The notes below the pieces were generated by a model. That model ran no database searches, was not told the origin of the DNA, and saw only the letters and a list, made by a program, of their open reading frames with translations. Shown one piece after another: positions 1-64,000 of a stretch of DNA of 64,000 bases. The DNA is from Pectobacterium atrosepticum (GTDB lineage Bacteria > Pseudomonadota > Gammaproteobacteria > Enterobacterales > Enterobacteriaceae). Each line of letters starts with the position of its first letter. Within the stretch, counting starts at the first letter, position 1. The translations under genes were made by a program, and so were the position numbers. The stretch covers positions 3,534,001 through 3,598,000 of the forward strand of contig CP036163.1 of assembly GCA_019056595.1 (NCBI GenBank). The letters run 5' to 3'.

Positions 1-14
1 TTAAGCCCGTTGTT

Positions 15-89
15 AGGGGAAACACAGGGGGAGGTTCCCGCAGGGATGCCTCACCCCTGTGGTCGCCCCGTGTATCTCGATGCTTAAGC
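15..89. repeat. Dispersed palindromic intergenic repeat, copy A
   Basis: The stretch starting AGGGGAAACAC and ending CCCCGTGTATCTCG recurs in nearly the same form at 34131-34195. It contains self-complementary parts (AGGTTCCCG, GGGATGCCTC, and GGGG/CCCC ends), so the transcript can fold. Both copies are intergenic. It is probably a REP/MITE-like family of this genus. It lies just before gpdQ, where such folded repeats often separate genes within an operon. Confidence 0.7.
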
Positions 90-172
90 GATCGGCGTTA
101 GGCCATGCGGGTTAGTTAATTCTATTTATCAGGAGCGACACGCTCCGTGTATCTCGATCCTTAAGCGATCGG
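68..172. repeat. Direct repeat pair and small hairpin upstream of gpdQ
   Basis: A 28-bp unit (CCGTGTATCTCGAT.CTTAAG) occurs at 68-95 and again at 145-172 with one mismatch. Between them lies the hairpin GGAGCG-ACA-CGCTCC at 132-146. The first unit overlaps the tail of the dispersed repeat at 15-89, so the second is probably a partial copy of that family. The rest of 1-211 shows no gene; an upstream permease gene would end before position 1. Confidence 0.6.
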
Positions 173-211
173 TGCTCGCCAACGGGCGAAATAATGATAG
201 AGGTGGTTGTT

Positions 212-1036
212 ATGTTGCTGGCTCAGATTTCCGATCTGCATTTTCGCAGTGAAGGGCGCAAGCTCTATGAGTTTATTGATATTAACGGGGAAAATGCCAA
301 AGTCATCAATCAGCTGAACGCGCTGAGCGAGCGGCCGGACGCGGTGGTCATTAGCGGCGACATCGTCAACTGTGGGCGTCCGCAGGAGTATCAGGTTGCC
401 CAGCGCGTGTTGCAGATGCTGGATTATCCGCTGTACGTGATTCCGGGCAATCATGATGACAAGCAGCATTTCCTCAACGCGATGCGTCCACTTTGCCCGC
501 AATTGGGCGATGATCCAGAAAATATCCGCTATGCGGTGGATGATTTTCCGATGCGCCTGCTGTTCATCGATACCAGTTTGACTGGGCAGGCGAAAGGCTG
601 GCTGACGCCATCCACGCTAGGCTGGCTGGAACAGCAATTGCAGGATCACTCAACGCGTGAAACGGCGATCTTCATGCACCACCCGCCGCTGCCGTTGGGA
701 TCGGCGCATATGGATCGTATCGCCTGCGAAAATGGGCACGAGCTGCTGACGCTGATCGAGCGTTTCCCACAGCTTACGCGGATCTTCTGCGGCCATACGC
801 ATCGGCTGATTATGACGCAGCATCGGCAGGCGATTATTGCTACGGTGCCGGGCACCGTCCATCAAGTGCCGTATTTCTACTATGACGACACGTCATACTA
901 CAACCTGGAACCTGCCAGCATTGTCATGCACCGCTATGTGCCGGTAACCGGGCTAGTGAGCTACTGCCAGTCGATCGCGTCGAACACCGGTCCTTACCTC
1001 TACGATCCACGCATCAGCTGTCCGGTGGATGCGTAA
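212..1036 (+). CDS. gpdQ: GpdQ-type glycerophosphodiesterase (binuclear metallophosphoesterase)
   Basis: This cytoplasmic enzyme is expected to hydrolyse glycerophosphodiesters to glycerol-3-phosphate and an alcohol. Starting at the ATG at 212 (AGGTGG five bases upstream; an ATG at 194 is possible), it is 274 residues, the length I recall for Enterobacter aerogenes GpdQ. The metal ligands fall at the same numbers: D8, H10, D50, N80, H156, H195 and H197, in motifs SDLH, GDIVN, GNHDD, MHHPP and GHTH. Its stop overlaps the start of the ABC ATPase gene by one base, so it is translationally coupled to a transporter, which fits uptake and cleavage of glycerophosphodiesters. CpdA-like cAMP diesterase is a less likely alternative. 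Confidence 0.9.
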
Positions 1037-2124
1037 TGGCCGTGATTCAGTTACGCAATATCAGTAAACGCTTTGAACACATGCAGGCGCTGGCGTCGCT
1101 GTCGTTAGATATCGCCGACGGTGAGTTTCTGGTGCTGGTCGGGCCGTCAGGCTGTGGCAAAAGTACGCTGCTGCGTATGCTGGCCGGTCTGGAAGACGTG
1201 AGCGATGGGCAAATCCTTCTGGGCGACGACGACATTACGACGTGGAGCCCGAAGCAGCGTAATTTCTCGATGATCTTCCAGAACTACGCGTTGTTTCCGC
1301 ATTTGACCGTTGAGCAGAACATCACCTTTGGCATGCGGATGCGCGGCGAACCGAAGGCCGAATATCCACAGCGGGTACAGCGCGTTGCCAGCCTGCTTCA
1401 GCTTGAGCCGTTACTCAAACGCAAACCGGGAAAACTGTCCGGTGGTCAGCGTCAGCGCGTGGCGATGGCGCGTGCGATCGTGCGCGATCCTCGCTTGTTT
1501 TTGATGGATGAACCACTGTCGAATCTGGATGCTCGCCTGCGCAGCGATGTGCGGGACGGCATTATGGATCTGCATCGGCAGTTGAAAACCACCACCGTCT
1601 ACGTCACGCACGATCAGATCGAGGCAATGACGATGGCGGACAGGATCGCCGTGCTGGATCGTGGTGTGTTGCAACAGGTCGGTACGCCGGAACAGCTGTA
1701 TTCTTACCCGGCTAACGTCTTTGTCGCCGGATTTATCGGCACGCCCGCAATGAACATGGTGACGCTGGTATGTTCCGAAGGTCACGCGTTTTTACAAGCA
1801 TTGCCTGTGGTGCTGCCCGTCAGTGAAGAAACACGTTCATTAACCAGTGTGCTGCTAGGGATTCGTCCTGAGCATATTACCGAACACGCCGCGTCAGACG
1901 GCGATTTGTCATTGTCGGGAACGGTGAAGCAACGGGAGCTGTTTGGCGCGGAGTATCTGATTCATGTGGATACGCCGTTGGGAAATATTCGCTACCGTCG
2001 TCCAAATCGCGATGGCGTGCCGAACATCGGCGCGTCCGTTGTGCTTCATTTTTCACCGCAGGATTGTCATTGGTTTTCTGGGCAAACCGCCCGTAATTTA
2101 TCCCAGGAGAAAAGAAATGCGTAA
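1036..2124 (+). CDS. ABC transporter ATP-binding protein, UgpC/MalK type
   Basis: The product, 362 residues, is the nucleotide-binding subunit of a type I importer of the carbohydrate/glycerol-phosphate class. Walker A is GPSGCGKS (36-43), the signature LSGGQ (134-138), Walker B LFLMDEP (154-160, catalytic E159), and the switch histidine H192. Residues from about 235 form the C-terminal TOBE/regulatory domain seen in MalK and UgpC. It follows gpdQ with a one-base overlap and precedes the binding-protein gene with an eight-base overlap. The permeases are not in the window and presumably lie upstream. Neighbouring gpdQ suggests glycerophosphodiesters or glycerol-3-phosphate as substrate; that part is inference. 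Confidence 0.9.
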   Translation: MAVIQLRNISKRFEHMQALASLSLDIADGEFLVLVGPSGCGKSTLLRMLAGLEDVSDGQILLGDDDITTWSPKQRNFSMIFQNYALFPHLTVEQNITFGMRMRGEPKAEYPQRVQRVASLLQLEPLLKRKPGKLSGGQRQRVAMARAIVRDPRLFLMDEPLSNLDARLRSDVRDGIMDLHRQLKTTTVYVTHDQIEAMTMADRIAVLDRGVLQQVGTPEQLYSYPANVFVAGFIGTPAMNMVTLVCSEGHAFLQALPVVLPVSEETRSLTSVLLGIRPEHITEHAASDGDLSLSGTVKQRELFGAEYLIHVDTPLGNIRYRRPNRDGVPNIGASVVLHFSPQDCHWFSGQTARNLSQEKRNA

Positions 2125-3424
2125 GCCTCGTATGATGGCGCTGGCGATAGCCTTGCTGATGTCTGGCCCTGTTCTGGCAAAAGAGAATATCGATTTTATG
2201 TTCCCCGCGCCGGTTGATGGCAAGCTGACGATGGAAATGACGCGCATCATCAAAGAGTACAACCAATCGCAGGATCAGGTTGAAGTGCGTGGGATCTTCA
2301 CCGGCAGTTACGACACGACGAAAGTGAAAGCGGAAGCCGCCGCCAAAGCGGGCGATCCGCCAGCGCTGGTGATTATGTCTGCAAACTTCACCGCCGATCT
2401 GGTTATCAAGGATGAAATCCTGCCGATGGACGAGCTGTTCAAATACGGCAACGAAAAAGCCACGCCTTTCCTGACCAAAAATTTCTGGCCCGCGCTGCAT
2501 CAGAACGCGCAGGTGATGGGGGTGACTTACGCGATCCCATTCCACAACTCGACGCCGATCCTCTATTACAACGAAGACATGCTGAAGAAGGCGGGCTTTA
2601 ACGAACCGCCAAAAAATTGGGATGAAGTGGCTGCGGTCGCCAAGAAACTGACCGATCCGGCGAAAGGGCAGTGGGGCATCATGATCCCGTCCACGAACGA
2701 TGACTACGGCGGCTGGATGCTGTCTGCGCTGACGCGTGCCAACGGCGGGGCGTATTACAATGCTGATTATCCGGGTGAAGTGTATTACAACACGGCATCG
2801 ACCAAAGGTGCGCTTCAGTTCTGGCGTGATTTGGTGTACCGCGACAAAGCAATGCCTGCCGGTGTGCTGAATTCCAAGCAAATCAGCGCCGCGTTTTTCT
2901 CCGGCAAGTTGGGTATGGCGATGCTGAGCACCGGTGCGCTGGGCTTTATGCGCGAAAACACCAAAGATTTCTCGCTCGGTGTGGCGATGATGCCGGAAAA
3001 AGAGCGTCGTGGTGTGACCATCGGCGGCGCCAGTCTGGTGAGCTTCAAAGGGATTTCCGAGGAGAAGAAGAAAGCGGCCTGGCAGTTTATGAACTATCTG
3101 GTCAGTCCGGAAGTCAGCGGAAGCTGGAGCCGTTTTACCGGCTACTTCGCACCGCGTATGGCGGCCTACGATCTGCCAGAAATGAAAGACTATCTGGCGA
3201 AAGATCCGCGCGCAGCCATTGCGTTGTCACAGCTGCAATATGCCCATCCGTGGTACGCAACCTATGAAACGGTCGCGGTACGCAAAGCGATGGAAAATCA
3301 GCTGGCGGCGCTGTTAAACGATCCGGCGAAAAAGGTCGATGACGCTGCTGCCGCTGCACAGAAAGAGGCGGATGGCATCATGAAGCCTTACGTGGATAAA
3401 ACCGCGTTGCGAGACGTGAAATAA
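2117..3424 (+). CDS. ABC transporter periplasmic substrate-binding protein (UgpB-like)
   Basis: The start is the ATG at 2117, preceded by AGGAGA at 2105-2110, giving 435 residues. An N-terminal signal peptide ends near VLA-KE (residue 22), so the protein is periplasmic. The fold is a family 1 (SBP_bac_1) solute-binding protein of the UgpB/MalE class, seen in stretches such as YAIPFHNSTPILYYNEDML. It is the last gene of the gpdQ operon and overlaps the ATPase gene by eight bases. The probable ligand is a glycerophosphodiester or sn-glycerol-3-phosphate, inferred from GpdQ. A strong hairpin follows the stop. Confidence 0.88.
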   Translation: MRKPRMMALAIALLMSGPVLAKENIDFMFPAPVDGKLTMEMTRIIKEYNQSQDQVEVRGIFTGSYDTTKVKAEAAAKAGDPPALVIMSANFTADLVIKDEILPMDELFKYGNEKATPFLTKNFWPALHQNAQVMGVTYAIPFHNSTPILYYNEDMLKKAGFNEPPKNWDEVAAVAKKLTDPAKGQWGIMIPSTNDDYGGWMLSALTRANGGAYYNADYPGEVYYNTASTKGALQFWRDLVYRDKAMPAGVLNSKQISAAFFSGKLGMAMLSTGALGFMRENTKDFSLGVAMMPEKERRGVTIGGASLVSFKGISEEKKKAAWQFMNYLVSPEVSGSWSRFTGYFAPRMAAYDLPEMKDYLAKDPRAAIALSQLQYAHPWYATYETVAVRKAMENQLAALLNDPAKKVDDAAAAAQKEADGIMKPYVDKTALRDVK

Positions 3425-3433
3425 GAACATCTT

Positions 3434-3460
3434 GCCCCGTTGATGTTAATTCAACGGGGC
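3434..3460. terminator. Bidirectional hairpin between convergent operons
   Basis: A 10-bp perfect stem, GCCCCGTTGA paired with TCAACGGGGC, encloses the 7-base loop TGTTAAT. It lies between the converging solute-binding-protein gene and rafB. The right arm overlaps the rafB stop codon (3451-3453), so it can serve both directions. Confidence 0.75.
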
Positions 3461-4713
3461 ACCTGAGAATGCATATTCGTCGTGCTGCGTGAAGATGACA
3501 GCGTAAAGGCGGAGATCGCTGTAAAGGTGAGGGCTATACCACCAAGAATCAGGTAAGTCTGGTTGAAGCCGATACGATCGTACAGATTGCCCGCGGCGGA
3601 GGAGAGAAATATCGCCATGAACTGTTTAGCGAACTGGAAGCCCACCAGATAGATCGTGGCCGACAAGCGCGAATCAAACGTACTGGCGATGTATTTGAAA
3701 ATCCCGATAAGCAGTAGCGGCACCTCGAAGGCGTGCAGCATTTTCAGGATGATGACTTCTGTGATAGACGTGGCACAGGCTGAGCCCAAAATCCTGATCG
3801 ACATAATCGTTCCCGCCACCAGCAGCGCATTTTTGGCACCGATCCGCCCGATCAGCCACGGTGTGCAGAACATCACCAGCGCATTCGCTGCTTCCCCAGC
3901 CGTGGTGACAAAGCCAAAGATCTGATTGCCCTGCTCCTGCGAGTTAAAAAACGATTTAAAGAAATTAGCGAATTGCTGATCGTAGACGTCATAAATACAG
4001 GCGACGCCGACCACGTATAGTACCAGCAACCAGAACTGACGGTTGGCCAGCAGGCCTAATGCCAGCTTCACACTAAAAGGTGAAGTATTGGCACCGAGCG
4101 AGTCCATGACGGCGGCGGTCGGGTTGCTTTCCGTCTTCGCCAGACACAGCAACACGATCAAAATAATCGCCGACCCGGATCCCATCCAAAACACAATATC
4201 GGGATTGATGTTAAACAGCATTCCCGCTGTTGAAGCACAGATTCCCCAGCCAAAGCAGCCAAACATGCGCGCCTTACCGTACTCAAAATGGTGCTGTCGG
4301 CTGATGCGTTCGATATAGGCTTCAATGGCACCGGCGCCCGCACTGAAAGAGAACCCGATATACAGGCCGCCGACTAAGGCACCTAGTATCACGTTGATTT
4401 TTAACAGCGGGGCGAAGACATAGAGAAAGAAAGGGGCAAAGAAGAGCAAGAGCACGGAGATCACCCAGAGCAGGTGCTTCTTCATGCCCAGCTTGTCGGA
4501 CAGAATGCCGAGGAACGGTTGAAACAGGATCGCGAACAAAGACAGGAAGGAAAAGACGATACCGGTATCGGTTTTGTTGAGCCCGATGACGTCCGACAGC
4601 CAAATCGGCAAAAACGGAAAGCACGTCGCCATGATGAAAAAATAAAGAAAGAAGAACGCGCCGAAAATCCAGAAGTTACGGTTATTTTTATAGTAGCAGG
4701 AAGTAGTAGGCAT
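3451..4713 (-). CDS. rafB: LacY-family oligosaccharide:H+ symporter, raffinose permease
   Basis: This is a 420-residue inner-membrane major facilitator of the oligosaccharide:H+ symporter family (LacY is 417). The LacY functional residues are recognisable by context: the GAIEAYIE glutamate, the Arg in YGKARMFGCFGW, the Glu in VTTAGEAANA, the Arg in IMSIRILG, and His/Glu in MLHAFEVP. The RBS AGGAGGG sits just before the ATG. It lies downstream of an alpha-galactosidase and a LacI-type repressor, the same set as the E. coli plasmid raf operon, so raffinose/melibiose is the likely substrate. Which alpha-galactoside it prefers cannot be read from the sequence. Confidence 0.88.
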   Translation of the reverse strand: MPTTSCYYKNNRNFWIFGAFFFLYFFIMATCFPFLPIWLSDVIGLNKTDTGIVFSFLSLFAILFQPFLGILSDKLGMKKHLLWVISVLLLFFAPFFLYVFAPLLKINVILGALVGGLYIGFSFSAGAGAIEAYIERISRQHHFEYGKARMFGCFGWGICASTAGMLFNINPDIVFWMGSGSAIILIVLLCLAKTESNPTAAVMDSLGANTSPFSVKLALGLLANRQFWLLVLYVVGVACIYDVYDQQFANFFKSFFNSQEQGNQIFGFVTTAGEAANALVMFCTPWLIGRIGAKNALLVAGTIMSIRILGSACATSITEVIILKMLHAFEVPLLLIGIFKYIASTFDSRLSATIYLVGFQFAKQFMAIFLSSAAGNLYDRIGFNQTYLILGGIALTFTAISAFTLSSSRSTTNMHSQVPR

Positions 4714-4748
4714 CTTTATTCCCTCCTAGAGGGCAGAAGTCATCATGA

Positions 4749-4770
4749 CGCGGGACAGTGCTGTCCCGCG
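4749..4770 (-). other. Intercistronic hairpin between rafA and rafB
   Basis: A perfect 10-bp inverted repeat, CGCGGGACAG / CTGTCCCGCG, has a 2-base loop in the 94-bp gap between rafA and rafB. There is no run of U after it on the minus strand, so it is more likely to affect mRNA stability or differential expression within the operon than to stop transcription outright. Confidence 0.55.
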
Positions 4771-4807
4771 CGGTCGTGTTGCGAATGTGTAGGGCTAGGG
4801 AAAAATG

Positions 4808-6952
4808 CTAGCTGCTGGCGCTCTCCGGTACTGCGGAAAGCTCGACCAGAATGGCGGTTTCTGGCGTCAGGACAGGGAGGGCAAGACCGGCTTGCATCAG
4901 CCAATCGCCGGAAACCACCAGCGGTTGGCGTAACCAAGGTGGAAGTTCACGCATGGTGCCGCCACCTTCGCGCACCGTTTTGATTTCTGGGCCGTCCAGC
5001 AGTTTGATTTCATAACGTGCGTCGGGCAGCAGGCCAGGGAAGCGGAGCGTGCCTGCCAGCGAATAATCTGGCATGTGCAACTGGGCTACCTGGAAAACGG
5101 CATGCTGCCGATCGCGGCTCACCACGCCGGTGACTTGCACCGTATCGTCCGGCATCTCGACCCGCCAGGTTGTGCCGCTGTGCAGCAGCGGGCGCAGTGT
5201 TTTATGCAACTGGATATAGTGGCGATAGCCTTCCAGCTCGTCATCATCGGCTTTGACAGGATCCAGCTCGATTCCCATATGGCCGAACAGGGCGGTCAGG
5301 CCGCGAAACGCGATAGTGTGACGCCGATACGTGGCGTGGCAGCGGGCGTGCCCGATGTGTTGCCCCATCACCTCTGGCGGGAAGAAGTAGCTCATACCGC
5401 GTTGGATGGTCTGACGCTCCAGCGCGTCGTTGTTATCCGATACCCAGAAACGCTGGGTGCGCTCCAGCACGCCATAATCGATGCGGCCGCCGCCGGAGGC
5501 GCAGGATTCAAATTCGACATGGGGAAAACGCTGGCGCAGGGTATCGAGCAGGCGATAGAACTGCCGGGTTTGCGCATCGGCGGCCAGACGTCCTTCATGG
5601 CCGGGTTGCACCAGTTCGCGGTTCATATCCCATTTGACATAATCGACAGGGTGTTCGCCCAGCAGCCAGCTCAGCCGTTCCAGTAAATAAGCGAAAGCGT
5701 CGGGCTGGTTTAAATTCAACACATACTGGTAGCGGCCTGTGGGCTGCTTATAGCCGGGCAATTGCAGCACCCAGTCGGGATGGGCGCGAAACAGATCGGA
5801 ATCGGGGTTAATCATCTCCGGTTCGACCCAAATGCCGAATTCCATCCCCAGTGCTTTGACATGCTCAATGACTGGCATCAGCCCGTTAGGGTACTTTTCC
5901 TCGTCCAAATACCAGTCGCCGAGCGCGGCCCTGTCGTGATGACGCCCGCGGAACCAGCCGTCGTCGATAATGAAGCGCTCTACGCCGACGTCGGCGGCTT
6001 TGCTCGCCATCTGCATGATGTACTCTGGGGAGTGATCGAAATAGATCCCTTCCCACGTATTGAGGTGCACCGGGCGGGGCTTATCGCCGCAGAATTGGAT
6101 CAGCGATTGGCGTAAGAAGGAGTGATAACGCTGGCTCATGCCGTTCAGGCCAGTGTCGGAGAACGCCGCGTAGACCCATGGTGTCGTGAGCGATTCCGAC
6201 TGTGCCAGCGTGATTTCGCCCGGCAGATAAAGGGCTTCTGCCTGTACGACGCGACGTCCGTCGGTTTTGATATCGGCACGCAAACGGTGGTTGCCGCTCC
6301 AGCCTAAATGCACGCCCCAGACGGCCCCACGTTGCTCGCTAAATGCGGGTTCGCCGAGAATTAGGGCAGGGAAATATTCGTGTGAACTTCTTCCCCGACG
6401 GCTTTCCTGAATAAAACCGCCGTGCTGCAACGTCAGGCGGTGAGCCTGAAACTCACGCAGCCAGCGACCGTGAAACGCCATGACATCGCTCGCCCGTTCA
6501 GGGACGGGCAGCGTGACGGCAAGACGCTGTACTTGCCAGGCGTCAGCGCGCAGATTCTGTAACGTGTGGCGCAGTTGTAGCACATCGGTCTGTGGATCCA
6601 GTCGCAGTTCGCTGGTCAGGCGAAGGCCTGCCTGTGTATCGTCTGCCGTGATGGTGAGCGTGTTGTCTTGAACATCAACCTGCGTGGTCGTGAAGATTGG
6701 CGCGGCGTCGTAACCTGAACGATGGCCTTCAATACCCGGCGAACCGAATTGGCCACGCCCATATTCCATTGCCAGCGTCAGGGGGAGATCGACATCCAGA
6801 CGACCATTGGCGACGGGGCGTTGCAGAGAAACGATATCTTGTGGCGAAAAACCGCGTAGCCGTGGTCCCCAATAGAGAATTTCTGCTGCTGGCGAGCAAC
6901 GCACGATGACATCGCACTGCGCGCTGGTTAATTGAACAATATCACGCATCAT
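4808..6952 (-). CDS. rafA: Alpha-galactosidase, glycoside hydrolase family 36
   Basis: The enzyme removes alpha-1,6-linked galactose from raffinose or melibiose. It is 714 residues, close to the roughly 708 of plasmid RafA. The GH36 core begins about residue 299 (NTWEGIYFD, then FIIDDGWF). The nucleophile is D442 in VKWDMNRE, and the acid/base is D506 in FWVSDNND after the ESCASGGGR motif. There is no signal peptide, so it is cytoplasmic and depends on the permease. The ATG at 6952 has GGAG eight bases upstream; a second ATG at 6949 is possible. It is transcribed from the promoter/operator region at 6953-7171 and followed by rafB. Confidence 0.92.
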   Translation of the reverse strand: MMRDIVQLTSAQCDVIVRCSPAAEILYWGPRLRGFSPQDIVSLQRPVANGRLDVDLPLTLAMEYGRGQFGSPGIEGHRSGYDAAPIFTTTQVDVQDNTLTITADDTQAGLRLTSELRLDPQTDVLQLRHTLQNLRADAWQVQRLAVTLPVPERASDVMAFHGRWLREFQAHRLTLQHGGFIQESRRGRSSHEYFPALILGEPAFSEQRGAVWGVHLGWSGNHRLRADIKTDGRRVVQAEALYLPGEITLAQSESLTTPWVYAAFSDTGLNGMSQRYHSFLRQSLIQFCGDKPRPVHLNTWEGIYFDHSPEYIMQMASKAADVGVERFIIDDGWFRGRHHDRAALGDWYLDEEKYPNGLMPVIEHVKALGMEFGIWVEPEMINPDSDLFRAHPDWVLQLPGYKQPTGRYQYVLNLNQPDAFAYLLERLSWLLGEHPVDYVKWDMNRELVQPGHEGRLAADAQTRQFYRLLDTLRQRFPHVEFESCASGGGRIDYGVLERTQRFWVSDNNDALERQTIQRGMSYFFPPEVMGQHIGHARCHATYRRHTIAFRGLTALFGHMGIELDPVKADDDELEGYRHYIQLHKTLRPLLHSGTTWRVEMPDDTVQVTGVVSRDRQHAVFQVAQLHMPDYSLAGTLRFPGLLPDARYEIKLLDGPEIKTVREGGGTMRELPPWLRQPLVVSGDWLMQAGLALPVLTPETAILVELSAVPESASS

Positions 6953-7003
6953 GAGGAAGGCTCCAAATTACGACCAAACTGCAAGTAGTGGCTTTTAGTG
7001 GAA

Positions 7004-7039
7004 ACTTAAACGTTTAAGTGTTCAACTTAAACGTTTAAG
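7004..7039 (-). promoter_or_regulatory. Twin palindromic operators flanking the rafA -35 box
   Basis: The 14-bp perfect palindrome CTTAAACGTTTAAG occurs twice, at 7005-7018 and 7026-7039, 21 bp centre to centre (two helical turns). On the minus strand the bases between them read TTGAAC, a plausible -35 hexamer for rafA; the -10 is weak. This matches what is known of the E. coli raf operon, where two palindromes flank the -35 box and bind RafR. A TGTGA half-site at 7044-7048 could belong to a CRP site but lacks a good second half. Confidence 0.85.
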
Positions 7040-7171
7040 AAATGTGATTTTGTTAAAACAATCGTGAGTAAATGGGAATAAATTTCGAAGAAGATGTGAA
7101 CGGCATCTCGCTGTCGGATGGTGTAAAAAACCAACCGGTGTCTTTATGAGGGAGGGAGAGAACGGAATAGC

Positions 7172-8176
7172 TTAGGCGGGAAAACTCGTTTTACCGATGC
7201 GCAGCGTCGGCTGCCATAATACCTGCAAGTTTTCTACGGCTTCGCCCGCGATGAGCGCCTGCGTCATGCTGGCAATTTGTTCGCCAACCTGTTCGCGTGT
7301 CGCCTGCTCTATTGCGGTTACGTTGAGGTCGGTCAGGCTGTCCTGTGGTAAACCGTCATACATCACTAACGCTATAGGGTGTGGACCGGAAAGACGACCG
7401 GCCTGCTGCAATGCGGCAACGGCACCGTCGCCATGAACGTTGCCATCCATCACAATCGCGGTTGGCGGTTCAGGTAGCGCCAGAAGGTCGAGCATAGCCT
7501 GGTAGCCCGCGCGGCGTGTTGGGTCCACACCACGCAGATAGTCATCGTGAAACGGCAAGTTGTGGCGTTGCAGAGCATCGCGATAGCCCTGACGACGTTG
7601 CATAATAAACGCCTGTGGATGGTCTTCGCTTAACATGGCGATGCGGCGATGGCCGAGCGTAATCAGGTGTTCGGTCGCCAGCGACATGCCTGCGCGGTTG
7701 TCAAAATCGAACCAAGCGTAAGGGTGCGATAGTTGGCTGCGCCCCAGTGCCAGAAAAGGCACCTTGTGGTGTTGCAGCAACATCAGCCGCGCATCTTGTT
7801 CGCACGTATGCGCCACAATCAGCGCGTCGATACGGTGGCTGGTGATCAACCGGACAGCACCCTGACAGGCGTCTTGTTCGTCTGCCAGCAGGAGAAAATC
7901 CACGTCGTGCTGCGCCAGTTTGCTGCTGATCGCACCAATCATCTCAAAAAAGATATCGTTACTCAGGGAGGAGGCGTAGGGATAGACCAGCCCGATGGCA
8001 TCGCTTTTACCCATTTTCAGACGGCGCGCGTGCGTATTGGGGCGATAACCGATACGTTCCGCTTCTTCCTGAATACGCTGGCGCGTGGCTTCGGAGATAT
8101 CTCGATGGCCGTTCAGAGCACGGCTCACCGCGGTTACCGACAAACCCAGGTTATTCGCGATTGTTTTTAAAGACAT
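7172..8176 (-). CDS. rafR: LacI-family repressor of the raffinose operon
   Basis: This is a 334-residue LacI/GalR repressor. The N-terminal helix-turn-helix reads LKTIANNLGLSVTAVSRALNG, with the hinge following near residues 45-60, then a periplasmic-binding-like effector domain. The chosen start is the ATG at 8176, with AGGAG six bases upstream; a GTG at 8179 would add one residue. It lies directly upstream of rafA on the same strand, separated by the two palindromic operators, so it most likely represses rafAB until an alpha-galactoside binds. Confidence 0.88.
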   Translation of the reverse strand: MSLKTIANNLGLSVTAVSRALNGHRDISEATRQRIQEEAERIGYRPNTHARRLKMGKSDAIGLVYPYASSLSNDIFFEMIGAISSKLAQHDVDFLLLADEQDACQGAVRLITSHRIDALIVAHTCEQDARLMLLQHHKVPFLALGRSQLSHPYAWFDFDNRAGMSLATEHLITLGHRRIAMLSEDHPQAFIMQRRQGYRDALQRHNLPFHDDYLRGVDPTRRAGYQAMLDLLALPEPPTAIVMDGNVHGDGAVAALQQAGRLSGPHPIALVMYDGLPQDSLTDLNVTAIEQATREQVGEQIASMTQALIAGEAVENLQVLWQPTLRIGKTSFPA

Positions 8177-8229
8177 CACCCTCTCCTGACGTGAATGCCC
8201 GGCGACGGGCGTCTATCGGGAAAACCGAA

Positions 8230-8838
8230 TTATAGCAACCACCCTTTGGCTTTGGCGTCTTCCAGATGCTGCTTCATGTATTGCCACAGTTCCGGGTTGA
8301 TAGTGGCGATGAACTCGGCGCGGTCGAGAACCTGTTCCAAACGGATGCCGTTTTCTACCCAGCTTTGGCCGCCGTTGTAGAGGTTCATCAGCATAGGCAT
8401 AACGCGATCGAGTACCAGAGCGAACTGGGCGCTGGGGGTTTCATTGGCTTCGTATTCTTCCCACAGATCCTGGAATTGCTGACGCTGTGGTTCCGGCAGT
8501 AGGCCGAAAATGCGGGCCGCGGCAGCGACTTCCTGATCGTGAATCGCCAGCCGAGCGGAAAGATCGTACACGATCACATCGCCCGCATCGATTTCGACGA
8601 TATCGTGAATCAGCGCCATTTGGATCACGCGCTGAATATCCACGCCTTCACCTGCGTAAGGAGCCAGCGCCATCGCGGCGACGGCAAAATGCCAGCTGTG
8701 TTCGGCAGAATCTTCATGACGTTCGCTGCCGATAATCTTGGTGCGGCGCTGTACGCTTTTCAATTTATCGATTTCTATCAGAAAGCCGAAAACATCGGTC
8801 ATGGAACCGAAATTCAGAGTAGATGGGGAAGATGACAT
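8230..8838 (-). CDS. HD-domain phosphohydrolase (HD_3 / YfbR-HDDC2 type)
   Basis: This is a 202-residue cytoplasmic protein with a metal-dependent HD fold. The ligands are visible as His in ERHEDSAEHSWH and the HD pair in ALIHDIVEIDAGD, with a later Asp in VLDRVMP. The family includes 5'-deoxynucleotidases such as YfbR and human HDDC2; the exact substrate cannot be told. It stands alone on the minus strand, 54 bp upstream of rafR, and probably has its own promoter. GAGG lies about ten bases before the ATG at 8838. Confidence 0.8.
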   Translation of the reverse strand: MSSSPSTLNFGSMTDVFGFLIEIDKLKSVQRRTKIIGSERHEDSAEHSWHFAVAAMALAPYAGEGVDIQRVIQMALIHDIVEIDAGDVIVYDLSARLAIHDQEVAAAARIFGLLPEPQRQQFQDLWEEYEANETPSAQFALVLDRVMPMLMNLYNGGQSWVENGIRLEQVLDRAEFIATINPELWQYMKQHLEDAKAKGWLL

Positions 8839-9256
8839 GAAAGGCTTACCTCTTGCAGTGAAAACGATGCAGTAAAAGTCATGCAGTGAAACGGTATGTA
8901 GTGGTAACTACAGCAAGGCGCTGTGAGCGTCATAACCGGATAACCGTTAACGCGAATAGCCGGTAAGAACGACAGAGCCCTTCAAAAAACAGGAAGATAT
9001 CGAAGTCGAACATTCTAGGGGATGTTGTCCGAGATTGACATGCATGATTGCACGTTAAGTGGGTGAGAAAGCCAAAAGTAAGGCGGTAATAATTATTTTA
9101 GCTTACACGTGTACACTGAAACTATTCTCAGTTAATCTGCTCAAAGGTTAAACACCTACGCCTGCTTCGCTCTGTACAAGAGCGGGAAAGGTAAGGCGGA
9201 TGACGTCAGCGTACGACGTTGTTGAATGTGTACTGTTAATACTGCGGAACCTATTG
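8839..9256. other. Divergent intergenic region, HD protein / yqfA
   Basis: These 418 bp separate two divergent genes and should hold both promoters. No RNA gene or repeat was recognised. An in-frame ATG at 9200 with AAGG upstream offers an alternative yqfA start. Confidence 0.5.
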
Positions 9257-9904
9257 ATGTCAAAAAATGCACAGATGTCGGACTACTCGCTGGCAGAGGA
9301 AATTGCGAATAGCATAAGCCATGGAATCGGTGTGATTTTCGGTATTGTTGGTCTGGTTTTACTGCTGGTGCAGGCGGTCAACAATGATGCTGGCAGCGTG
9401 GCGATTACCAGCTATAGCCTCTATGGCGGCAGCATTATTCTGCTGTTTTTAGCGTCGACGCTGTACCACGCGATTCCCTCGCCGCGTATCAAACCGTGGC
9501 TGAAAAAATTCGACCACTGCGCTATTTATCTATTGATTGCCGGAACCTATACGCCATTTTTGCTGATCGGGCTGGATTCACCGCTGGCGCATGGCTTGAT
9601 GGTTGTCATCTGGAGCATGGCGCTGTTTGGCGTGATCTTCAAGCTGGCGTTTGCCCACCGTTTTGAAGTGCTGTCGTTGATTACCTATCTGGTCATGGGC
9701 TGGCTGTCGCTGGTGGTGATTTATCAGATGGTGATGAAGCTGTCGGCGGGGAGTGTGACACTGCTGGCGGTAGGTGGCGTGGTGTATACGCTGGGGGTGA
9801 TTTTCTACGCCAGTAAGCGTATTCCCTATAATCACGCGATTTGGCACGGATTTGTTTTAGGCGGCAGCGTTTGCCACTTTCTGGCGATTTATCTTTATAT
9901 TTAA
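9257..9904 (+). CDS. yqfA: Hemolysin III / PAQR-family inner membrane protein
   Basis: From the ATG at 9257 the product is 215 residues, close to E. coli YqfA (about 219). It has around seven hydrophobic helices and the family signatures [16 protein letters not shown] near the N-terminus, [24 protein letters not shown], and a C-terminal NHAIWHGFV. The conserved His/Asp/Ser residues are those of the PAQR/hemolysin III superfamily. Despite the family name no haemolytic activity should be assumed. A 234-residue version starting at 9200 is possible. Confidence 0.9.
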
Positions 9905-9936
9905 TCTTTGTGTGCTTGCCGATAGCGTATGGCGTG

Positions 9937-10075
9937 CAGTGATAATGGGTAGATCGTAAAGACGCTGTGAATACATCCCTGTACGCTCAAGCCGCGCGGA
10001 TATGAATCTCATCCCTGAGATTCACCCTTTCAGGGCTGTCGCGGACGCTTTACTCTTCTATCCCATTATCACTGT
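9937..10075. repeat. Long imperfect palindrome, MITE-like
   Basis: The ends CAGTGATAATGGG (9938-9950) and CCCATTATCACTG (about 10062-10074) are perfect inverted repeats. Complementarity continues inward imperfectly (GTAAAGACG against CGCTTTAC), and an inner hairpin TGAATCTCA / TGAGATTCA lies near 10003-10024. The whole 139-bp unit can fold into one stem and has no coding capacity. It occupies most of the gap between convergent yqfA and ygfZ and looks like a non-autonomous palindromic element of this genus. Confidence 0.65.
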
Positions 10076-10127
10076 TATCGTTCTGAGAAGAGATTTGCCA
10101 TCTTCATGATGTGGCTTACTCGTCGGA

Positions 10128-11129
10128 TTAATCCGTTATTTCATACGGCAGAGGCTGAACGGTGAGTTGGCTGTCGGCATCGTCACGTACACGCAGGGTA
10201 TTCTCTGCGTTCAGATCGTTATTCAGCACTGCCTGCACCCACACGTCACCGTTCTGCAATTGGCTGGCTGCCAGCACCGTACCCGTACGACGCCAGTTCT
10301 CGCCGAGCTGCAATTCGAGATCGTCCCCTGCCTGAGGCACCTTATTTGCCTTACCCGCCAGCCAGTAGAGCGCCCGCTTGTTTGCTCCGCGATATTTTGC
10401 CCTAGCGACCATTTCCTGACCGGTATAGCACCCTTTGCTGAAGCTAATCCCATTTAATGCCTGTAAATTAGTCGCTTGCGGGATGAACTGCGCACTGTTT
10501 GCGCTGTCAATGATGGGTTGACCTGCTTCAATATCTAGCGTCAGCCACTGGCGGCTGTCATTCAGGCTGACTTTATCGCCGAGCTGTTCAAGCAGTGAAG
10601 CACTGGGTTCAGGAGACAGCACCAGCAGGAAACGTTCTGCAGGATGGGCGAAATGCAGTAAGGTGGCGCCTTCGTGCTGAACGACAGGGTGCTCAGCGTC
10701 TGGAAGTTGGCTAAATACAGAGGCCAGCAGTTCACGGATACCTGCACCCGCGGCGCCCAGCAGGATAGTGTTATCGTCTGGCGCGATGGCCGTTTTCGAG
10801 AAAACGGCGTATTTTTTCAGTTCGCTAAGCTGGACGTCGCGTAGGTTACGACGCTCAATGAAAGCAAAACCTTCGCCGTGATGGAACAGACGCAGGTTGC
10901 TCCACATTTTCCCTTTCGCGTCGCAGTGGGCGCAAAGGATGTGCCCATTGTCAGGCAGCGCCCCGACATCTGCGGTGACCTGTCCCTGAAGATATTTGAC
11001 GGTATCCGGCCCGACCAGCGTGGCCAGTGCCCAGTCATCCAGTGAGATGAGCGTGGCGGCCAGTTGGGTGGACGCAAATGGGAGCTGTGAGGCAAAAGGA
11101 AGTTGATGAGCCGTATGTTGGTTAACCAT
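10128..11129 (-). CDS. ygfZ: Folate-dependent Fe-S cluster assembly factor YgfZ
   Basis: YgfZ is a GcvT-like, tetrahydrofolate-binding protein that helps build or repair certain iron-sulfur enzymes. The start taken is the ATG at 11129, with AGGA nine bases upstream, giving 333 residues (E. coli 326). The family signature [17 protein letters not shown] lies at about 232-248 with essential C234, and [16 protein letters not shown] precedes it. An upstream extension to 11252 reads poorly and was not used. It is divergent from sdhE, as in other enterobacteria. Confidence 0.93.
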
Positions 11130-11364
11130 ATAGTACAATCCTGCGCTAAGGGCGATACCCGAATGGCCTAATGGTAAAAGAGCGCTCAGGGTTTGCAAGT
11201 GGTTATTCACGCAGCGTTGTGGCATAGCACATCCTGATACTGATGAGCGCACTTGGCGCAGTACACGTGGGTAAACTATGTCAAAATGTTACTATTAGTT
11301 GATGCCCGCTACCGGAATCGGAGTACACTAACGGCAAGTAGCGATAACAAGGTGGACATGAAAT

Positions 11365-11631
11365 ATGGAAATCGATAATAAATCACGCATTCATTGGGCA
11401 TGCCGCCGTGGTATGCGTGAACTGGATATCGCGATCATGCCGTTTTTTGAGCATGACTATGACACACTTAATGACAGTGATAAGCGCGCGTTTGTACGCC
11501 TGTTACAAAGCGACGATCCCGATTTATTCAACTGGCTGATGAACCACGGTGAACCGAAGGACGGAGAGTTGAAACGTATGATTTCCCTTATTCAGACGCG
11601 AAATAAAGACCGTGGCCCAGTGGCAATGTGA
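11365..11631 (+). CDS. sdhE: FAD assembly factor SdhE
   Basis: SdhE (YgfY/CptB) promotes covalent flavinylation of succinate dehydrogenase and fumarate reductase. The product is 88 residues with the signature RGMRELD near residue 15, followed by the compact helical core ending [20 protein letters not shown]. The ATG at 11365 overlaps nothing upstream; the 3' end overlaps ygfX by 20 bases, the arrangement seen in Serratia and E. coli. Confidence 0.96.
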
Positions 11632-12025
11632 CCTTCGTGTTTCCTGGCGCATGCAACTGCTGTCATTGGTTGTGCATGGCCTACTCGTATTGCTCATTCT
11701 GCTGGCACCGTGGCCGGACGGTTACGCATGGCTATGGCTATGCTTAGTCACGATGGTGATGTTCGGTTTTATCCGTAGCCAAAGGAATATCAAATCCCGA
11801 CAGGGGGAAATCGTTTTGCTTAGCGAAACGACCCTGAACTGGCGGCAGCAGGAATGGCAGATCGTCAAACGACCGTGGCTTTTGAAAAATGGCGTGTTGT
11901 TGGCATTGCAATCTATCAACGATAAAGAAAGACAACAGCTGTGGCTGGCATCGGACAGTATGGGCGATGATGAGTGGCGCCATCTGCGTCAGCTTCTTTT
12001 GCAGCAGAAACACTGGGCGCGATAA
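11612..12025 (+). CDS. ygfX: Inner membrane protein YgfX (CptA)
   Basis: This 137-residue protein has two closely spaced transmembrane helices (about 15-33 and 39-55) followed by a cytoplasmic domain with many tryptophans. It is encoded 20 bases into the end of sdhE, so the pair is translationally coupled. The family has been reported both as a partner of SdhE in Serratia and as a cytoskeleton-inhibiting toxin in E. coli; the sequence does not settle which applies here. Confidence 0.9.
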
Positions 12026-12145
12026 CGGCGCGTTTTTACGCGGTGTATCGCGGCCTGTGTGTAGAAAAATCACCACCATGCAGTTTCATATATAATAATT
12101 TGTCATTGCAATACTTTTCTGATGATAGTTAAGGACTAAAGTTAA

Positions 12146-12211
12146 CCTTCATACCTTCATACCTTCATACCTTCATACCTTCATACCTTCATACCTTCAT
12201 ACCTTCATACC
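12146..12211. repeat. Octanucleotide tandem repeat (CCTTCATA x8)
   Basis: Eight perfect copies of CCTTCATA run from 12146 to 12209, followed by a partial copy (CC). The array sits in the 557-bp gap between ygfX and the next gene, about 120 bp after ygfX. It is non-coding on both strands as far as I can see. Arrays of this type change copy number by slippage. The rest of the gap (12026-12582) shows only a probable -10 (TATACT near 12484) for the downstream gene. Confidence 0.95.
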
Positions 12212-12582
12212 ATCTTCCCATTGTCATCACATAGACGAATTGCACCGTCTGGCCTTAGTTGGCTGTGATTTGTTCCTGTATGTGCACTGTAAGTCCCTCA
12301 CAAGCACCACTAATTAATTGATGTGAAAGGCTAACCCGAAAAATACATCAATTTAAACAATGGATTAAGCACACATGGTGCTGACAAGGTAAACGTGAAC
12401 AAATTTCAATCACCAATCGATCTGTAAAAACGATCGATAATTGTATATTGATAGATTTTATAGATCGAAGTGTGTGAGGGTGCTATACTCCATCCGGTTG
12501 TAAAAAGCAGTTTGTCTTACCCATTATTTTTTATTAAATGGATTTAACTATCTGATTTTATGATGATTATAAGGTTTTCGTA

Positions 12583-13098
12583 ATGACTTTGAAGAGTGTT
12601 TTAAGCTGTAGTCTGTTAACAGTGTCATTGATATTCAGCAATGCTAATGCTGCTAACAATGTTTATGTTATTCCTGAGGTAAAGACCTTTGGTGTTGCAA
12701 GTAATGACAATAAGGCTGTGATCTTTCTTGGTTTAGATCAATATGGTCAATTCAAAGGAATGTGTTTTGCACTAAAAGATAAATTCCACTCTATAATTCC
12801 TTTGGTTGATATAGATGTAACATTTGATAGTAAGAAGCTCAACTTGCATGGTATGAGACCTAATGTTGATGATGAAAAAGAAGTTGTATGTATTCTTGGG
12901 TCAGGAGCTACTGACTTTTTAAATTCATTTAAAGGATCTAATAATCTTTATGTTAAGTTAAATTTTAATGGTGAAGTGAAGAAATATAATTTTGATATTA
13001 AAGACTTCAACCGCATCATCAATAACGATAAAGAATATATGAAAGGTCTTGCAGATAATTATAAAAAAGGCATGCGAGCACCTTTGTTTGATAATTAA
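12583..13098 (+). CDS. Secreted hypothetical protein
   Basis: The product is 171 residues with a clear signal peptide (hydrophobic core SLLTVSLIFS, cleavage near ANA-AN at residue 24), so it is periplasmic or exported. The mature part has two cysteines (in GMCFALKD and VVCILGSG) that may pair. I do not recognise a family. The RBS AAGG lies eight bases before the ATG. Codon use is much more AT-rich than in the flanking core genes. It opens the accessory island after ygfX, 316 bp ahead of another secreted protein. Confidence 0.75.
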   Translation: MTLKSVLSCSLLTVSLIFSNANAANNVYVIPEVKTFGVASNDNKAVIFLGLDQYGQFKGMCFALKDKFHSIIPLVDIDVTFDSKKLNLHGMRPNVDDEKEVVCILGSGATDFLNSFKGSNNLYVKLNFNGEVKKYNFDIKDFNRIINNDKEYMKGLADNYKKGMRAPLFDN

Positions 13099-13414
13099 TG
13101 TGAAATTTATTTATACTAAAGTATTTTAGGTGATGTGAGTGTTTGTTCTAAATCAGGTTAGCATAAATAACTTTATGCTTAATGAAAGCGAGAATTTATA
13201 CAGAGGGAGTTATTTTTTCGATTAGTAATTGGCAAGTGTTTTACATTAAATTATATATGCATTTCTTATAGTTTTGGTGTGAAGTGTGTATATGGAAATT
13301 TATCAGTGACGTACCCGATGTTAATGGAAAAATATTATTGATTTTATTTTATTTTTTATATATAAATAATAGCTCGTGTTACTTTATAGGTTGTTGTTAA
13401 TTTAAGGTTAAAAA
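13099..13414. other. AT-rich gap without recognised genes
   Basis: These 316 bp between two secreted-protein genes are strongly AT-rich. No ORF with a good RBS, hairpin or repeat was recognised. Promoter elements for the gene at 13415 probably lie in the last 100 bp. Confidence 0.5.
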
Positions 13415-14131
13415 ATGAAATTAATATGTACTGCTTTTATCATGGCTGCTATGAGTTCTTATGCTCAAGCAGCAACAATTTCTGATATTACCTATACGCC
13501 AGAGCAACTACACTCTGAATATAAAAAGAATGAGTTAAGAGCTGATAATAAATTTAACTGTGATTTTTTTATTAAAGGAAGAGTCAAAGAGATTTATCGC
13601 AGCTCTTTGAGTGATAATGATTACCAAATTAGGTTGCAAGGTAATGTTAATATTAACTTTGATAATTTAGATAGGGGATCGAATACAGGAAAGGATATAG
13701 CAAATTTAAATATTGGCGACTTGGTCTATGTTTATACATCTTCAACATATTTATCTTGGGGGGGGGTATATGGAAGAAAAGGTTTTTCAGTATCTAAAAA
13801 TCTGGATGAAAATGCCTCTTTGAAGAAGGTTGATGGGTTATGTTTAAAAGAAATGAAACCTGTAGAAAAACTCAGTAAAAATAAAAACTTATCAAGTAGT
13901 AACGGTGATTCGTTGAGCCAATTAGAGAAAGAAGAGGCAATAGTAAATTCATATGCTATCGCAGATGAAAGGTTGAATGAAGTATGGAAGTCTTTAACCA
14001 AAACACAGAAAGATGAACTATTAAAAGAACAACGAAATTGGATTAAAGAGAAAGAAAGATGTGCTACAACTGAATGCAAAGTCGAAATGACAATTAATCG
14101 TATAGCTATTATTGAAAAGCATCTTATTTAA
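13415..14131 (+). CDS. Secreted protein: tRNA_anti-like (OB) plus LprI/DUF1311-like domain
   Basis: This 238-residue protein has a signal peptide ending near AQA-AT (residue 20). Residues 25-140 resemble the OB-type tRNA_anti-like domain (YKKNELRADNKF start, KGRVKEI strand). Residues 165-238 resemble DUF1311/LprI: AIADERLNEVWKSL, then LLKEQRNWIKEKERC and a final CKVEMTINRI helix. LprI-type proteins inhibit lysozyme, so a periplasmic protective role is possible but unproven. The gene carries a run of nine G at 13758-13766 (frame TGG-GGG-GGG), so single-base slippage would truncate the protein in mid-chain. AT-rich, island codon use. Confidence 0.72.
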   Translation: MKLICTAFIMAAMSSYAQAATISDITYTPEQLHSEYKKNELRADNKFNCDFFIKGRVKEIYRSSLSDNDYQIRLQGNVNINFDNLDRGSNTGKDIANLNIGDLVYVYTSSTYLSWGGVYGRKGFSVSKNLDENASLKKVDGLCLKEMKPVEKLSKNKNLSSSNGDSLSQLEKEEAIVNSYAIADERLNEVWKSLTKTQKDELLKEQRNWIKEKERCATTECKVEMTINRIAIIEKHLI

Positions 14132-14647
14132 AAATAACATGTTTTTTTGAAGGCTGGTTTTAGACTGGAATACTTAATTTTTTATGAATTGAAAATATTC
14201 TACAAATATATTCATCGTTGTATTAGGTCTAATGCTATACTTAATCTGAAAAAATTCTTTGTACCAAAGTGGATCTTACTGACATCATTGGTATATTAGT
14301 TCATGAGGATAGATTCTTTACCCTGCCAAACTAATAGGAAAATACCAAAGTCTGCATCATTCTCGCGTAAATAGTTACCAACCAATTAGTTAAGCAAACT
14401 CTCATAAATATCAGGCCCAAGCCATGATTTATCTAGAAAATTTAACTCAATAAGCAAAGAGGTATTGGCTTAACATCACTGTATGATTATTAAGAGTGAG
14501 CAGGTCAGATCGCTGCATTCAGTAATATTTGTAGTGCAGTGAATTTTATTCAATATTTCCGATGATTTTCTTTCGAATAAAATATAAGCTTGCTCTATGT
14601 TTATATTAAAATCTGACTAATGTTATTGAATAACAGATATCTATTTT
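14132..14647. other. AT-rich gap without recognised genes
   Basis: These 516 bp lie between the convergent genes ending at 14131 and 14648. No ORF with support, RNA gene or clear terminator was found; the sequence is uniformly AT-rich. Confidence 0.5.
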
Positions 14648-15766
14648 TTAAATTTTGTAAAGGGCAGTTAATCTTTCTTTCTCTTTATCAAAGTATTCAT
14701 CAAGATCTGAGAAGTCTGGCATTGATTCCATCAAGTCTTTCAGTCTGTGAATTAGTCTCCAAGCATCATAATGAATAAAAGGGTTCATTCCTATAACATT
14801 TCCTGCATCAGGTATTGTTGACTTCCCTGCTTTACACAACATTAAGAATTTCTCATAGGCTATATTGTTATCCCAATCTGAGACAAAAAGAAGCAAGGCA
14901 GATACAGCTAGTAGAGGATTGTTCAACATTACAGATGTCGCACTACCAAATTTTCTAAGAAGAAGTTTATGATGACTAGTAATAGATATGGCTAAACTAA
15001 TGGTAGATTGATATTTATCATGCAGTAATCGCCTATCGTAAACATTGTATCCGCGATCCCTTTGAACTAGTCGGTGTACCTTTTTTGTAAATGTGTTGCT
15101 GCGTAGTTTTAGAAAAATATTGTTATTTATATCTTCTACATCGATAATAAGTGACGGGTATTTGTATCTTAGAGAGTTATAAACCTCATCATTTATATTA
15201 AACCATGGCTTTGATTTTCTTTCCTCATCGAGTGTATACACCTTTTCGCCCTTAACAGAATAAAAGCTGGCTCTAACTAAATTTATTAAGTGGGGGCTGT
15301 AGTCAACGGTAAATGTCCCTGATTGACGTAATTCAGTAAACCACTGACGCATATTCCGTATATCTTCCTGATTGAAAGTATGATGTTCAATTCCTCTGCA
15401 TACAAGCTCTCGAATAACTTTCGTAACTTCAGAGCCAGACGCACCTAATTTAATAAACCCATCTCCTGAAGAATCTATTTTCTTATCGTTACCTTTATAA
15501 TGGTCACAGAATACTTTATGAGCATCTGTACCATCCGGCTTCCTGAAAGAAAAATGAGCCTGCCTCACTTTTTTGTTTGTTTTCGTTGAATAACCGTCTG
15601 AAACGATATGAGCACCACTTACATTACAAATTGGGCATTCGGCATCAACTGCAACAAAATCCCGAAAGTCCTTATAATCCAGTAAGCAATTTGATAAAAA
15701 CTGGCTTTCTAACTGAACTATATCCAACTCTTTTTTAAATGTCCGAGAATATATCGTAATTGCCAT
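14648..15766 (-). CDS. Hypothetical protein with N-terminal Cys/His zinc-type cluster
   Basis: The product is 372 residues with no signal peptide or transmembrane segment, so it is probably cytoplasmic. Residues 40-90 hold C44-P-I-C47, H53, H71, H83, C87 and H89, a spacing that suggests a zinc-binding fold loosely reminiscent of the CoiA N-terminus. The rest is mixed alpha/beta with many basic residues (KKVHRLVQRDRGY) and an acidic C-terminus. I do not recognise the family. GGGGA lies six bases before the ATG at 15766. It diverges from the resolvase at 16286, and its AT-rich codons match the island. Confidence 0.7.
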   Translation of the reverse strand: MAITIYSRTFKKELDIVQLESQFLSNCLLDYKDFRDFVAVDAECPICNVSGAHIVSDGYSTKTNKKVRQAHFSFRKPDGTDAHKVFCDHYKGNDKKIDSSGDGFIKLGASGSEVTKVIRELVCRGIEHHTFNQEDIRNMRQWFTELRQSGTFTVDYSPHLINLVRASFYSVKGEKVYTLDEERKSKPWFNINDEVYNSLRYKYPSLIIDVEDINNNIFLKLRSNTFTKKVHRLVQRDRGYNVYDRRLLHDKYQSTISLAISITSHHKLLLRKFGSATSVMLNNPLLAVSALLLFVSDWDNNIAYEKFLMLCKAGKSTIPDAGNVIGMNPFIHYDAWRLIHRLKDLMESMPDFSDLDEYFDKEKERLTALYKI

Positions 15767-16177
15767 GTACAGTCCCCGTTAGCCGAGATTCATGATATAA
15801 CATCATAATGTTGTAGGTGACCACAGGCAGGCTAGACTGTCCTATGAAAACCGTTTTAGTTAAAATTACCTGCCAGAGCGTGGAGAAAACAGCAGTTTTT
15901 TTCTGCATATTCTCGCCCTGATCTCATGTAGCCTTTCCTTTAACTAACTTCTTCGTGCCAGTTTTTTTCATAGCTGGCTGCTGTGTACCAGAAACTGACA
16001 TTGCTAATCTATCGATATGTTAATCATTGGGTAACAGGTTAATGTGACATGCTTCTCATTTATGATCTCTTATTGGTATTCCGAAGGGAAGCGCAATATT
16101 GGGAATCGGTATTATGTTAATCAATTGGGGTAGGTCAGCCGTTCATATTTGCTAGTCGCTTTTATGTATACACAATA
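15767..16177. other. Intergenic region between the zinc-cluster gene and the resolvase
   Basis: About 410 bp with no supported ORF. It contains the divergent promoters; the last 110 bp before the resolvase carry the short repeat array described separately. Confidence 0.5.
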
Positions 16178-16270
16178 GCTACCACTCTGAACTTCCCAAC
16201 AATTGCGATAAATTTATATTGCTACCACATATAAGCTACCTGTATAATCACTACCAGATAAAAGCTACTA
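16178..16270 (+). repeat. Iteron-like short direct repeats before the resolvase
   Basis: The hexamer GCTACC or a one-base variant starts at 16178, 16221, 16235, 16250 (ACTACC) and 16264 (GCTACT). The last four are spaced 14, 15 and 14 bp and share an AT-rich tail, giving a degenerate 14-bp unit. They end 16 bp before the resolvase ATG and overlap a TATAAT at 16243-16248. They could be operators for autoregulation, recombinase sites, or plasmid-type iterons. Confidence 0.6.
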
Positions 16271-16285
16271 GATCGTGAGATTACT

Positions 16286-16900
16286 ATGACAAATCGAGTT
16301 TATGCATACTTAAGAGCATCAACGAAAGAACAGGATGCAGAGAGAGCAAAAGATGAGTTAGTGAGTTTTGCGGCTGATAAGGCGATAACTATTGCAGGGT
16401 GGTTCATTGAAAATGAATCAGGAGCCTGCCTTACCAGACCTGAACTGTTCAGATTGATCGATCTTGCACAACCTAATGACATTTTGCTGGTGGAGCAAGT
16501 TGATCGACTGAGTCGCCTGAATGGACAGGATTGGGAAAAACTATCATGCCTGATCAAATCAAAAGGGATTCGCGTCGTAGCGTTAGATTTACCTACCTCT
16601 CATATGTTGATTCAGAATGGTGATGAGTTCACGACTCGTATGATGGATGCGTTGAATGGGATGATGTTAGATATGTTGGCTGCAATTGCACGTAAGGATT
16701 ATACAGATAGAAGGCGTAGACAGGCACAGGGAATAGTCAAAGCAAAAGCTGAAGGTAAATTCCGTGGTCGTCAAGCTGATACTGCAATGCATGAACGGAT
16801 CAGAAAACTTCGTGATGCAGGGATGTCTTACAGCGATATTCACAAAATGACAGGTATTGCTCGGACAACGATCAGTAGGGTAACAAAATTACGGAACTAA
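16286..16900 (+). CDS. Serine recombinase, resolvase/invertase (Tn3 TnpR type)
   Basis: This 204-residue small serine recombinase starts at the ATG at 16286. The N-terminal catalytic domain has YLRASTKEQ with the nucleophilic serine at residue 12 and the arginine-rich VEQVDRLSRL motif. The E-helix region DMLAAIARKDYTDRRRRQAQGI leads to a C-terminal helix-turn-helix (MSYSDIHKMTGIARTTISRV). Such proteins resolve cointegrates or plasmid dimers. No transposase accompanies it; its neighbours are a polymerase-like gene and a zinc-cluster protein. Confidence 0.92.
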   Translation: MTNRVYAYLRASTKEQDAERAKDELVSFAADKAITIAGWFIENESGACLTRPELFRLIDLAQPNDILLVEQVDRLSRLNGQDWEKLSCLIKSKGIRVVALDLPTSHMLIQNGDEFTTRMMDALNGMMLDMLAAIARKDYTDRRRRQAQGIVKAKAEGKFRGRQADTAMHERIRKLRDAGMSYSDIHKMTGIARTTISRVTKLRN

Positions 16901-17569
16901 GTTTGGAACTGATTAAATGTGTGTGATTTTTTTCATGGCAATAACCTCCTTTGCTTAAGGATAGTATTGCGCCGACCAGTGAAACTCACAACATAAGATC
17001 GATGATTAAATTAGGTTTCACCCATATCAGCAATAGTGCTAGTGTCAGATCCGGCACTGAGTTAATGCATGAATCGGTACTATCAAATTTGGATGGAAAA
17101 TGACCTGATTTCCAAGGCGTTGACTTTTCATTGCTAATTGTATAGAGTGTTTGCTATCAACAATGTTGTTGAAAAAACTGAATTCTCACTGCATATAATT
17201 TTACCCTCTAATGTTAAACAGTGATGCTAGGAAGTGATTACCTAGCTAAAGATGCTGCCTCTCTAGCGTGTATCGTAGTAATAATAACCCTCAATGTTAT
17301 TTATTCTCTATTTCAATTTCAATATTTTTATTCCATCATAATGGGACTAATTCTATTGCTAATTGGCTAAGCTAGCCATCTACTATTTTGATTAAAAAAA
17401 TCCAATGTGTTCTCACATACTTGGAGGATTTTTTTCTGAAAAAAGCAGGAGAGAGAGAAGAAACAGGGAACAAGTATATGTTGCAGTAAAATCATCTAAA
17501 AAACGCGTTGAACCCTTATGTAGCAAGGCTTATAGCCCAATGCAAGGTTTTGACAAACAGGAATCTAAT
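16901..17569. other. Leader region upstream of the polymerase-like gene
   Basis: This 669-bp stretch is AT-rich with no supported gene. TCAACAATGTTGTTGA near 17157-17172 is a perfect palindrome. An in-frame ATG at 17405 would extend the downstream protein by 55 residues but has no ribosome binding site, and the added residues look non-coding. Confidence 0.5.
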
Positions 17570-18961
17570 ATGAGTATTAAACCAAGAAATTTTGATAAAA
17601 ACTTAGAACAACAGCTTATCGGCAATGGCATTTGTACCCAAGCCATCTTAGATAAATATACAAAAGAAGAGAAAAAGTATTACTTTAACCTATTTTATAT
17701 TGGCTCAGTTGGTAGACGAAAACACCCTAATGATAAACACTCGTTTTCTATATATGCTGAGGATAGGCGAAAACATATTCTGAAAGCACCAAGGTTTGAA
17801 GAGATGATACAGGACATCCCATTAATACAACAAACCTGTAATTACTTGGCAACTAAGTGGGCTAAGGGATATACTGTTACCAACACTCACCGTAATATAT
17901 TTTCAGAATGCTGTAACGCCGTCATAAAAGGTTGCGGCCTCGTAGACGAGAACAATAATTCCTACAACCCACCTGCAAATGGTATCCGTTCCATTATGAA
18001 AGATGGTCGAAAATGTAAGATTAAAGATATCATACCAAATGAGATCGCTCTTAATACTTTTTCTCTTAAAAGATTTATGGGCGAACTGAGTAAAACGAAC
18101 GGTAATGAATGCTTTACGAACCAAATTAGAGCACTTCTCTCGATCACAGAAGCCAGTAAGTCAGGTTGCTTACCGACAACCTATGTCCAGAGTAATGGGG
18201 GACGACTGTATGCTGACGGCGCATTAAATCTACAAAATTGCAGCCGTAAAATACGTATAGCCGCACTAGTTGATCATTATGATATTGATATAGAGAATTG
18301 CCATTATACCTTATTGGCGCAAATGTGCAGTCGAATCAATGTTCCCACACCTTATATTGATCACTACATCCGAAACAAAAAAACAGTGCGTACAGAGATA
18401 GCAACGTTTTTTAAATGCTCCGAAGACATGGCGAAGGAAATCCTGATAGCATTAATATACGGTTCAAACCTGACCAGTTATGGAGTTCTTAGTAAACTCA
18501 ATCTGAAATGTGCCGAAGTAGATATTAAGGGAAGTTGGATAGATGGGCTTGCTAAAGAAATAGCGAGGGTCACTAAGAGAGTAGTTGATGACTACACAGA
18601 CAAAACCCCTAGGCATTTCAAGATAAAAAATGATGCTGGGATGTGGAAAGCAACAAAATGTGAAAACGAAACATGTGTAAAAAAATCTAAACTATTAGCA
18701 CATATCCTGCATGGTGCTGAGTCATTTATTCTTCAGCATATGATTCGCTTTCTAGGGGATAACATTGTGTTGCTTCAGCATGATGGGGTAACATGTCTTG
18801 AGCCTGCTGATACTGAGGCACTTAGTGAATATATAGTTGAAAAAACGGGGTACCAAGTCAAGTTCGATATGGAAAAACTTGTCCTCGATTTGAACCATGA
18901 TAATAAAGATACTTTCGAACCTGTTAACCATGAAGAAATATTCGAACTGTACGCTGCATGA
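17570..18961 (+). CDS. Stand-alone single-subunit polymerase-like protein (family A / T7 RNAP fold)
   Basis: From the ATG at 17570 (AGGAA six bases upstream) the product is 463 residues. The C-terminal half carries three motifs in the order and spacing of the Pol I / T7 RNA polymerase palm and fingers. Motif A is YDIDIENCH (D238, D240). The O-helix motif B has K289-x7-Y297-G in AKEILIALIYGS. Motif C is LLQHDGVTC (H404-D405-G406), where DNA polymerases I have HDE and T7 RNAP has HDS. No exonuclease, primase or promoter-recognition domain is evident. It could copy DNA or RNA, prime, or replicate the element. The motif match is my own reading, not a search. It lies between two serine recombinases in an AT-rich island. 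Confidence 0.7.
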   Translation: MSIKPRNFDKNLEQQLIGNGICTQAILDKYTKEEKKYYFNLFYIGSVGRRKHPNDKHSFSIYAEDRRKHILKAPRFEEMIQDIPLIQQTCNYLATKWAKGYTVTNTHRNIFSECCNAVIKGCGLVDENNNSYNPPANGIRSIMKDGRKCKIKDIIPNEIALNTFSLKRFMGELSKTNGNECFTNQIRALLSITEASKSGCLPTTYVQSNGGRLYADGALNLQNCSRKIRIAALVDHYDIDIENCHYTLLAQMCSRINVPTPYIDHYIRNKKTVRTEIATFFKCSEDMAKEILIALIYGSNLTSYGVLSKLNLKCAEVDIKGSWIDGLAKEIARVTKRVVDDYTDKTPRHFKIKNDAGMWKATKCENETCVKKSKLLAHILHGAESFILQHMIRFLGDNIVLLQHDGVTCLEPADTEALSEYIVEKTGYQVKFDMEKLVLDLNHDNKDTFEPVNHEEIFELYAA

Positions 18962-19439
18962 TATCTATCAGCTATAAATCATTCCCAGCCCCCATCATGT
19001 GATGGAGGAGAATATCGAATATATGGTAAGTCTTTACTGTAAAAGATTAAATACTCACTTGTATTAGGACAGTTTTCATACTGAATTTCTGCCGGTAGAC
19101 ATAGAAATTAATTGTGCTGATTTTAATCGTTGCATTAATTCTAAAGGTACATTTTAAATTTTTATGCATTGTATTAAAAATATGAATCATATGCAGAGTG
19201 TAAGGTTTTATTACTTACTCAGCAGCCCTCTATCTGGTTTTTTCTTTTAGATGACTATTTGTCCATTTAAATTTTTTAAACGTTAATATGGCTCTCCCAG
19301 AGCGTTTTAGAAACATTCATATCTATTGTTTGAGTTGTTGATTTTTATTTTAGAAAATGAAAAGCCTATATTCCCCTATTAGCTACTCACTCGTTACTAA
19401 TAGGGGAAATGTAAAGTATCTATATAACTAATATGGATT
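18962..19439. other. Gap downstream of the polymerase-like gene, with hairpin
   Basis: These 478 bp have no supported gene. Near the right end a 12-bp perfect stem TTCCCCTATTAG / CTAATAGGGGAA (19371-19382, 19397-19408, 14-base loop) stands 32 bp beyond the stop of the minus-strand recombinase and may terminate it. It could also be a recombination site; no matching copy was seen elsewhere in the window. Confidence 0.5.
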
Positions 19440-20942
19440 TTAATCATCTTTAAGATATTCATTTAACAGATTTTTCAGAGCAATCGAATCGCTCACAAAT
19501 TTGAGTTTTCCATTGTCTAGCATGAAGCTCTGTGTATGGCCTGATAGATGAAAAATTCTCACTGCCCAGCTAGATCCTGAGCGAGTTACCGTGATGCTTT
19601 TTAAAACCCGTTTTAGCATAAGATTAAGTTCTAAACTATCAGTGATACTCGATAGCTTTGCGTTATTGACGGCGTCAATGCCACGCTGTTCTCGCTCAAC
19701 TTTTGCTTGCTGCTCTGTTATTTCTTTTACGCGTGCTTCCATTGTACTGATTGTTTTAATGACAGACGAAGGAACTTCATCAACTTCCTGTAACGTGATG
19801 TTTAGATTAGCTATTCTCTTCTCAAGCTGTTTTTTTTCAAGATAGGCTGATTTATCAGACGTAACAGCCTTTTTGAACTCTAGCCGACCCAGCATAGTTG
19901 CTAATGCGTTATCTAATCCTTTGATCGAGAGATTTTGAGAACAACGACCATCTTTGGCGTTTAGGCAACCATGATAAACGTACAGTTTCCCTCTTACCGT
20001 GCTCTTTCTTTTTATTAATGCACCACCGCATCCACAGCGTAATAGACCACTATAAGGATTATCAGTGCTACGGCGTCCTCGCGTAGATTTGCTTTGGTCA
20101 GATTGAAGTAACAACCACTCATCTTTACTGATCAGGGCAGGGTAGTATCCTTCTACTATCTCTAGTTGGATCATTTCTCTTTCTTTGTTCGTTTCACCCG
20201 TCTGATAGGCACCATATAACGCTGGGTTCTTTAGCATTTTAGTTATTGATGCATGATTCCATTGTGCTGTACGAATCCCTGCTATGCACTGTTTATTGAG
20301 AAATTTAGCTATCATATTGCTACCTTTACCCTCTTGCTTGAGCGTGACTATCTGCCTAGCAGTTTCCATTTTGTCGCTGAACGCGTATCCCGTTTCAGTG
20401 CGCTTTAGCCAAAAAGGGAGGATTTTATTAATAGGAATGCCCTTAAGTGCATTCTGTCTCTGCTGCCCTTTAGTTTGTCGCAAGCGTAGTGCTTTACGCT
20501 CCGACTCACTGTGAGCAATGTCAGCAGCTACAGCTATACGGATGACACTTTGTAAATCATTTAGACTATTTTTGGTTAATACCAAGCCATCTGAAAGGCT
20601 GACGATTTGCACATCCTTGCGGAGGATTTCTTTCACCGTTTCCTGTGTTGCATCAATACCACGTCGTGAAAGCCGATCCAGTGCTTCAATAATAATCGTT
20701 GAGCCAGCAGTAATCTGCCCTTCATCTATTGCGGTGAGCATATCAGCTAACGAAGGGCGTTTACCTTCACGGAAAGCACTTATCCCCAGATCTTGAAAAT
20801 TCTTGCTGGAAAGTCTCAGCATATGTCTGCTGGCGTATTCCTCAGCCATTTCCGTTTGTCTGCGGAGACTATCACCCGATGCCTGTTTCTTGCTCGAAAA
20901 ACGCACATAACTGTAGGCGATCCCATTGTTATCTTGTGGCAT
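19440..20942 (-). CDS. Large serine recombinase (site-specific integrase type)
   Basis: This 500-residue protein has the layout of phage-type large serine integrases. The catalytic domain is at 1-150, with YVRFSSKKQ (nucleophile S16) and EALDRLSRRG. A Recombinase domain follows at about 165-290, then a zinc ribbon (LLRCGCGGALIKR ... YHGCLNAKDGRC) at about 310-345 and a coiled coil near 370-430. Such enzymes integrate and excise mobile elements at short att sites without host factors. It sits at the right edge of the accessory island and is the best candidate for having inserted it. I could not identify attL/attR. Confidence 0.92.
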   Translation of the reverse strand: MPQDNNGIAYSYVRFSSKKQASGDSLRRQTEMAEEYASRHMLRLSSKNFQDLGISAFREGKRPSLADMLTAIDEGQITAGSTIIIEALDRLSRRGIDATQETVKEILRKDVQIVSLSDGLVLTKNSLNDLQSVIRIAVAADIAHSESERKALRLRQTKGQQRQNALKGIPINKILPFWLKRTETGYAFSDKMETARQIVTLKQEGKGSNMIAKFLNKQCIAGIRTAQWNHASITKMLKNPALYGAYQTGETNKEREMIQLEIVEGYYPALISKDEWLLLQSDQSKSTRGRRSTDNPYSGLLRCGCGGALIKRKSTVRGKLYVYHGCLNAKDGRCSQNLSIKGLDNALATMLGRLEFKKAVTSDKSAYLEKKQLEKRIANLNITLQEVDEVPSSVIKTISTMEARVKEITEQQAKVEREQRGIDAVNNAKLSSITDSLELNLMLKRVLKSITVTRSGSSWAVRIFHLSGHTQSFMLDNGKLKFVSDSIALKNLLNEYLKDD

Positions 20943-21120
20943 AATGTGTCCAAAATCACGTTTCTATAAGAGAAGAGTAAATCCTTTGCTATTAAGTAAC
21001 AATATCACGGTGATTTACGGAAATAATCGCAGCAGGTATCTTACGCCGCTTCGTGAGGATAGGATATCGGCTGTTCCCGTCAGGGAAATGTTGGCTTTCC
21101 TTTCTCTTTCCTCTGTTCTA

Positions 21121-21200
21121 TACCCTAAATAATTCGAGTGGCGTGACAAAACGTTGGCGTTTTGAACAACGCACAAGCAGCTTGAAGTATGACGGGTATA
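21121..21200. repeat. Short ERIC-related palindromic element
   Basis: The unit begins TACCCTAAATAATTCGAGT and ends CAGCTTGAAGTATGACGGGTA. These are imperfect inverted repeats of each other and the same kind of ends as the ERIC element at 44352-44472. The usual ERIC centre is replaced by a short different sequence, so this is a shortened relative. It lies between the recombinase and rlmF, near the right edge of the island. The remainder of 20943-21264 shows nothing else. Confidence 0.7.
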
Positions 21201-21264
21201 TACGGGAAAATGTTCTTATTCGGCCACCGTCTGGCCGTGCCTTGAAATTTATTGGGTATAATTG

Positions 21265-22200
21265 ATGACTAAGCCCGCAGTGCAAAAAAGTGGTCTGCAT
21301 CCTCGCAATCGCCATCGCGACCGTTATGATTTTCCCGCGCTCAAACAGAGCTATCCTGCGCTGATCCCGTTTGTAAAGGTGAATGCCTACGGTGATGAGT
21401 CAGTGGACTTTGCCAATCCCGAGGCGGTGAAAACGCTGAATCAGGCGTTGTTGCAGCATTTTTATCAGATTGAGCACTGGACGATTCCAGACGGCTTTCT
21501 GTGCCCACCGATCCCCGGTCGCGCCGACTATGTCCACCACCTTGCCGATTTACTGGCGGAAGATAACCGCTCGGTGGTGCCGCGTGATGCATCCGTGCTG
21601 GATGTCGGCTGCGGTGCTAACTGCGTTTACCCGCTGATTGGACATCGTGAGTACGGTTGGCGTTTTACCGGCAGCGAGGTTAATCCGCTGGCGATGAAAG
21701 CGGCCAATGAGACGATTGAGGCGAACTCCGGCTTGAACCGTTCGATTCGTCTGCGCCGTCAGAAAAACAGCAAAGCGATACTGGCAGGCATTATTCACAA
21801 GAATGACTCGTTTGATGCCGTCATGTGTAATCCACCGTTCCATGCCTCTGCTGAGGATGCCCGTGAGGGATCGCAACGCAAGTTGCATAATTTGGGGCTG
21901 GATAAACGCTCACCGCTGAATTTTGGCGGCCAGCAGGACGAGCTATGGTGTGAAGGCGGCGAGTTAGCCTTCATCGGTCAGATGATCAAAGATAGCGTCA
22001 GCTTCGGCCGTCAATGCCTGTGGTTTACGTCGCTCGTGTCGCGCAAAGAGCACCTTCCGGAGATTTACCGTGCGCTGGAAGCGGTTGATGCGGAAAAGGT
22101 CAGAACGATAGATATGGCGCAAGGCCAGAAGCAAAGCCGCTTTGTCGCGTGGAGTTTTCTGGATACCGCCGCACGGGCCCGCTGGTTACAAAAGCGCTAA
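21265..22200 (+). CDS. rlmF: 23S rRNA (adenine(1618)-N6)-methyltransferase
   Basis: RlmF methylates A1618 of 23S rRNA using S-adenosylmethionine. The product is 311 residues from the ATG at 21265; a TTG at 21262 would add one. Recognisable features are the N-terminal [16 protein letters not shown], the SAM-binding glycine motif [16 protein letters not shown], and the adenine-methylase motif NPPFH. GC-rich codon use returns here, marking the end of the AT-rich island. It is followed by a strong terminator. Confidence 0.95.
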
Positions 22201-22294
22201 GCGACTTCAACCTTTACGGATACCAATCTTCGCGGACATTAACCTTCACGGATAGTTGTCGCAAAGGTATCCGTGAACGTTTTGTTGTCAGCAA

Positions 22295-22314
22295 ACCACC
22301 TCTCTGGAGGTGGT
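22295..22314. terminator. Terminator between rlmF and the STN-like lipoprotein gene
   Basis: The 8-bp perfect stem ACCACCTC / GAGGTGGT has a 4-base loop and lies between convergent genes. On the minus strand it is followed by TTTGC and on the plus strand by CCTTTAC, so it can serve both. Confidence 0.75.
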
Positions 22315-22317
22315 CCT

Positions 22318-22641
22318 TTACTCCACGCTAACCGTATCCGCTTCCTGTTTGGTCACCTTCAACGATGTGCCTTGAATCGCCATAAACACCGCTTCCCGCC
22401 TTGTCAGATAGCCTTTGACGGGATGTGGCTTAATCGCGCCAGTCAGCGAGGTGTCGGTGGTGATGCCGCAGCCCGTCGCATGCGCGATTTGCTGCGCTGT
22501 CTCATCAAATCTTGAGAAATCGATATCGTAATATTGCGGCACATCGCATTTCCCGCCCAGATTTTTGGCGTATTTCTCTGTGCCTGTTTGCGCACAGCCA
22601 GCGAGCAATAATCCTGCGACCGTTATGAGTAATATCTTCAT
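22318..22641 (-). CDS. Small lipoprotein with STN-like domain
   Basis: The start is the ATG at 22641, with AGGAG upstream, giving 107 residues. The N-terminus MKILLITVAGLLLAGC is a lipobox signal with the lipidated cysteine at about 16. Residues 40-105 (FDETAQQIAHATGCGITTD ... LTRREAVFMAIQGTSLKV) resemble the short STN domain at the N-terminus of secretins and TonB receptors, here free-standing. The function is unknown. The gene starts 29 bases beyond the end of fldB, with which it may be cotranscribed. Confidence 0.75.
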   Translation of the reverse strand: MKILLITVAGLLLAGCAQTGTEKYAKNLGGKCDVPQYYDIDFSRFDETAQQIAHATGCGITTDTSLTGAIKPHPVKGYLTRREAVFMAIQGTSLKVTKQEADTVSVE

Positions 22642-22669
22642 CGTGTTTACTCCTGTTGACGCGTACCGT

Positions 22670-23188
22670 TTACAGCAGTGACGCCATCTCTTGCAGAATC
22701 TGTTCGCACCACTGTTCCAGCCGTTCATCGCTGAGATCGTATTGATTCACTTCGTCCAGCGCCAGCCCGACAAAATGTTTTCCGTCAGTGGTCAGCGGTT
22801 TTGGACTGGTGAACTCGTAGCCATCGATTGGCCAATACCCAATGAATGTGACACCTAACGGCAGCAGTTGTTCATGCAGCATGCCCAGCGCATCAAGGAA
22901 CCATTCGCTATAGCCAAGTTGGTCGCCCATACCGTAAAGCGCGACCACTTTTCCTTTGAGGTTCAGCGTCGCCAATTGGCCCCAGATGTTCTCCCAGTCT
23001 TCCTGAATCTCACCGAAATCCCAGGTCGGGATGCCGAGAATCAGCGTACTGTAGTCTTCCATACGTTGAGGTTCGACATCCTTAACGTTGTGCAGATCCA
23101 CCAGTTCTTCGCCCAACATGTCGCGAATTTTTTCCGCTGCCATCTCGGTGTAACAGGTGCTTGAGCCGTAAAACAGACCGATTTTCAT
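22670..23188 (-). CDS. fldB: Flavodoxin 2
   Basis: This 172-residue FMN-binding electron carrier is very similar to E. coli FldB (173). The phosphate loop [18 protein letters not shown] is at the N-terminus; [14 protein letters not shown] and the [17 protein letters not shown] loop line the flavin site. In E. coli fldB lies directly before xerD; here about 4.6 kb of other sequence separates the two. Confidence 0.96.
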
Positions 23189-23307
23189 ACTATCTATAAG
23201 TCCATGATTTAATTATTTTCTACAATCAATGCGTTGATTCAGTCTCTGCGCTGTAACGTGATTGCCTAAAGGCGACAAGTCCATAACTCATGTGCAGCAG
23301 AAAACAG

Positions 23308-23358
23308 GTAATGGCTGCCATATTCGATGATATTGAGGTCTTTTACAATCGCTGGTGA
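23308..23358 (+). pseudogene. IS3-family transposase remnant (OrfB C-terminus)
   Basis: The plus strand reads MAAIFDDIEVFYNRW and then a stop. This matches the conserved AxFdYIEvFYNR block of IS3-family OrfB but lacks the following RRHSALG block. It is a short scar in the 418-bp gap between fldB and the LprI-like gene, showing that a mobile element once entered here. Confidence 0.65.
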
Positions 23359-23507
23359 AGCACGCGGTGCAGAGCGATTGGCTTCAATGGTGGAGGGAAG
23401 AAGCGTATTTAGGGGATGATTTCAGGGGGAGGAACGCCTCTCTGCGATGGACAAGTGAAAAGAGGCGGAACCTCCCTCGGTGCCGCGACCCACAACGAAA
23501 CATGTGT

Positions 23508-23554
23508 CGCCAGCATCACCGACATCGTGAGTATCAATGTCGGTGATGCTGGCG
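23508..23554. other. Perfect 18-bp inverted repeat
   Basis: The arms CGCCAGCATCACCGACAT (23508-23525) and ATGTCGGTGATGCTGGCG (23537-23554) are perfectly complementary with an 11-base loop. On the plus strand GTTGTCATTTTG follows, a weak terminator tail. It lies next to an IS3 scar and about 50 bp from the converging LprI-like gene. Confidence 0.7.
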
Positions 23555-23606
23555 GCGTTGTCATTTTGATTGGCTATGGTCTGCTCCATTGAACAGCAAG
23601 TTGCGG

Positions 23607-24053
23607 CTACTGATCGTTTGCGATCGACAAATATTCCTCCAAAACATTGGTGCGTTCGCAGAGACGAAAAATTTCTCTCTGCATGACTTCAAAGCTGCTC
23701 ACCGTTTCGCTGCCATAGAGTGACGACTCAAAGGTCTTGCTGGCGCTGTGGAAATCGAGCCAGGCGCGCTCGGCGCGGATCAGATTGTCCTTGGCCGTGC
23801 CACTCTGTTTGCTGAGCAGCGCTTTATAAGCAGCGTTCAATCGTGCGTCTTGTCGTTTTTTCTCCGCAGATTGACATGCAGCAAGTGCGATGTTTTCTGA
23901 TCCCGCATTTTCAACGCAGCTATAGAACACATCGGTAATGCCTGCTGGCGCTTGACGTTTGATGACCTGAGCGGTGCTCTCATTCGCCTGTGCGCCCGAC
24001 GCATACATAACGAGTGCGAGGCTGAGGGTAAAAATTCCGGTTGCTGTTTTCAT
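23607..24053 (-). CDS. Periplasmic LprI/DUF1311-family protein
   Basis: This 148-residue protein has a signal peptide ending near AQA-NE (residue 23). The mature part holds the family pattern: LAACQSAEKKRQDARLNAAYKALL, then LIRAERAWLDFHSA and a C-terminal REIFRLCERTNVLEEYL, with paired cysteines. The family includes the lysozyme inhibitor LprI of Mycobacterium; in Gram-negatives most members are uncharacterised. It begins a minus-strand cluster of small secreted proteins between fldB and xerD. Confidence 0.8.
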   Translation of the reverse strand: MKTATGIFTLSLALVMYASGAQANESTAQVIKRQAPAGITDVFYSCVENAGSENIALAACQSAEKKRQDARLNAAYKALLSKQSGTAKDNLIRAERAWLDFHSASKTFESSLYGSETVSSFEVMQREIFRLCERTNVLEEYLSIANDQ

Positions 24054-24253
24054 GCGATTCCAACCTCGATGTAGGAAAGTGTTGAAAGAAAGTGTTTGCT
24101 CGGGTGCACGGTGTGCACATGGATCACCTTGGAATTCGCCGTTCCGGGGTTGTCGGCATGGTTGACAGTTTTACACGTCACACCACCCAGGACAACTTCC
24201 TTGTTGAGCTCACGAATCCTGTGCCCGCAGCGGGTAATCCATGGACTTGCTCG

Positions 24254-24862
24254 TCATTGGAATTTCTCCTTGGCAGAGAGCGATATCGAGAAGGTGTTCG
24301 TCGGATCTTTGAATTCGGCCCGGCTTGCGTTGCCACTGCTGCCACGCGGGTGGTCGCTTTTTGGCGACCTGGCATCTTCGCTAACGTAAGACAGTTTGTT
24401 GAAATACCGTGTGTCTGACTTACTTGCCAGAATGTCTTCAAGGGAGATGGACTGAGCGAACGTCAGGTTTCCAATTTGCAGAGCGAAGTTAGCGAAAGGC
24501 ATGGACCAGCGGCAGAGGCCCCGCCCGAAATAGTCCTCATCCGTCAACAGATCGACGTAGAGCTCGCCCTTGTAGACCTTGTCGCTCACACGGGTCAATG
24601 CCATCGGTACATTCTTCCTGGGAGTCAATGTTGCCCCGCTGAAAGGCGTGAGCGGCACGCAATCGCCGTTCGCTACTTCATAGCCAGCAGATCCCTTCAC
24701 GGCATCGAACGGCCCCGGGGCGTCCTCAATGGTCAGCGTGATTTCGTAGCGCATCTTGGGATGCGGGTTGAGCTTGATGTCGATCTTTTCCATGGACTTC
24801 CCAAACACAGGGAGAGTGAGGGTTGAAAGAATGAAGAGGGCTATGGCATAACGGTGCTTCAT
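24254..24862 (-). CDS. Secreted hypothetical protein
   Basis: The product is 202 residues with a signal peptide ending near VFG-KS (residue 22) and AGGAGA before the ATG at 24862. The mature part is probably a beta-rich periplasmic domain (two cysteines, in NGDCVPL and GLCRW) with a low-complexity C-terminus. I do not recognise the family. It sits between the DUF4189 and LprI-like genes; such small secreted clusters often encode immunity or inhibitor proteins, but no partner toxin is visible here. Confidence 0.7.
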   Translation of the reverse strand: MKHRYAIALFILSTLTLPVFGKSMEKIDIKLNPHPKMRYEITLTIEDAPGPFDAVKGSAGYEVANGDCVPLTPFSGATLTPRKNVPMALTRVSDKVYKGELYVDLLTDEDYFGRGLCRWSMPFANFALQIGNLTFAQSISLEDILASKSDTRYFNKLSYVSEDARSPKSDHPRGSSGNASRAEFKDPTNTFSISLSAKEKFQ

Positions 24863-25128
24863 GACGATTTCTCCTGTGACACGCTTGGGCGGTGCGCGTT
24901 TGCGCTGGTGGGTTAATTGGTGGCAATTGATAGAGAAGCTTCATGGTGCCAAGAAAGTAAGTGGGGCGCTTCACCCATTCTGCGATTGAGCCGAAGTCAT
25001 TGACATAGATAGTAGAAAAATGCTGCACACGCGCGTCTGGCACTGGAAATATCTTCATGCCCAGCCCGATCTTCATCGACGCCGTGGCGGCATTGGAGGC
25101 GGTATAGGTCTTCATTGAGAGTTTTAAG

Positions 25129-25629
25129 CTAACGGATACGGACTGGAGGACTGCAAGCGCTGTAGTAAGTCTCGCATTTCTTGTCTGTTTCATTACACTT
25201 TTTCAAGCCATCGGCAACCGCTTGGTGAAGTGTGGCCATGGCCCCGCGGTAATAGTTCCGTTCGCCGATCGTAAAAGCGGTGCAGCCGTTTACATAGGAA
25301 ATCTCGATCTGGCAGTTGTCACCACCTTTGACTTTGCAGTGATTCAGCGCAGCCGACTTTGCGGCTTGCTCACTTGGGAACTCAGCGGATGCACCCAATA
25401 TGAATTTGGGTCCATCGAATGCAATTGCGCCCCATCGATCCTCCCACACAGGCTCGGGAGCACTGGGCGCTTGCTGTTGTCCGCTGCCGTTACCGGGAAT
25501 AGGAGCACATCCTGCTGTCGCGCCCCCACCAATCGGGTAGGAACCTGGCGGGCAGTTTCCTTCGGCATGGACGTCTATGCTGAAGCAAGAAAGAGCGAGC
25601 AACGCACCTGCCAAGTGTATGTGTTTCAT
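25129..25629 (-). CDS. Secreted DUF4189-domain protein
   Basis: This 166-residue protein has a signal peptide ending near VHA-EG (residue 23), then a Gly/Pro/Cys-rich linker and a DUF4189 domain from about residue 62: WGAIAFDGPKFILGAS, then AAKSAALNHCKVKGGDNCQIE and a Cys-containing strand (NGCTAFTIG). GGGAGC precedes the ATG. The domain is widespread among secreted proteins of plant-associated bacteria and its role is unclear. The 3' end is followed by about 270 bp that look like a degraded gene. Confidence 0.78.
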   Translation of the reverse strand: MKHIHLAGALLALSCFSIDVHAEGNCPPGSYPIGGGATAGCAPIPGNGSGQQQAPSAPEPVWEDRWGAIAFDGPKFILGASAEFPSEQAAKSAALNHCKVKGGDNCQIEISYVNGCTAFTIGERNYYRGAMATLHQAVADGLKKCNETDKKCETYYSACSPPVRIR

Positions 25630-25697
25630 TGCCGTGCTCCCGGATCACCTTGATAGGGCTTCACGCTATCAGAAGGCGCGCGCGCTGGTCAATTAAT

Positions 25698-26035
25698 TCA
25701 GGACACTGCTATAGGTGGTTCTGATGCCATCGTCCGTTCGTATATGGTCGGTGGTAGAGAGCTCAGCTTTGAGTGAAGCCGTTCGTTGTTATAATACCCA
25801 ACGATGTATTCCGTGATGTCTCTTATAGCCTCGGCATGATTGGCGTAATCGCGCCTCCAGACAGGCTCCATTTTTAAACTCAGGAAAAAACGTTCAACGA
25901 TGCCTTGAGTTGTACAACCACAGGGCAACTGTGCTGAACAGGCGCCTTGGCACGCTTCTGGGCCTCGTAGAAACCGGAACGACTGACATTCAGTATCGAC
26001 AGACATACGCCACCGAATTTGATTGTTACATCGAC
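25698..26035 (-). pseudogene. IS3-family transposase OrfB, internally deleted
   Basis: On the minus strand the first part reads KFGGVCLSILNVSRSGFYEAQ, typical of an OrfB N-terminus. After a frame change near 25910 the C-terminal block follows: GIVERFFLSLKMEPVWRRD, then YIVGYYNNERLHSKL and a final YERTMASEPP. The DDE catalytic core between them is missing. The element is dead and marks a former insertion between the secreted-protein cluster and yhjE. Confidence 0.82.
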
Positions 26036-26157
26036 AGGGTTGTTGGTATACCTCACTTAATTAGCGTGGTAAATGCGAAATGTATCAAAGTGATAATAAC
26101 AAGAGGTGATGATTTGAGGTGGTAACAGGTTGGTGCCGGGGTGAAACAGGAAAGGTG

Positions 26158-26181
26158 CTGTGAGGGCCGTAGCCCTCACAG
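26158..26181. terminator. Terminator of yhjE
   Basis: A 10-bp perfect stem CTGTGAGGGC / GCCCTCACAG with loop CGTA lies nine bases beyond the yhjE stop. On the minus strand a pyrimidine tract with CCTTTCC follows. Confidence 0.75.
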
Positions 26182-26189
26182 AAGGGAAA

Positions 26190-27515
26190 TTATCCCAGAG
26201 ACTGGTGACGCGTTTCTTTGGTTAGCAGCAGTGCAATCAGCGTCAGTGACGCCATAGCCGCCAGATAAACGCCGACGTAGAACAGACCATAGTTAGCCGT
26301 CAGCCACGCGGCGATATAGGGTGCAACTGATGCGCCCAGAATCGACGAGACGTTATAGGAGAATGACGCGCCAGTGTAACGTACTTCCGTCGGGAACAGC
26401 TCCGGCAGCAAAGCACCCATCGGGCCGAACGTCAGCCCCATTATACTCAGACCCAGCACCAGAAAGCCCATTACCAGCGCCTGATTGCCTGAACCGAGCA
26501 TATAAGGGAACAGCATGGAGAAGACCAGCATGATACAGGTAACGGTAATCATGGTCTTGCGGCGGCCAAAGGCATCTGCCAGATAGCCCGCGACCGGTAC
26601 CATCAGACCAAAGCCGATTACCGCGACCATCAGCATCAGCAAGAAGCTATTACGCGAGAAACCCAGCCCCCTAGGTGCTGGCGTTGTGCCGTACGTCATG
26701 GAGTAAACGGTCATGATGTAGAACAACGTGTAAGTCGCCAACATAATGAAGGTGCCGAGGATCGTGACTTTCATATGTTTGCTGAGCAGCGTTCCTAGCG
26801 GCATACGCACCTGCTTACCGGCTTTGACCGCTTTGGTAAAGACCGGTGCTTCATGCAGAGATATGCGGACATACAGGCCAACCAGCACCAGCACGGCAGA
26901 CGCGACGAACGGTACGCGCCAGCCCCAGGCCATGAACTGTTCTTCCGTCAGCAGCCAGGACAACAGCAGGAAGGTGCCGTTAGCGAAGAAGAAGCCAATC
27001 GGTGCGCCAAGCTGAGGGAACGACCCATACAGCGCACGTTTATTGGACGGGGCATTTTCGGTCGCCAGCAGCGCCGCGCCACCCCATTCCCCGCCAAGAC
27101 CCAATCCCTGACCGAAACGAGCGATGGCCAACAGGATCGGTGCAAGAATACCGATGGTTTCGTAGGTCGGTAACAGTCCAATCAGAACGGTCGAAACACC
27201 CATGGTCAACAGAGACGCGACCAGCGTGACTTTACGTCCGACGCGATCGCCAAAGTGACCGAAGACCGCCGAACCAATAGGGCGAGCCACAAAGGCAATG
27301 GCAAAAGTTGCCAACGACTGTAGCGTAGCGGCAGTCGGATCGCCCTGTGGGAAGAAAATGTGCGGGAAAATCAGCACTGCAGCGGTAGCGTAGATATAAA
27401 AATCGAAAAATTCGATCGCGGTGCCAATGAGTGACGCAACAATCACTTTATTGCGTGAATTTACGGGTGGTGCTTCCGTTTCGGCATCAAGAGTGGGGGT
27501 GATGGTGGCTTGCAT
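26190..27515 (-). CDS. yhjE: MHS-family major facilitator transporter YhjE
   Basis: This 441-residue, 12-helix inner-membrane transporter belongs to the metabolite:H+ symporter family. It is very close to E. coli YhjE throughout, for example NSRNKVIVASLIGTAIEFFD, the loop 2-3 motif GHFGDRVGRK, GLGGEWGGAALLATENAP, and the C-terminal ETRHQSL. The substrate is unknown; relatives carry shikimate, proline betaine or organic acids. It is not at this locus in E. coli and here stands between an IS3 scar and xerD. Confidence 0.9.
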   Translation of the reverse strand: MQATITPTLDAETEAPPVNSRNKVIVASLIGTAIEFFDFYIYATAAVLIFPHIFFPQGDPTAATLQSLATFAIAFVARPIGSAVFGHFGDRVGRKVTLVASLLTMGVSTVLIGLLPTYETIGILAPILLAIARFGQGLGLGGEWGGAALLATENAPSNKRALYGSFPQLGAPIGFFFANGTFLLLSWLLTEEQFMAWGWRVPFVASAVLVLVGLYVRISLHEAPVFTKAVKAGKQVRMPLGTLLSKHMKVTILGTFIMLATYTLFYIMTVYSMTYGTTPAPRGLGFSRNSFLLMLMVAVIGFGLMVPVAGYLADAFGRRKTMITVTCIMLVFSMLFPYMLGSGNQALVMGFLVLGLSIMGLTFGPMGALLPELFPTEVRYTGASFSYNVSSILGASVAPYIAAWLTANYGLFYVGVYLAAMASLTLIALLLTKETRHQSLG

Positions 27516-27718
27516 AATGTTTCTTTATTTTAACAACACGAACAGCCATTCTACGCATAGAAAAATCGGCTTTTCAACGTTGATTAAGTAAGGTCAATAC
27601 CAGTAGACATGCGGCATCAAGATGCCTGTTCCGATATATTGACGATACATGAAATATAATGTGCCACGGCCTTATTTTTGCCGGAGAATGTTATGGCGAT
27701 GTTGATGTTCACGGAATA

Positions 27719-27734
27719 TGTGAGATCGCACACA
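27719..27734. promoter_or_regulatory. Candidate CRP site between yhjE and xerD
   Basis: TGTGAGATCGCACACA matches TGTGA-N6-TCACA at nine of ten core positions. It lies about 205 bp upstream of yhjE and about 93 bp upstream of xerD in their divergent region. Control of a transporter is the more natural reading. Confidence 0.4.
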
Positions 27735-27826
27735 ATTCTGTTTGTGAGAGAATACAGCCTTGATGAAGGTGTAAAGTAGTCGCTTCATCGGCATAATATT
27801 GCCAATAAGTGAAGAAGGACACGGCG

Positions 27827-28726
27827 ATGCAAGAACACGATCAGACGCTTATCGAACAGTTTCTCGATGCGCTGTGGCTGGAAAGAAATCTGGCCGAGAA
27901 TACGCTGGCGTCTTATCGCTTGGATCTGCGTTCGTTGGCTGAGTGGCTTGCACACCATGACAATGATTTGCTTCATGCGCAGGCGCTCGACCTTCAGGCG
28001 TTCCTCGCCGATAGGATCGATGGAGGCTATAAAGCGACGAGTTCTGCCCGTTTGCTGAGTGCGATGCGTCGCTTCTTTCAGTACCTTTATCGAGAAAAGC
28101 AGCGTAGCGACGATCCGAGTGCCGTGCTGTCGTCTCCGAAACTGCCGCAGCGTCTACCCAAAGATTTGAGCGAAGCGCAGGTTAGTGCGTTACTTGATGC
28201 CCCGAGCATTGAACAACCGCTGGAATTACGCGATAAGGCCATGCTTGAGGTATTGTATGCGACGGGGCTACGCGTTTCCGAACTGGTTGGTTTGACGATG
28301 AGTGATGTCAGCCTGCGGCAAGGCGTGGTTCGCGTGCTGGGGAAAGGTAATAAAGAACGGCTGGTGCCGCTGGGTGAAGAAGCGGTGTATTGGATCGAGT
28401 ATTATCTGGAACATGGCCGCCCGTGGTTGTTAAACGGGCAGACGTTGGATGTCCTGTTTCCCAGCAATCGCGCACGGCAAATGACGCGCCAGACGTTCTG
28501 GCATCGGATCAAGCATTATGCGGCGCTGGCGTCCATCGACAGCGCCAAGCTCTCGCCGCACGTTTTGCGTCACGCGTTTGCTACCCATTTATTGAACCAC
28601 GGCGCGGATTTACGGGTCGTACAGATGCTCCTTGGGCATAGCGATCTTTCCACGACGCAGATTTATACCCATGTTGCGACGGAGCGGCTGAAGCAACTGC
28701 ATCAGCAGCACCATCCGCGTGCATAG
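27827..28726 (+). CDS. xerD: Tyrosine recombinase XerD
   Basis: XerD with XerC resolves chromosome dimers at dif and also serves plasmids and phages. From the ATG at 27827 (AAGGA seven bases upstream) it is 299 residues, one more than E. coli; a GTG at 27809 is less likely. The catalytic set is present: Arg in ATGLRVSELVGL, Lys in GKGNKERLVPLG, HxxR in SPHVLRHAFATH, His in LLGHSDLSTTQIYTH, and the tyrosine of QIYTHV near residue 280. It heads the conserved xerD-dsbC-recJ-prfB-lysS block. Confidence 0.97.
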   Translation: MQEHDQTLIEQFLDALWLERNLAENTLASYRLDLRSLAEWLAHHDNDLLHAQALDLQAFLADRIDGGYKATSSARLLSAMRRFFQYLYREKQRSDDPSAVLSSPKLPQRLPKDLSEAQVSALLDAPSIEQPLELRDKAMLEVLYATGLRVSELVGLTMSDVSLRQGVVRVLGKGNKERLVPLGEEAVYWIEYYLEHGRPWLLNGQTLDVLFPSNRARQMTRQTFWHRIKHYAALASIDSAKLSPHVLRHAFATHLLNHGADLRVVQMLLGHSDLSTTQIYTHVATERLKQLHQQHHPRA

Positions 28727-28851
28727 CATAGAGTAAATAGACAGAGTAACAGGATGTTATCTGACTGGCGGGGCCTCTCGCCAACCACCTTAGCGCATTG
28801 CTACGAGCGACGTATTCACCATGACGTTGCGACACAAACAGGATTGATGAA

Positions 28852-29568
28852 ATGAAAAAAGGGTTATTACTGCTTTCTTTGCTGGTGGCGACGGCGACTA
28901 ATTTTGCTCACGCCGATGATGCCGCAATCAAGCAGACGTTGACGCGTCTGGACATGCAAGGTGCGGAAATACTGCCTTCGCCGATGGCTGGCATGAAAAC
29001 TGTCATTACCGAGAGTGGCGTGCTGTACATCAGTGAAGACGGCAAGCATTTGCTGCAAGGCCCGCTTTATGATGTGAGCGGCACGATGCCGGTCAATATC
29101 ACCAATCAAATCCTGATCGGCAAGCTGAATGCGCTACAGGAACAGATGATTGTTTATAAAGCCGCGCAGGAAAAACATGTGATTACCGTTTTCACCGACA
29201 TCACCTGCGGCTATTGCCACAAACTGCATGAACAGATGAAGGACTACAACGCGCTGGGTATCACTGTGCGCTATCTGGCTTTCCCGCGTCAGGGAATGAA
29301 ATCCCCGGCAGCGAAAGATATGCAGTCCATCTGGTGCGTGGCCGATCGCAATAAAGCGTTTGATAACGCGATGAAGAGCGAAGCTATCTCGCCGGCAACG
29401 TGCAAAACCGATATCGCCGCGCATTACCAACTGGGCATCCAGTTTGGTGTGCAGGGGACCCCTGCTATCGTGCTGCAAGACGGCATGGTTGTGCCGGGAT
29501 ATCAAGGGCCGAAAGAGATGCTGGCGATGTTGGAAGCACACAAAGCCTCGAAGAAAACTGGCGGTTGA
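28852..29568 (+). CDS. dsbC: Periplasmic disulfide isomerase DsbC
   Basis: DsbC shuffles wrong disulfides in periplasmic proteins and is kept reduced by DsbD. The 238-residue precursor has a signal peptide ending near AHA-DD (residue 21), an N-terminal dimerisation domain, and the thioredoxin-fold active site C119-G-Y-C122. A second cysteine pair lies in SIWCVAD and PATCKTD, and the cis-proline is in GVQGTPAIV. It lies 125 bp after xerD and 6 bp before recJ. Confidence 0.97.
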   Translation: MKKGLLLLSLLVATATNFAHADDAAIKQTLTRLDMQGAEILPSPMAGMKTVITESGVLYISEDGKHLLQGPLYDVSGTMPVNITNQILIGKLNALQEQMIVYKAAQEKHVITVFTDITCGYCHKLHEQMKDYNALGITVRYLAFPRQGMKSPAAKDMQSIWCVADRNKAFDNAMKSEAISPATCKTDIAAHYQLGIQFGVQGTPAIVLQDGMVVPGYQGPKEMLAMLEAHKASKKTGG

Positions 29569-29574
29569 TGCTAC

Positions 29575-31320
29575 GTGAATATGATTACCCAACTCCGCCG
29601 GCGTCCGCTGGCGGAGGATATTGATTTACCTGACACCGTTCCACCCTTACTGCGTCGCCTTTATGCGCAGCGTGGCGTTAAAGGGGCTCAGGAGCTAGAA
29701 CGTGGCCTGAATGGTTTACTCAATTACCGTTTGTTAAGCGGCATTGATAAAGCGATCGACCTGTTGCAACTGGCGCTAGCCGAGAAGCGTTGCATCGTGA
29801 TTGTGGGCGACTTTGATGCCGATGGTGCCACCAGCACCACGCTTGCCGTACTGGCGCTGCGCAGCATGGGTGGCGAGAACGTAAAATATCTGGTACCGAA
29901 TCGTTTTGAAGATGGCTACGGGCTAAGCCCAGCAGTGGTGGCGCAGGCTGCCACGCTGGGGGCTGAGGTGATTGTTACCGTTGATAACGGGATATCTTCT
30001 CATGCGGGCGTCGAGGATGCGCATCGGCGTGGTATCGCGGTGCTAGTGACCGATCACCACCTGCCGGGCGAAATCTTGCCTGACGCCGATGCCATGATTA
30101 ACCCCAATCTGCCTGACTGTCAGTTTCCTTCCAAAGCGCTGGCTGGCGTGGGCGTCGCGTTTTACCTGATGATGGCGCTTTTTGTGCGCCTGCGCGATAG
30201 CGACTGGTTTACGCAACAAGGGCTGGCGAAACCGAATCTCACCGAATTACTGGATCTGGTGGCGCTGGGCACGGTGGCGGATGTCGTACCGCTGGATGCC
30301 AACAACCGGATTCTGGTGGCGCAAGGGCTGAATCGCATTCGTGCCGGAGAGTGTCGGCCGGGCATTCGAGCACTGCTTGAGGTGGCTAACCGCGATGCCA
30401 GCCAACTGGTCGCCAGCGATTTAGGTTTTGCCATCGGGCCACGGCTCAATGCAGCCGGACGGCTGGATGATATGACGGTCGGGGTCGAACTGTTATTGAG
30501 TAACGACATTACTCAGGCGCGCATGTTGGCTAACGATTTAGATGCGTTAAATCAGGATCGGCGAGAGATCGAACAAGGAATGCAGGTAGAAGCCTTGCGC
30601 CTGTGCGAATCACTGGAACGTACCCGCACCGAGTTGCCTTACGGTCTGGCGATGTATCATCCTGAGTGGCATCAGGGCGTCGTCGGTATTCTGGCTTCGC
30701 GCATCAAAGAACGCTTTCATCGTCCGGTGATTGCCTTTGCGCCTGCCGGTGACGGCATGCTGAAAGGATCGGGACGTTCTATTTCTGGTCTGCACCTACG
30801 TGATGCGTTGGAGCGGCTGGATACGCTGTATCCCGGCATGATGGACAAGTTTGGCGGACATGCGATGGCAGCAGGGTTATCGCTGCATGAAGATCGGTTT
30901 GAGGATTTCCGCCAGCGCTTCGGCGAACTGGTTGGTGAGTGGATCGATCCGTCTCAGCTTGAAGGCGTCGTTTGGTCTGATGGCGAACTGGCTTTGCCAG
31001 AACTGAATTTGCTCTCAACGGCAGAAATGCTGCGGTACGCTGGTCCGTGGGGGCAGGAATTCCCGGAACCGACGTTCGATGGGTGCTTCCGTATTATCAA
31101 GCCTCGTCTACTCAAAGAGCGCCATTTGAAAGCAATGTTTGAGCCGATCGGTGCAACAGGACCAGTGCCGCTGTTAGATGGCATCGCATTTAATGTCGAT
31201 ACGACCGTTTGGCCGGATCCGAGCATTAAAGAAGTGGAAATGGTGTACCGGCTGGATATTAACGAGTTTCGTGGTAAACGCTCGGTGCAGTTGTTGATTC
31301 AACATCTGTGGCCGCGTTAA
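29575..31320 (+). CDS. recJ: Single-strand DNA 5'-3' exonuclease RecJ
   Basis: RecJ degrades single-stranded DNA 5' to 3' in the RecF recombination and mismatch-repair pathways. The product is 581 residues from the GTG at 29575; an ATG at 29581 would shorten it by two, but the GTG start aligns with E. coli RecJ. DHH-family metal motifs are present: VGDFDADGATST, VDNGISSHAGV, TDHHLPG and the DHHA1 motif KFGGHAMAAGLSL. It lies six bases after dsbC. Confidence 0.95.
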   Translation: MNMITQLRRRPLAEDIDLPDTVPPLLRRLYAQRGVKGAQELERGLNGLLNYRLLSGIDKAIDLLQLALAEKRCIVIVGDFDADGATSTTLAVLALRSMGGENVKYLVPNRFEDGYGLSPAVVAQAATLGAEVIVTVDNGISSHAGVEDAHRRGIAVLVTDHHLPGEILPDADAMINPNLPDCQFPSKALAGVGVAFYLMMALFVRLRDSDWFTQQGLAKPNLTELLDLVALGTVADVVPLDANNRILVAQGLNRIRAGECRPGIRALLEVANRDASQLVASDLGFAIGPRLNAAGRLDDMTVGVELLLSNDITQARMLANDLDALNQDRREIEQGMQVEALRLCESLERTRTELPYGLAMYHPEWHQGVVGILASRIKERFHRPVIAFAPAGDGMLKGSGRSISGLHLRDALERLDTLYPGMMDKFGGHAMAAGLSLHEDRFEDFRQRFGELVGEWIDPSQLEGVVWSDGELALPELNLLSTAEMLRYAGPWGQEFPEPTFDGCFRIIKPRLLKERHLKAMFEPIGATGPVPLLDGIAFNVDTTVWPDPSIKEVEMVYRLDINEFRGKRSVQLLIQHLWPR

Positions 31321-31434
31321 CTTTGCGAACCGAATAGGGTGGGCGGAAAGTCTATAAAATGCGCCTTTTATCCGCTAGAATGGCGGGTTACATCATTCCG
31401 TTGTCAACGACTTAACGTAAGAATATAAAAAATC

Positions 31435-32533
31435 ATGTTTGAAATTAATCCGGTAAAAAACCGCATTCAGGATCTGGCTGAACGTAGCGCCGTTCTTCGG
31501 GGGTATCTTTGACTATGATGCCAAGAAAGAGCGCCTCGAAGAAGTAAACGCCGAACTGGAGCAGCCTGATGTCTGGAATGAGCCTGAACGTGCTCAGGCA
31601 TTAGGAAAAGAACGCTCCTCGCTGGAAGCTATCGTAGACACCATCGATCAACTGGCTCAGGGTCTGGAAGATGTGACCGGTTTGCTTGAGCTCGCGGTGG
31701 AAGAAGATGACGAAGACACTTTTAATGAAACCTCGGCAGAACTGGACGTGCTGGAGAATAAATTAGGCCAGCTCGAATTCCGTCGCATGTTCTCTGGTGA
31801 GTACGACAGCGCGGATTGCTATCTGGATATTCAGGCGGGATCTGGCGGTACGGAAGCGCAGGACTGGGCCAGCATGCTGGTACGTATGTACCTGCGTTGG
31901 GCGGAAGCCAAAGGATTTAAAACCGAAATTATTGAAGAGTCAGACGGTGACGTGGCGGGTACGAAATCTGCCACCATCAAGATCATCGGTGACTATGCGT
32001 TTGGCTGGCTGCGTACGGAAACCGGTGTACACCGTCTAGTTCGTAAGAGCCCGTTCGATTCCGGCGGTCGCCGCCACACCTCATTCAGCTCCGCGTTTGT
32101 CTACCCGGAAGTGGATGACGATATCGATATCGAAATCAATCCGGCCGATCTGCGTATTGACGTTTACCGCGCATCCGGTGCGGGTGGTCAGCACGTTAAC
32201 CGGACAGAATCCGCGGTGCGTATTACCCACCTTCCGACCAACATTGTCACGCAGTGTCAGAATGACCGTTCCCAGCATAAAAACAAAGATCAGGCGATGA
32301 AACAGCTGAAAGCCAAGCTGTACGAGTTTGAGATGCAAAAGAAAAATGCTGAGAAACAGGTGATGGAAGACAACAAGTCTGATATCGGCTGGGGCAGTCA
32401 GATTCGTTCCTATGTTCTGGATGATTCGCGCATCAAAGACTTACGTACCGGAGTGGAAACACGTAACACTCAGGCCGTACTTGATGGCGATCTGGACAAA
32501 TTTATTGAAGCAAGTTTAAAAGCGGGGTTATAA
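31435..32533 (+). CDS. prfB: Peptide chain release factor 2 (programmed +1 frameshift)
   Basis: RF2 reads UGA and UAA. Translation starts at the ATG at 31435, runs 25 codons to an in-frame UGA at 31510-31512, shifts +1 onto GAC at 31511, and continues to the TAA at 32531-32533, giving 365 residues. The shift lets RF2 control its own level. The tripeptide SPF (in RKSPFDSGG) recognises the stop codon, and the GGQ motif (SGAGGQHVN) triggers hydrolysis. The residue before SGAGGQ is Ala, as in most bacteria, not the Thr of E. coli K-12. It is followed nine bases later by lysS. Confidence 0.97.
31498..31513 (+). promoter_or_regulatory. RF2 autoregulatory +1 frameshift signal
   Basis: CGGGGGTATCTTTGAC combines a Shine-Dalgarno-like GGGGG, the slippery CTT codon and UGA-C, a poor termination context. 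This is the classic prfB signal; low RF2 lets the ribosome slip forward and make full-length RF2. Confidence 0.97.
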
Positions 32534-32541
32534 GAATTCGC

Positions 32542-34059
32542 ATGGCTGAATCACAATCACAGGGTGCCGATCAGGCGCAAGATCTGAATAATGAATTAAA
32601 AGCGCGTCGTGAAAAGCTGGTGACGCTGCGTGAAAACGGGATCGCATTCCCGAATGATTTCCGCCGTGACAGCATCTCCGATCACTTGCACGCTGAGTTC
32701 GATGCCAAAGAGAACGAAGAGCTGGAAGAACTGGGTATCGAAGTGACCGTTGCGGGCCGTATGATGACCCGTCGCATCATGGGTAAAGCCTCTTTCGTAA
32801 CCTTGCAGGACGTCGGTGGCCGCATTCAGCTGTATGTTTCCCGCGACGATCTGGCGGAAGGCATCTATAACGAGCAGTTCAAGAAATGGGATCTGGGCGA
32901 TATCCTGGGTGCGCGCGGCAAGCTGTTCAAAACCAAAACGGGCGAGCTGTCCATTCACTGTACCGAGCTGCGTCTGCTGACCAAAGCGCTGCGCCCGCTG
33001 CCGGATAAATTCCACGGTCTGGCCGATCAGGAAACCCGCTATCGTCAGCGCTATCTGGATCTGATCGCTAACGACGACTCTCGTAATACCTTCCGCATCC
33101 GTTCTAACGTGATGGCGGCCATTCGCCGCTTCATGGTGGATAACGGCTTTATGGAAGTGGAAACGCCGATGATGCAGGTGATCCCCGGCGGCGCGTCTGC
33201 TCGTCCGTTTATCACGCACCATAACGCGCTGGACATTGACATGTACCTGCGTATTGCACCGGAACTGTATCTGAAGCGTCTGGTTGTAGGTGGTTTTGAG
33301 CGTGTGTTCGAGATTAACCGTAACTTCCGTAACGAAGGTGTTTCCCCACGTCACAACCCTGAATTCACCATGATGGAACTTTATATGGCGTATGCCGATT
33401 ATAAAGACCTGATTGTGTTGACGGAAAACCTGTTCCGTACGCTGACGCAGGACGTGCTGGGCTCGACGACGGTGGTGTACGGCGATCAGACATTCGACTT
33501 CGGTAAGCCGTTTGATAAGCTGACGATGCGCGAAGCGATCTGTAAATACCGTCCTGAAACCAACGTTGCCGATCTGGACGATCTGGAGAAAGCGACCGCG
33601 ATCGCACTGTCTCTGGGCATCAAGATCGAGAAAAGCTGGGGCTTGGGACGCATCGTTACCGAGATCTTCGAAGAGACAGCAGAAAGCAGCCTGATCCAAC
33701 CAACCTTCATCACCGAATATCCGGCTGAAGTGTCGCCGCTGGCGCGTCGTAACGATCAGAACTCGGAAATCACCGATCGCTTTGAGTTCTTCATCGGCGG
33801 TCGTGAAATTGGCAACGGTTTCTCCGAGCTGAATGATGCCGAAGATCAAGCAGAGCGTTTTGCTCAGCAGGTCAATGCTAAAGATGCGGGCGATGACGAA
33901 GCGATGTTCTACGACGAAGACTACGTGACGGCGTTGGAGCACGGTCTGCCGCCGACAGCGGGCCTGGGTATTGGTATCGACCGTATGGTGATGTTGTTCA
34001 CTAACAGCCACACCATCCGCGACGTAATCCTGTTCCCGGCGATGCGTCCGCAGAAGTAA
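32542..34059 (+). CDS. lysS: Lysyl-tRNA synthetase, class II
   Basis: LysS charges tRNA-Lys. The 505-residue protein has an N-terminal OB-fold anticodon domain (about 65-150: [20 protein letters not shown]) and the class II catalytic core: motif 1 near [16 protein letters not shown], motif 2 [18 protein letters not shown], motif 3 [12 protein letters not shown]. Length and sequence match E. coli LysS. It is cotranscribed with prfB and followed by a strong terminator. Confidence 0.98.
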
Positions 34060-34080
34060 GCTCGTTTTAGCTGAGCCTTC

Positions 34081-34106
34081 CAAACCGGTGCAATTGCACC
34101 GGTTTG
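34081..34106. terminator. Terminator of prfB-lysS
   Basis: The 26 bases form a perfect palindrome with arms CAAACCGGTGCAA / TTGCACCGGTTTG, starting 21 bases after the lysS stop. The following GACGTTATC has little T-run, so termination may be partial. Confidence 0.7.
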
Positions 34107-34130
34107 ACGTTATCGGCTACGTCAAATTTT

Positions 34131-34195
34131 AGGGGAAACACGGGGATGAGGTTCCCGTAGGGATACCTCGCACCGTGGTAGCCCCGTGTATCTCG
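34131..34195. repeat. Dispersed palindromic intergenic repeat, copy B
   Basis: This segment begins AGGGGAAACAC and ends CCCCGTGTATCTCG, the same framework as 15-89, with AGGTTCCCG and GGGATACCTCG inside. It lies between the lysS terminator and the AraC-family gene. The rest of 34107-34315 shows no gene. Confidence 0.75.
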
Positions 34196-34315
34196 CACTC
34201 ACCTCGATAGTACTACCTCTCGTTTTATCTCTGCACTCTTGTCGTCATTCTGTGATTGTTGCCCGACGGGGGAAGATGCTATTTTCAAGCATTCATTCAC
34301 TGCCGGAACGCCCTC

Positions 34316-35071
34316 ATGATGACTTACCGCGATGCCTGGTTTGAGCTTGCGCTGTTAACTAACGGCCGCAGTTTTCCACGGCATACGCACGACGAGTTCG
34401 TCATCAGTGCCAATCTCAGCGGATTGGAAACGGTCTGGTTGGATGGAGAGACCTTTGTTGCCACCAACGATATGGTGACGACCTACAATCCCAATCAGCT
34501 ACAGGGCAGCGACAATGCATTTGACCGCTGGCAGTGCGCATCGCTGTACGTTCACCCGCGGGCATTCGAGCATTATTTCCATCAAACGTTTCTATTCTCA
34601 CAGGGCTGGAATCCGTCGGCGCAACTGGCGTCTGAGCTAAAACAGCTCGTCACCTCTGATTTGGACGACAGCGCCCGTCAGGAGCGCATTATCCTGCTAC
34701 TGGCAGGATTGATGGAAGGCCAGCATAAAATGCCGTCCCAAAGCCAAGTCAAAGAGGCTGAGCGGATCACGCGGATCAAAAACGGGTTGCTGAACGATCT
34801 CAGCGATATCCCCACGCTTGACCAGCTAGCGCAGCAGGAAAATCTGTCGGTTGCGCATCTGGTACGTTCGTTTAATCAGGCGGTTGGTCTGCCACCGCTG
34901 GCGTGGCTGATGCAGCGGCGTATGTGTAAAGCACGAGAGCTGTTGCGGCAGGGCACAGCGATCAGTCAGGTCGCAGGCGATGTTGGGTTTGCCGATCAGG
35001 CGCATTTCACGAAAGCCTTCAATCGCTATAACGCGATGACACCGGGACAGTTCCGCCGTATCAATTTTTGA
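34316..35071 (+). CDS. AraC-family transcriptional regulator
   Basis: From the ATG at 34316 the product is 251 residues; an upstream in-frame start at 34256 would add 20 that look non-coding. The N-terminal half is a cupin-type ligand-binding domain (FPRHTHDEFVISANLSG). The C-terminal half (about 150-251) has the two helix-turn-helix units of AraC/XylS, including the signature ISQVAGDVGFADQAHFTKAF. It lies 62 bp before a LysE-type exporter on the same strand, which it probably activates in response to the exported amino acid or a related signal. Confidence 0.88.
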   Translation: MMTYRDAWFELALLTNGRSFPRHTHDEFVISANLSGLETVWLDGETFVATNDMVTTYNPNQLQGSDNAFDRWQCASLYVHPRAFEHYFHQTFLFSQGWNPSAQLASELKQLVTSDLDDSARQERIILLLAGLMEGQHKMPSQSQVKEAERITRIKNGLLNDLSDIPTLDQLAQQENLSVAHLVRSFNQAVGLPPLAWLMQRRMCKARELLRQGTAISQVAGDVGFADQAHFTKAFNRYNAMTPGQFRRINF

Positions 35072-35133
35072 CAATACAGCGTTCCCCTTGGGTTCTACAC
35101 TCGCCTTATTGCTTAACGCTCTAAGGGAATATC

Positions 35134-35817
35134 ATGCTGTTAGTTGCCTTCACGGGGATGCTGCTATCCTTGTCGTTGTGTCTCGATCTGGGGATGGTCA
35201 ATACCGCGATTATTAACCGTGGGCTACGGCACGGCGCGCGTTCTGCCTTTTATATCGGGCTGGGCTCCTGTTTCGGCGATCTGTTTTATGCGACGTTGTC
35301 GGTACTGGGGTTGGCAGTGGTGTTTAACCTGACACCGGTGCGCTGGGTGCTATGGATTGGCGGCGGACTGATTCTGATCTGGATGACGATCAGCATGGCG
35401 CGTGCGGCATGGCGTGACTATCAGGTTAAACGCTTTGCCGATCTGTCTACGACAGCGAATGCGGTGGATTCCACCACGCCACCTGCTCGGTACACCGAGT
35501 TTTTCAGTGGCGTCGGCATGGCACTGGCTTCGCCGACTGCGCTACTGTGGTTTGCGGCGATTGGCGGCACCATTATTGCGCAGTCTACGGATGGCTCTGC
35601 TTTCATGATCAGCCTGTTTCTGCTGGGCTTTTTCTTCGGCGGTGTACTGTGGACGTTCTTACTCGCGGCGCTGGTGAAGTATGGTCAGCGGTTGCTGAAA
35701 GAACGCATTTCATTTTACTGCAGCCTGATCTCTGCGCTGTTATTTGCCTACTTTGCCTGGCACGTCATTTCCAATGGCTATGAGACGTTGTTCCTACCGC
35801 TATCAACTGCTGCATGA
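35134..35817 (+). CDS. LysE/RhtB-family amino acid exporter
   Basis: This 227-residue inner-membrane protein has about six transmembrane helices. The N-terminus GMLLSLSLCLDLGMVNTAII and the helix 3-4 region correspond to the LysE translocator family; the FFSGVGMALASPTALLWFAAIGG stretch is the conserved fourth helix. The substrate cannot be told. It follows an AraC-family gene closely, a common regulator-exporter pairing, and precedes the tRNA gene. Confidence 0.88.
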   Translation: MLLVAFTGMLLSLSLCLDLGMVNTAIINRGLRHGARSAFYIGLGSCFGDLFYATLSVLGLAVVFNLTPVRWVLWIGGGLILIWMTISMARAAWRDYQVKRFADLSTTANAVDSTTPPARYTEFFSGVGMALASPTALLWFAAIGGTIIAQSTDGSAFMISLFLLGFFFGGVLWTFLLAALVKYGQRLLKERISFYCSLISALLFAYFAWHVISNGYETLFLPLSTAA

Positions 35818-35853
35818 CCGGTCAAAACAACAGCACTTTGTCGGGTTTTTTAC

Positions 35854-35881
35854 TTGCTCGGCAACGGCATAGCGCTATAAT
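35854..35881 (+). promoter_or_regulatory. Promoter of the tRNA-Gly gene
   Basis: TTGCTC (35854-35859) and a perfect TATAAT (35876-35881) are separated by 16 bp. The GC-rich stretch GCCACTCGCC just downstream is a plausible stringent-control discriminator. The tRNA begins 18 bp after the -10. Confidence 0.7.
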
Positions 35882-35898
35882 GCCACTCGCCTCTCCGT

Positions 35899-35972
35899 GC
35901 GAGTGTAGTTCAATGGTAGAACGGCAGCTTCCCAAGCTGCATACGAGGGTTCGATTCCCTTCACTCGCTCCA
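35899..35972 (+). tRNA. glyU: tRNA-Gly (anticodon CCC)
   Basis: The 74-base sequence folds as a standard tRNA. The acceptor stem is GCGAGTG / CACTCGC, the D-loop contains TTCAATGGTAG, the anticodon arm is GCAGC-TTCCCAA-GCTGC with anticodon CCC, the T-loop is GGGTTCGATTCCC, and the 3' end TCCA is encoded. It is very close to E. coli glyU. The accessory-looking region starting about 500 bp downstream makes it a possible integration site, although no duplicated 3' end was seen. Confidence 0.97.
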
Positions 35973-36483
35973 GGCTCTCTTCCTACAACGTCCATCCATG
36001 TTTATTAAATCCAGTAACCACAAGACTTAGCACTACTTTTCAGTCGTTCAGGGAAAGCACTCGTCTATCTAAATCAGTATCTCAATGTATATAGTTATGT
36101 ATAGGGCATGGTGACACTCTAAATCCTATACACATTCTCCCCCTACTCAGATAGGAAACTATACACATGCCGCTTACTGGTTTTGAGAGCAGCGGCGCCA
36201 AGCCAGTACCTTTCAGGAAGATGTTTTCCTGTTCATTTACATCGACCACTGTGGATATTCAGGTAGTGGGGCTAATGCCAGTGTTAGAAAAATGGGATGA
36301 ATGTAGATCCACCTAGAAATGTTGCAAAGCTTTGAAAATGTAAAGTTTATTTATAATAATTGGTTTATATTTCACAAGATATATTATAGATTATAAGAGA
36401 GCGATTTATTTAAAGGATTAGCGGTGAGTTGTTAAGTGTCTGGTAGCTTAATACTAATAATTTTAAACAAGGAGAGATATTGC
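35973..36483. other. Intergenic region between tRNA-Gly and the PspA-like gene
   Basis: These 511 bp carry no supported gene. CTATACACAT occurs twice, at 36126-36135 and 36159-36168, within a segment that could be a degraded att or insertion site. The last 120 bp are AT-rich and should hold the promoter of the downstream genes. Confidence 0.5.
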
Positions 36484-37173
36484 ATGAGTCTTTTATCTAA
36501 AGTAGTGACACAAATTAAGGGTTTCCTTCATGATTCCGTAGATAAGGCTTCTGATGACGGACGTACTGCACGCCAACTTATTCGTGATGTCGGTGAAAAT
36601 GAAGAAAAAATCAAAGAGGCGTTAGTAGAATCCAGATCTCAGGCTATTATTTCCAAACAGAAAGTTGAAGATAAGCAATCTGCAATCGCTTTGTCGAAAA
36701 AACGAGCAGCAAAGGCAGTTGAGTTGGACAAGGAAGATTTGGCAAGAACTATTCTTGTTGAAAAAAGACAGCAGGAAAGTGATTTGGCAGCGCTTCAAAA
36801 CCAGCAAGCTAAATTTGATAATATTGTAGTTACATTAACTTCACGTTTTAATGACATTCAGAAAAAACGTTCTGAAATGGAAAGAAAGGCAGATAGTATT
36901 GACTTGCGTTCTAAAGTCGCAGCGGCAACTGAAGAAGCAACAAAATTACTTGATGTAGGTAATTTTGCTTCTTATGATAGCGCTTCTAAAGTATTTGATC
37001 GTTTAGAAGATAATATTGCAAAAAAAGAAGCAAAATCTCAGGCTCGTGGTGAGTTTATTGATGCAGAGAAAGATAAGCAAGACGAGTTGGTTTCTCTTGA
37101 TAGACATGGCCTTGATGAGTCAATTGAAGATGAGTTAGCGGCATTACGTGCTATGAATAAAAAACAAGAATAA
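36484..37173 (+). CDS. PspA/IM30 (ESCRT-III superfamily) membrane-remodelling protein
   Basis: From the ATG at 36484 (AAGGAGAG seven bases upstream) the product is 229 residues, close to PspA (about 222). It is almost entirely long alpha-helical coiled coil, starting with an amphipathic MSLLSKVVTQIKGFL helix and containing the PspA-like KEDLARTILVEKRQQESDL hairpin region. PspA/IM30 proteins polymerise on membranes and relieve envelope damage. It is unlike the standard pspA operon: no pspB, pspC or pspF is nearby. A large membrane protein follows after 75 bp and may be its anchor. AT-rich codon use. Confidence 0.85.
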   Translation: MSLLSKVVTQIKGFLHDSVDKASDDGRTARQLIRDVGENEEKIKEALVESRSQAIISKQKVEDKQSAIALSKKRAAKAVELDKEDLARTILVEKRQQESDLAALQNQQAKFDNIVVTLTSRFNDIQKKRSEMERKADSIDLRSKVAAATEEATKLLDVGNFASYDSASKVFDRLEDNIAKKEAKSQARGEFIDAEKDKQDELVSLDRHGLDESIEDELAALRAMNKKQE

Positions 37174-37248
37174 AATAAAAATAATCTTCGAGGGTATAGA
37201 AATATACCTTCCATTGTATTTATTTTTCAATAGAAGATAAGAGGTTCT

Positions 37249-38970
37249 ATGAAAAGTGTCAGTTACTCTATCATTAAAAGTCTTTTTTTTTCGATAGGTA
37301 TTATTTTTTTTATAGGGGTAATCAGTGGCACTGATTTTTCACCACAAAAAGCTATCGCTGCTCAAAATCAGGTTGTTCCTAAACCGAGTGAAATAAAAGC
37401 AGCCGTTAGTAGTGGTAATTGGACACTAGCTCATGCTCTTATTAAAAAAGTAGTGGCAGCTCATCCTGATAAACCTCAGTCTTGGTATCTGAAATCTCAG
37501 ATTGAAGAACGATTAATGCCAAGTGGAAAATCGACACCACAAGAAGCATTAGCTTCTTTAAATAAGGCAATGGAGTTAGATCCTACTTATTCTTTTAGTA
37601 CTTCTTATGGGAATGTAACAGAACTGCATGATAGGTTAACGACGAAGGTCAATGTTTCAGAAGGTAAGCTTAAAGTATTTACTCCAGATGATGATCCTAT
37701 TCTTAACAAGGATAAGATTATTACACCATCAGAAACAGAACCTTTAATGGCGAAAGAAATTAATAAATTAAGTGACAATGATAATTTAAAAAATATTATT
37801 GCAGCATCAAAAGAAGTGGAGGATGACTCTTCGAGTTTTTTTGAGTATCTTGTTGTTATTTTTATCGCCATAGTTCTCTGTTATTGTGCTTATTATTCAT
37901 CTAGAGAAGACAAGAAGAAGTTTAATGATACGAAAGAAAAAGAGTTAAATAGAATTAAATCATTAGACTTGGCTACACAACTAGATGATATGTTATCTAA
38001 AGATATTTCATATATCGAACTGGATTTGCCACGTGAATTAGATAGCGAAGGGATGATTATTGAATATAAAAAGAGGAAGAAAGATCTTGTTTCTATAATG
38101 GAAGAACTTTTGGATAAAAATAAAAAAAGTTTTAGACTGGAAATATCTAAATTAGAAGAGTTATCAGTCCTTCAAGTCACTGAGCGGAATTTTATAAGAC
38201 AGGCTGTTGAAAAAGCTAAATTCCATATGAATGATATTGAAGAGTATAGAGGTAAAGAATTATTTGAGAAAATAGAAAGTATTTGCTTAACGTTTTTATG
38301 TGATAGGCTTAAGAATATCGATAATGTCATTAGTGAATCACCAGGGAGCTATAGTTCCATGTTGAGAGTTTCATTAAAAAGCGTTTCTCATTCTTTTATT
38401 AAAGTTCAAAAAGACAATAATGAATTTTTGATTAATTCAATTGATGATAATTTTATTTCTGAAAAAATGATTGGTAAATTGAAGTCAGCAGTTATTGGAT
38501 TTTATTTTTATAATGAGGTTTTTGAGAAAGAAAAACAAAATTATCGAGATAACATGGAGGATCAGCGCAGAGCGTTAATTGAGGAGGATTTGCGAATAAA
38601 CAGAGAGCTGGAAGAGAGCGCTTCTAATAGGAGAAGACAAGAGATTAGTGAGCAAAAAATAATTATGGAGGCTGAATATCGTCGTAATAACCTACCAAGG
38701 AAGATATATCGCCATAGATCAGGTAGTAATGGCGGTGACTTTCTTTCAGGAATTATTGCAGGTAGTATTTTTAATAGTGCTAATAATAACTCCAATAACA
38801 GTAATTATAATAAAAATAGCAGTGGCGATAATCGTTCATCATCTGATTCTACATTTGATTTTGGAAAGAGTGATAGTGGAAAGAGCGATAGTAGATTCGA
38901 TTTTGGTAAAAGCAGTGGAAGCAGTAGTAGTTTTGATTTTGGCAGTAATAAAAATGATGATAAATGGTAA
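37249..38970 (+). CDS. Membrane protein with TPR region and TPM/YgcG-like Ser/Gly tail
   Basis: This 573-residue protein has a transmembrane or signal segment at about 8-26 and a TPR-like helical region at 47-115 (SSGNWTLAHALIKKVVAAH, then LASLNKAMELDP). A second transmembrane helix follows at 198-216, then a long charged coiled-coil part and a low-complexity C-terminus rich in Ser, Asn, Gly and Asp with repeated FDFGKS/FDFGS. The tail resembles the Gly/Ser tail of YgcG/TPM-domain proteins, but I see no TPM phosphatase domain. It follows the PspA-like gene by 75 bp, probably as one operon, suggesting membrane anchoring or sensing. Function unknown. Confidence 0.78.
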   Translation: MKSVSYSIIKSLFFSIGIIFFIGVISGTDFSPQKAIAAQNQVVPKPSEIKAAVSSGNWTLAHALIKKVVAAHPDKPQSWYLKSQIEERLMPSGKSTPQEALASLNKAMELDPTYSFSTSYGNVTELHDRLTTKVNVSEGKLKVFTPDDDPILNKDKIITPSETEPLMAKEINKLSDNDNLKNIIAASKEVEDDSSSFFEYLVVIFIAIVLCYCAYYSSREDKKKFNDTKEKELNRIKSLDLATQLDDMLSKDISYIELDLPRELDSEGMIIEYKKRKKDLVSIMEELLDKNKKSFRLEISKLEELSVLQVTERNFIRQAVEKAKFHMNDIEEYRGKELFEKIESICLTFLCDRLKNIDNVISESPGSYSSMLRVSLKSVSHSFIKVQKDNNEFLINSIDDNFISEKMIGKLKSAVIGFYFYNEVFEKEKQNYRDNMEDQRRALIEEDLRINRELEESASNRRRQEISEQKIIMEAEYRRNNLPRKIYRHRSGSNGGDFLSGIIAGSIFNSANNNSNNSNYNKNSSGDNRSSSDSTFDFGKSDSGKSDSRFDFGKSSGSSSSFDFGSNKNDDKW

Positions 38971-39027
38971 ATTATAAATTATAAATACTATGAAATGTTC
39001 TGCGCTGCGTTACTGAGGTCAATACTT

Positions 39028-39420
39028 ATGAAGCCACATCCGATACGCGAAATCATTGAAGCCTGTGATAGAGCAATATCTGCACGAAATTTTGATGCCT
39101 TGATGAATTATTATGCCGAGGATGCTGCACTTGTTATCAAACCAGGAATGGTTGCAAGAGGGAAAGGTGATATAAGAAAAGCATTTGTCGCTATTGCCGA
39201 TTACTTTAAAAATCAACTTGTTGTTGAACAAGGAAATATGCAGGTCATAGAAGGTGGTGGCGACGCTTTAGTTATCATGGAAACGGTGTTTTATTACCCA
39301 GACGATCAGGGGAATATTGTCACAACAACTCGGCGAGCGACCTACGTATTCAGGAAAGAAGCTGATGGAAGCTGGCTTTGCACTATTGATAACTCCTATG
39401 GAACAACACTTCTTGACTGA
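39028..39420 (+). CDS. SnoaL/DUF4440 NTF2-like protein
   Basis: From the ATG at 39028 (GAGG nine bases upstream) it is 130 residues. The pattern IIEACDRAISARNFDALMNYYAEDA followed by a curved sheet ending RKEADGSWLCTIDNSYG is typical of the NTF2-like SnoaL/DUF4440 fold, a small cone-shaped pocket used by many enzymes and binding proteins. No catalytic role can be assigned. It lies 57 bp after the membrane-protein gene on the same strand, with codon use closer to the core genome. Confidence 0.8.
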   Translation: MKPHPIREIIEACDRAISARNFDALMNYYAEDAALVIKPGMVARGKGDIRKAFVAIADYFKNQLVVEQGNMQVIEGGGDALVIMETVFYYPDDQGNIVTTTRRATYVFRKEADGSWLCTIDNSYGTTLLD

Positions 39421-39530
39421 TTATGTCTAGTCAATTCAGGCGTGCTCAGGATGATGTTAGCGCGTTTTTATTCTTTCGTAACAGCTTCCCCATGTTTGAA
39501 TATGAGGCCCGCGAGTGGCCCCAATTTCTT

Positions 39531-40601
39531 TCATTTTCCCGGTCTAATCACAGTCGCTGTCCAGTAGGGTAAATCCCAAGTGCCGCCGAGACGGATCATA
39601 CGGCATGAGCCTGTAATTGATGCTCGGCTTTGCTGGAATGTTTTGCCATCCCAGACCCAGGCACTATCGCTCATGCAGTCCGCGAGTCCACGTCCTTTCT
39701 GTACGGCGGTAATTTCACCGTTTTCGTAGCCTACTCCGATTGTGGTCACGAGCTGGGGCTGAGTTTGCATGGCGTTGTCGATGACCCAGTAAGCGTAACC
39801 TTCGTTGTAGGCTGCACGCCAGCAGAGGGTGCTGAGCAGCGACATGCTGCCATTGAGCGGCGTGATCATCATCGGTTCTGCTACTCTTTCTTCCTGTGGC
39901 GGAAAGTCATAGCAGTCATCTTCCTTTAGCGTCTTAAGCAGCTTTTTCTGGATAGCGGCTTGTTCCGCATTCGTCAGATTTCGTGAGGGTTCCTGTTGGG
40001 TTGCTGCCGCATAGATAACAGGGGCTGTTACGGCGGATAGCTCACTACTTTTGTTGCCTTTTTTGGTGATGGCGTCTGTTGCGCCAATGCGACCCTGTCT
40101 CTCATCCATTTTTAGCAACACAGCGTAGGCACCTGCCCCAGACAGTTCGGAAACCATGCCATCGTGCAGAAAAGCCACTTTCCCGCTCCCTTTCAACGCC
40201 TGTAATACGGCAGGGATTTGTGTCTCATTGAGCTGCCAGAGATTGTCTTCGGTCGAGGTAAGTGCGCCTTTATCCACACCATCAATCGCGAGTGTGAGCC
40301 GCGTACCTTTAGAAATCTCTTTGTCTACTTCAGCGAGTGTAACCTCAGCCGTTATTGGCGTATTTTGCCCAGCATGGCGCGTTATGAGCAGTGAAACGTC
40401 TTGAGTTTCGGTATCTTCTCCCATGCCTTTTTCTTCTGGCGAGTAACCAGCCGCCCGGCACGTTAGCGTGTTATCGCAGACGATTTCCCAGTCTTTATGA
40501 AAGAAAGTGCTATCGGAGAATGTTGTGGAAAATGCGAGCGTAGGAATGCTGGCGATGACAACACTTAATATATTGAATCGGTAAGGGAGCGGAAAGAACA
40601 T
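39531..40601 (-). CDS. Secreted DUF1176-family protein
   Basis: This 356-residue protein has a signal peptide ending near AFS-TT (about residue 25) and a mature beta-rich domain with several cysteines (EIVCDNTLTCRAAGY, DDCYDFPP, STLCWRAAYNEGYAYWV, ADCMSDSAWVWDG). This is the DUF1176 pattern found in proteobacterial periplasmic proteins of unknown role. It is convergent with the NTF2-like gene and divergent from lpxP. Confidence 0.82.
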   Translation of the reverse strand: MFFPLPYRFNILSVVIASIPTLAFSTTFSDSTFFHKDWEIVCDNTLTCRAAGYSPEEKGMGEDTETQDVSLLITRHAGQNTPITAEVTLAEVDKEISKGTRLTLAIDGVDKGALTSTEDNLWQLNETQIPAVLQALKGSGKVAFLHDGMVSELSGAGAYAVLLKMDERQGRIGATDAITKKGNKSSELSAVTAPVIYAAATQQEPSRNLTNAEQAAIQKKLLKTLKEDDCYDFPPQEERVAEPMMITPLNGSMSLLSTLCWRAAYNEGYAYWVIDNAMQTQPQLVTTIGVGYENGEITAVQKGRGLADCMSDSAWVWDGKTFQQSRASITGSCRMIRLGGTWDLPYWTATVIRPGK

Positions 40602-40979
40602 ATTTCATCAAGTCCTTGATTATGCAATGGCTTGTTATCTTCTATAACCTGATGTCGGGAAGCCAGTCGCGTTTAGTGGCGCAGGGTATTATGTTAGCTT
40701 CAGGTTGCCTCAGATTGCGAATATTTCTTATCCCACTACTCCTTTATTGAGCGTGAATCGGGTATAATATCGCTACCGTCAGCCGTTCATCGGCTGTGCA
40801 AAATCCCCTCGGTGTTATCAGCATGTTTATCCTGCTTTTTAACCTCATGCGCGATAACGGTCAGACGTAAGTTTTCCACACAACTGAAACGATCCCTATA
40901 AATAAGTGTCATGATAGATGTAGCGCGATGAGAACGACTCTTTATGCGGTACGCTGTTAATCACTTAAAGATGAGTATC
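40602..40979. other. Regulatory region between the DUF1176 gene and lpxP
   Basis: These 378 bp should hold two divergent promoters. A good -10 (TATAAT) lies at about 40765-40770, followed by the hairpin AGCCG-TTCAT-CGGCT near 40783-40797 and a long leader to lpxP. Long structured leaders are usual for cold-inducible genes, but I cannot show that here. Confidence 0.5.
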
Positions 40980-41903
40980 ATGAAGATTAAGCAAACATTT
41001 ACCAGGGCATTACTCCATCCACGCTATTGGACGACTTGGTTCGGCCTCGGCGTGCTGTTTTTATTAGTCCAACTTCCTTATCCGTTGTTGATGAAAATCG
41101 GAAGCAGCGCAGGTCGTTTATCCCGTATCTTTCTTAAACGTCGGGTGTCGATTGCTCGGCGCAATCTTGAGCTGTGCTTCCCTACGATCTCTGATGACGA
41201 GCGGGAAGCTATGATCGACAGCAACTTTGCGTCGCTTGGAATGGCATTGGTCGAAACGGGCATGGCCTGGTTTTGGTCCGATCGTCGCGTGCGCCACTGG
41301 TTTGATGTTTCAGGGTTGGAGCATCTACAGCATGCTACCGCAAAAGGTCAGGGCGTGATGGTGATTGGTATTCACTTCATGTCACTGGAACTGGGCGGTA
41401 GGGCGATGGGACTATGTCAGCCGATGATGGCGATGTACCGTCCGCACAATAATAAAGCGATGGAAATGGTGCAAACCTGGGGGCGTTCACGTTCGAACAA
41501 AGCGATGATCGACCGTAAAGATCTGCGTGGCATGGTGCAAGCACTGAAGCGTGGTGAAGCGGTATGGTTCGCTCCCGATCAGGATTACGGCCCTAAAGGC
41601 AGCGTGTTTGCGCCGTTCTTTGCGGTGAAAAATGCGGCGACCACCAGCGGTACCTACACCATCAGTCGTCTGGCAAAACCCGCGATGATGACAACGGTGC
41701 TGATTCGTAAGCCTGATGCTTTGGGTTATCAACTGGTGATTCAGCCTGAATTACAGGATTATCCTTATCATGATGAACAAGCTGCGGCCTGCTACATTAA
41801 TAAGGTGATTGAGAAAGAAATCATGCGTGCACCTGAACAATATCTCTGGCTGCATCGCCGCTTTAAAACTCGTCCGGCAGGCGAAGTGTCACTCTATGCC
41901 TGA
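40980..41903 (+). CDS. lpxP: Kdo2-lipid IVA acyltransferase, LpxP/LpxL family
   Basis: This inner-membrane enzyme adds a secondary acyl chain (palmitoleoyl or lauroyl) to Kdo2-lipid IVA during lipid A synthesis. From the ATG at 40980 it is 307 residues, matching E. coli LpxP (306); upstream in-frame ATGs exist at 40944 and 40971. The N-terminal LLHPRYWTTWFGLGVLFL anchor and the HxxxxE catalytic motif (HFMSLE) are present. MYRPHNNKAMEMV and FAPDQDYGPKGSVFAPFFAV are near identical to LpxP. LpxP versus LpxL is judged by similarity from memory. Confidence 0.88.
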   Translation: MKIKQTFTRALLHPRYWTTWFGLGVLFLLVQLPYPLLMKIGSSAGRLSRIFLKRRVSIARRNLELCFPTISDDEREAMIDSNFASLGMALVETGMAWFWSDRRVRHWFDVSGLEHLQHATAKGQGVMVIGIHFMSLELGGRAMGLCQPMMAMYRPHNNKAMEMVQTWGRSRSNKAMIDRKDLRGMVQALKRGEAVWFAPDQDYGPKGSVFAPFFAVKNAATTSGTYTISRLAKPAMMTTVLIRKPDALGYQLVIQPELQDYPYHDEQAAACYINKVIEKEIMRAPEQYLWLHRRFKTRPAGEVSLYA

Positions 41904-41953
41904 TGGGCGTAGTGAAGGATAATCGTGAGATAGCGCAAACACGTGTGACATCG

Positions 41954-41973
41954 GATGGCGCTTCGGTGCCATC
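41954..41973 (+). terminator. Hairpin with UUCG loop downstream of lpxP
   Basis: GATGGCGC-TTCG-GTGCCATC forms an 8-bp stem (one G-U pair) closed by the very stable UUCG tetraloop, 51 bases after the lpxP stop. No T-run follows, so it may protect the 3' end instead of ending transcription. Confidence 0.5.
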
Positions 41974-42045
41974 ACTGCATAGTGAGCAGAATCAGTTACG
42001 CATGGTGTAGAAAAAAGGTCTAGAAACAATAAAGGTGTACAAACA

Positions 42046-42073
42046 AAAATGGCTACCGGATGGCAGCCATTTT
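42046..42073 (-). terminator. Rho-independent terminator of the azuC-like unit
   Basis: On the minus strand a 9-bp stem AAAATGGCT / AGCCATTTT with a 10-base loop is followed by TGTTTG after the TTTTT end. It begins 27 bases after the azuC stop codon, ending a short transcript of roughly 290 bases. Confidence 0.8.
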
Positions 42074-42099
42074 AGGGTGGTTAACGTACACGAGTACGA

Positions 42100-42186
42100 T
42101 TAACGGAAGATAGCGTGGGGGTTAACACCGCGATAGGTTTTGCCCAACGCTTTTAATATTTGATTGATTTTGCGGACAACGCGCAT
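42100..42186 (-). CDS. azuC: AzuC-like small protein, 28 residues
   Basis: An ATG at 42186 with GGGGA seven bases upstream opens a 28-codon frame beginning MRVVRKI and ending NPHAIFR. It has the same length, basic amphipathic N-terminal helix and C-terminal pattern (KTY..V.P...FR) as the E. coli small protein AzuC as I remember it (KTFKDVPPGNMFR end). In E. coli AzuC is a membrane-associated peptide from the dual-function AzuCR RNA, reported to act on glycerol-3-phosphate dehydrogenase GlpD. The short transcript, terminator and CRP sites here fit that. The assignment rests on motif similarity only. Confidence 0.7.
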   Translation of the reverse strand: MRVVRKINQILKALGKTYRGVNPHAIFR

Positions 42187-42214
42187 CTTTTTTATCCCCA
42201 CGATTCTTAAATAA

Positions 42215-42286
42215 TTATTGGTTGAAAGTACCAAAGTTGATGTTGATGTTTTCAAACATAGCGATGATTTTGTTTAGCAGTTTCAT
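42215..42286 (-). CDS. Second small protein (23 residues) of the azuC-like unit
   Basis: The ATG at 42286 is preceded by GAGGAA at about eight bases and opens a 23-codon frame beginning MKLLNKIIAMF and ending FGTFNQ. It lies 28 bases upstream of the azuC-like gene in the same transcript. The N-terminal amphipathic helix resembles the start of E. coli AzuC (MKLRKILKSMF), so the two may be divergent tandem paralogues. A larger frame reading back to 42631 crosses the promoter and is not credible. I know no named homologue. Confidence 0.6.
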   Translation of the reverse strand: MKLLNKIIAMFENININFGTFNQ

Positions 42287-42319
42287 GGTCATTTCCTCGT
42301 TGTTCGTTGATTTGTTTTC

Positions 42320-42335
42320 TGTGATGCTGCTCACG
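42320..42335 (-). promoter_or_regulatory. Downstream CRP-type site at the azuC-like start region
   Basis: TGTGATGCTGCTCACG matches TGTGA-N6-TCACA at nine of ten core positions. It lies just downstream of the -10 hexamer (minus strand), covering the expected transcription start, a position suited to repression. Confidence 0.55.
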
Positions 42336-42341
42336 TTTTTA

Positions 42342-42370
42342 AGAATACTCGCACAGATACGGACGGTCAA
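42342..42370 (-). promoter_or_regulatory. Sigma-70 promoter of the azuC-like unit
   Basis: On the minus strand TTGACC (42370-42365) and TATTCT (42347-42342) are spaced by exactly 17 bp. The transcript would begin near 42335 and cover both small genes. Confidence 0.75.
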
Positions 42371-42376
42371 CTTTTT

Positions 42377-42392
42377 TGTGATGTGAATCACA
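42377..42392 (-). promoter_or_regulatory. Perfect CRP site upstream of the azuC-like promoter
   Basis: TGTGATGTGAATCACA carries both full half-sites TGTGA and TCACA with six bases between, and the flanks continue the symmetry with A/T runs. Its centre is about 14 bp upstream of the -35 hexamer, near -50. Confidence 0.8.
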
Positions 42393-42715
42393 AAAAAATG
42401 AACGAGCAGTTTGTGAGGAGTAAACCGCTGTTTTGATTTCCGTCTAAGAACCCTTTCTGCTTTTTCTTCATACTGGCGCGTTTTCAGCGGCTTGCCTGAT
42501 TGAATGTTACCTGTACGAGTTGCGCATTTCCTTATCGGAAAGATGATGTGAGATAGGTAAATTGTCTCGATTAGCAGTTGAAATAAGCGCGGGGTAAGCG
42601 GGATAATCGTGCGCTTCGCATTGTCTGGCACCGTTTTATCCGGCTTGTTTAGTGCCGCCTGTTTTTATTCGACAATGTCTTGAGACAGTAACGTTTTCCG
42701 GTTCTGCATTCAGCG

Positions 42716-42731
42716 AGCTAATCGTTTGCGT
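42716..42731 (+). promoter_or_regulatory. Candidate PurR box upstream of ghxP
   Basis: AGCTAATCGTTTGCGT matches the PurR consensus ACGCAAACGTTTGCGT at 12 of 16 positions with a perfect right half. A weaker relative (ACGTTTTCCG) lies at 42691-42700. Purine control would suit the downstream permease. The region 42393-42845 shows no other gene. Confidence 0.45.
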
Positions 42732-42845
42732 GCGTGACCATACGGTTCATGGTGCGCCAGTGATGTTGGTGCGCTCGCGGGGCAAGGCTGCGGGAACCGT
42801 TCAGAATTGATCTTAAATAATAATGACATTTCAGGGGATACCACC

Positions 42846-44201
42846 ATGTCAAACACCACCCGTCAGGCTGGCTCGCAAGGCTCGCTTGATGCTTTTTTCA
42901 AAATTACACAGCGCGGCAGCAACGTGCGTCAGGAAGTGTTAGCAGGCCTAACGACGTTCCTGGCCATGGTTTACTCGGTGATTGTGGTGCCGAGTATGCT
43001 GGGCAAGGCTGGCTTCCCGCCGACGGCCGTGTTCGTTGCGACCTGTCTGGTTGCGGGGCTGGGATCGCTGCTGATGGGGTTGTGGGCCAATCTGCCGATG
43101 GCGATTGGTTGTGCGATTTCTCTGACCGCATTCACCGCGTTCAGTCTGGTGCTGGGGCAGCAAATCAGTATTCCCGTGGCGCTGGGGGCAATCTTCCTGA
43201 TGGGCGTGCTGTTTACCATCATTTCCGTCACGGGCATCCGTTCCTGGATCTTGCGTAACCTGCCGCTGGGCGTAGCGCACGGTACAGGGATTGGTATCGG
43301 TCTGTTCCTGCTGATTATTGCCGCCAACGGTGTAGGTCTGGTGGTAAAAAACCCGATTGACGGCCTGCCGGTTGCGCTGGGTAATTTCACTTCTTTCCCC
43401 GTTATTATGTCTCTGCTGGGGCTAGCGGCGACCATCGGTTTAGAGAAACGTCGCGTACCGGGCGGTATTTTGCTGGTTATCGTGGTGATCTCTATTCTGG
43501 GACTGATTTTTGATCCAAACGTAAAATATGCTGGCTTCTTTGCATTGCCGAGTCTAACGGCGGCTGACGGTTCGTCGCTGATCTTCAGTCTGGATATCAT
43601 GGGTGCGTTGCAGCCGCTGGTTCTGCCAAGCGTGTTGGCACTGGTAATGACAGCGGTGTTTGATGCTACGGGTACGATTCGTGCGGTAGCCGGACAGGCG
43701 AATCTGCTGGATAAAGACGGGCAAATCATCAACGGTGGTAAAGCACTCACCGCAGACTCCGTGAGCAGCATTTTTTGCAGTCTGGTCGGGACGTCACCAG
43801 CGGCGGTCTACATCGAATCCGCAGCAGGTACGGCGGCTGGTGGTAAAACTGGCTTAACGGCAACGGTAGTCGGTGTGCTGTTCCTACTGCTGCTCTTTGT
43901 ATCCCCGCTAGCGTATCTGGTTCCCGGCTATGCCACCGCGCCAGCGCTGATGTACGTTGGTCTGCTGATGCTGGGCAACGTCTCCAAACTGAACTTTGAT
44001 GATTTCGTTGATGCGATGTCCGGTTTGGTATGTGCCGTATTCATCGTACTGACCTGTAACATCGTGACCGGCATCATGCTGGGCTTTGGTGCACTGGTAC
44101 TCGGACGCATCTGCTCCGGCGAATGGCGTAAACTGAACATTGGTACAGTGATTATCGCTGTCGCGCTGGTAGCGTTCTACGCTGGCGGCTGGGCGCTGTA
44201 A
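42846..44201 (+). CDS. ghxP: Guanine/hypoxanthine permease (NCS2, AzgA type)
   Basis: This inner-membrane purine:H+ symporter has 451 residues from the ATG at 42846 (AGGGGA seven bases upstream). The sequence follows E. coli GhxP/GhxQ closely: [51 protein letters not shown], and the signature [18 protein letters not shown]. The N-terminus, the C-terminal [12 protein letters not shown], and the following yjcE gene favour GhxP (YjcD), since yjcD-yjcE are adjacent in E. coli. Confidence 0.9.
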
Positions 44202-44212
44202 TCCCTTCCCGC

Positions 44213-44240
44213 AGACCTTCTGGCTCCGTCCAGAAGGTCT
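44213..44240 (+). terminator. Terminator of ghxP
   Basis: The 11-bp perfect stem AGACCTTCTGG / CCAGAAGGTCT with loop CTCCGT lies 11 bases after the stop, followed by a pyrimidine-rich stretch with GTTTTTCC. Confidence 0.85.
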
Positions 44241-44351
44241 GTAATTCCCCGTTTTTCCTTCCTCTCTCATTACCTACGTCAAACGCGATTTTATGTGCCC
44301 TTTTATTGGCTTTGGGTTGATGTTACTTGTGTGATAATCAATAAAGTAATT

Positions 44352-44472
44352 ATCCGTCATACTTCAAACCGCATGTGCGTTGGCTTTCCTCGCTCACCCC
44401 AGTCACTTACTGATGTAAGCTCCCGGGGATTCGCTGTGTCGCCGCCTTCTTGCAGCTTGAATTATTTAGGAG
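44352..44472. repeat. ERIC/IRU intergenic repeat
   Basis: The 121-bp palindromic unit runs from ATCCGTCATACTTCAA to TTGAATTATTTAGGA and has the ERIC core CTCACCCCAGTCACTTACT then GTAAGCTCCCGGGGATTC. Such elements are dispersed in enterobacterial intergenic regions; this one lies between ghxP and yjcE, 123 bp before the yjcE start. Confidence 0.92.
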
Positions 44473-44594
44473 GAAACCTCTCTTCTTTACCCAGAAATCC
44501 ATTTTCATACCGGACTAAATGCGTTAAATATGTAAGGGCAATTCACGCGCTCGCAGGCAGAGTTTTTTGATTTAGGAGTACGTCTAAGGAAAGC

Positions 44595-46241
44595 ATGGAA
44601 ATATTTTTTACGATTCTTATTTTGACCCTGGTTGTATCCCTTTCCGGGGTAGTTACGCGCATTTTACCTTTTCAAGTTCCTCTGCCTTTAATGCAAATCG
44701 CGCTGGGTGCCATCCTCGCCTGGCCCCAGTTCGGGTTGCACGTTGATTTCAATCCTGAACTGTTTATGGTGCTTTTCATTCCGCCGCTGCTGTTTGCCGA
44801 CGGTTGGAAGACACCCACGCGTGAGTTCCTGAGACACGGTCGAGAGATTATCGGTCTGGCGCTGGTTCTGGTTCTGATTACCGTGGTTGGCATCGGCTAT
44901 TTCATCTACTGGATGGTGCCAGGGATGCCGCTGATCGCCGCTTTTGCGCTGGCTGCTGTACTGTCGCCGACGGATGCTGTCGCGCTGTCTGGCATCGTAG
45001 GCGAAGGTCGTATTCCGAAAAAACTGATGGGCATTTTGCAGGGCGAAGCGTTGATGAACGATGCGTCCGGCCTGGTGTCGCTGAAGTTTGCTGTCGCTAT
45101 TGCGATGGGCACGATGGTATTTACGGTTTCCGGTGCGACGCTGGAATTTGTTCAGGTCGCGCTGGGCGGGCTGCTGGCGGGCGTCGGTGTGACCTGGATA
45201 TTCGGTAAATCGCTGCGCGTTATTAGCCGCTGGAGTGGTGATGATGCTGCAACGCAGATCGTACTGCTGCTGCTGCTGCCTTTTGCGTCGTATCTGATTG
45301 CTGAACACATCGGTGTGTCGGGCATTTTGGCTGCGGTAGCGGCGGGGATGACGATCGGCCAGTCGGGTGTGATTCGTAGCGCGCCACTCACGATGAGAAT
45401 GCGTGCCAACGGCGTGTGGTCGATGTTGGAATTTGTGTTCAACGGCATGGTGTTCATCATGCTCGGCCTGCAATTGCCGGACATTCTGGAAACGTCGGTT
45501 ACGCAGGCAGAGCTGGACCCAACGGTTGAAACCTGGATGCTGTTTACCGATATCGCGATCATCTATGGTGCCTTGCTGTTACTGCGTTTCAGCTGGCTAT
45601 GGGTGATGAGAACATACAGTGTGCACATCCAAAAAAAGCGCCCTATGGTCTTCGCCGAATTTTCCACGCGTGAGCTGTGGATCGCTTCCTTTGCCGGCGT
45701 GCGAGGGGCGATTACGTTGGCGGGGGTGCTGTCTATTCCGCTGTTGCTGACTGACGGCACGGCGTTCCCATCACGCTATCAACTGGTGTTTATCGCCACG
45801 GGCGTCATTTTGTTTTCTCTGCTGTGTGGCGTACTGGCGCTACCGTTTCTGCTGCGCGGTGTGGTGGTGGCGGACAAAGCGGCGCATGCCAAAGAAATCC
45901 GCATGGCGCGGATGGCCGTGGCGGAAGTGGCGATCAAAAGCATGCACAAAATGGAGGAGCGTCTGGCAGCCGATCGAGAGGAAAACATTGATGAGCAGGT
46001 GCTGAAAGAAGTCAGCGCACGTGTCATCGGTAACCTACGTCGACGGCTAATCAATAAAGACGATCCTGAAAACGGTCTGTTGATTGAGAATCTGGAGCGG
46101 CGTTTTCGCCTGACTGCCCTGAATTCCGAGCGTGCAGAGCTGTATCACTTACGCGCCACGCAGCAGATCAGCAATGAAACGTTGCAAAAAATGCTGCGCG
46201 ACCTCGATCTGATGGAAGCGCTCTTGATCGAAAATGAGTAA
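44595..46241 (+). CDS. yjcE: Na+/H+ antiporter, CPA1 family (YjcE)
   Basis: The 548-residue protein has about 12 hydrophobic helices (1-420) and a cytoplasmic helical C-terminus (430-548). The antiporter core shows FIPPLLFADGWKTP, LSPTDAVALSGIV and the ion-binding EALMNDASGLVSLK motif, with FAGVRGAITLAGVLSIPL further on. Length matches E. coli YjcE (549). It probably exports Na+ or K+ for pH and salt tolerance. It has an independent promoter region beyond the ERIC element. Confidence 0.92.
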   Translation: MEIFFTILILTLVVSLSGVVTRILPFQVPLPLMQIALGAILAWPQFGLHVDFNPELFMVLFIPPLLFADGWKTPTREFLRHGREIIGLALVLVLITVVGIGYFIYWMVPGMPLIAAFALAAVLSPTDAVALSGIVGEGRIPKKLMGILQGEALMNDASGLVSLKFAVAIAMGTMVFTVSGATLEFVQVALGGLLAGVGVTWIFGKSLRVISRWSGDDAATQIVLLLLLPFASYLIAEHIGVSGILAAVAAGMTIGQSGVIRSAPLTMRMRANGVWSMLEFVFNGMVFIMLGLQLPDILETSVTQAELDPTVETWMLFTDIAIIYGALLLLRFSWLWVMRTYSVHIQKKRPMVFAEFSTRELWIASFAGVRGAITLAGVLSIPLLLTDGTAFPSRYQLVFIATGVILFSLLCGVLALPFLLRGVVVADKAAHAKEIRMARMAVAEVAIKSMHKMEERLAADREENIDEQVLKEVSARVIGNLRRRLINKDDPENGLLIENLERRFRLTALNSERAELYHLRATQQISNETLQKMLRDLDLMEALLIENE

Positions 46242-46302
46242 GACGCAGTGAGGCGCTCCCCGCTACCGCGTTGATTTCTTTCTCTTCTCTTTCCTTCCTC
46301 TG

Positions 46303-46336
46303 CATCCCCATGGCGTAAGCGATGGGGATGTTTTTT
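46303..46336 (+). terminator. Rho-independent terminator of yjcE
   Basis: CATCCCCAT / ATGGGGATG forms a 9-bp stem with a 10-base loop and is followed immediately by TTTTTT. Confidence 0.92.
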
Positions 46337-46390
46337 ATACGCCTAACCTAAGAACTGTGTCAGGTGATTGTAAACTGCTTGTCACTAAAT

Positions 46391-46409
46391 GATAATGATT
46401 GTTATTATC
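46391..46409. promoter_or_regulatory. Fur box upstream of the two-component system
   Basis: GATAATGATTGTTATTATC matches the 19-bp Fur consensus GATAATGATAATCATTATC at 16 positions. It lies 190 bp upstream of the response-regulator start, with no other gene between. The remainder of 46337-46599 shows only weak CTTAG/CTAAG repeats (46415-46462). Confidence 0.75.
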
Positions 46410-46599
46410 CGTAGGATTTTTCTTAGCAGTATAGAAATCCTAAGTAAAAAGCTAAGAAGTAGAAAACCAGAAATAAAAAACGGCCCGCACGGTATCAGAA
46501 CCGCGTGGGGTGAATGGCTGTTTGAAAGACCAGATAAAAAATAAACGGACATTAACCCTGAATTAATTAGGTAATAAGCCACGTTTATAGGGGAAAGTT

Positions 46600-47310
46600 A
46601 TGCGTGTATTAGTGGTTGATGATGATTCTGTGCTGTGCCATTGGCTCGGGTCTAAATTACATTCCCACGGCCATTCTTGCCGGATGGTGCACGATGGCGC
46701 ACACGCATTAAAAGCGATCAAGGATGAAGTTTATGATGTCGTTCTGTTGGACAGAATGCTCCCTATCATGGATGGATTTACGGTATTACGTGAATTACAA
46801 GGCTCACGTCATCCGCCTATTATGCTGCTCTCGGCGCTGGATCGTGATGTCGATCGGGTGATGGGGTTAGAGCTGGGTGCAGAAGATTATCTCGGCAAGC
46901 CTTTTAATTTTAATGAGCTTAGATTACGTCTGGATATTATGGCGCGACGCGGTAAACGTCATGCTGATAATCCTTCCATGCTGATTTTTGAAGATCTGCA
47001 ACTTGACCGTATGCAGCGCGTAGCATGGCGCGGTACCAAGCGTATCGATTTGACCGATAAAGAAATCAAGTTACTGATTATATTGATGGAAAACCCGGGG
47101 CAAGCGATTACTCGCACGATGCTGTTAGAGCGAGTATGGGGCTACAATTTTGATCCGCAGACCAATCTGATCGACGTTCATATGTCAAAGCTGCGGGCGA
47201 AAATTGATAAAGGATTCCCTCGTCCATTAATTAAAACGCTGAGAGCGATGGGCTACGCATTAGGCGCGGTAGATAAGGACAAAACTGATGTTGGCAGCCA
47301 CGCTGAATAA
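46600..47310 (+). CDS. OmpR-family response regulator
   Basis: The product is 236 residues. The receiver domain (1-115) has the acidic pocket DDD (7-9), the phosphorylated D51 in VVLLDRMLP, and the conserved Lys in LGKPFNF. The winged-helix DNA-binding domain (130-225) has the OmpR pattern DLTDKEIKLLIILMENPGQAI and VDVHMSKLRAKID-type recognition region. It overlaps the kinase gene by 23 bases. The position directly before the tad locus suggests it controls Flp pilus genes; that is inference. Confidence 0.93.
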   Translation: MRVLVVDDDSVLCHWLGSKLHSHGHSCRMVHDGAHALKAIKDEVYDVVLLDRMLPIMDGFTVLRELQGSRHPPIMLLSALDRDVDRVMGLELGAEDYLGKPFNFNELRLRLDIMARRGKRHADNPSMLIFEDLQLDRMQRVAWRGTKRIDLTDKEIKLLIILMENPGQAITRTMLLERVWGYNFDPQTNLIDVHMSKLRAKIDKGFPRPLIKTLRAMGYALGAVDKDKTDVGSHAE

Positions 47311-48787
47311 AATAAAAATAAAGAAGCTGGGGCAGCGCTGGCAGATAAAAATAAAACACTGGCAATTACTAGGGGCAAGCCAATACCCCGGTTTTTTATG
47401 TACCTCTAATTTTCGTCAGGCAATAACCATTGTTTTTCTGTTCTTATTGATGATGCTGATGTGTATTGTTGGCTTCAGTTCATTAAGCGAAACGCTGATT
47501 CGAACGCATGTCCGTGAAGTTATTCTGGGTAATATTTATGATTACTCGATGCAGTCGCGTTTAACCAATGCCGATAGCCTGATTGCGCAATTACGACAGG
47601 ATAATCGAGCGAAGGGTGATGAATTACCGCTGTTTCTGGTGATGAATAAACACGGTGATATTCTGTATCACAATCATCCTCTAAGAACGCATCCTTTAAC
47701 CCCCGATTCTGCCAACACGCATCCTCTGGAAATGCGCCAGCATACTGATTGCCAGATGGATGTCAGCTGTCTTAAAGCCGAAATTTCCAGCCCAGACGAT
47801 CCCAATCTGATTGGTTTGTCCGTCATGTTGGATGATGGGGGCGTGCTGTTTACCGCTTACAACATTCGACCCATGTTAGAACGAGTGAGGACGATCCCGC
47901 TTGTTGCGGGAGCTGGATTGTTTATCGTGCTGCTCTTCTGCCTGTTTGTCAGCCGCCATTTCAGCTTACGTAGCTTGCGGAGCGTGGAGAAAATCCGCGC
48001 GGCGCTGCATCGCTACAGCAGCGGTGAGCAGCAGGTGCGTATGCCGTTGTCGCCTTACGATGATGATTTTGACAGCCTGAGCGCCGATATTAACCAGAAT
48101 CTGGAACGGATTGAGCGCCTGATGGAGCAGGTGCGCAATACATCGAGCCATGTTGCACATGAACTGCGTACTCCGTTGACGCATCTGCAAAATCGTTTGT
48201 TCAACCTGACTGAGCGTGCAGGGCTGGATAACGACGTTCGTGATGAATTGAATCTGGCGGTGGACGAGGTGCATAAAATCCTCGGGCTGTTCCGTACCGT
48301 GATGCGTATCGGCGAAATCGAAAGCGGGCGCTGCGTGCATCAGTTTGAGAACATTGAGGCGCGCCAACTGCTGGAAGAAATTGCCGAATATTATCAACCG
48401 CTGGCGGAAACGCGCGGCTGTCGCTTGAAGATTGAAATCAAAGCCGGAATCCAGCTCTTTGGCGACCGTGCGCTGCTGTTTCAGGCGCTGGCAAATCTGG
48501 TGGAAAACGCGCTGAAATACGCGGCACAGGGGAAATACATCACGTTGAGTGTGACGCTTTATCGCGGTTGGATCGCCCTAAGCGTTGCGGACCGAGGTCC
48601 GGGTATTCCGCCTGCACTGCACACCAAAGCGCTACAGCGCTTTCAACGGCTGGATACCTGGTTTCAGTCCGGCTATGGGCTAGGATTGTCTCTGGTTCAG
48701 GCGATTACCGATCTGCACGGCGGTAAGCTCTATCTGGACTCCTCCGAACCGGGGTTGAACGTCTATCTGTGCCTCAATCGCTGTTAA
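47288..48787 (+). CDS. Sensor histidine kinase
   Basis: The product is 499 residues. Two transmembrane helices (about 44-62 and 203-222) bracket a periplasmic sensor domain with a close cysteine pair (C155, C161: DCQMDVSC) and several His residues, which could bind a metal. HAMP/HisKA follow with phospho-acceptor H291 in SSHVAHELRTPL, then the ATPase domain with NLVENALKYA, DRGPGIPP and GYGLGLSLV. AGGA lies eight bases before the ATG. It is coupled to the response regulator. The signal is unknown; with the Fur box, iron or another metal is a reasonable guess. Confidence 0.93.
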   Translation: MLAATLNKIKIKKLGQRWQIKIKHWQLLGASQYPGFLCTSNFRQAITIVFLFLLMMLMCIVGFSSLSETLIRTHVREVILGNIYDYSMQSRLTNADSLIAQLRQDNRAKGDELPLFLVMNKHGDILYHNHPLRTHPLTPDSANTHPLEMRQHTDCQMDVSCLKAEISSPDDPNLIGLSVMLDDGGVLFTAYNIRPMLERVRTIPLVAGAGLFIVLLFCLFVSRHFSLRSLRSVEKIRAALHRYSSGEQQVRMPLSPYDDDFDSLSADINQNLERIERLMEQVRNTSSHVAHELRTPLTHLQNRLFNLTERAGLDNDVRDELNLAVDEVHKILGLFRTVMRIGEIESGRCVHQFENIEARQLLEEIAEYYQPLAETRGCRLKIEIKAGIQLFGDRALLFQALANLVENALKYAAQGKYITLSVTLYRGWIALSVADRGPGIPPALHTKALQRFQRLDTWFQSGYGLGLSLVQAITDLHGGKLYLDSSEPGLNVYLCLNRC

Positions 48788-49002
48788 TGTCTTTTTCCTC
48801 GCAATGAATACGACTCGTGGTGAGCGGTTTGTACTCCGATCACCACGACGATCCTCTCTGGTTTTTATGAATACCCTTGCAAAAAATATGAATATTTATT
48901 AATTTTTCCCGCAATAAAACTTATGTTAGTTATTGATTTATATTGATAATTTTCTTAATGGAAAGATTAACGAATATTAATGTTCTGCTGCTTGTAGTGT
49001 TT

Positions 49003-49033
49003 GATAATAAGTCTCATTATTAATCTTATTATC
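49003..49033. promoter_or_regulatory. Inverted repeat / weak Fur-like site before flp
   Basis: GATAATAAG (49003-49011) and CTTATTATC (49025-49033) are perfect inverted repeats 13 bases apart. The first 19 bases (49003-49021) match the Fur consensus at 14 positions. The site lies about 70 bp upstream of flp. The rest of 48788-49099 is the AT-rich promoter region of the tad operon. Confidence 0.4.
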
Positions 49034-49099
49034 ATCATGGCGCCCACGAATCCCCGAGTAGGCCATGATTTCTTTGGCTGCGGATTAGAGAGTCTTCCC

Positions 49100-49321
49100 A
49101 TGAAAAATATGAAAGCAAAATTGCGTTCTTTCCTGCGTGACGAGAGCGGTGTAACGGCAATCGAATACGGCATTCTTGCGGCGGCAATGGCTGCGGCCAT
49201 CGGCGCTATTTTCGGCGGCGACGGTATTTTCGTAAAAGCGCTGAATGAAAAATTCAGCCAAATTGCCGATCAGATTACCGGCACGGGCACCAGCGGCGGT
49301 ACATCCGGCGCAGCGAAATAA
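49100..49321 (+). CDS. flp: Flp-type IVb pilin prepilin
   Basis: This is the major subunit of the Tad/Flp adhesive pilus. From the ATG at 49100 it is 73 residues; an ATG at 49109 is possible, and a longer frame from 49001 is not credible. The class III leader ends at G17, with cleavage G-VTAIEYGIL and the conserved glutamate at mature position 5, followed by a hydrophobic helix. The C-terminal tail is Gly/Thr/Ser-rich. It heads the tad operon. Confidence 0.96.
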   Translation: MKNMKAKLRSFLRDESGVTAIEYGILAAAMAAAIGAIFGGDGIFVKALNEKFSQIADQITGTGTSGGTSGAAK

Positions 49322-49328
49322 GCGCGAG

Positions 49329-49880
49329 ATGGCGGATTACACGCACTGGCCGCAGACGGCGCTGCTGATGGGCTGTCTGCTGTGGTGTATCAGTACCGAT
49401 CTGTTAGTACGCAAAATCACGAATCAGGCGGTATTGATTTTATTGCTGGGCTGGCTGTTTTTCAGTGCTTCACACGTCCTGCAATCCGGTGCGTTAGATA
49501 GGTTGGCACTACAGAAAACGTTATGGGCGTTACCAGGCGCGGCGGCAGTACTGGTTGTGGGTTTTTTGCTTTTCCTCACCGGCAGATTAGGCGCTGGTGA
49601 TGTCAAGCTGATGAGTGTGCTGTGCCTGTGGGTGGGTCAAGGACATCAGATCGTTTTCGTCATGGTGACAGCGCTGGCTGGTGGTGTTTTAGCACTTAGT
49701 CTGCCGCTGCTTAATACCGTACCCACAGCGGTGGCGATGGGCATTCAAACCACCAACCGGATATTCAAGAGTCGGTTGCCTATGCCACCCGCGTTGCCCG
49801 CCGATCTTTCTCAAGGCATACCTTACGGCGTAGCCATCGCGTTTGGCGCGATGTATGTCCTGATTTTTCCCTTGTTTTAA
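49329..49880 (+). CDS. tadV: Prepilin peptidase TadV (A24 family)
   Basis: From the ATG at 49329, eight bases after flp, it is 183 residues with about six membrane helices. Aspartyl protease residues of the type IV prepilin peptidase family are present: Asp in CISTDLLVRKITN and Asp in GAGDVKLMSVL. It cleaves the leader of Flp and the pseudopilins TadE and TadF. It lacks the methyltransferase domain of PilD, as usual for TadV. Confidence 0.94.
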   Translation: MADYTHWPQTALLMGCLLWCISTDLLVRKITNQAVLILLLGWLFFSASHVLQSGALDRLALQKTLWALPGAAAVLVVGFLLFLTGRLGAGDVKLMSVLCLWVGQGHQIVFVMVTALAGGVLALSLPLLNTVPTAVAMGIQTTNRIFKSRLPMPPALPADLSQGIPYGVAIAFGAMYVLIFPLF

Positions 49881-49928
49881 TTCTGTCGCAGCTTTTTAAG
49901 ACACACACGCTAGGGTAGGCAAGTTGAA

Positions 49929-50882
49929 ATGAAAGTGAACTCTACATACGTACTGTCAGGCGCACTCGTGCTGGCAGGCATTGTTGCGCTGATGGTGCGT
50001 AGCCATCTCTCTTCTGAACCCCCAGCGCCACCTCCGATGGTGGTTAAAGCACCGGAAAAAGTCGCAGTTCTGGTGGCCGCGAAAGCGCTTCATCCCGGTG
50101 ATTTCATTGACTCCGCATCACTGCGCTGGGACGAAACAGATAAACCCGTTTCCCGCACGTTCAATTTTATTCGTGGTAAAGACAGCCAGTCTTTGCTGCT
50201 GGGCGCAACGCTGCGTGAAACGGTAGCGGAAGGTACACCGTTGACCAGCAACGTATTGGTTAAGCCGAATGAACCGGGCTTTGTTGCTGCCGTATTGCAT
50301 AAAGGCATGCGTGCTATTTCTGTGCCTACCAGTGCCGTTGCCAGCAATGCCGGATTAGTGACGGCGGGCGACCGTGTCGACATCATCCTGAGTATGAAAA
50401 GAGACGATCAGCCAGAACTGCCGGTAAGCCGCACCCAGCCAGTTATGATGCCGCTTTTGGCTTCACAGACCATTGTGCGCGATTTGCGTGTGTTGGCGCT
50501 TAACGATCGCACAGATGCCCCTATATACCCGCGTACGGATGTCAGTGCAGAAGACGGTGGTGAGCTGAATACTACAGCCAAAAGTCGTGAATCCGCGATG
50601 GGAACTCGCTCGCGTACCGCTACCTATCAAACCGTCACGCTGGAAGTGACGCCGCAGCAAGCCGAAATGTTGGCTGTTGCAAAAGAGTTAGGTGTTTTAC
50701 ATCTGTCTCTGCGTAGCGCAGCTACGGATGAAACAGGGGATTTGGTTACCGCACCTTCTCAAGTAACCACTGTGACACAGGCTACGGATATCTATGGTGT
50801 TTTATCCGCAGGATCCGGCGGTCATAAAGTCAAAACGTATCGCGGTGAGCAAAAAGACGTGGTGACGTTCCCCTCCCGATAG
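49929..50882 (+). CDS. rcpC: Tad pilus assembly protein RcpC/CpaB
   Basis: The 317-residue protein has an N-terminal membrane anchor (8-26) and a periplasmic SAF domain (about 45-110: VAVLVAAKALHPGDFI), followed by the RcpC domain (MRAISVPTSAVASNAGLVTAGDRVDI). It is thought to link the inner-membrane machine to the secretin and peptidoglycan. It lies between tadV and the secretin gene. Confidence 0.93.
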   Translation: MKVNSTYVLSGALVLAGIVALMVRSHLSSEPPAPPPMVVKAPEKVAVLVAAKALHPGDFIDSASLRWDETDKPVSRTFNFIRGKDSQSLLLGATLRETVAEGTPLTSNVLVKPNEPGFVAAVLHKGMRAISVPTSAVASNAGLVTAGDRVDIILSMKRDDQPELPVSRTQPVMMPLLASQTIVRDLRVLALNDRTDAPIYPRTDVSAEDGGELNTTAKSRESAMGTRSRTATYQTVTLEVTPQQAEMLAVAKELGVLHLSLRSAATDETGDLVTAPSQVTTVTQATDIYGVLSAGSGGHKVKTYRGEQKDVVTFPSR

Positions 50883-50962
50883 AACAAATACGCAATCTGA
50901 CAGCCTGCGGGGTGCCGCGAGTTGCTCATAGAACAATGAAGCCCATTACGGAAATTAAGTAA

Positions 50963-52399
50963 ATGACGATGTTTTCGCTGTTTTTGAAATCGGACTTTCA
51001 GGGTACGTGCAAACGATTGCTGGCCGCTGGCCTGTTTAATGCGGTATTGCCTGTCACGCTGACGACGATGATGTTGCCTGCGACCACGATGGCTGCCGGG
51101 GTATCTGAAGTGGCTGAGACCAACGTGGTGCACTTGACCGTGCATCAGGGGCGGTTATTACAGCTCGACGCGCTGCCAGACAGCGTGCTGGTGGCCGATC
51201 CGAATATTGCCAGTTTTGAATTACCTTCTCCGGGTAACCTGTTTGTTTACGCCAAAAGCGTCGGCACCACCACGCTCTATGCGATGGACGAAAATGGCAA
51301 CGTTATCAACGCCATTCGTCTGGTGTCTGAACATGATTTGAAAGCGTTGGGTGAACGCATGAAGCGTGAATTCCCCGGTGCGGATATCCAACTGGAAGCC
51401 TCGATTCCTAGCGGTGTGATTGTGCGCGGCAGCGTCGATACACCGCAGGACGCCAAGCGTGTCATCGACAGCATACAGGCTTATATCAGTGCGTCCGCAG
51501 GCGGGCAGGGCGGCGGTGGAGGCGGTGGCGAAAAACTGCCTGGCTCCAGCGAATCCTCCGGCAAAGTGATCAACCAGCTCAAAATCAAAACGCCTTCGCA
51601 GATCAATATTCAGGTGCGCGTGGTGGAAGTGTCCCGCAAGTTGACCAGTGAACTGGGATTCAACTGGGCGGCATCATTGAGCACTGGCAGCGGCAACATG
51701 AGCGCAGGCAGCGGTTCGCGCCTGAATCTGTTCAACGCCACAACCGGTCGATTTGCTAACCCAACGGATTCGGGCTTCCTGAACTTCGGTCGTTCCAGAC
51801 TGAGCGGATTGTTAACCGCCATGAACCAGCAGGGCATGGCAACTGTTTTGGCTGAACCCAACCTGACGGCGATGTCAGGGGAAACCGCTGCCTTTGCCGC
51901 GGGTGGTGAAGTGCCCATCGTTTTGATCACCAACAACAGCGTCAGCATCGATTACAAATCCTACGGTGTGATTCTGCGTATGACGCCGACGCTGCTGTCT
52001 GCCAACCGCATCAGCCTGCACATTGCGCCGGAAGTCAGCGAACTCACGGACGTAGGTTCCGTACAGTTGGAAGGCGGATCGCGTATTCCAGCCTTAACGG
52101 TACGTCGTGCAGATACCACGGTGGAGCTGGCTAGCGGACAGAGTTTTGCGCTAGCGGGGATGCTGCGCAGCGCGGGTAGCCAGACAATCAACGGCGTGCC
52201 GGGGCTGAGTAGCGTCCCGATGTTTGGCCGCCTGTTTGAAAGCGAATCCACCAGTCAGGAAGAAACGGAACTGGTAATTATCGCGACCGCTTATGTGGTC
52301 GAGCCGGTCAATGCAGGCGATCTTCAGACGCCGGGACAAGGCGTAAAAATGCTGGACTCGTCTATGCCACGTTCTGCATCTATCGGCTATCTCTACTGA
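50963..52399 (+). CDS. rcpA: Tad secretin RcpA/CpaC
   Basis: This 478-residue outer-membrane secretin forms the pilus exit channel. A signal peptide ends near MAA-GV (about 45 from the first Met; an ATG at 50969 may be the real start). An N-terminal pilus-secretin domain (VVHLTVHQGRLLQLD) is followed by a BON-like domain (PSGVIVRGSVDTP). A glycine-rich linker follows, then the secretin core with VLAEPNLTAMSGETAAFAAGGEVP and the C-terminal VPGLSSVPMFGRLF signature. Confidence 0.95.
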   Translation: MTMFSLFLKSDFQGTCKRLLAAGLFNAVLPVTLTTMMLPATTMAAGVSEVAETNVVHLTVHQGRLLQLDALPDSVLVADPNIASFELPSPGNLFVYAKSVGTTTLYAMDENGNVINAIRLVSEHDLKALGERMKREFPGADIQLEASIPSGVIVRGSVDTPQDAKRVIDSIQAYISASAGGQGGGGGGGEKLPGSSESSGKVINQLKIKTPSQINIQVRVVEVSRKLTSELGFNWAASLSTGSGNMSAGSGSRLNLFNATTGRFANPTDSGFLNFGRSRLSGLLTAMNQQGMATVLAEPNLTAMSGETAAFAAGGEVPIVLITNNSVSIDYKSYGVILRMTPTLLSANRISLHIAPEVSELTDVGSVQLEGGSRIPALTVRRADTTVELASGQSFALAGMLRSAGSQTINGVPGLSSVPMFGRLFESESTSQEETELVIIATAYVVEPVNAGDLQTPGQGVKMLDSSMPRSASIGYLY

Positions 52400-52420
52400 G
52401 TTCGTGAGGGGAAATAAAAT

Positions 52421-53107
52421 ATGAAAACGATCAACAGCAACCACCCTCCGTTTCGCCCGCTGCACGTGCGTGCGGCAGTGCTAACCGCCGTTTTTCTGCT
52501 GGCAGGATGCGGATGGAACAAGCCGATTAACGATGTGCGGATGCAGCGCTTTGATCAGCCTGCTCTGCAACCGATCGCGGTTCAGCCTTCATCAGTGTCC
52601 GTGCCGTTGCTGGTTGCACCGAACGGGCGGGGCTTTCTGCCGGAATCCTTGAAACAGCTCAATATCATGTTGAAAGATCAAGGGCGGTTATCCGCGCAGA
52701 CGCTAACGCTTATCCCGCACAGCGCGAGCGGCGAGCAGATGGCCGGGCGACTGGCGACGGTGCTGAAAAATGCCGGTGCCAATGCGCAGAATGTGAAACA
52801 GATGCGCCGTTCTACTGCGAGCGGACAAACTGGCGATCTGGAAGTGATCTCCGAGGCGCTGGTCGTCAAAACCACCCGCTGCACGATCAACGATCCCAAT
52901 CAACTGATGGTGAAGCCCTATGAGGCGATAGGCACTCTCGGCTGCGCTACGCAAAACAATCTGGCGATGATAGTCGCTGAACCACGCGATCTGATTCAGG
53001 CGAAAGCGCTGGACGGTGCGGATGGCGTGGCGGCAGTCAATAGCATCGAACGCTATCACAAAGGTGAAGTGAAAGAGCTTATCGACATTAACTTTGAAGA
53101 AGATTAA
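52421..53107 (+). CDS. cpaD: Tad pilus lipoprotein, CpaD family (RcpB position)
   Basis: This 228-residue protein has a lipoprotein signal (TAVFLLAGC, lipidated Cys about residue 30). The mature domain ends with the CpaD motif GCATQNNLAMIVAEPRDL. It is expected to be an outer-membrane lipoprotein helping the secretin. It occupies the rcpB position between rcpA and tadZ. Confidence 0.88.
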   Translation: MKTINSNHPPFRPLHVRAAVLTAVFLLAGCGWNKPINDVRMQRFDQPALQPIAVQPSSVSVPLLVAPNGRGFLPESLKQLNIMLKDQGRLSAQTLTLIPHSASGEQMAGRLATVLKNAGANAQNVKQMRRSTASGQTGDLEVISEALVVKTTRCTINDPNQLMVKPYEAIGTLGCATQNNLAMIVAEPRDLIQAKALDGADGVAAVNSIERYHKGEVKELIDINFEED

Positions 53108-53121
53108 GGGCGTGACATTCC

Positions 53122-54321
53122 ATGAGTGAAATTACCCCTAACGATGGTGAAGAACTGGCGCTGCCGCTGGTGGCGTTCGCCAATGACGTACGCGATGTAG
53201 CTGATATCAGCGATCTCTTTACTCGCCTGAAACAGCCGGATGTACCGGTGATGTCCGGTGGTATCGCCGCTGCTCGTCAATGGTGTGAACTGAATGTTCC
53301 GCCGCGCATTTTACTGGTGGATCTGGAAGGCGCGCACTGGCCGCTTCCCGCGCTGGAAGAACTACTGAGCGTCTGCGGCCCTACCAGTCAGGTTATTGCG
53401 ACAGGCAAAGAGCAAGATGTTGGTTTATACCGCGCGCTGCTTCAGGCGGGCGTGGTGGACTATCTGGTCAAACCGCTCACGCTGGATCTGCTGGCGACAA
53501 CGTTGGCGAAGTGTGAAGGCCAACAGGCTGGGCCGGAATATGCACGTATGGGCAGAACGATTGCGGTCGTCAGCGCTAGCGGCGGAAGTGGTGCCAGCAC
53601 TGTGGCGATGGGGCTGAGTCGCCTGCTGTCTGGTGAACGTCATTTACCCGTGGCACTGGTGGATTTTGACCGTCGTAACGGTGACCAACTGCTGCTGCAA
53701 GGGCAAACCGATGATGCGGGTCTGGCGGCGGTATTAGGGACTCAGGAACTGGATACCCGACTGTTGCAGCGCGCCATGCTGCGCGTGGATACCCGCTTGC
53801 ACCTGCTAGCGCAGAAGCCAGAACTGGGTGAATTGAGCCCGGTTGAGGTGGATAACGTGCTGAATCTCGGCGGTGCACTGTGCCGCATGTTCAATCAGGT
53901 GATTTGGGATCTGCCCAGCAGCTATCCGACCGGGGCGCTGGACGTACTGACCTATGCGGATCTGCGCATCATCGTGACGGAATTGACGCTTCAGGATGCG
54001 CGTAATGTGCGGCGTGTACTGAATGAAATCGGCGACGAAAGCGAAGGGCAGCGTCTGCTGCTGGTGCATAACCAGAGCCGTTTTGCTACGACCGCGCCGT
54101 TAAGCCGCGATCAGTTTGAACAATTTACCGGCCGGAAGATTGATGTCGTGCTGCCGAATGCAGGCCACGCGCTGGCGCAGAGCCTCACGCTCGGCGCATT
54201 GAATCTGGCTGCGGCTCCTGCTTTCCAGCAGGGATTACGCCAATTGGTCGATCTGGCCTGTGGCGTACGCGCCAGACCGGCGGAAAAACGCTGGTTCTCG
54301 CGTTGGTTAAAACGCGCCTGA
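53122..54321 (+). CDS. tadZ: Tad pilus localisation protein TadZ/CpaE
   Basis: This 399-residue protein has an N-terminal receiver-like domain (1-130) and a C-terminal MinD/ParA-type ATPase domain beginning TIAVVSASGGSGASTVAMGL. The deviant Walker A here reads SGGSGAST, with no lysine at the usual KGG position or at GKT, so ATP hydrolysis may be weak or absent; such loss is known in some TadZ proteins. TadZ marks the pole or site where the secretion ATPase assembles. Confidence 0.92.
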   Translation: MSEITPNDGEELALPLVAFANDVRDVADISDLFTRLKQPDVPVMSGGIAAARQWCELNVPPRILLVDLEGAHWPLPALEELLSVCGPTSQVIATGKEQDVGLYRALLQAGVVDYLVKPLTLDLLATTLAKCEGQQAGPEYARMGRTIAVVSASGGSGASTVAMGLSRLLSGERHLPVALVDFDRRNGDQLLLQGQTDDAGLAAVLGTQELDTRLLQRAMLRVDTRLHLLAQKPELGELSPVEVDNVLNLGGALCRMFNQVIWDLPSSYPTGALDVLTYADLRIIVTELTLQDARNVRRVLNEIGDESEGQRLLLVHNQSRFATTAPLSRDQFEQFTGRKIDVVLPNAGHALAQSLTLGALNLAAAPAFQQGLRQLVDLACGVRARPAEKRWFSRWLKRA

Positions 54322-54360
54322 TGATGTTCAGCGTTCACCGTTTTTCAAAGGGTTACGGAC

Positions 54361-55764
54361 ATGTTGATTCGCAAGAATAACCTGCAAAAAAGTGAAGCAG
54401 GAAAAAGCACGCCTCAGCCTGCGCCTGCTGCCAACGTGGCAGAACTGAAAACGCGCCCGGCTGCGGAGAACCGCACACAGCCTGCGGCGAACACGTCTTC
54501 TGGATCTGCAACAGCTGCCCGCCAGACGGACAACCGGAACAGTCAGCGTCGGATTATCCGCGCGCAGCTCTACGATCAGATCGATGCCGGTAAAGCGGCG
54601 ATGATGGGGCGTGACAAACTGCTGGTACAGATCGAAACGGTGATCCGCCGCATCTGTGATGAGCAACGTTTGCAGCTTTCTCGGCAGGAAGAGGAAGCCA
54701 TCGCTGCCGAAATGCTGGATGAGATGACCGGAATTGGGCCGATCCAGCCGCTGCTGTCGGATGACTCGGTCAACGACATTCTGGTTAACGGTGCCGGTCA
54801 GGTGTTTGTCGAGCGTTTTGGCAAACTGGAGCTGTCGCCGATTACCTTTATCGACGAAGAACATGTGTTTAACACCGCGCAACGTATTGCCGCCGCGGTG
54901 GGACGCCGTATCGACGAAGCCAGCCCGATGGTGGATGCGCGTCTGCCAGACGGTAGCCGCGTCAACGTCATTACTTATCCGCTGGCGATCGACGGCACTA
55001 CGATCTCGATCCGTAAATTTATGCGCCGCAACCTGTCGCTGGAAATGCTGGCTGAGCGCCGCTGCATGTCCTATGCGATGGCGGATGTTCTGAATAAAGC
55101 GATGCAGGCGCGCGTTAACGTGATCGTTTCCGGTGGAACGGGTGCGGGTAAAACCACCTTGCTGAATGCGCTGTCGCAGAAGATCGGTACCACCGATCGC
55201 ATTATCACCATTGAAGATGCCGCCGAGCTGCAATTGCAGCAGGAGCACGTGGTGAGATTGGAAACCCGTCCTGTCAGCGCCGAAGGTACTGGACGCGTCG
55301 ATCAGCGCGATCTGATGCGTAATGCCCTGCGTATGCGCCCCGACCGCATCATTTTGGGTGAGGTGCGCGGTGGCGAAAGCTTCGACATGTTGCAGGCGAT
55401 GAACACTGGGCACGATGGTTCGCTGTGTACCGTCCACGCCAATACCTCGCGTGACGCGATACAGCGTCTGGAAAACATGGTGATGATGGCGAACATGCAA
55501 CTGCCGCTGATGGCGATCCGTCGCCAGATCGCCAGCGCGGTTCATTTGATCGTGCAGATCGAACGTATGCGTGACGGCATGCGTCGCGTGGTGTCCATCA
55601 CCGAAGTGTGCGGCATGGAGAACGAAGTAATCCAGCTTCAGGACCTGTTCAGCTTCAACATTCAAGGGATGGATGGGCAGGGTCTGTTGACAGGTGAATA
55701 TGTTCAGCACATTCAACGCCCGCAGTTCTACAGCGATAAAGCGCATCTGTTTGATGCGCAATGA
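54361..55764 (+). CDS. tadA: Tad secretion ATPase TadA/CpaF
   Basis: This 467-residue cytoplasmic hexameric ATPase of the VirB11/GspE superfamily drives pilus assembly and, in this family, retraction. The N-terminal 65 residues are low-complexity linker. The catalytic domain has Walker A GGTGAGKTT (258-266), the Asp box EDAAELQL, Walker B RPDRIILGEVRGGE and the His box GHDGSLCTVHANTSRDA. Confidence 0.96.
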   Translation: MLIRKNNLQKSEAGKSTPQPAPAANVAELKTRPAAENRTQPAANTSSGSATAARQTDNRNSQRRIIRAQLYDQIDAGKAAMMGRDKLLVQIETVIRRICDEQRLQLSRQEEEAIAAEMLDEMTGIGPIQPLLSDDSVNDILVNGAGQVFVERFGKLELSPITFIDEEHVFNTAQRIAAAVGRRIDEASPMVDARLPDGSRVNVITYPLAIDGTTISIRKFMRRNLSLEMLAERRCMSYAMADVLNKAMQARVNVIVSGGTGAGKTTLLNALSQKIGTTDRIITIEDAAELQLQQEHVVRLETRPVSAEGTGRVDQRDLMRNALRMRPDRIILGEVRGGESFDMLQAMNTGHDGSLCTVHANTSRDAIQRLENMVMMANMQLPLMAIRRQIASAVHLIVQIERMRDGMRRVVSITEVCGMENEVIQLQDLFSFNIQGMDGQGLLTGEYVQHIQRPQFYSDKAHLFDAQ

Positions 55765-55782
55765 TGAACTGAGGAGACGCCG

Positions 55783-56763
55783 ATGAGTGATTTACGCCTG
55801 AATCTGATCACGTTGCTGGTATTTGGCAGCGTGCTGATGCTGCTTTTGGCGGTCAACGCCTGGAGAAAATCACGCCAGCAGCGCATGCAGCGTGAACAAC
55901 GCTGGCAGCAGATTTTGAACGAGGTCAGCCCGTCGGCTGCCGCCGTCGCGTCTGATTCGATCCTGCGTGACGAGATCAAAACGCCGTTGATGGGCGTCCC
56001 TGTGATTGGGCGCTGGATGGCTATCCTCTGGGCGCAAATGACGTTCATCGGCTGGAAAAAGAACCTGCTTCAGCGTTCTCTTTCGCTGGGAGCGGTCAGC
56101 CTGATACTCGGCATGGTCCTGGGGCAGCGTACCCTGCTGCCGCTCACGATGGGGCTGATATTTACGCTGTTGCTGTTTGTCAGCATCGGCATGATGTTGT
56201 TTCGTTCGACGTTGCAAAAACATTTGAAAGCGCTGCGCGAAAGCCTGCCCGAAGCCATTGATGCGATTACCCGCAGCTGTCGTGCGGGTGTGCCTGTGGC
56301 GAATACTTTCTCGATTGTCGCCGAGCACCTCGCTGGGCCGCTGGCGAATGAATTCAAGACGATTGACCACTGGCTGAAACTTGGTATTCCACTGCGTCAG
56401 GTCATTCAGGCCTCGGCGACGCGGGTGCCGATGGCTGAGTACCGCTTTTTCGTGGTGATTTTGATCATCAATCAGGAGGCCGGTGGGCGACTGGGGGAAA
56501 CACTGGAGCGTCTGTCTGCGACGCTGCGTGACCGTCGGGAACTGCAATTGAAAGTGCAATCCAAGACGTCTGAAGCGCGTGCGTCGGCCAAGATTGTCGC
56601 CATGCTGTTCCCAGGCTGCCTGGCCTATTTGTATATGAAATCACCCGACGATTTCAGCTTCCTGTTCTCCGATCCGGTTGGAACGACGGTACTGATTTAC
56701 GCCTTGTGCAGTGTCTCGGTCGGCATGTTGATCACGCACGTTATGGTTAAACGGATAGGGTAA
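55783..56763 (+). CDS. tadB: Tad inner-membrane platform protein TadB
   Basis: This 326-residue protein has an N-terminal membrane helix, two more near 100-145, a cytoplasmic T2SSF (GspF-type) domain (about 155-280: LPEAIDAITRSCRAGVPVANTF, EAGGRLGETLERLSATLRDR) and C-terminal helices. With TadC it forms the platform on which TadA acts. Confidence 0.94.
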   Translation: MSDLRLNLITLLVFGSVLMLLLAVNAWRKSRQQRMQREQRWQQILNEVSPSAAAVASDSILRDEIKTPLMGVPVIGRWMAILWAQMTFIGWKKNLLQRSLSLGAVSLILGMVLGQRTLLPLTMGLIFTLLLFVSIGMMLFRSTLQKHLKALRESLPEAIDAITRSCRAGVPVANTFSIVAEHLAGPLANEFKTIDHWLKLGIPLRQVIQASATRVPMAEYRFFVVILIINQEAGGRLGETLERLSATLRDRRELQLKVQSKTSEARASAKIVAMLFPGCLAYLYMKSPDDFSFLFSDPVGTTVLIYALCSVSVGMLITHVMVKRIG

Positions 56764-56777
56764 AGGGAGAGCCACTC

Positions 56778-57737
56778 ATGACTGTTTTTGACGATCCCTT
56801 ACTGCTGTTGGCGCTAGTGCTGATGGTGGCTGGAATCTATCTGGCCCGTACACAACATAAAATCCAGCAATACAAACAGCTGGAAATTCGCATGCGTGGG
56901 CATTTACCCAGCGCCTCTATAGAGGCGGCCTCTCAGGATAACATCCTGAGAGGCCAGGGAACGTCATTATCCCCCCTGTTGGAAAAACTGTTGCAGCCTC
57001 TCGCCACGCAGGGCGAACGCCTGTCGGGATCGGATCGCGATCGCCGTAATCTACGCCGCCTGCTGGATCTCGCAGGGCTTCGCCGTAACGAAGCGGTGGG
57101 CTGGCTGGTGATGGGGAAATTTGCTGCTGGGGCGTTGCTCGCTATCGCTCTGGTGTGGGGATGGTTGCCACCTGCTGACCGTGCAGGTTTGACGGGCGTA
57201 GCGGCAGGTCTCATTGGCTTCTTTGTCGGCTCTATGGTGCCGGAGTGGTGGCTGAAATGGCGTGCAGCAAGTCGGGGGGAAAAGCTGGCACGCGCAGTGC
57301 CGGATGCACTGGATCTGATGGTGGTCTGCGCTGAGGCTGGGCTGCCTATCGGACGCGTATTGCAGGTGGTATCGAAGGAGTTAGGGCTATCTTCGCCGGA
57401 AATGGCGGATGAACTGCACTACACCGCTGCCGAATTACAGATCCTGTCGGATCGTACGCTGGCGATGAAGCATTTGGCAGAGCGTACACGGGTCAGTGAG
57501 ATCGAAAGCATGGTGGCGACACTGATTCAGGCGGAGCGCTACGGTACACCGCTGTCTCAGGCGCTGCGTACGATTGCAGATGAAAGCCGAAAGACGCTGA
57601 TTTTGGGGCTGGAAGAGAAGGCCGGGAAATTGCCTGCACAACTGAGCGTGCCGCTGATGGCGCTGATCCTGCCGCCGATTATCGCGATTATGGCATCACC
57701 CGCGCTGGTGCGAGTGATCCGCCTGCTGGCGCAATAG
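56778..57737 (+). CDS. tadC: Tad inner-membrane platform protein TadC
   Basis: This 319-residue T2SSF-domain protein has a similar layout to TadB: an N-terminal helix, a helix pair near 115-160, the GspF domain (VPDALDLMVVCAEAGLPIGRVL, QAERYGTPLSQALRTIADE) and a terminal helix. It starts 14 bases after tadB. Confidence 0.94.
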   Translation: MTVFDDPLLLLALVLMVAGIYLARTQHKIQQYKQLEIRMRGHLPSASIEAASQDNILRGQGTSLSPLLEKLLQPLATQGERLSGSDRDRRNLRRLLDLAGLRRNEAVGWLVMGKFAAGALLAIALVWGWLPPADRAGLTGVAAGLIGFFVGSMVPEWWLKWRAASRGEKLARAVPDALDLMVVCAEAGLPIGRVLQVVSKELGLSSPEMADELHYTAAELQILSDRTLAMKHLAERTRVSEIESMVATLIQAERYGTPLSQALRTIADESRKTLILGLEEKAGKLPAQLSVPLMALILPPIIAIMASPALVRVIRLLAQ

Positions 57738-57837
57738 CTTTTTACTTTCAACATATTGATTTTAAGTTTTTTTAAACACATTGATTCCCGGTGTTAGCCG
57801 GAAATTACCAAGGTTACAACCGATGGAGTTATCGAAG

Positions 57838-58689
57838 ATGGTCGATCTGGTAGCAAAACTCAAGCGCGGCGCGCCCATGCTGGCCCTGCTGATTGTCAGT
57901 ACCGTGCTGGCGGGATGCAGCAGCTCGACGGCGATTAAAGGCAGCAAGGATGAAGGCCTGCGTTTGGCACGTCTGCTGCGCGATCAAGGGCGTGTTGAAG
58001 CCGCGACGGAAGTGTACGCGCGCCTCGACAGTCGTGATGCGCTGAAAGGGGCTGAAATGCTGGAATACGCCAGCGTTGCGGCTCTGGCACGTTCGCCACA
58101 GCAGACGTTGGAGCTATACGGACGAGCACGTCAGGCACTGGGCGGTGATACCAACAAAATGACACCGGGAGAAGCGCTGGCGGTGTGTCTGGGTATGGGG
58201 CGTACACAGTTGGCTCTAGGACGTAATGCGATGGCGCAAACCGACTTTGCCTGTGCGCTGAAAGCACAGCCGAATGACGCTGGCGCACTCAATGGCATGG
58301 GCGTGGTGATGGATGCATCAGGCAAACACGCAGAAGCGCGTCAACTGTTTGAAAAAGCATTGCAGGTGAACCCAGCCGATGTTGCAGCACTTAACAATCT
58401 AGCGCTGTCATGGTTGGCGAGTGGCAATACGGACAAAGCGATTTCTCTGCTGCGTTCGGTGGATGAGAGCAACGCAACCAGCAGGCTGAATCTGGCGCTG
58501 GCCTACCTTTCTGGTGGCAGAGACGATGAAGCGCGTTCGGCGCTGGCGACCATTGCACAGCCGCAGCGTATTGATGGCTTAATGGACGAGCTGAATCAGC
58601 GTTTACAGCAGATGCAGAAGGATAAATCCCGTGGTGAAGCGCTGCTGTTGTCCAGCCGTCAACGTCTGCAATTGAGTGCACCTGAGTAA
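57838..58689 (+). CDS. tadD: Tad TPR lipoprotein TadD
   Basis: From the ATG at 57838 (GGAG nine bases upstream) it is 283 residues; an in-frame ATG at 57823 would add five. The lipobox VLAGC places it in a membrane facing the periplasm. TPR repeats follow, e.g. GALNGMGVVMDASGKHAEARQLFEKAL and AALNNLALSWLASGNTDKAISLL. TadD is needed for secretin assembly in Aggregatibacter. Its stop overlaps the tadE start. Confidence 0.92.
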   Translation: MVDLVAKLKRGAPMLALLIVSTVLAGCSSSTAIKGSKDEGLRLARLLRDQGRVEAATEVYARLDSRDALKGAEMLEYASVAALARSPQQTLELYGRARQALGGDTNKMTPGEALAVCLGMGRTQLALGRNAMAQTDFACALKAQPNDAGALNGMGVVMDASGKHAEARQLFEKALQVNPADVAALNNLALSWLASGNTDKAISLLRSVDESNATSRLNLALAYLSGGRDDEARSALATIAQPQRIDGLMDELNQRLQQMQKDKSRGEALLLSSRQRLQLSAPE

Positions 58690-59249
58690 TGGTGTGGCTC
58701 CGTAATCGCGACCCGTGGCGTAAGAAAGGCATAATGCAAGGAATCGTGCCACACCATGAACGCAATTGGCGCAGCACGCGCGGCGTGATTGCCACGGAAG
58801 TGGCATTTCTGGTGCCGGTGGTGTTGGTCGGGGTGATGATGCTGTTTGAACTGGCTCGTATCGGGCTGGTGATTGCCGTTGGCAGCGCCGCGCTGGATAA
58901 AGCCGTGCAGACGTTTCGTCTTGATAACCTCGTTACGGACAGTGCGGAACAGATGGGAACGCGGCTAAAGGCGCGCATGGTTGAAGCGGGATACGGCTAC
59001 CTCAAGGAAGATGATTTAACGGTTAGCGTGTTGCACTTCGACAATTTGACTCAGCTTGGCGGGCTGACGAACGGCAATAGCAGTCAGGACAACCCCAATG
59101 GCGAAGAAACGACGACGCTACCGGTGTGGTCCGTGACGGTGCAGATCAAAAAAGCGTTCATTACGCCGCTGCCTGAAGTGTTAACGCTGGGGGACACTTT
59201 CCGCTATCAATACAAGCATGTGTTTGGGACGGAACTGCGCAATGACTGA
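58689..59249 (+). CDS. tadE: Tad pseudopilin TadE
   Basis: This 186-residue minor pilin overlaps tadD by one base (TAATG). The prepilin site TRG-VIATEVAFLVPVVL has the Glu at position 5 of the mature protein, preceded by an unusually long leader of about 32 residues. It should be cleaved by TadV. Confidence 0.9.
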   Translation: MVWLRNRDPWRKKGIMQGIVPHHERNWRSTRGVIATEVAFLVPVVLVGVMMLFELARIGLVIAVGSAALDKAVQTFRLDNLVTDSAEQMGTRLKARMVEAGYGYLKEDDLTVSVLHFDNLTQLGGLTNGNSSQDNPNGEETTTLPVWSVTVQIKKAFITPLPEVLTLGDTFRYQYKHVFGTELRND

Positions 59250-59874
59250 TCGCTTATTGAAAACCAGTCATGTATTGAAAAACAATCGCTTCCTGAGCGG
59301 GCTCCGTCGCTTCTGGTTTTCTCGCCGCGCTTCTATTGCGGTAGAAACGGCGCTGGCGTTTCCGATTGTGCTAGCGATAGGGTCGCTGTGTGCGGATCTC
59401 TACACCGTAGGGTTGGAACGTACGCGCATGGAACAGCGAGCGGGTGCCATTGCGTCAATATTAGCGATGCAGCAGAAGCTGGATGAAAAAGGGCTAAAAG
59501 GGCTGCTCGATACGATATTGCCAACGGAAGGTGCAGGAAACTATCAGTTGTTAATCAGCAACGTGCGCCAGACTGGTGAACTGTACTGGCAGTTGAGCAG
59601 AGGCACAGCAGAAGCGCTGTGTGTGGACAGTGAAACACTGCCAGGTGAAGAGTATCTCCCTGAACTGCCAGAAAGAGATCGTGAGGAAGGCAGTAAGACG
59701 ACCTCCATGATAGTGGTCGAGATTTGCCGTCAGGGTAAAGACGTGAGCCTGCTGGGCGGCATGTCGCTGGGCGGTCTGCTGCACGCGTCGTCAGTCAGTC
59801 GGGTTGCTATCAACGTGGTTGAACTGGACGAGGTACTCAGAAAAGAGGCTCGGCTAGAGGAAGAAGATCAGTAA
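59242..59874 (+). CDS. tadF: Tad pseudopilin TadF
   Basis: From the ATG at 59242, overlapping tadE by eight bases, it is 210 residues. The prepilin-like segment RRASIAVETALAFPIVLAIG has the Glu after a basic leader of about 32 residues. The mature part has two cysteines (EALCVDSE, VEICRQG). Confidence 0.88.
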   Translation: MTDRLLKTSHVLKNNRFLSGLRRFWFSRRASIAVETALAFPIVLAIGSLCADLYTVGLERTRMEQRAGAIASILAMQQKLDEKGLKGLLDTILPTEGAGNYQLLISNVRQTGELYWQLSRGTAEALCVDSETLPGEEYLPELPERDREEGSKTTSMIVVEICRQGKDVSLLGGMSLGGLLHASSVSRVAINVVELDEVLRKEARLEEEDQ

Positions 59875-60053
59875 TAACCGGCGTATATACAGATACAGAA
59901 GCGGCACATAGACCGCAAACGGCAGCGAGTGTCTCGTTACCGAAATAACGAAACAATTAAGACAAATAGGCATATGAGCAATGTCGTTTTTATTTTCCCG
60001 TTTTATGGGCGGGTTGAGTACGTGCTGAATCTAGGTATACAGGATAGGAATTG

Positions 60054-61685
60054 ATGAAAAAAACCTTACAGAACAGAAGCGTAAAAAAAGACGATACCGG
60101 AATAACGCTGTTCTTACGTGAGCGCCTGTCTGCCTTTGTTCATCAGGAAAAGGGTGCAGGCACGGCATTCTATGCGCTGGGTGCGATGGCGTTATTGGTG
60201 ACGGCGGCTTTTATCGTCGATACCTCGACGGCAACCGGCGATGCGACGCAGATCAAACGTGCGACGGATGCCGCCGCGCTCGCAGTCGGGCATCAGGCGA
60301 CCATTAATGGCGAAGAATACAGTCAGGAAGACACGAATAAGCTGGCGTATGAATACGTCAAAAACAATCTGGGGATGAATAAGGCCCTGAGTGAAAAACT
60401 GGTGGCGAGTGATGTGTCCGTTACTGAAGGGCGCAACAGTGCCACACGTAAAACCTATACCGTTACTGCCGCCTTTGAAACCAAGCCTAGCCTGCTGAGC
60501 CTGGGCGCAAAGAAGCAGGAAGTGTATTCGACCTCGGAAGTCATCAACCGTCCGACCGAAATTGCTCTTGTCATGCCAGTGACAGGCGATATGAGTGAGG
60601 GGGATATCCGCTCGCTGAAAAGCGTCAGCCGCTCGTTTGTCGAACGCATGCTGAGCAGCGCGGACGGTAAACGTGACAACCTGTGGCTATCGCTGGTGCC
60701 GTACAGCCAGTCCGTGAACGTGTACGACGCAGAAGATGCGAATCGCATTCGCCGCTGGTCTACGCCGAGTGCACTGAACCCGCCGGAGCTGCGTTCGCTC
60801 TTTGCCAGTGGCGTTGTCAGTAGCCTCGCCGACCGTCGTTTCCCCGATCGCCGCGCTAACCTGCTGTGCATGTATCGTGGGCTGGGTCGAGAGGAAAACT
60901 TCTTCTGGGATGAGCCGCCTGCCGGCCAATTCAGCATTTACTACCGTCACGACTTGCCGCAAAACGGCAGCCCCGGCGCACCGCCGATCTCTTGGCGCGG
61001 CCCGAATCCCGACCTCTATCCGTGGGATAACAACTCCAATGCCGTGGATACCCGCTTTATTGTGGCAGACCGTGGGTGCCCTAACGCGGCACTGATGCCG
61101 CTGACCAACGAAGAAAGCAGGCTGAATCAGCGTATAGAGCAATTTTCTGCCCGTTTTAACGTGAACTACGCCATCGGCATGTCGTGGGCGGGCGCTGCGC
61201 TGTCGCCAAATATGCGCGGTTCAGACGGCTGGGGCGATGCCAAGCTGCCGCTGGATTTCAATCTGGACGGCAACGGTGATGGGCAAAAGGTGATCGTGAT
61301 GATGGCCAACACGATTGGTAACTGGTTCGACACCGATGGCTACAACTTCAAGCGTAATCAGTTTTCTGGCAGCACCGGATCAGATGTCGCACGCGAGTTC
61401 GCACAGCAGCGCTTCCGCGATCTGTGCTCCAGCTTCCGTGCGCGGAACATCAAATTTTATTTTGTCGGCATTCGCCCCGGCGACCCTGAAGACTTTGGCC
61501 GCAACCTGTTTGACACGGAGGCAACGCCGGGCCTGCTGGTCTGCACTGAAGGCGAAAAACGCATGAGCTTTATCGATGGTTCAGGCTTCGGCGCAGAAGG
61601 CGTTGAGGATCAATTGATTCAACGGTTGGATCGTATTGCCGGCCAGATCGAAACCGAGGGCGGTTATGTTCGGCTGGTTGAATAA
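60054..61685 (+). CDS. tadG: Tad pilus protein TadG
   Basis: From the ATG at 60054 it is 543 residues. An N-terminal TadE/G membrane segment (GAGTAFYALGAMALLVTAAFIVDTST, about 33-57) with the ATQIKRATDAAALAVGHQ helix identifies TadG. The region that is usually a von Willebrand A domain (from IALVMPVTGDMSEGD, about residue 165) lacks a clear DxSxS metal site. It lies 179 bp after tadF, a gap with no other gene, so it may have its own promoter. Confidence 0.88.
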   Translation: MKKTLQNRSVKKDDTGITLFLRERLSAFVHQEKGAGTAFYALGAMALLVTAAFIVDTSTATGDATQIKRATDAAALAVGHQATINGEEYSQEDTNKLAYEYVKNNLGMNKALSEKLVASDVSVTEGRNSATRKTYTVTAAFETKPSLLSLGAKKQEVYSTSEVINRPTEIALVMPVTGDMSEGDIRSLKSVSRSFVERMLSSADGKRDNLWLSLVPYSQSVNVYDAEDANRIRRWSTPSALNPPELRSLFASGVVSSLADRRFPDRRANLLCMYRGLGREENFFWDEPPAGQFSIYYRHDLPQNGSPGAPPISWRGPNPDLYPWDNNSNAVDTRFIVADRGCPNAALMPLTNEESRLNQRIEQFSARFNVNYAIGMSWAGAALSPNMRGSDGWGDAKLPLDFNLDGNGDGQKVIVMMANTIGNWFDTDGYNFKRNQFSGSTGSDVAREFAQQRFRDLCSSFRARNIKFYFVGIRPGDPEDFGRNLFDTEATPGLLVCTEGEKRMSFIDGSGFGAEGVEDQLIQRLDRIAGQIETEGGYVRLVE

Positions 61686-61743
61686 CTGCTGAATGTAGCC
61701 AGGAATGACGCGATTTGCCCCTTTTATTACAGGACATGACACG

Positions 61744-64000
61744 ATGACTTTTTCCCGCTCAAAATCTGGTTCAGCCTTAACGCGCACGCCGCGTCAGGCG
61801 TGGGTATTGGAACCGCGCATGATGTTTGATGCCGCTGCTGTGGTCACTGCGGTGGATGTGGCTGCGCACGTTGCCGTTGCGGCAACGGATTCCGCGCCCG
61901 GCGTCGATGCCACGCCGGTTAAGGCAACGGTCACCATCACCGATTCCAGCGACAGCTTTGCACCGATTGATCTGTTCAGCGGCGTTAGCGTGTCAGCGGA
62001 TAACGGCGGGCAGGAACTGAAAGATCTCGTGATTACCGTCAACCGCACGGGCGCAAATCAGGCAATCGTCATCGACGGTACTGACATTACGCTGGAAGCC
62101 GCTAATGGCGCAAAAACAACAGCGGGTGATGGACAATACAGCTATACCGTTGCGGTGAGTGGCGCGACGACAACCATCACGGTGAGTATTGAGTCATCTG
62201 CTGATGCATTTGAGCCTACTGACGTTGCGAAACTGATCGACGGTATCGCCTATAAACCACTCGATAAAACCGTGGCTGGCGGCGATGTGACGGTAACGCT
62301 GAAAAGCCTGAGTGACGACAGCGACACTGCTGACCTGAATATCCACGCGACTATCACTGTTGACAGCAAGATCAATGTGGCGCCCGTGGTGTCTGCATCG
62401 GATGCGCCAGAACTGGCCGAATTAATCATCGTACCCGGTATGGAATCGCCACAGGACGTGCGTTACTCCAATAATGGCGAGCGTGCCTATGCCATAGGAA
62501 TCGATGGCACACTGGGTGTCTTTACCGTTGGCGAGCATGGCAAACTGACGTTGAGCCAAACGCTGAGTGATATCAGCGCGCTCAAGGATGTGAAAGACAT
62601 CGCGCTGAGTGCGGACAATCGTTCACTTTATGCCATCACGGGCGATAGCAATATTGTCGCACTTAGCCTTGACGACAATGGGCAGATAATTCGGCTCAGC
62701 GGCAGCGATGAGCTGCCGGTATATACCCAGACGATTGCTGTGCAAAACGGCAATATTACCGGACTTGCTGTCTCCAGCGATGGCACTCAGGTTTATGTCA
62801 CTACGCAATGGAACGGCATGATCGTCTTTACTCGCGATGCGACGACGGGCAGCCTGACATTCTTCCAGCGCGTGAATGAGAGCGGAATCGATCGCAGCGG
62901 CATTGTGGCGAGCAGCGGTAACTATGTTGTCACGATGGGGATGGGGGCAAAGCACACGCTGTCGGTTTTCCAGCGGAGTGAAACCGGAACATTAACCTCT
63001 GTCGCGACGCTGGAAACGTCTGGGGAAGGTTATGGCGCAGTAGATTACCAACTGACGATCTCGAAGGATCAGCAGTTCATCTACGTCGCCGATCCTGACA
63101 GCGGTGAAATCAGCGTCTATCAACTGCGCGATGGTACTGAAGGGAAGACGCTGACCCGCACGGATACGAAAACGCTGGAAGGTGTCAACGCACTCTATCT
63201 TAACGCCGACGGTAGCCAGCTCTATGCCTTGAGCAGCGAAGGTGCATTACAGATTTACAGCGTCAACGCCTCTACGGGTGCGCTAAGCGAAAGCGGCCAG
63301 ATTAAGGATATTGGCGATACGCGCGGCATGGTGCTGTCGCCAGATGGGCAATCACTGCTGGTTGCTGGCGAGGCGATTCAGCGCTTTAGCGCGTTACGCA
63401 CTTATCTCTATGGCAGCGACTTACCGTTTGCCGATCATATTGCGCTTTCGGATAGCAATCTGGATGTGTTAAACGGCGGCGCAGGTAACTATAACGGTGC
63501 CACACTGACTATCGGTCGTGAAACGCCTTCCGCAGACGATCAATTCGGCCTGAGTGCAGGTAACAGCCTGACGCTGCAAGACGGAAAAATTCTGCAAGCA
63601 GGTGCAGAAATTGGCACCTTTGCACAGAGTCAGGGCACGCTCAGCGTAACCTTTACCGCTGATGTGACGAAAGAAACCGCCAATGCTGTCCTGAAACAGA
63701 TTACCTACCACAATGTCGGCAGCCAGAGCACCACCGACGCGGTAGTGCTGACGGTGACAGCGAACGATGGAGAGCTGAACAGCACGGTGACCACTGTCGC
63801 GTTGCTGTTGACCGCCAATAGTGCGCCAACGCTGGTTAGCCAGGGCGGAAGCAACCTGACGCTGGATACGCGTGGCGCATCCGTCACACTATTCAAAGAT
63901 ACGGCGATCAACACCGGGGAAGCCGGACAGGCACTGACCAAACTGTCGATAGGTATTGATGGCCTAAACAACCCGCATCAGGAATACCTGACGGTGGATG
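61744..64000 (+). CDS. Giant LEPR-motif surface protein, N-terminal part (runs off window)
   Basis: The frame opens at the ATG at 61744 (AGGA ten bases upstream) and stays open to the window end, at least 752 codons. Residues 22-31 are LEPRMMFDAA, a motif near the N-terminus of very large exported repeat proteins. Residues about 60-220 look like cadherin/VCBS-type beta domains. Residues about 225-560 form a beta-propeller of YncE/lactonase type (ALSADNRSLYAI, LAVSSDGTQVYV, LYLNADGSQLYAL, LSPDGQSLLVAG). Further beta-repeat domains follow. It is probably a type I-secreted adhesin; the secretion partner is not in view. Confidence 0.82.
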   Translation, partial: MTFSRSKSGSALTRTPRQAWVLEPRMMFDAAAVVTAVDVAAHVAVAATDSAPGVDATPVKATVTITDSSDSFAPIDLFSGVSVSADNGGQELKDLVITVNRTGANQAIVIDGTDITLEAANGAKTTAGDGQYSYTVAVSGATTTITVSIESSADAFEPTDVAKLIDGIAYKPLDKTVAGGDVTVTLKSLSDDSDTADLNIHATITVDSKINVAPVVSASDAPELAELIIVPGMESPQDVRYSNNGERAYAIGIDGTLGVFTVGEHGKLTLSQTLSDISALKDVKDIALSADNRSLYAITGDSNIVALSLDDNGQIIRLSGSDELPVYTQTIAVQNGNITGLAVSSDGTQVYVTTQWNGMIVFTRDATTGSLTFFQRVNESGIDRSGIVASSGNYVVTMGMGAKHTLSVFQRSETGTLTSVATLETSGEGYGAVDYQLTISKDQQFIYVADPDSGEISVYQLRDGTEGKTLTRTDTKTLEGVNALYLNADGSQLYALSSEGALQIYSVNASTGALSESGQIKDIGDTRGMVLSPDGQSLLVAGEAIQRFSALRTYLYGSDLPFADHIALSDSNLDVLNGGAGNYNGATLTIGRETPSADDQFGLSAGNSLTLQDGKILQAGAEIGTFAQSQGTLSVTFTADVTKETANAVLKQITYHNVGSQSTTDAVVLTVTANDGELNSTVTTVALLLTANSAPTLVSQGGSNLTLDTRGASVTLFKDTAINTGEAGQALTKLSIGIDGLNNPHQEYLTVD

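Follow-up and report, generated by a model that had tools for sequence, protein, structure and literature searches.

We observed that a gene within the 64,000-nucleotide stretch of Pectobacterium atrosepticum DNA analysed here (the window) encodes a nuclease-free family-A polymerase core, with an arginine motif (R212), two palm aspartates (D240 and D405) and a fingers lysine (K289). The protein is very likely TV-Pol-like, and resembles a group of polymerases defined in 2008 (available part of PMC2579912), so that the enzyme has known kin. It is encoded on a small island that carries a large serine integrase. The superfamily, the conserved active-site residues, the island borders and the shared gene set were all computed. 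We consider it reasonably probable that the gene is the replication gene of this integrative island, a primase-polymerase serving the island once it is excised.

The polymerase reading frame and its conserved residues

The reading frame and motifs A, B and C were found where the preliminary description had placed them (Table 1). Their order and rough spacing are close to those of the genome's own DNA polymerase I (PolA), with 49 residues from A to B and 116 from B to C, in comparison to 53 and 124 in PolA. The start codon at 17570 is not settled. An AGGA lies just 5' of it; the frame is open upstream to an ATG at 17405 (which would give 518 aa), and the ten residues ahead of 17570 (from the ATG at 17540 onward) are alike in the P. 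brasiliense homologue.

We further aligned a set of 16 sequences (the window protein, the loci L001 and L037, two Polaromonas plasmids, three viral contigs, the phage Ma-LMM01 and seven distant proteins). R212, D240, K289, E384, H404, D405 and G406 were invariant in this alignment, although some of the sequences are near each other and the 16 are thus not independent. The motifs thus go beyond chance similarity, and their conservation among homologues, which had been put forward as a check, was observed.

The predicted catalytic pair is D240 and D405. The initial proposal had been D238 and D405, of which D405 stands (16/16). D238 was dropped, since this position varies (D, E, N and S in 5, 4, 6 and 1 of the 16 sequences); D240 (codon 18287-18289) is instead present in 16/16 and lies opposite the D of the PolA motif DYSQIE in the profile alignment. 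The HDG of motif C had been regarded as unusual. It is present in all 16 sequences and is the rule of this family, and we no longer treat it as a peculiarity of the window gene. T7-type RNA polymerases have a motif C of the HDS type.

Pfam and NCBIfam gave zero families up to E 1 for the window polymerase, in agreement with the earlier statement that it has no exonuclease or other recognised domain; the models for DNA polymerase I (PF00476) and T7-type RNA polymerase (PF00940) were likewise not matched up to E 1. With PHROGs, no family better than E 0.095 was seen.

Table 1. Coordinates of the island, its genes and the polymerase motifs in the window
Feature	Position	Strand	Remarks
Left junction, attL core CAC (chromosome then island)	12074..12076		
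Integrated island, about 8.93 kb	12077..21005		Flanks abutting in relatives
171-aa protein, signal-peptide-like start (by eye)	12583..13098	+	Common to L001; not found in the L037 stretch examined
238-aa protein, C-terminal LprI domain	13415..14131	+	Pfam PF07007 E 2.1e-7; window, L001, L037
372-aa cargo protein, PHROG 12525	14648..15766	-	E 2.6e-108
Small serine recombinase, resolvase/invertase type	16286..16900	+	PF00239 E 1.4e-22, HTH_7 9.2e-6
Family-A polymerase, very likely TV-Pol-like	17570..18961	+	463 aa; start provisional
Motif GGRLY with R212	18197..18211	+	R212 16/16; aligned with TGRLS of PolA
Motif A, YDIDIENCH, residues 237-245	18278..18304	+	Predicted catalytic D240; H245 opposite E of PolA DYSQIE
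Motif B, K289-x7-Y297-G298	18434..18463	+	I293 opposite F of PolA KAINFGLIYG
Motif C, QHDG, residues 403-406	18776..18787	+	Predicted catalytic D405
Large serine integrase, 500 aa (Resolvase + Recombinase)	19440..20942	-	PF00239 9.8e-19, PF07508 3.7e-19
Right junction, attR core CAC (island then chromosome)	21006..21008		

Relationship to family-A polymerases

A profile of 11 homologues was compared with 13 cellular PolA sequences, and gave a score of 59.9 (E 2.4e-6); with 16 homologues the score was 77.4 (E 1.5e-8). The control maxima from 100 column shuffles each were 23.4 and 22.5, and reversed alignments gave 19.7 and 17.9 (11- and 16-homologue profiles, respectively). The profile alignment placed GGRLY..NLQN on TGRLS..NLQN, K289 and the YG on KAINFGLIYG, and QHDG on VHDE of PolA. 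T7 DNA polymerase as a single sequence gave match probabilities of 3.5 and 38% with a low score, and T7 RNA polymerase (gp1) gave 0.2-0.8%, a one-sequence profile being a weak test.

The AlphaFold2 model, made from six sequences, was weak (mean pLDDT 58.8), with a better core: the ten-residue block means were 53-94 over residues 231-430, and most other blocks were lower. Foldseek against the PDB returned 195 matches, 16 of them at E <=0.001 (best E 1.2e-4). The best 50 of the 195 were family-A DNA polymerases, with mitochondrial RNA polymerases from rank 40, and the TM-scores were low (0.19-0.35 by query length). A core-only model gave a like kind of list (best E 1.2e-3, none <=0.001), and its fold was no improvement on the full-length one. 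Both models matched palm/fingers polymerases, the fold that the preliminary description had proposed looking for. Against the viral structures of BFVD (whose E-values are not strictly comparable with those of the PDB library) we obtained 33 matches at E <=0.001. The top row (E 6.4e-10) was nameless, and the named ones included the DNA replication protein of Zamilon virus (E 2.6e-7) and the helicase/primase/polymerase of a Qinghai Lake virophage (E 7.5e-7).

Searches of PDB sequences with the window sequence and with the profile found no polymerase. One profile match, to neutrophil-activating protein (E 0.0032), lay at profile positions 54-196, which do not include the catalytic core, and we discounted it as a chance hit. 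When we looked for the coiled-coil thumb of TV-Pols, we observed that residues 163-173 and 180-194 were predicted as helices with pLDDT <50; the beta-hairpin region of R212 is also a low-confidence part of the model.

Membership of the superfamily of PolA and T7 RNA polymerase, as first suggested from the motifs, was supported by the PolA profile match (77.4, shuffles <=22.5) and by the family-A matches in Foldseek, and the window protein is almost certainly a family-A polymerase relative. Like cellular DNA polymerase I, it has GRL, NLQN, the motif-A aspartate, K-x7-YG and HD in this order. It differs in having no nuclease domain, in an H for the E of DYSQIE, and in HDG for HDE.

Distribution of the homologues

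Homologues of the window polymerase are uncommon. In overlapping genome samples, one was found in 3 of 295 genomes of the family (one distant), 1 of 369 of the class (its own genome), 6 of 398 of the phylum (mostly distant) and 6 of 25 of the genus (four distant). The close homologues are those of P. brasiliense CFBP8736 (L001, 84% identity) and of another genus of the family (L006/L037, about 55-56%). A further genome of the same genus, G302, bears what looks like the P. brasiliense CFBP8736 island. Two Polaromonas plasmids and three viral contigs have moderate homologues (20-25% identity), and the distant ones are from phage Ma-LMM01 (13%) and seven proteins of six genomes.

Several matches were omitted from the alignment of 16. 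Among them were 16 viral-contig loci bearing a Ma-LMM01-type protein (84-94% identical to that of Ma-LMM01), of which one, L045, was used in the alignments for structure prediction. The relics of Klebsiella and of the second island were also left out, as were a weak match on a Calothrix plasmid and those in G299, G296 and G313. No match was obtained when phage records were searched by tblastn with the window protein or the homologue P0008, and a viral-contig scan using the Polaromonas protein gave no relative.

The link with Ma-LMM01 came from profiles. The homologue P0006 matched PHROG 34692, the family of a Ma-LMM01 protein, at E 1.1e-5, and a profile built without the Ma-LMM01 protein retrieved that protein at E 2.6e-5 (best stretch 5.6e-4), as the sole match among ORFs from 50 of the phage's 162 kb. 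The Pfam and NCBIfam models all stayed below their cut-offs on the window protein and on the relatives scanned. Two such hits, of Clp_N to P0006 (E 8e-4) and of gyrase A to P0003 (E 0.009), were disregarded.

We also evaluated the surroundings of the homologues. On the Polaromonas plasmid pW9NP1, the homologue ends 10 bp ahead of repA. We dropped the idea that it is the plasmid initiator proper, as both Polaromonas plasmids have a separate annotated RepA (PF04796 confirmed for pW9NP1). Serine recombinases were present on both plasmids and on the viral contig L042. In the stretches searched around L043, L044 and several distant homologues there was no relative of the island's serine recombinases; this search, which used the island's own recombinases as query, also missed the recombinase of L042. 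Tyrosine integrases lie near the polymerase in L068, L071 and L072.

Some further observations were made on these loci. Distant HDG polymerases from the same genus or family lie in L070, L071 and L072, close to tyrosine integrases (assigned by Pfam for L071 and L072, and by eye for L070), and in L072 two very large genes follow, helicase-like and methylase/restriction-enzyme-like by eye. L043:3687-6698 has parA and the polymerase gene mid-contig, among genes that look phage-structural by eye. L038 has two distant polymerases on one contig about 0.8 kb apart (6453-7850 and 8682-10133), with motif C as LDHDG and IEHDG and a radC-like gene near (by eye). Three Klebsiella pneumoniae records (H3-H5; L005:6001-6129) have a 43-residue C-terminal relic of the polymerase with 49% identity.

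Island borders and insertion sites

The gene had been described as lying in a recombinase-bearing island, and this was confirmed by the two serine recombinases of Table 1 and by empty sites in relatives. The GC content per kb was 0.30-0.43 in the island and 0.49-0.59 in the flanking kilobases. In relatives without the island, window 11001-12076 runs straight into 20995-22202 (three of the four genomes inspected). When 19 same-genus loci (drawn from 24 other genomes) were checked by BLAST, both flanks abutted in 8, and in the remaining 11 the right-hand flank was missing or, at one locus, set apart. The attB reads GTAGAAACATCAC-CAC-GGTGATTT, attL reads AATCAC-CAC-CATGCAGTTTC, and attR reads AACAATAT-CAC-GGTGATTT; these junctions give an island of about 8.93 kb. 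The sequence CATGCAGTTTCATAT, right of the left junction, is common to the island ends in L001 and L035. We take the flanking genes, read by eye, to be ygfX/cptA and rlmF.

A second copy of the integrase, 95% identical, is present in the same genome at G000:C2:1151887. It belongs to a second island of about 8.1 kb (G000:C2 about 1151821-1159908; L035:8822-16908), which has entered an ABC-F-type gene, presumably ybiT, at its 5' end. This island keeps the integrase, and only the last 40 residues of the polymerase as a relic; a transposase-like ORF (by eye) lies near the relic. The ybiT-like site was native in 22 of the 25 same-genus genomes, and had an island end in three (the own genome, G151 and G302); in G151, the match was limited to an end with 35 codons of the integrase. 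Insertion swaps the first codons of the ybiT-like gene in frame. The islands of P. brasiliense (L001) and L037 are in the ybiT-like gene too, with only the right end seen for L037. In this genome the second island fills the usual site, and the window copy lies at a secondary one; the occupation of the usual site may have led to the secondary insertion.

Two features outside the island were also seen. A dispersed repeat of about 82 bp lies just outside the right junction (21119-21200), with many copies, roughly 80-98% identical, among the matches listed in same-genus genomes. At 35899-39000, about 3 kb of low GC (0.31-0.37) come after a tRNA-Gly gene and may be a further island.

The shared gene set

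The window, L001 and L037 islands have four genes in common, those of the LprI protein, the small serine recombinase, the polymerase and the large integrase; the other genes are variable. The zinc ribbon of the large integrase scores just below its cut-off. Of the four proteins compared, the small recombinase is the best conserved (95% and 94% identity of the window protein with L001 and L037, respectively), and the integrase (90/86%) and the LprI protein (76/71%) have lower values; the polymerase is 84% identical to that of L001. The dN/dS values in the window-L001 comparison were 0.06 for the small recombinase, 0.13 for the integrase and 0.30 for the polymerase (NG86 dS was undefined for the polymerase against L037). 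A helicase, an SSB or a partner of the CCPol-MP type was not recognised by Pfam among the six island proteins scanned. A literature search, with thin coverage of subscription journals, found no description of the island or the polymerase.

Relation to TV-Pols and CCPol

The TV-Pols were defined in 2008, with the Sputnik virophage and Ma-LMM01 among their carriers; they were linked to resolvases and integrases, an RxxxK fingers motif was given for them, and primase plus polymerase activity was predicted (Iyer et al., PMC2579912, available part). The Ma-LMM01 protein used here is presumably the one named in that paper, being the sole match among the phage ORFs searched. The window protein is like the TV-Pols in having a family-A core of 400-600 aa without nucleases, a conserved arginine and two palm aspartates, in its mobile-element setting with serine recombinases, and in its links to virophages by structure and to Ma-LMM01 by profile. 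It is unlike them in that RxxxK is not kept: K289 is present in 16/16 and an R at K-4 in only 2/16, with E285 in the window protein, and the Ma-LMM01 protein as aligned here is also without it. No helicase was recognised among the six scanned proteins of the window island, a further difference from the TV-Pols. A TVpol-helicase fusion occurs in polinton-like viruses (PMC4642659, available part). Since RxxxK is absent, we call the window protein TV-Pol-like rather than a strict member of the group.

The best studied relative is the CCPol-MP of SCCmec/SCC elements, a DNA primase that starts de novo and requires the two catalytic aspartates of CCPol; in the available text, CCPol was as of 2020 the sole TV-Pol member characterised biochemically, to its authors' knowledge (PMC7581432). 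The related PolA-SSB primases, which are marked by de novo primer synthesis and by a helicase and an OB-fold SSB gene lying adjacent, are widespread in Bacillota (PMC10061031, available part). Like CCPol, the window protein is a nuclease-free family-A polymerase on a serine-integrase island. However, CCPol, which is near Pol I and carries the annotation PolA, acts together with MP, and the helicase Cch2 is encoded alongside it (PMC7581432, as far as available), whereas the window protein matches no PolA model and has H245 and I293 at the positions discussed below.

Positions of ribonucleotide discrimination

Position 245 was H, Q and N in 10, 4 and 2 of the 16 sequences, and never the E of DNA polymerase I. 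We take the glutamate of DYSQIE to be E710, and the phenylalanine of KAINFGLIYG to be F762. T7 RNA polymerase has a G at the equivalent of position 245. Position 293 was I or L in 10 of the 16; L069 has T there, and the five sequences that are most distant, and whose alignment is less sure, have Y, F or H. CCPol keeps both residues (its E174 and F225), which discriminate against ribonucleotides in E. coli Pol I (PMC7581432, available part), and both are changed in the window protein. H245 and I293 may affect its choice of substrate. With these positions changed and 245 never E, one might picture a primase of the Pol I fold able to use ribonucleotides and to make RNA or mixed primers alone, with neither a partner protein nor a helicase of its own, as a one-gene starter of replication for a small island. 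We put this forward as an unlikely speculation drawn from residue changes.

Proposed role of the polymerase and alternative explanations

If the polymerase is a replication gene of the island, the large serine integrase would insert and excise the island, with the 5' end of the ybiT-like gene as the usual target and the window copy in its secondary site. Once the island is excised as a circle, the polymerase would most likely prime and extend DNA along single strands of the island, and the host would supply the helicase and the single-strand-binding protein. The small serine recombinase would probably resolve dimers or join recombination steps. This role is favoured by the profile match, the Foldseek matches in the PDB, the virophage matches in BFVD, the profile links to Ma-LMM01, the shared gene set, the dN/dS of the polymerase, the repA next to the homologue on pW9NP1 and the precedent of CCPol-MP. 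Against it are the weak model, the low TM-scores, the core-only model having no PDB match at E <=0.001, the lack of a polymerase among the PDB sequence matches and the absence of RxxxK. The failure to recognise a helicase or a CCPol-MP-type partner among the six island proteins scanned also speaks against it, as does the lack of a relative of the island's serine recombinases in the stretches searched around L043, L044 and several distant homologues. The second island persists with only a relic of the polymerase, so that the gene is dispensable for the persistence of an inserted copy, and this also counts against it. Of the two roles first offered, that of an integrated element's replicase or primer-making enzyme stands as the best functional guess, and no evidence was found for the defence role.

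A different possibility, which we consider unlikely, is that the polymerase and the small serine recombinase form a replicative transposon, with the large integrase and the cargo as passengers. Replicative transposition has been proposed for TV-Pol/resolvase elements (PMC2579912, available part). In the window, L001, L037, both Polaromonas plasmids and L042, the homologue has a serine recombinase no more than about 5 kb away, and of the four proteins the small recombinase shows the highest conservation. However, the borders as measured fit the large integrase (core CAC, ybiT-like target), about 5 kb separate the recombinase from the polymerase in L037, and L068, L071 and L072 have tyrosine integrases instead.

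The polymerase might also be a decaying, inactive relic, as relics are present in the second island of the same genome and in the three Klebsiella records, and its dN/dS is above that of both recombinases. We regard this as improbable, since the protein is full length with 7/7 invariant positions kept, and the frames are open in the window, L001 and L037.

An anti-phage defence enzyme, or another conflict gene carried as cargo, has very little probability: such islands do have variable cargo, and L037 has a nuclease-like gene (by eye), but PADLOC gave no match better than E 0.045 for the polymerase, the gene belongs to the set common to the three islands rather than to the variable cargo, and the homologues include some on plasmids that carry repA and parA, and one on a contig that has parA. 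It is just as hard to credit that the protein transcribes the island as a T7-type RNA polymerase, for which the shared superfamily and the change of the PolA glutamate to H245 would speak, since DNA polymerases outrank this type in Foldseek and are nearer by fold and profile, the (weak, one-sequence) comparison with gp1 gave a low probability, and the window protein is much smaller and presumably has no room for a T7-type promoter-binding domain.

Implications

The window protein represents a far more diverged branch than CCPol, and is carried by small islands whose borders were measured. With it one could test directly whether a minimal polymerase-A core starts chains alone, and which sugar it uses. 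This bears on the parting of DNA polymerases, RNA polymerases and primases of this fold.
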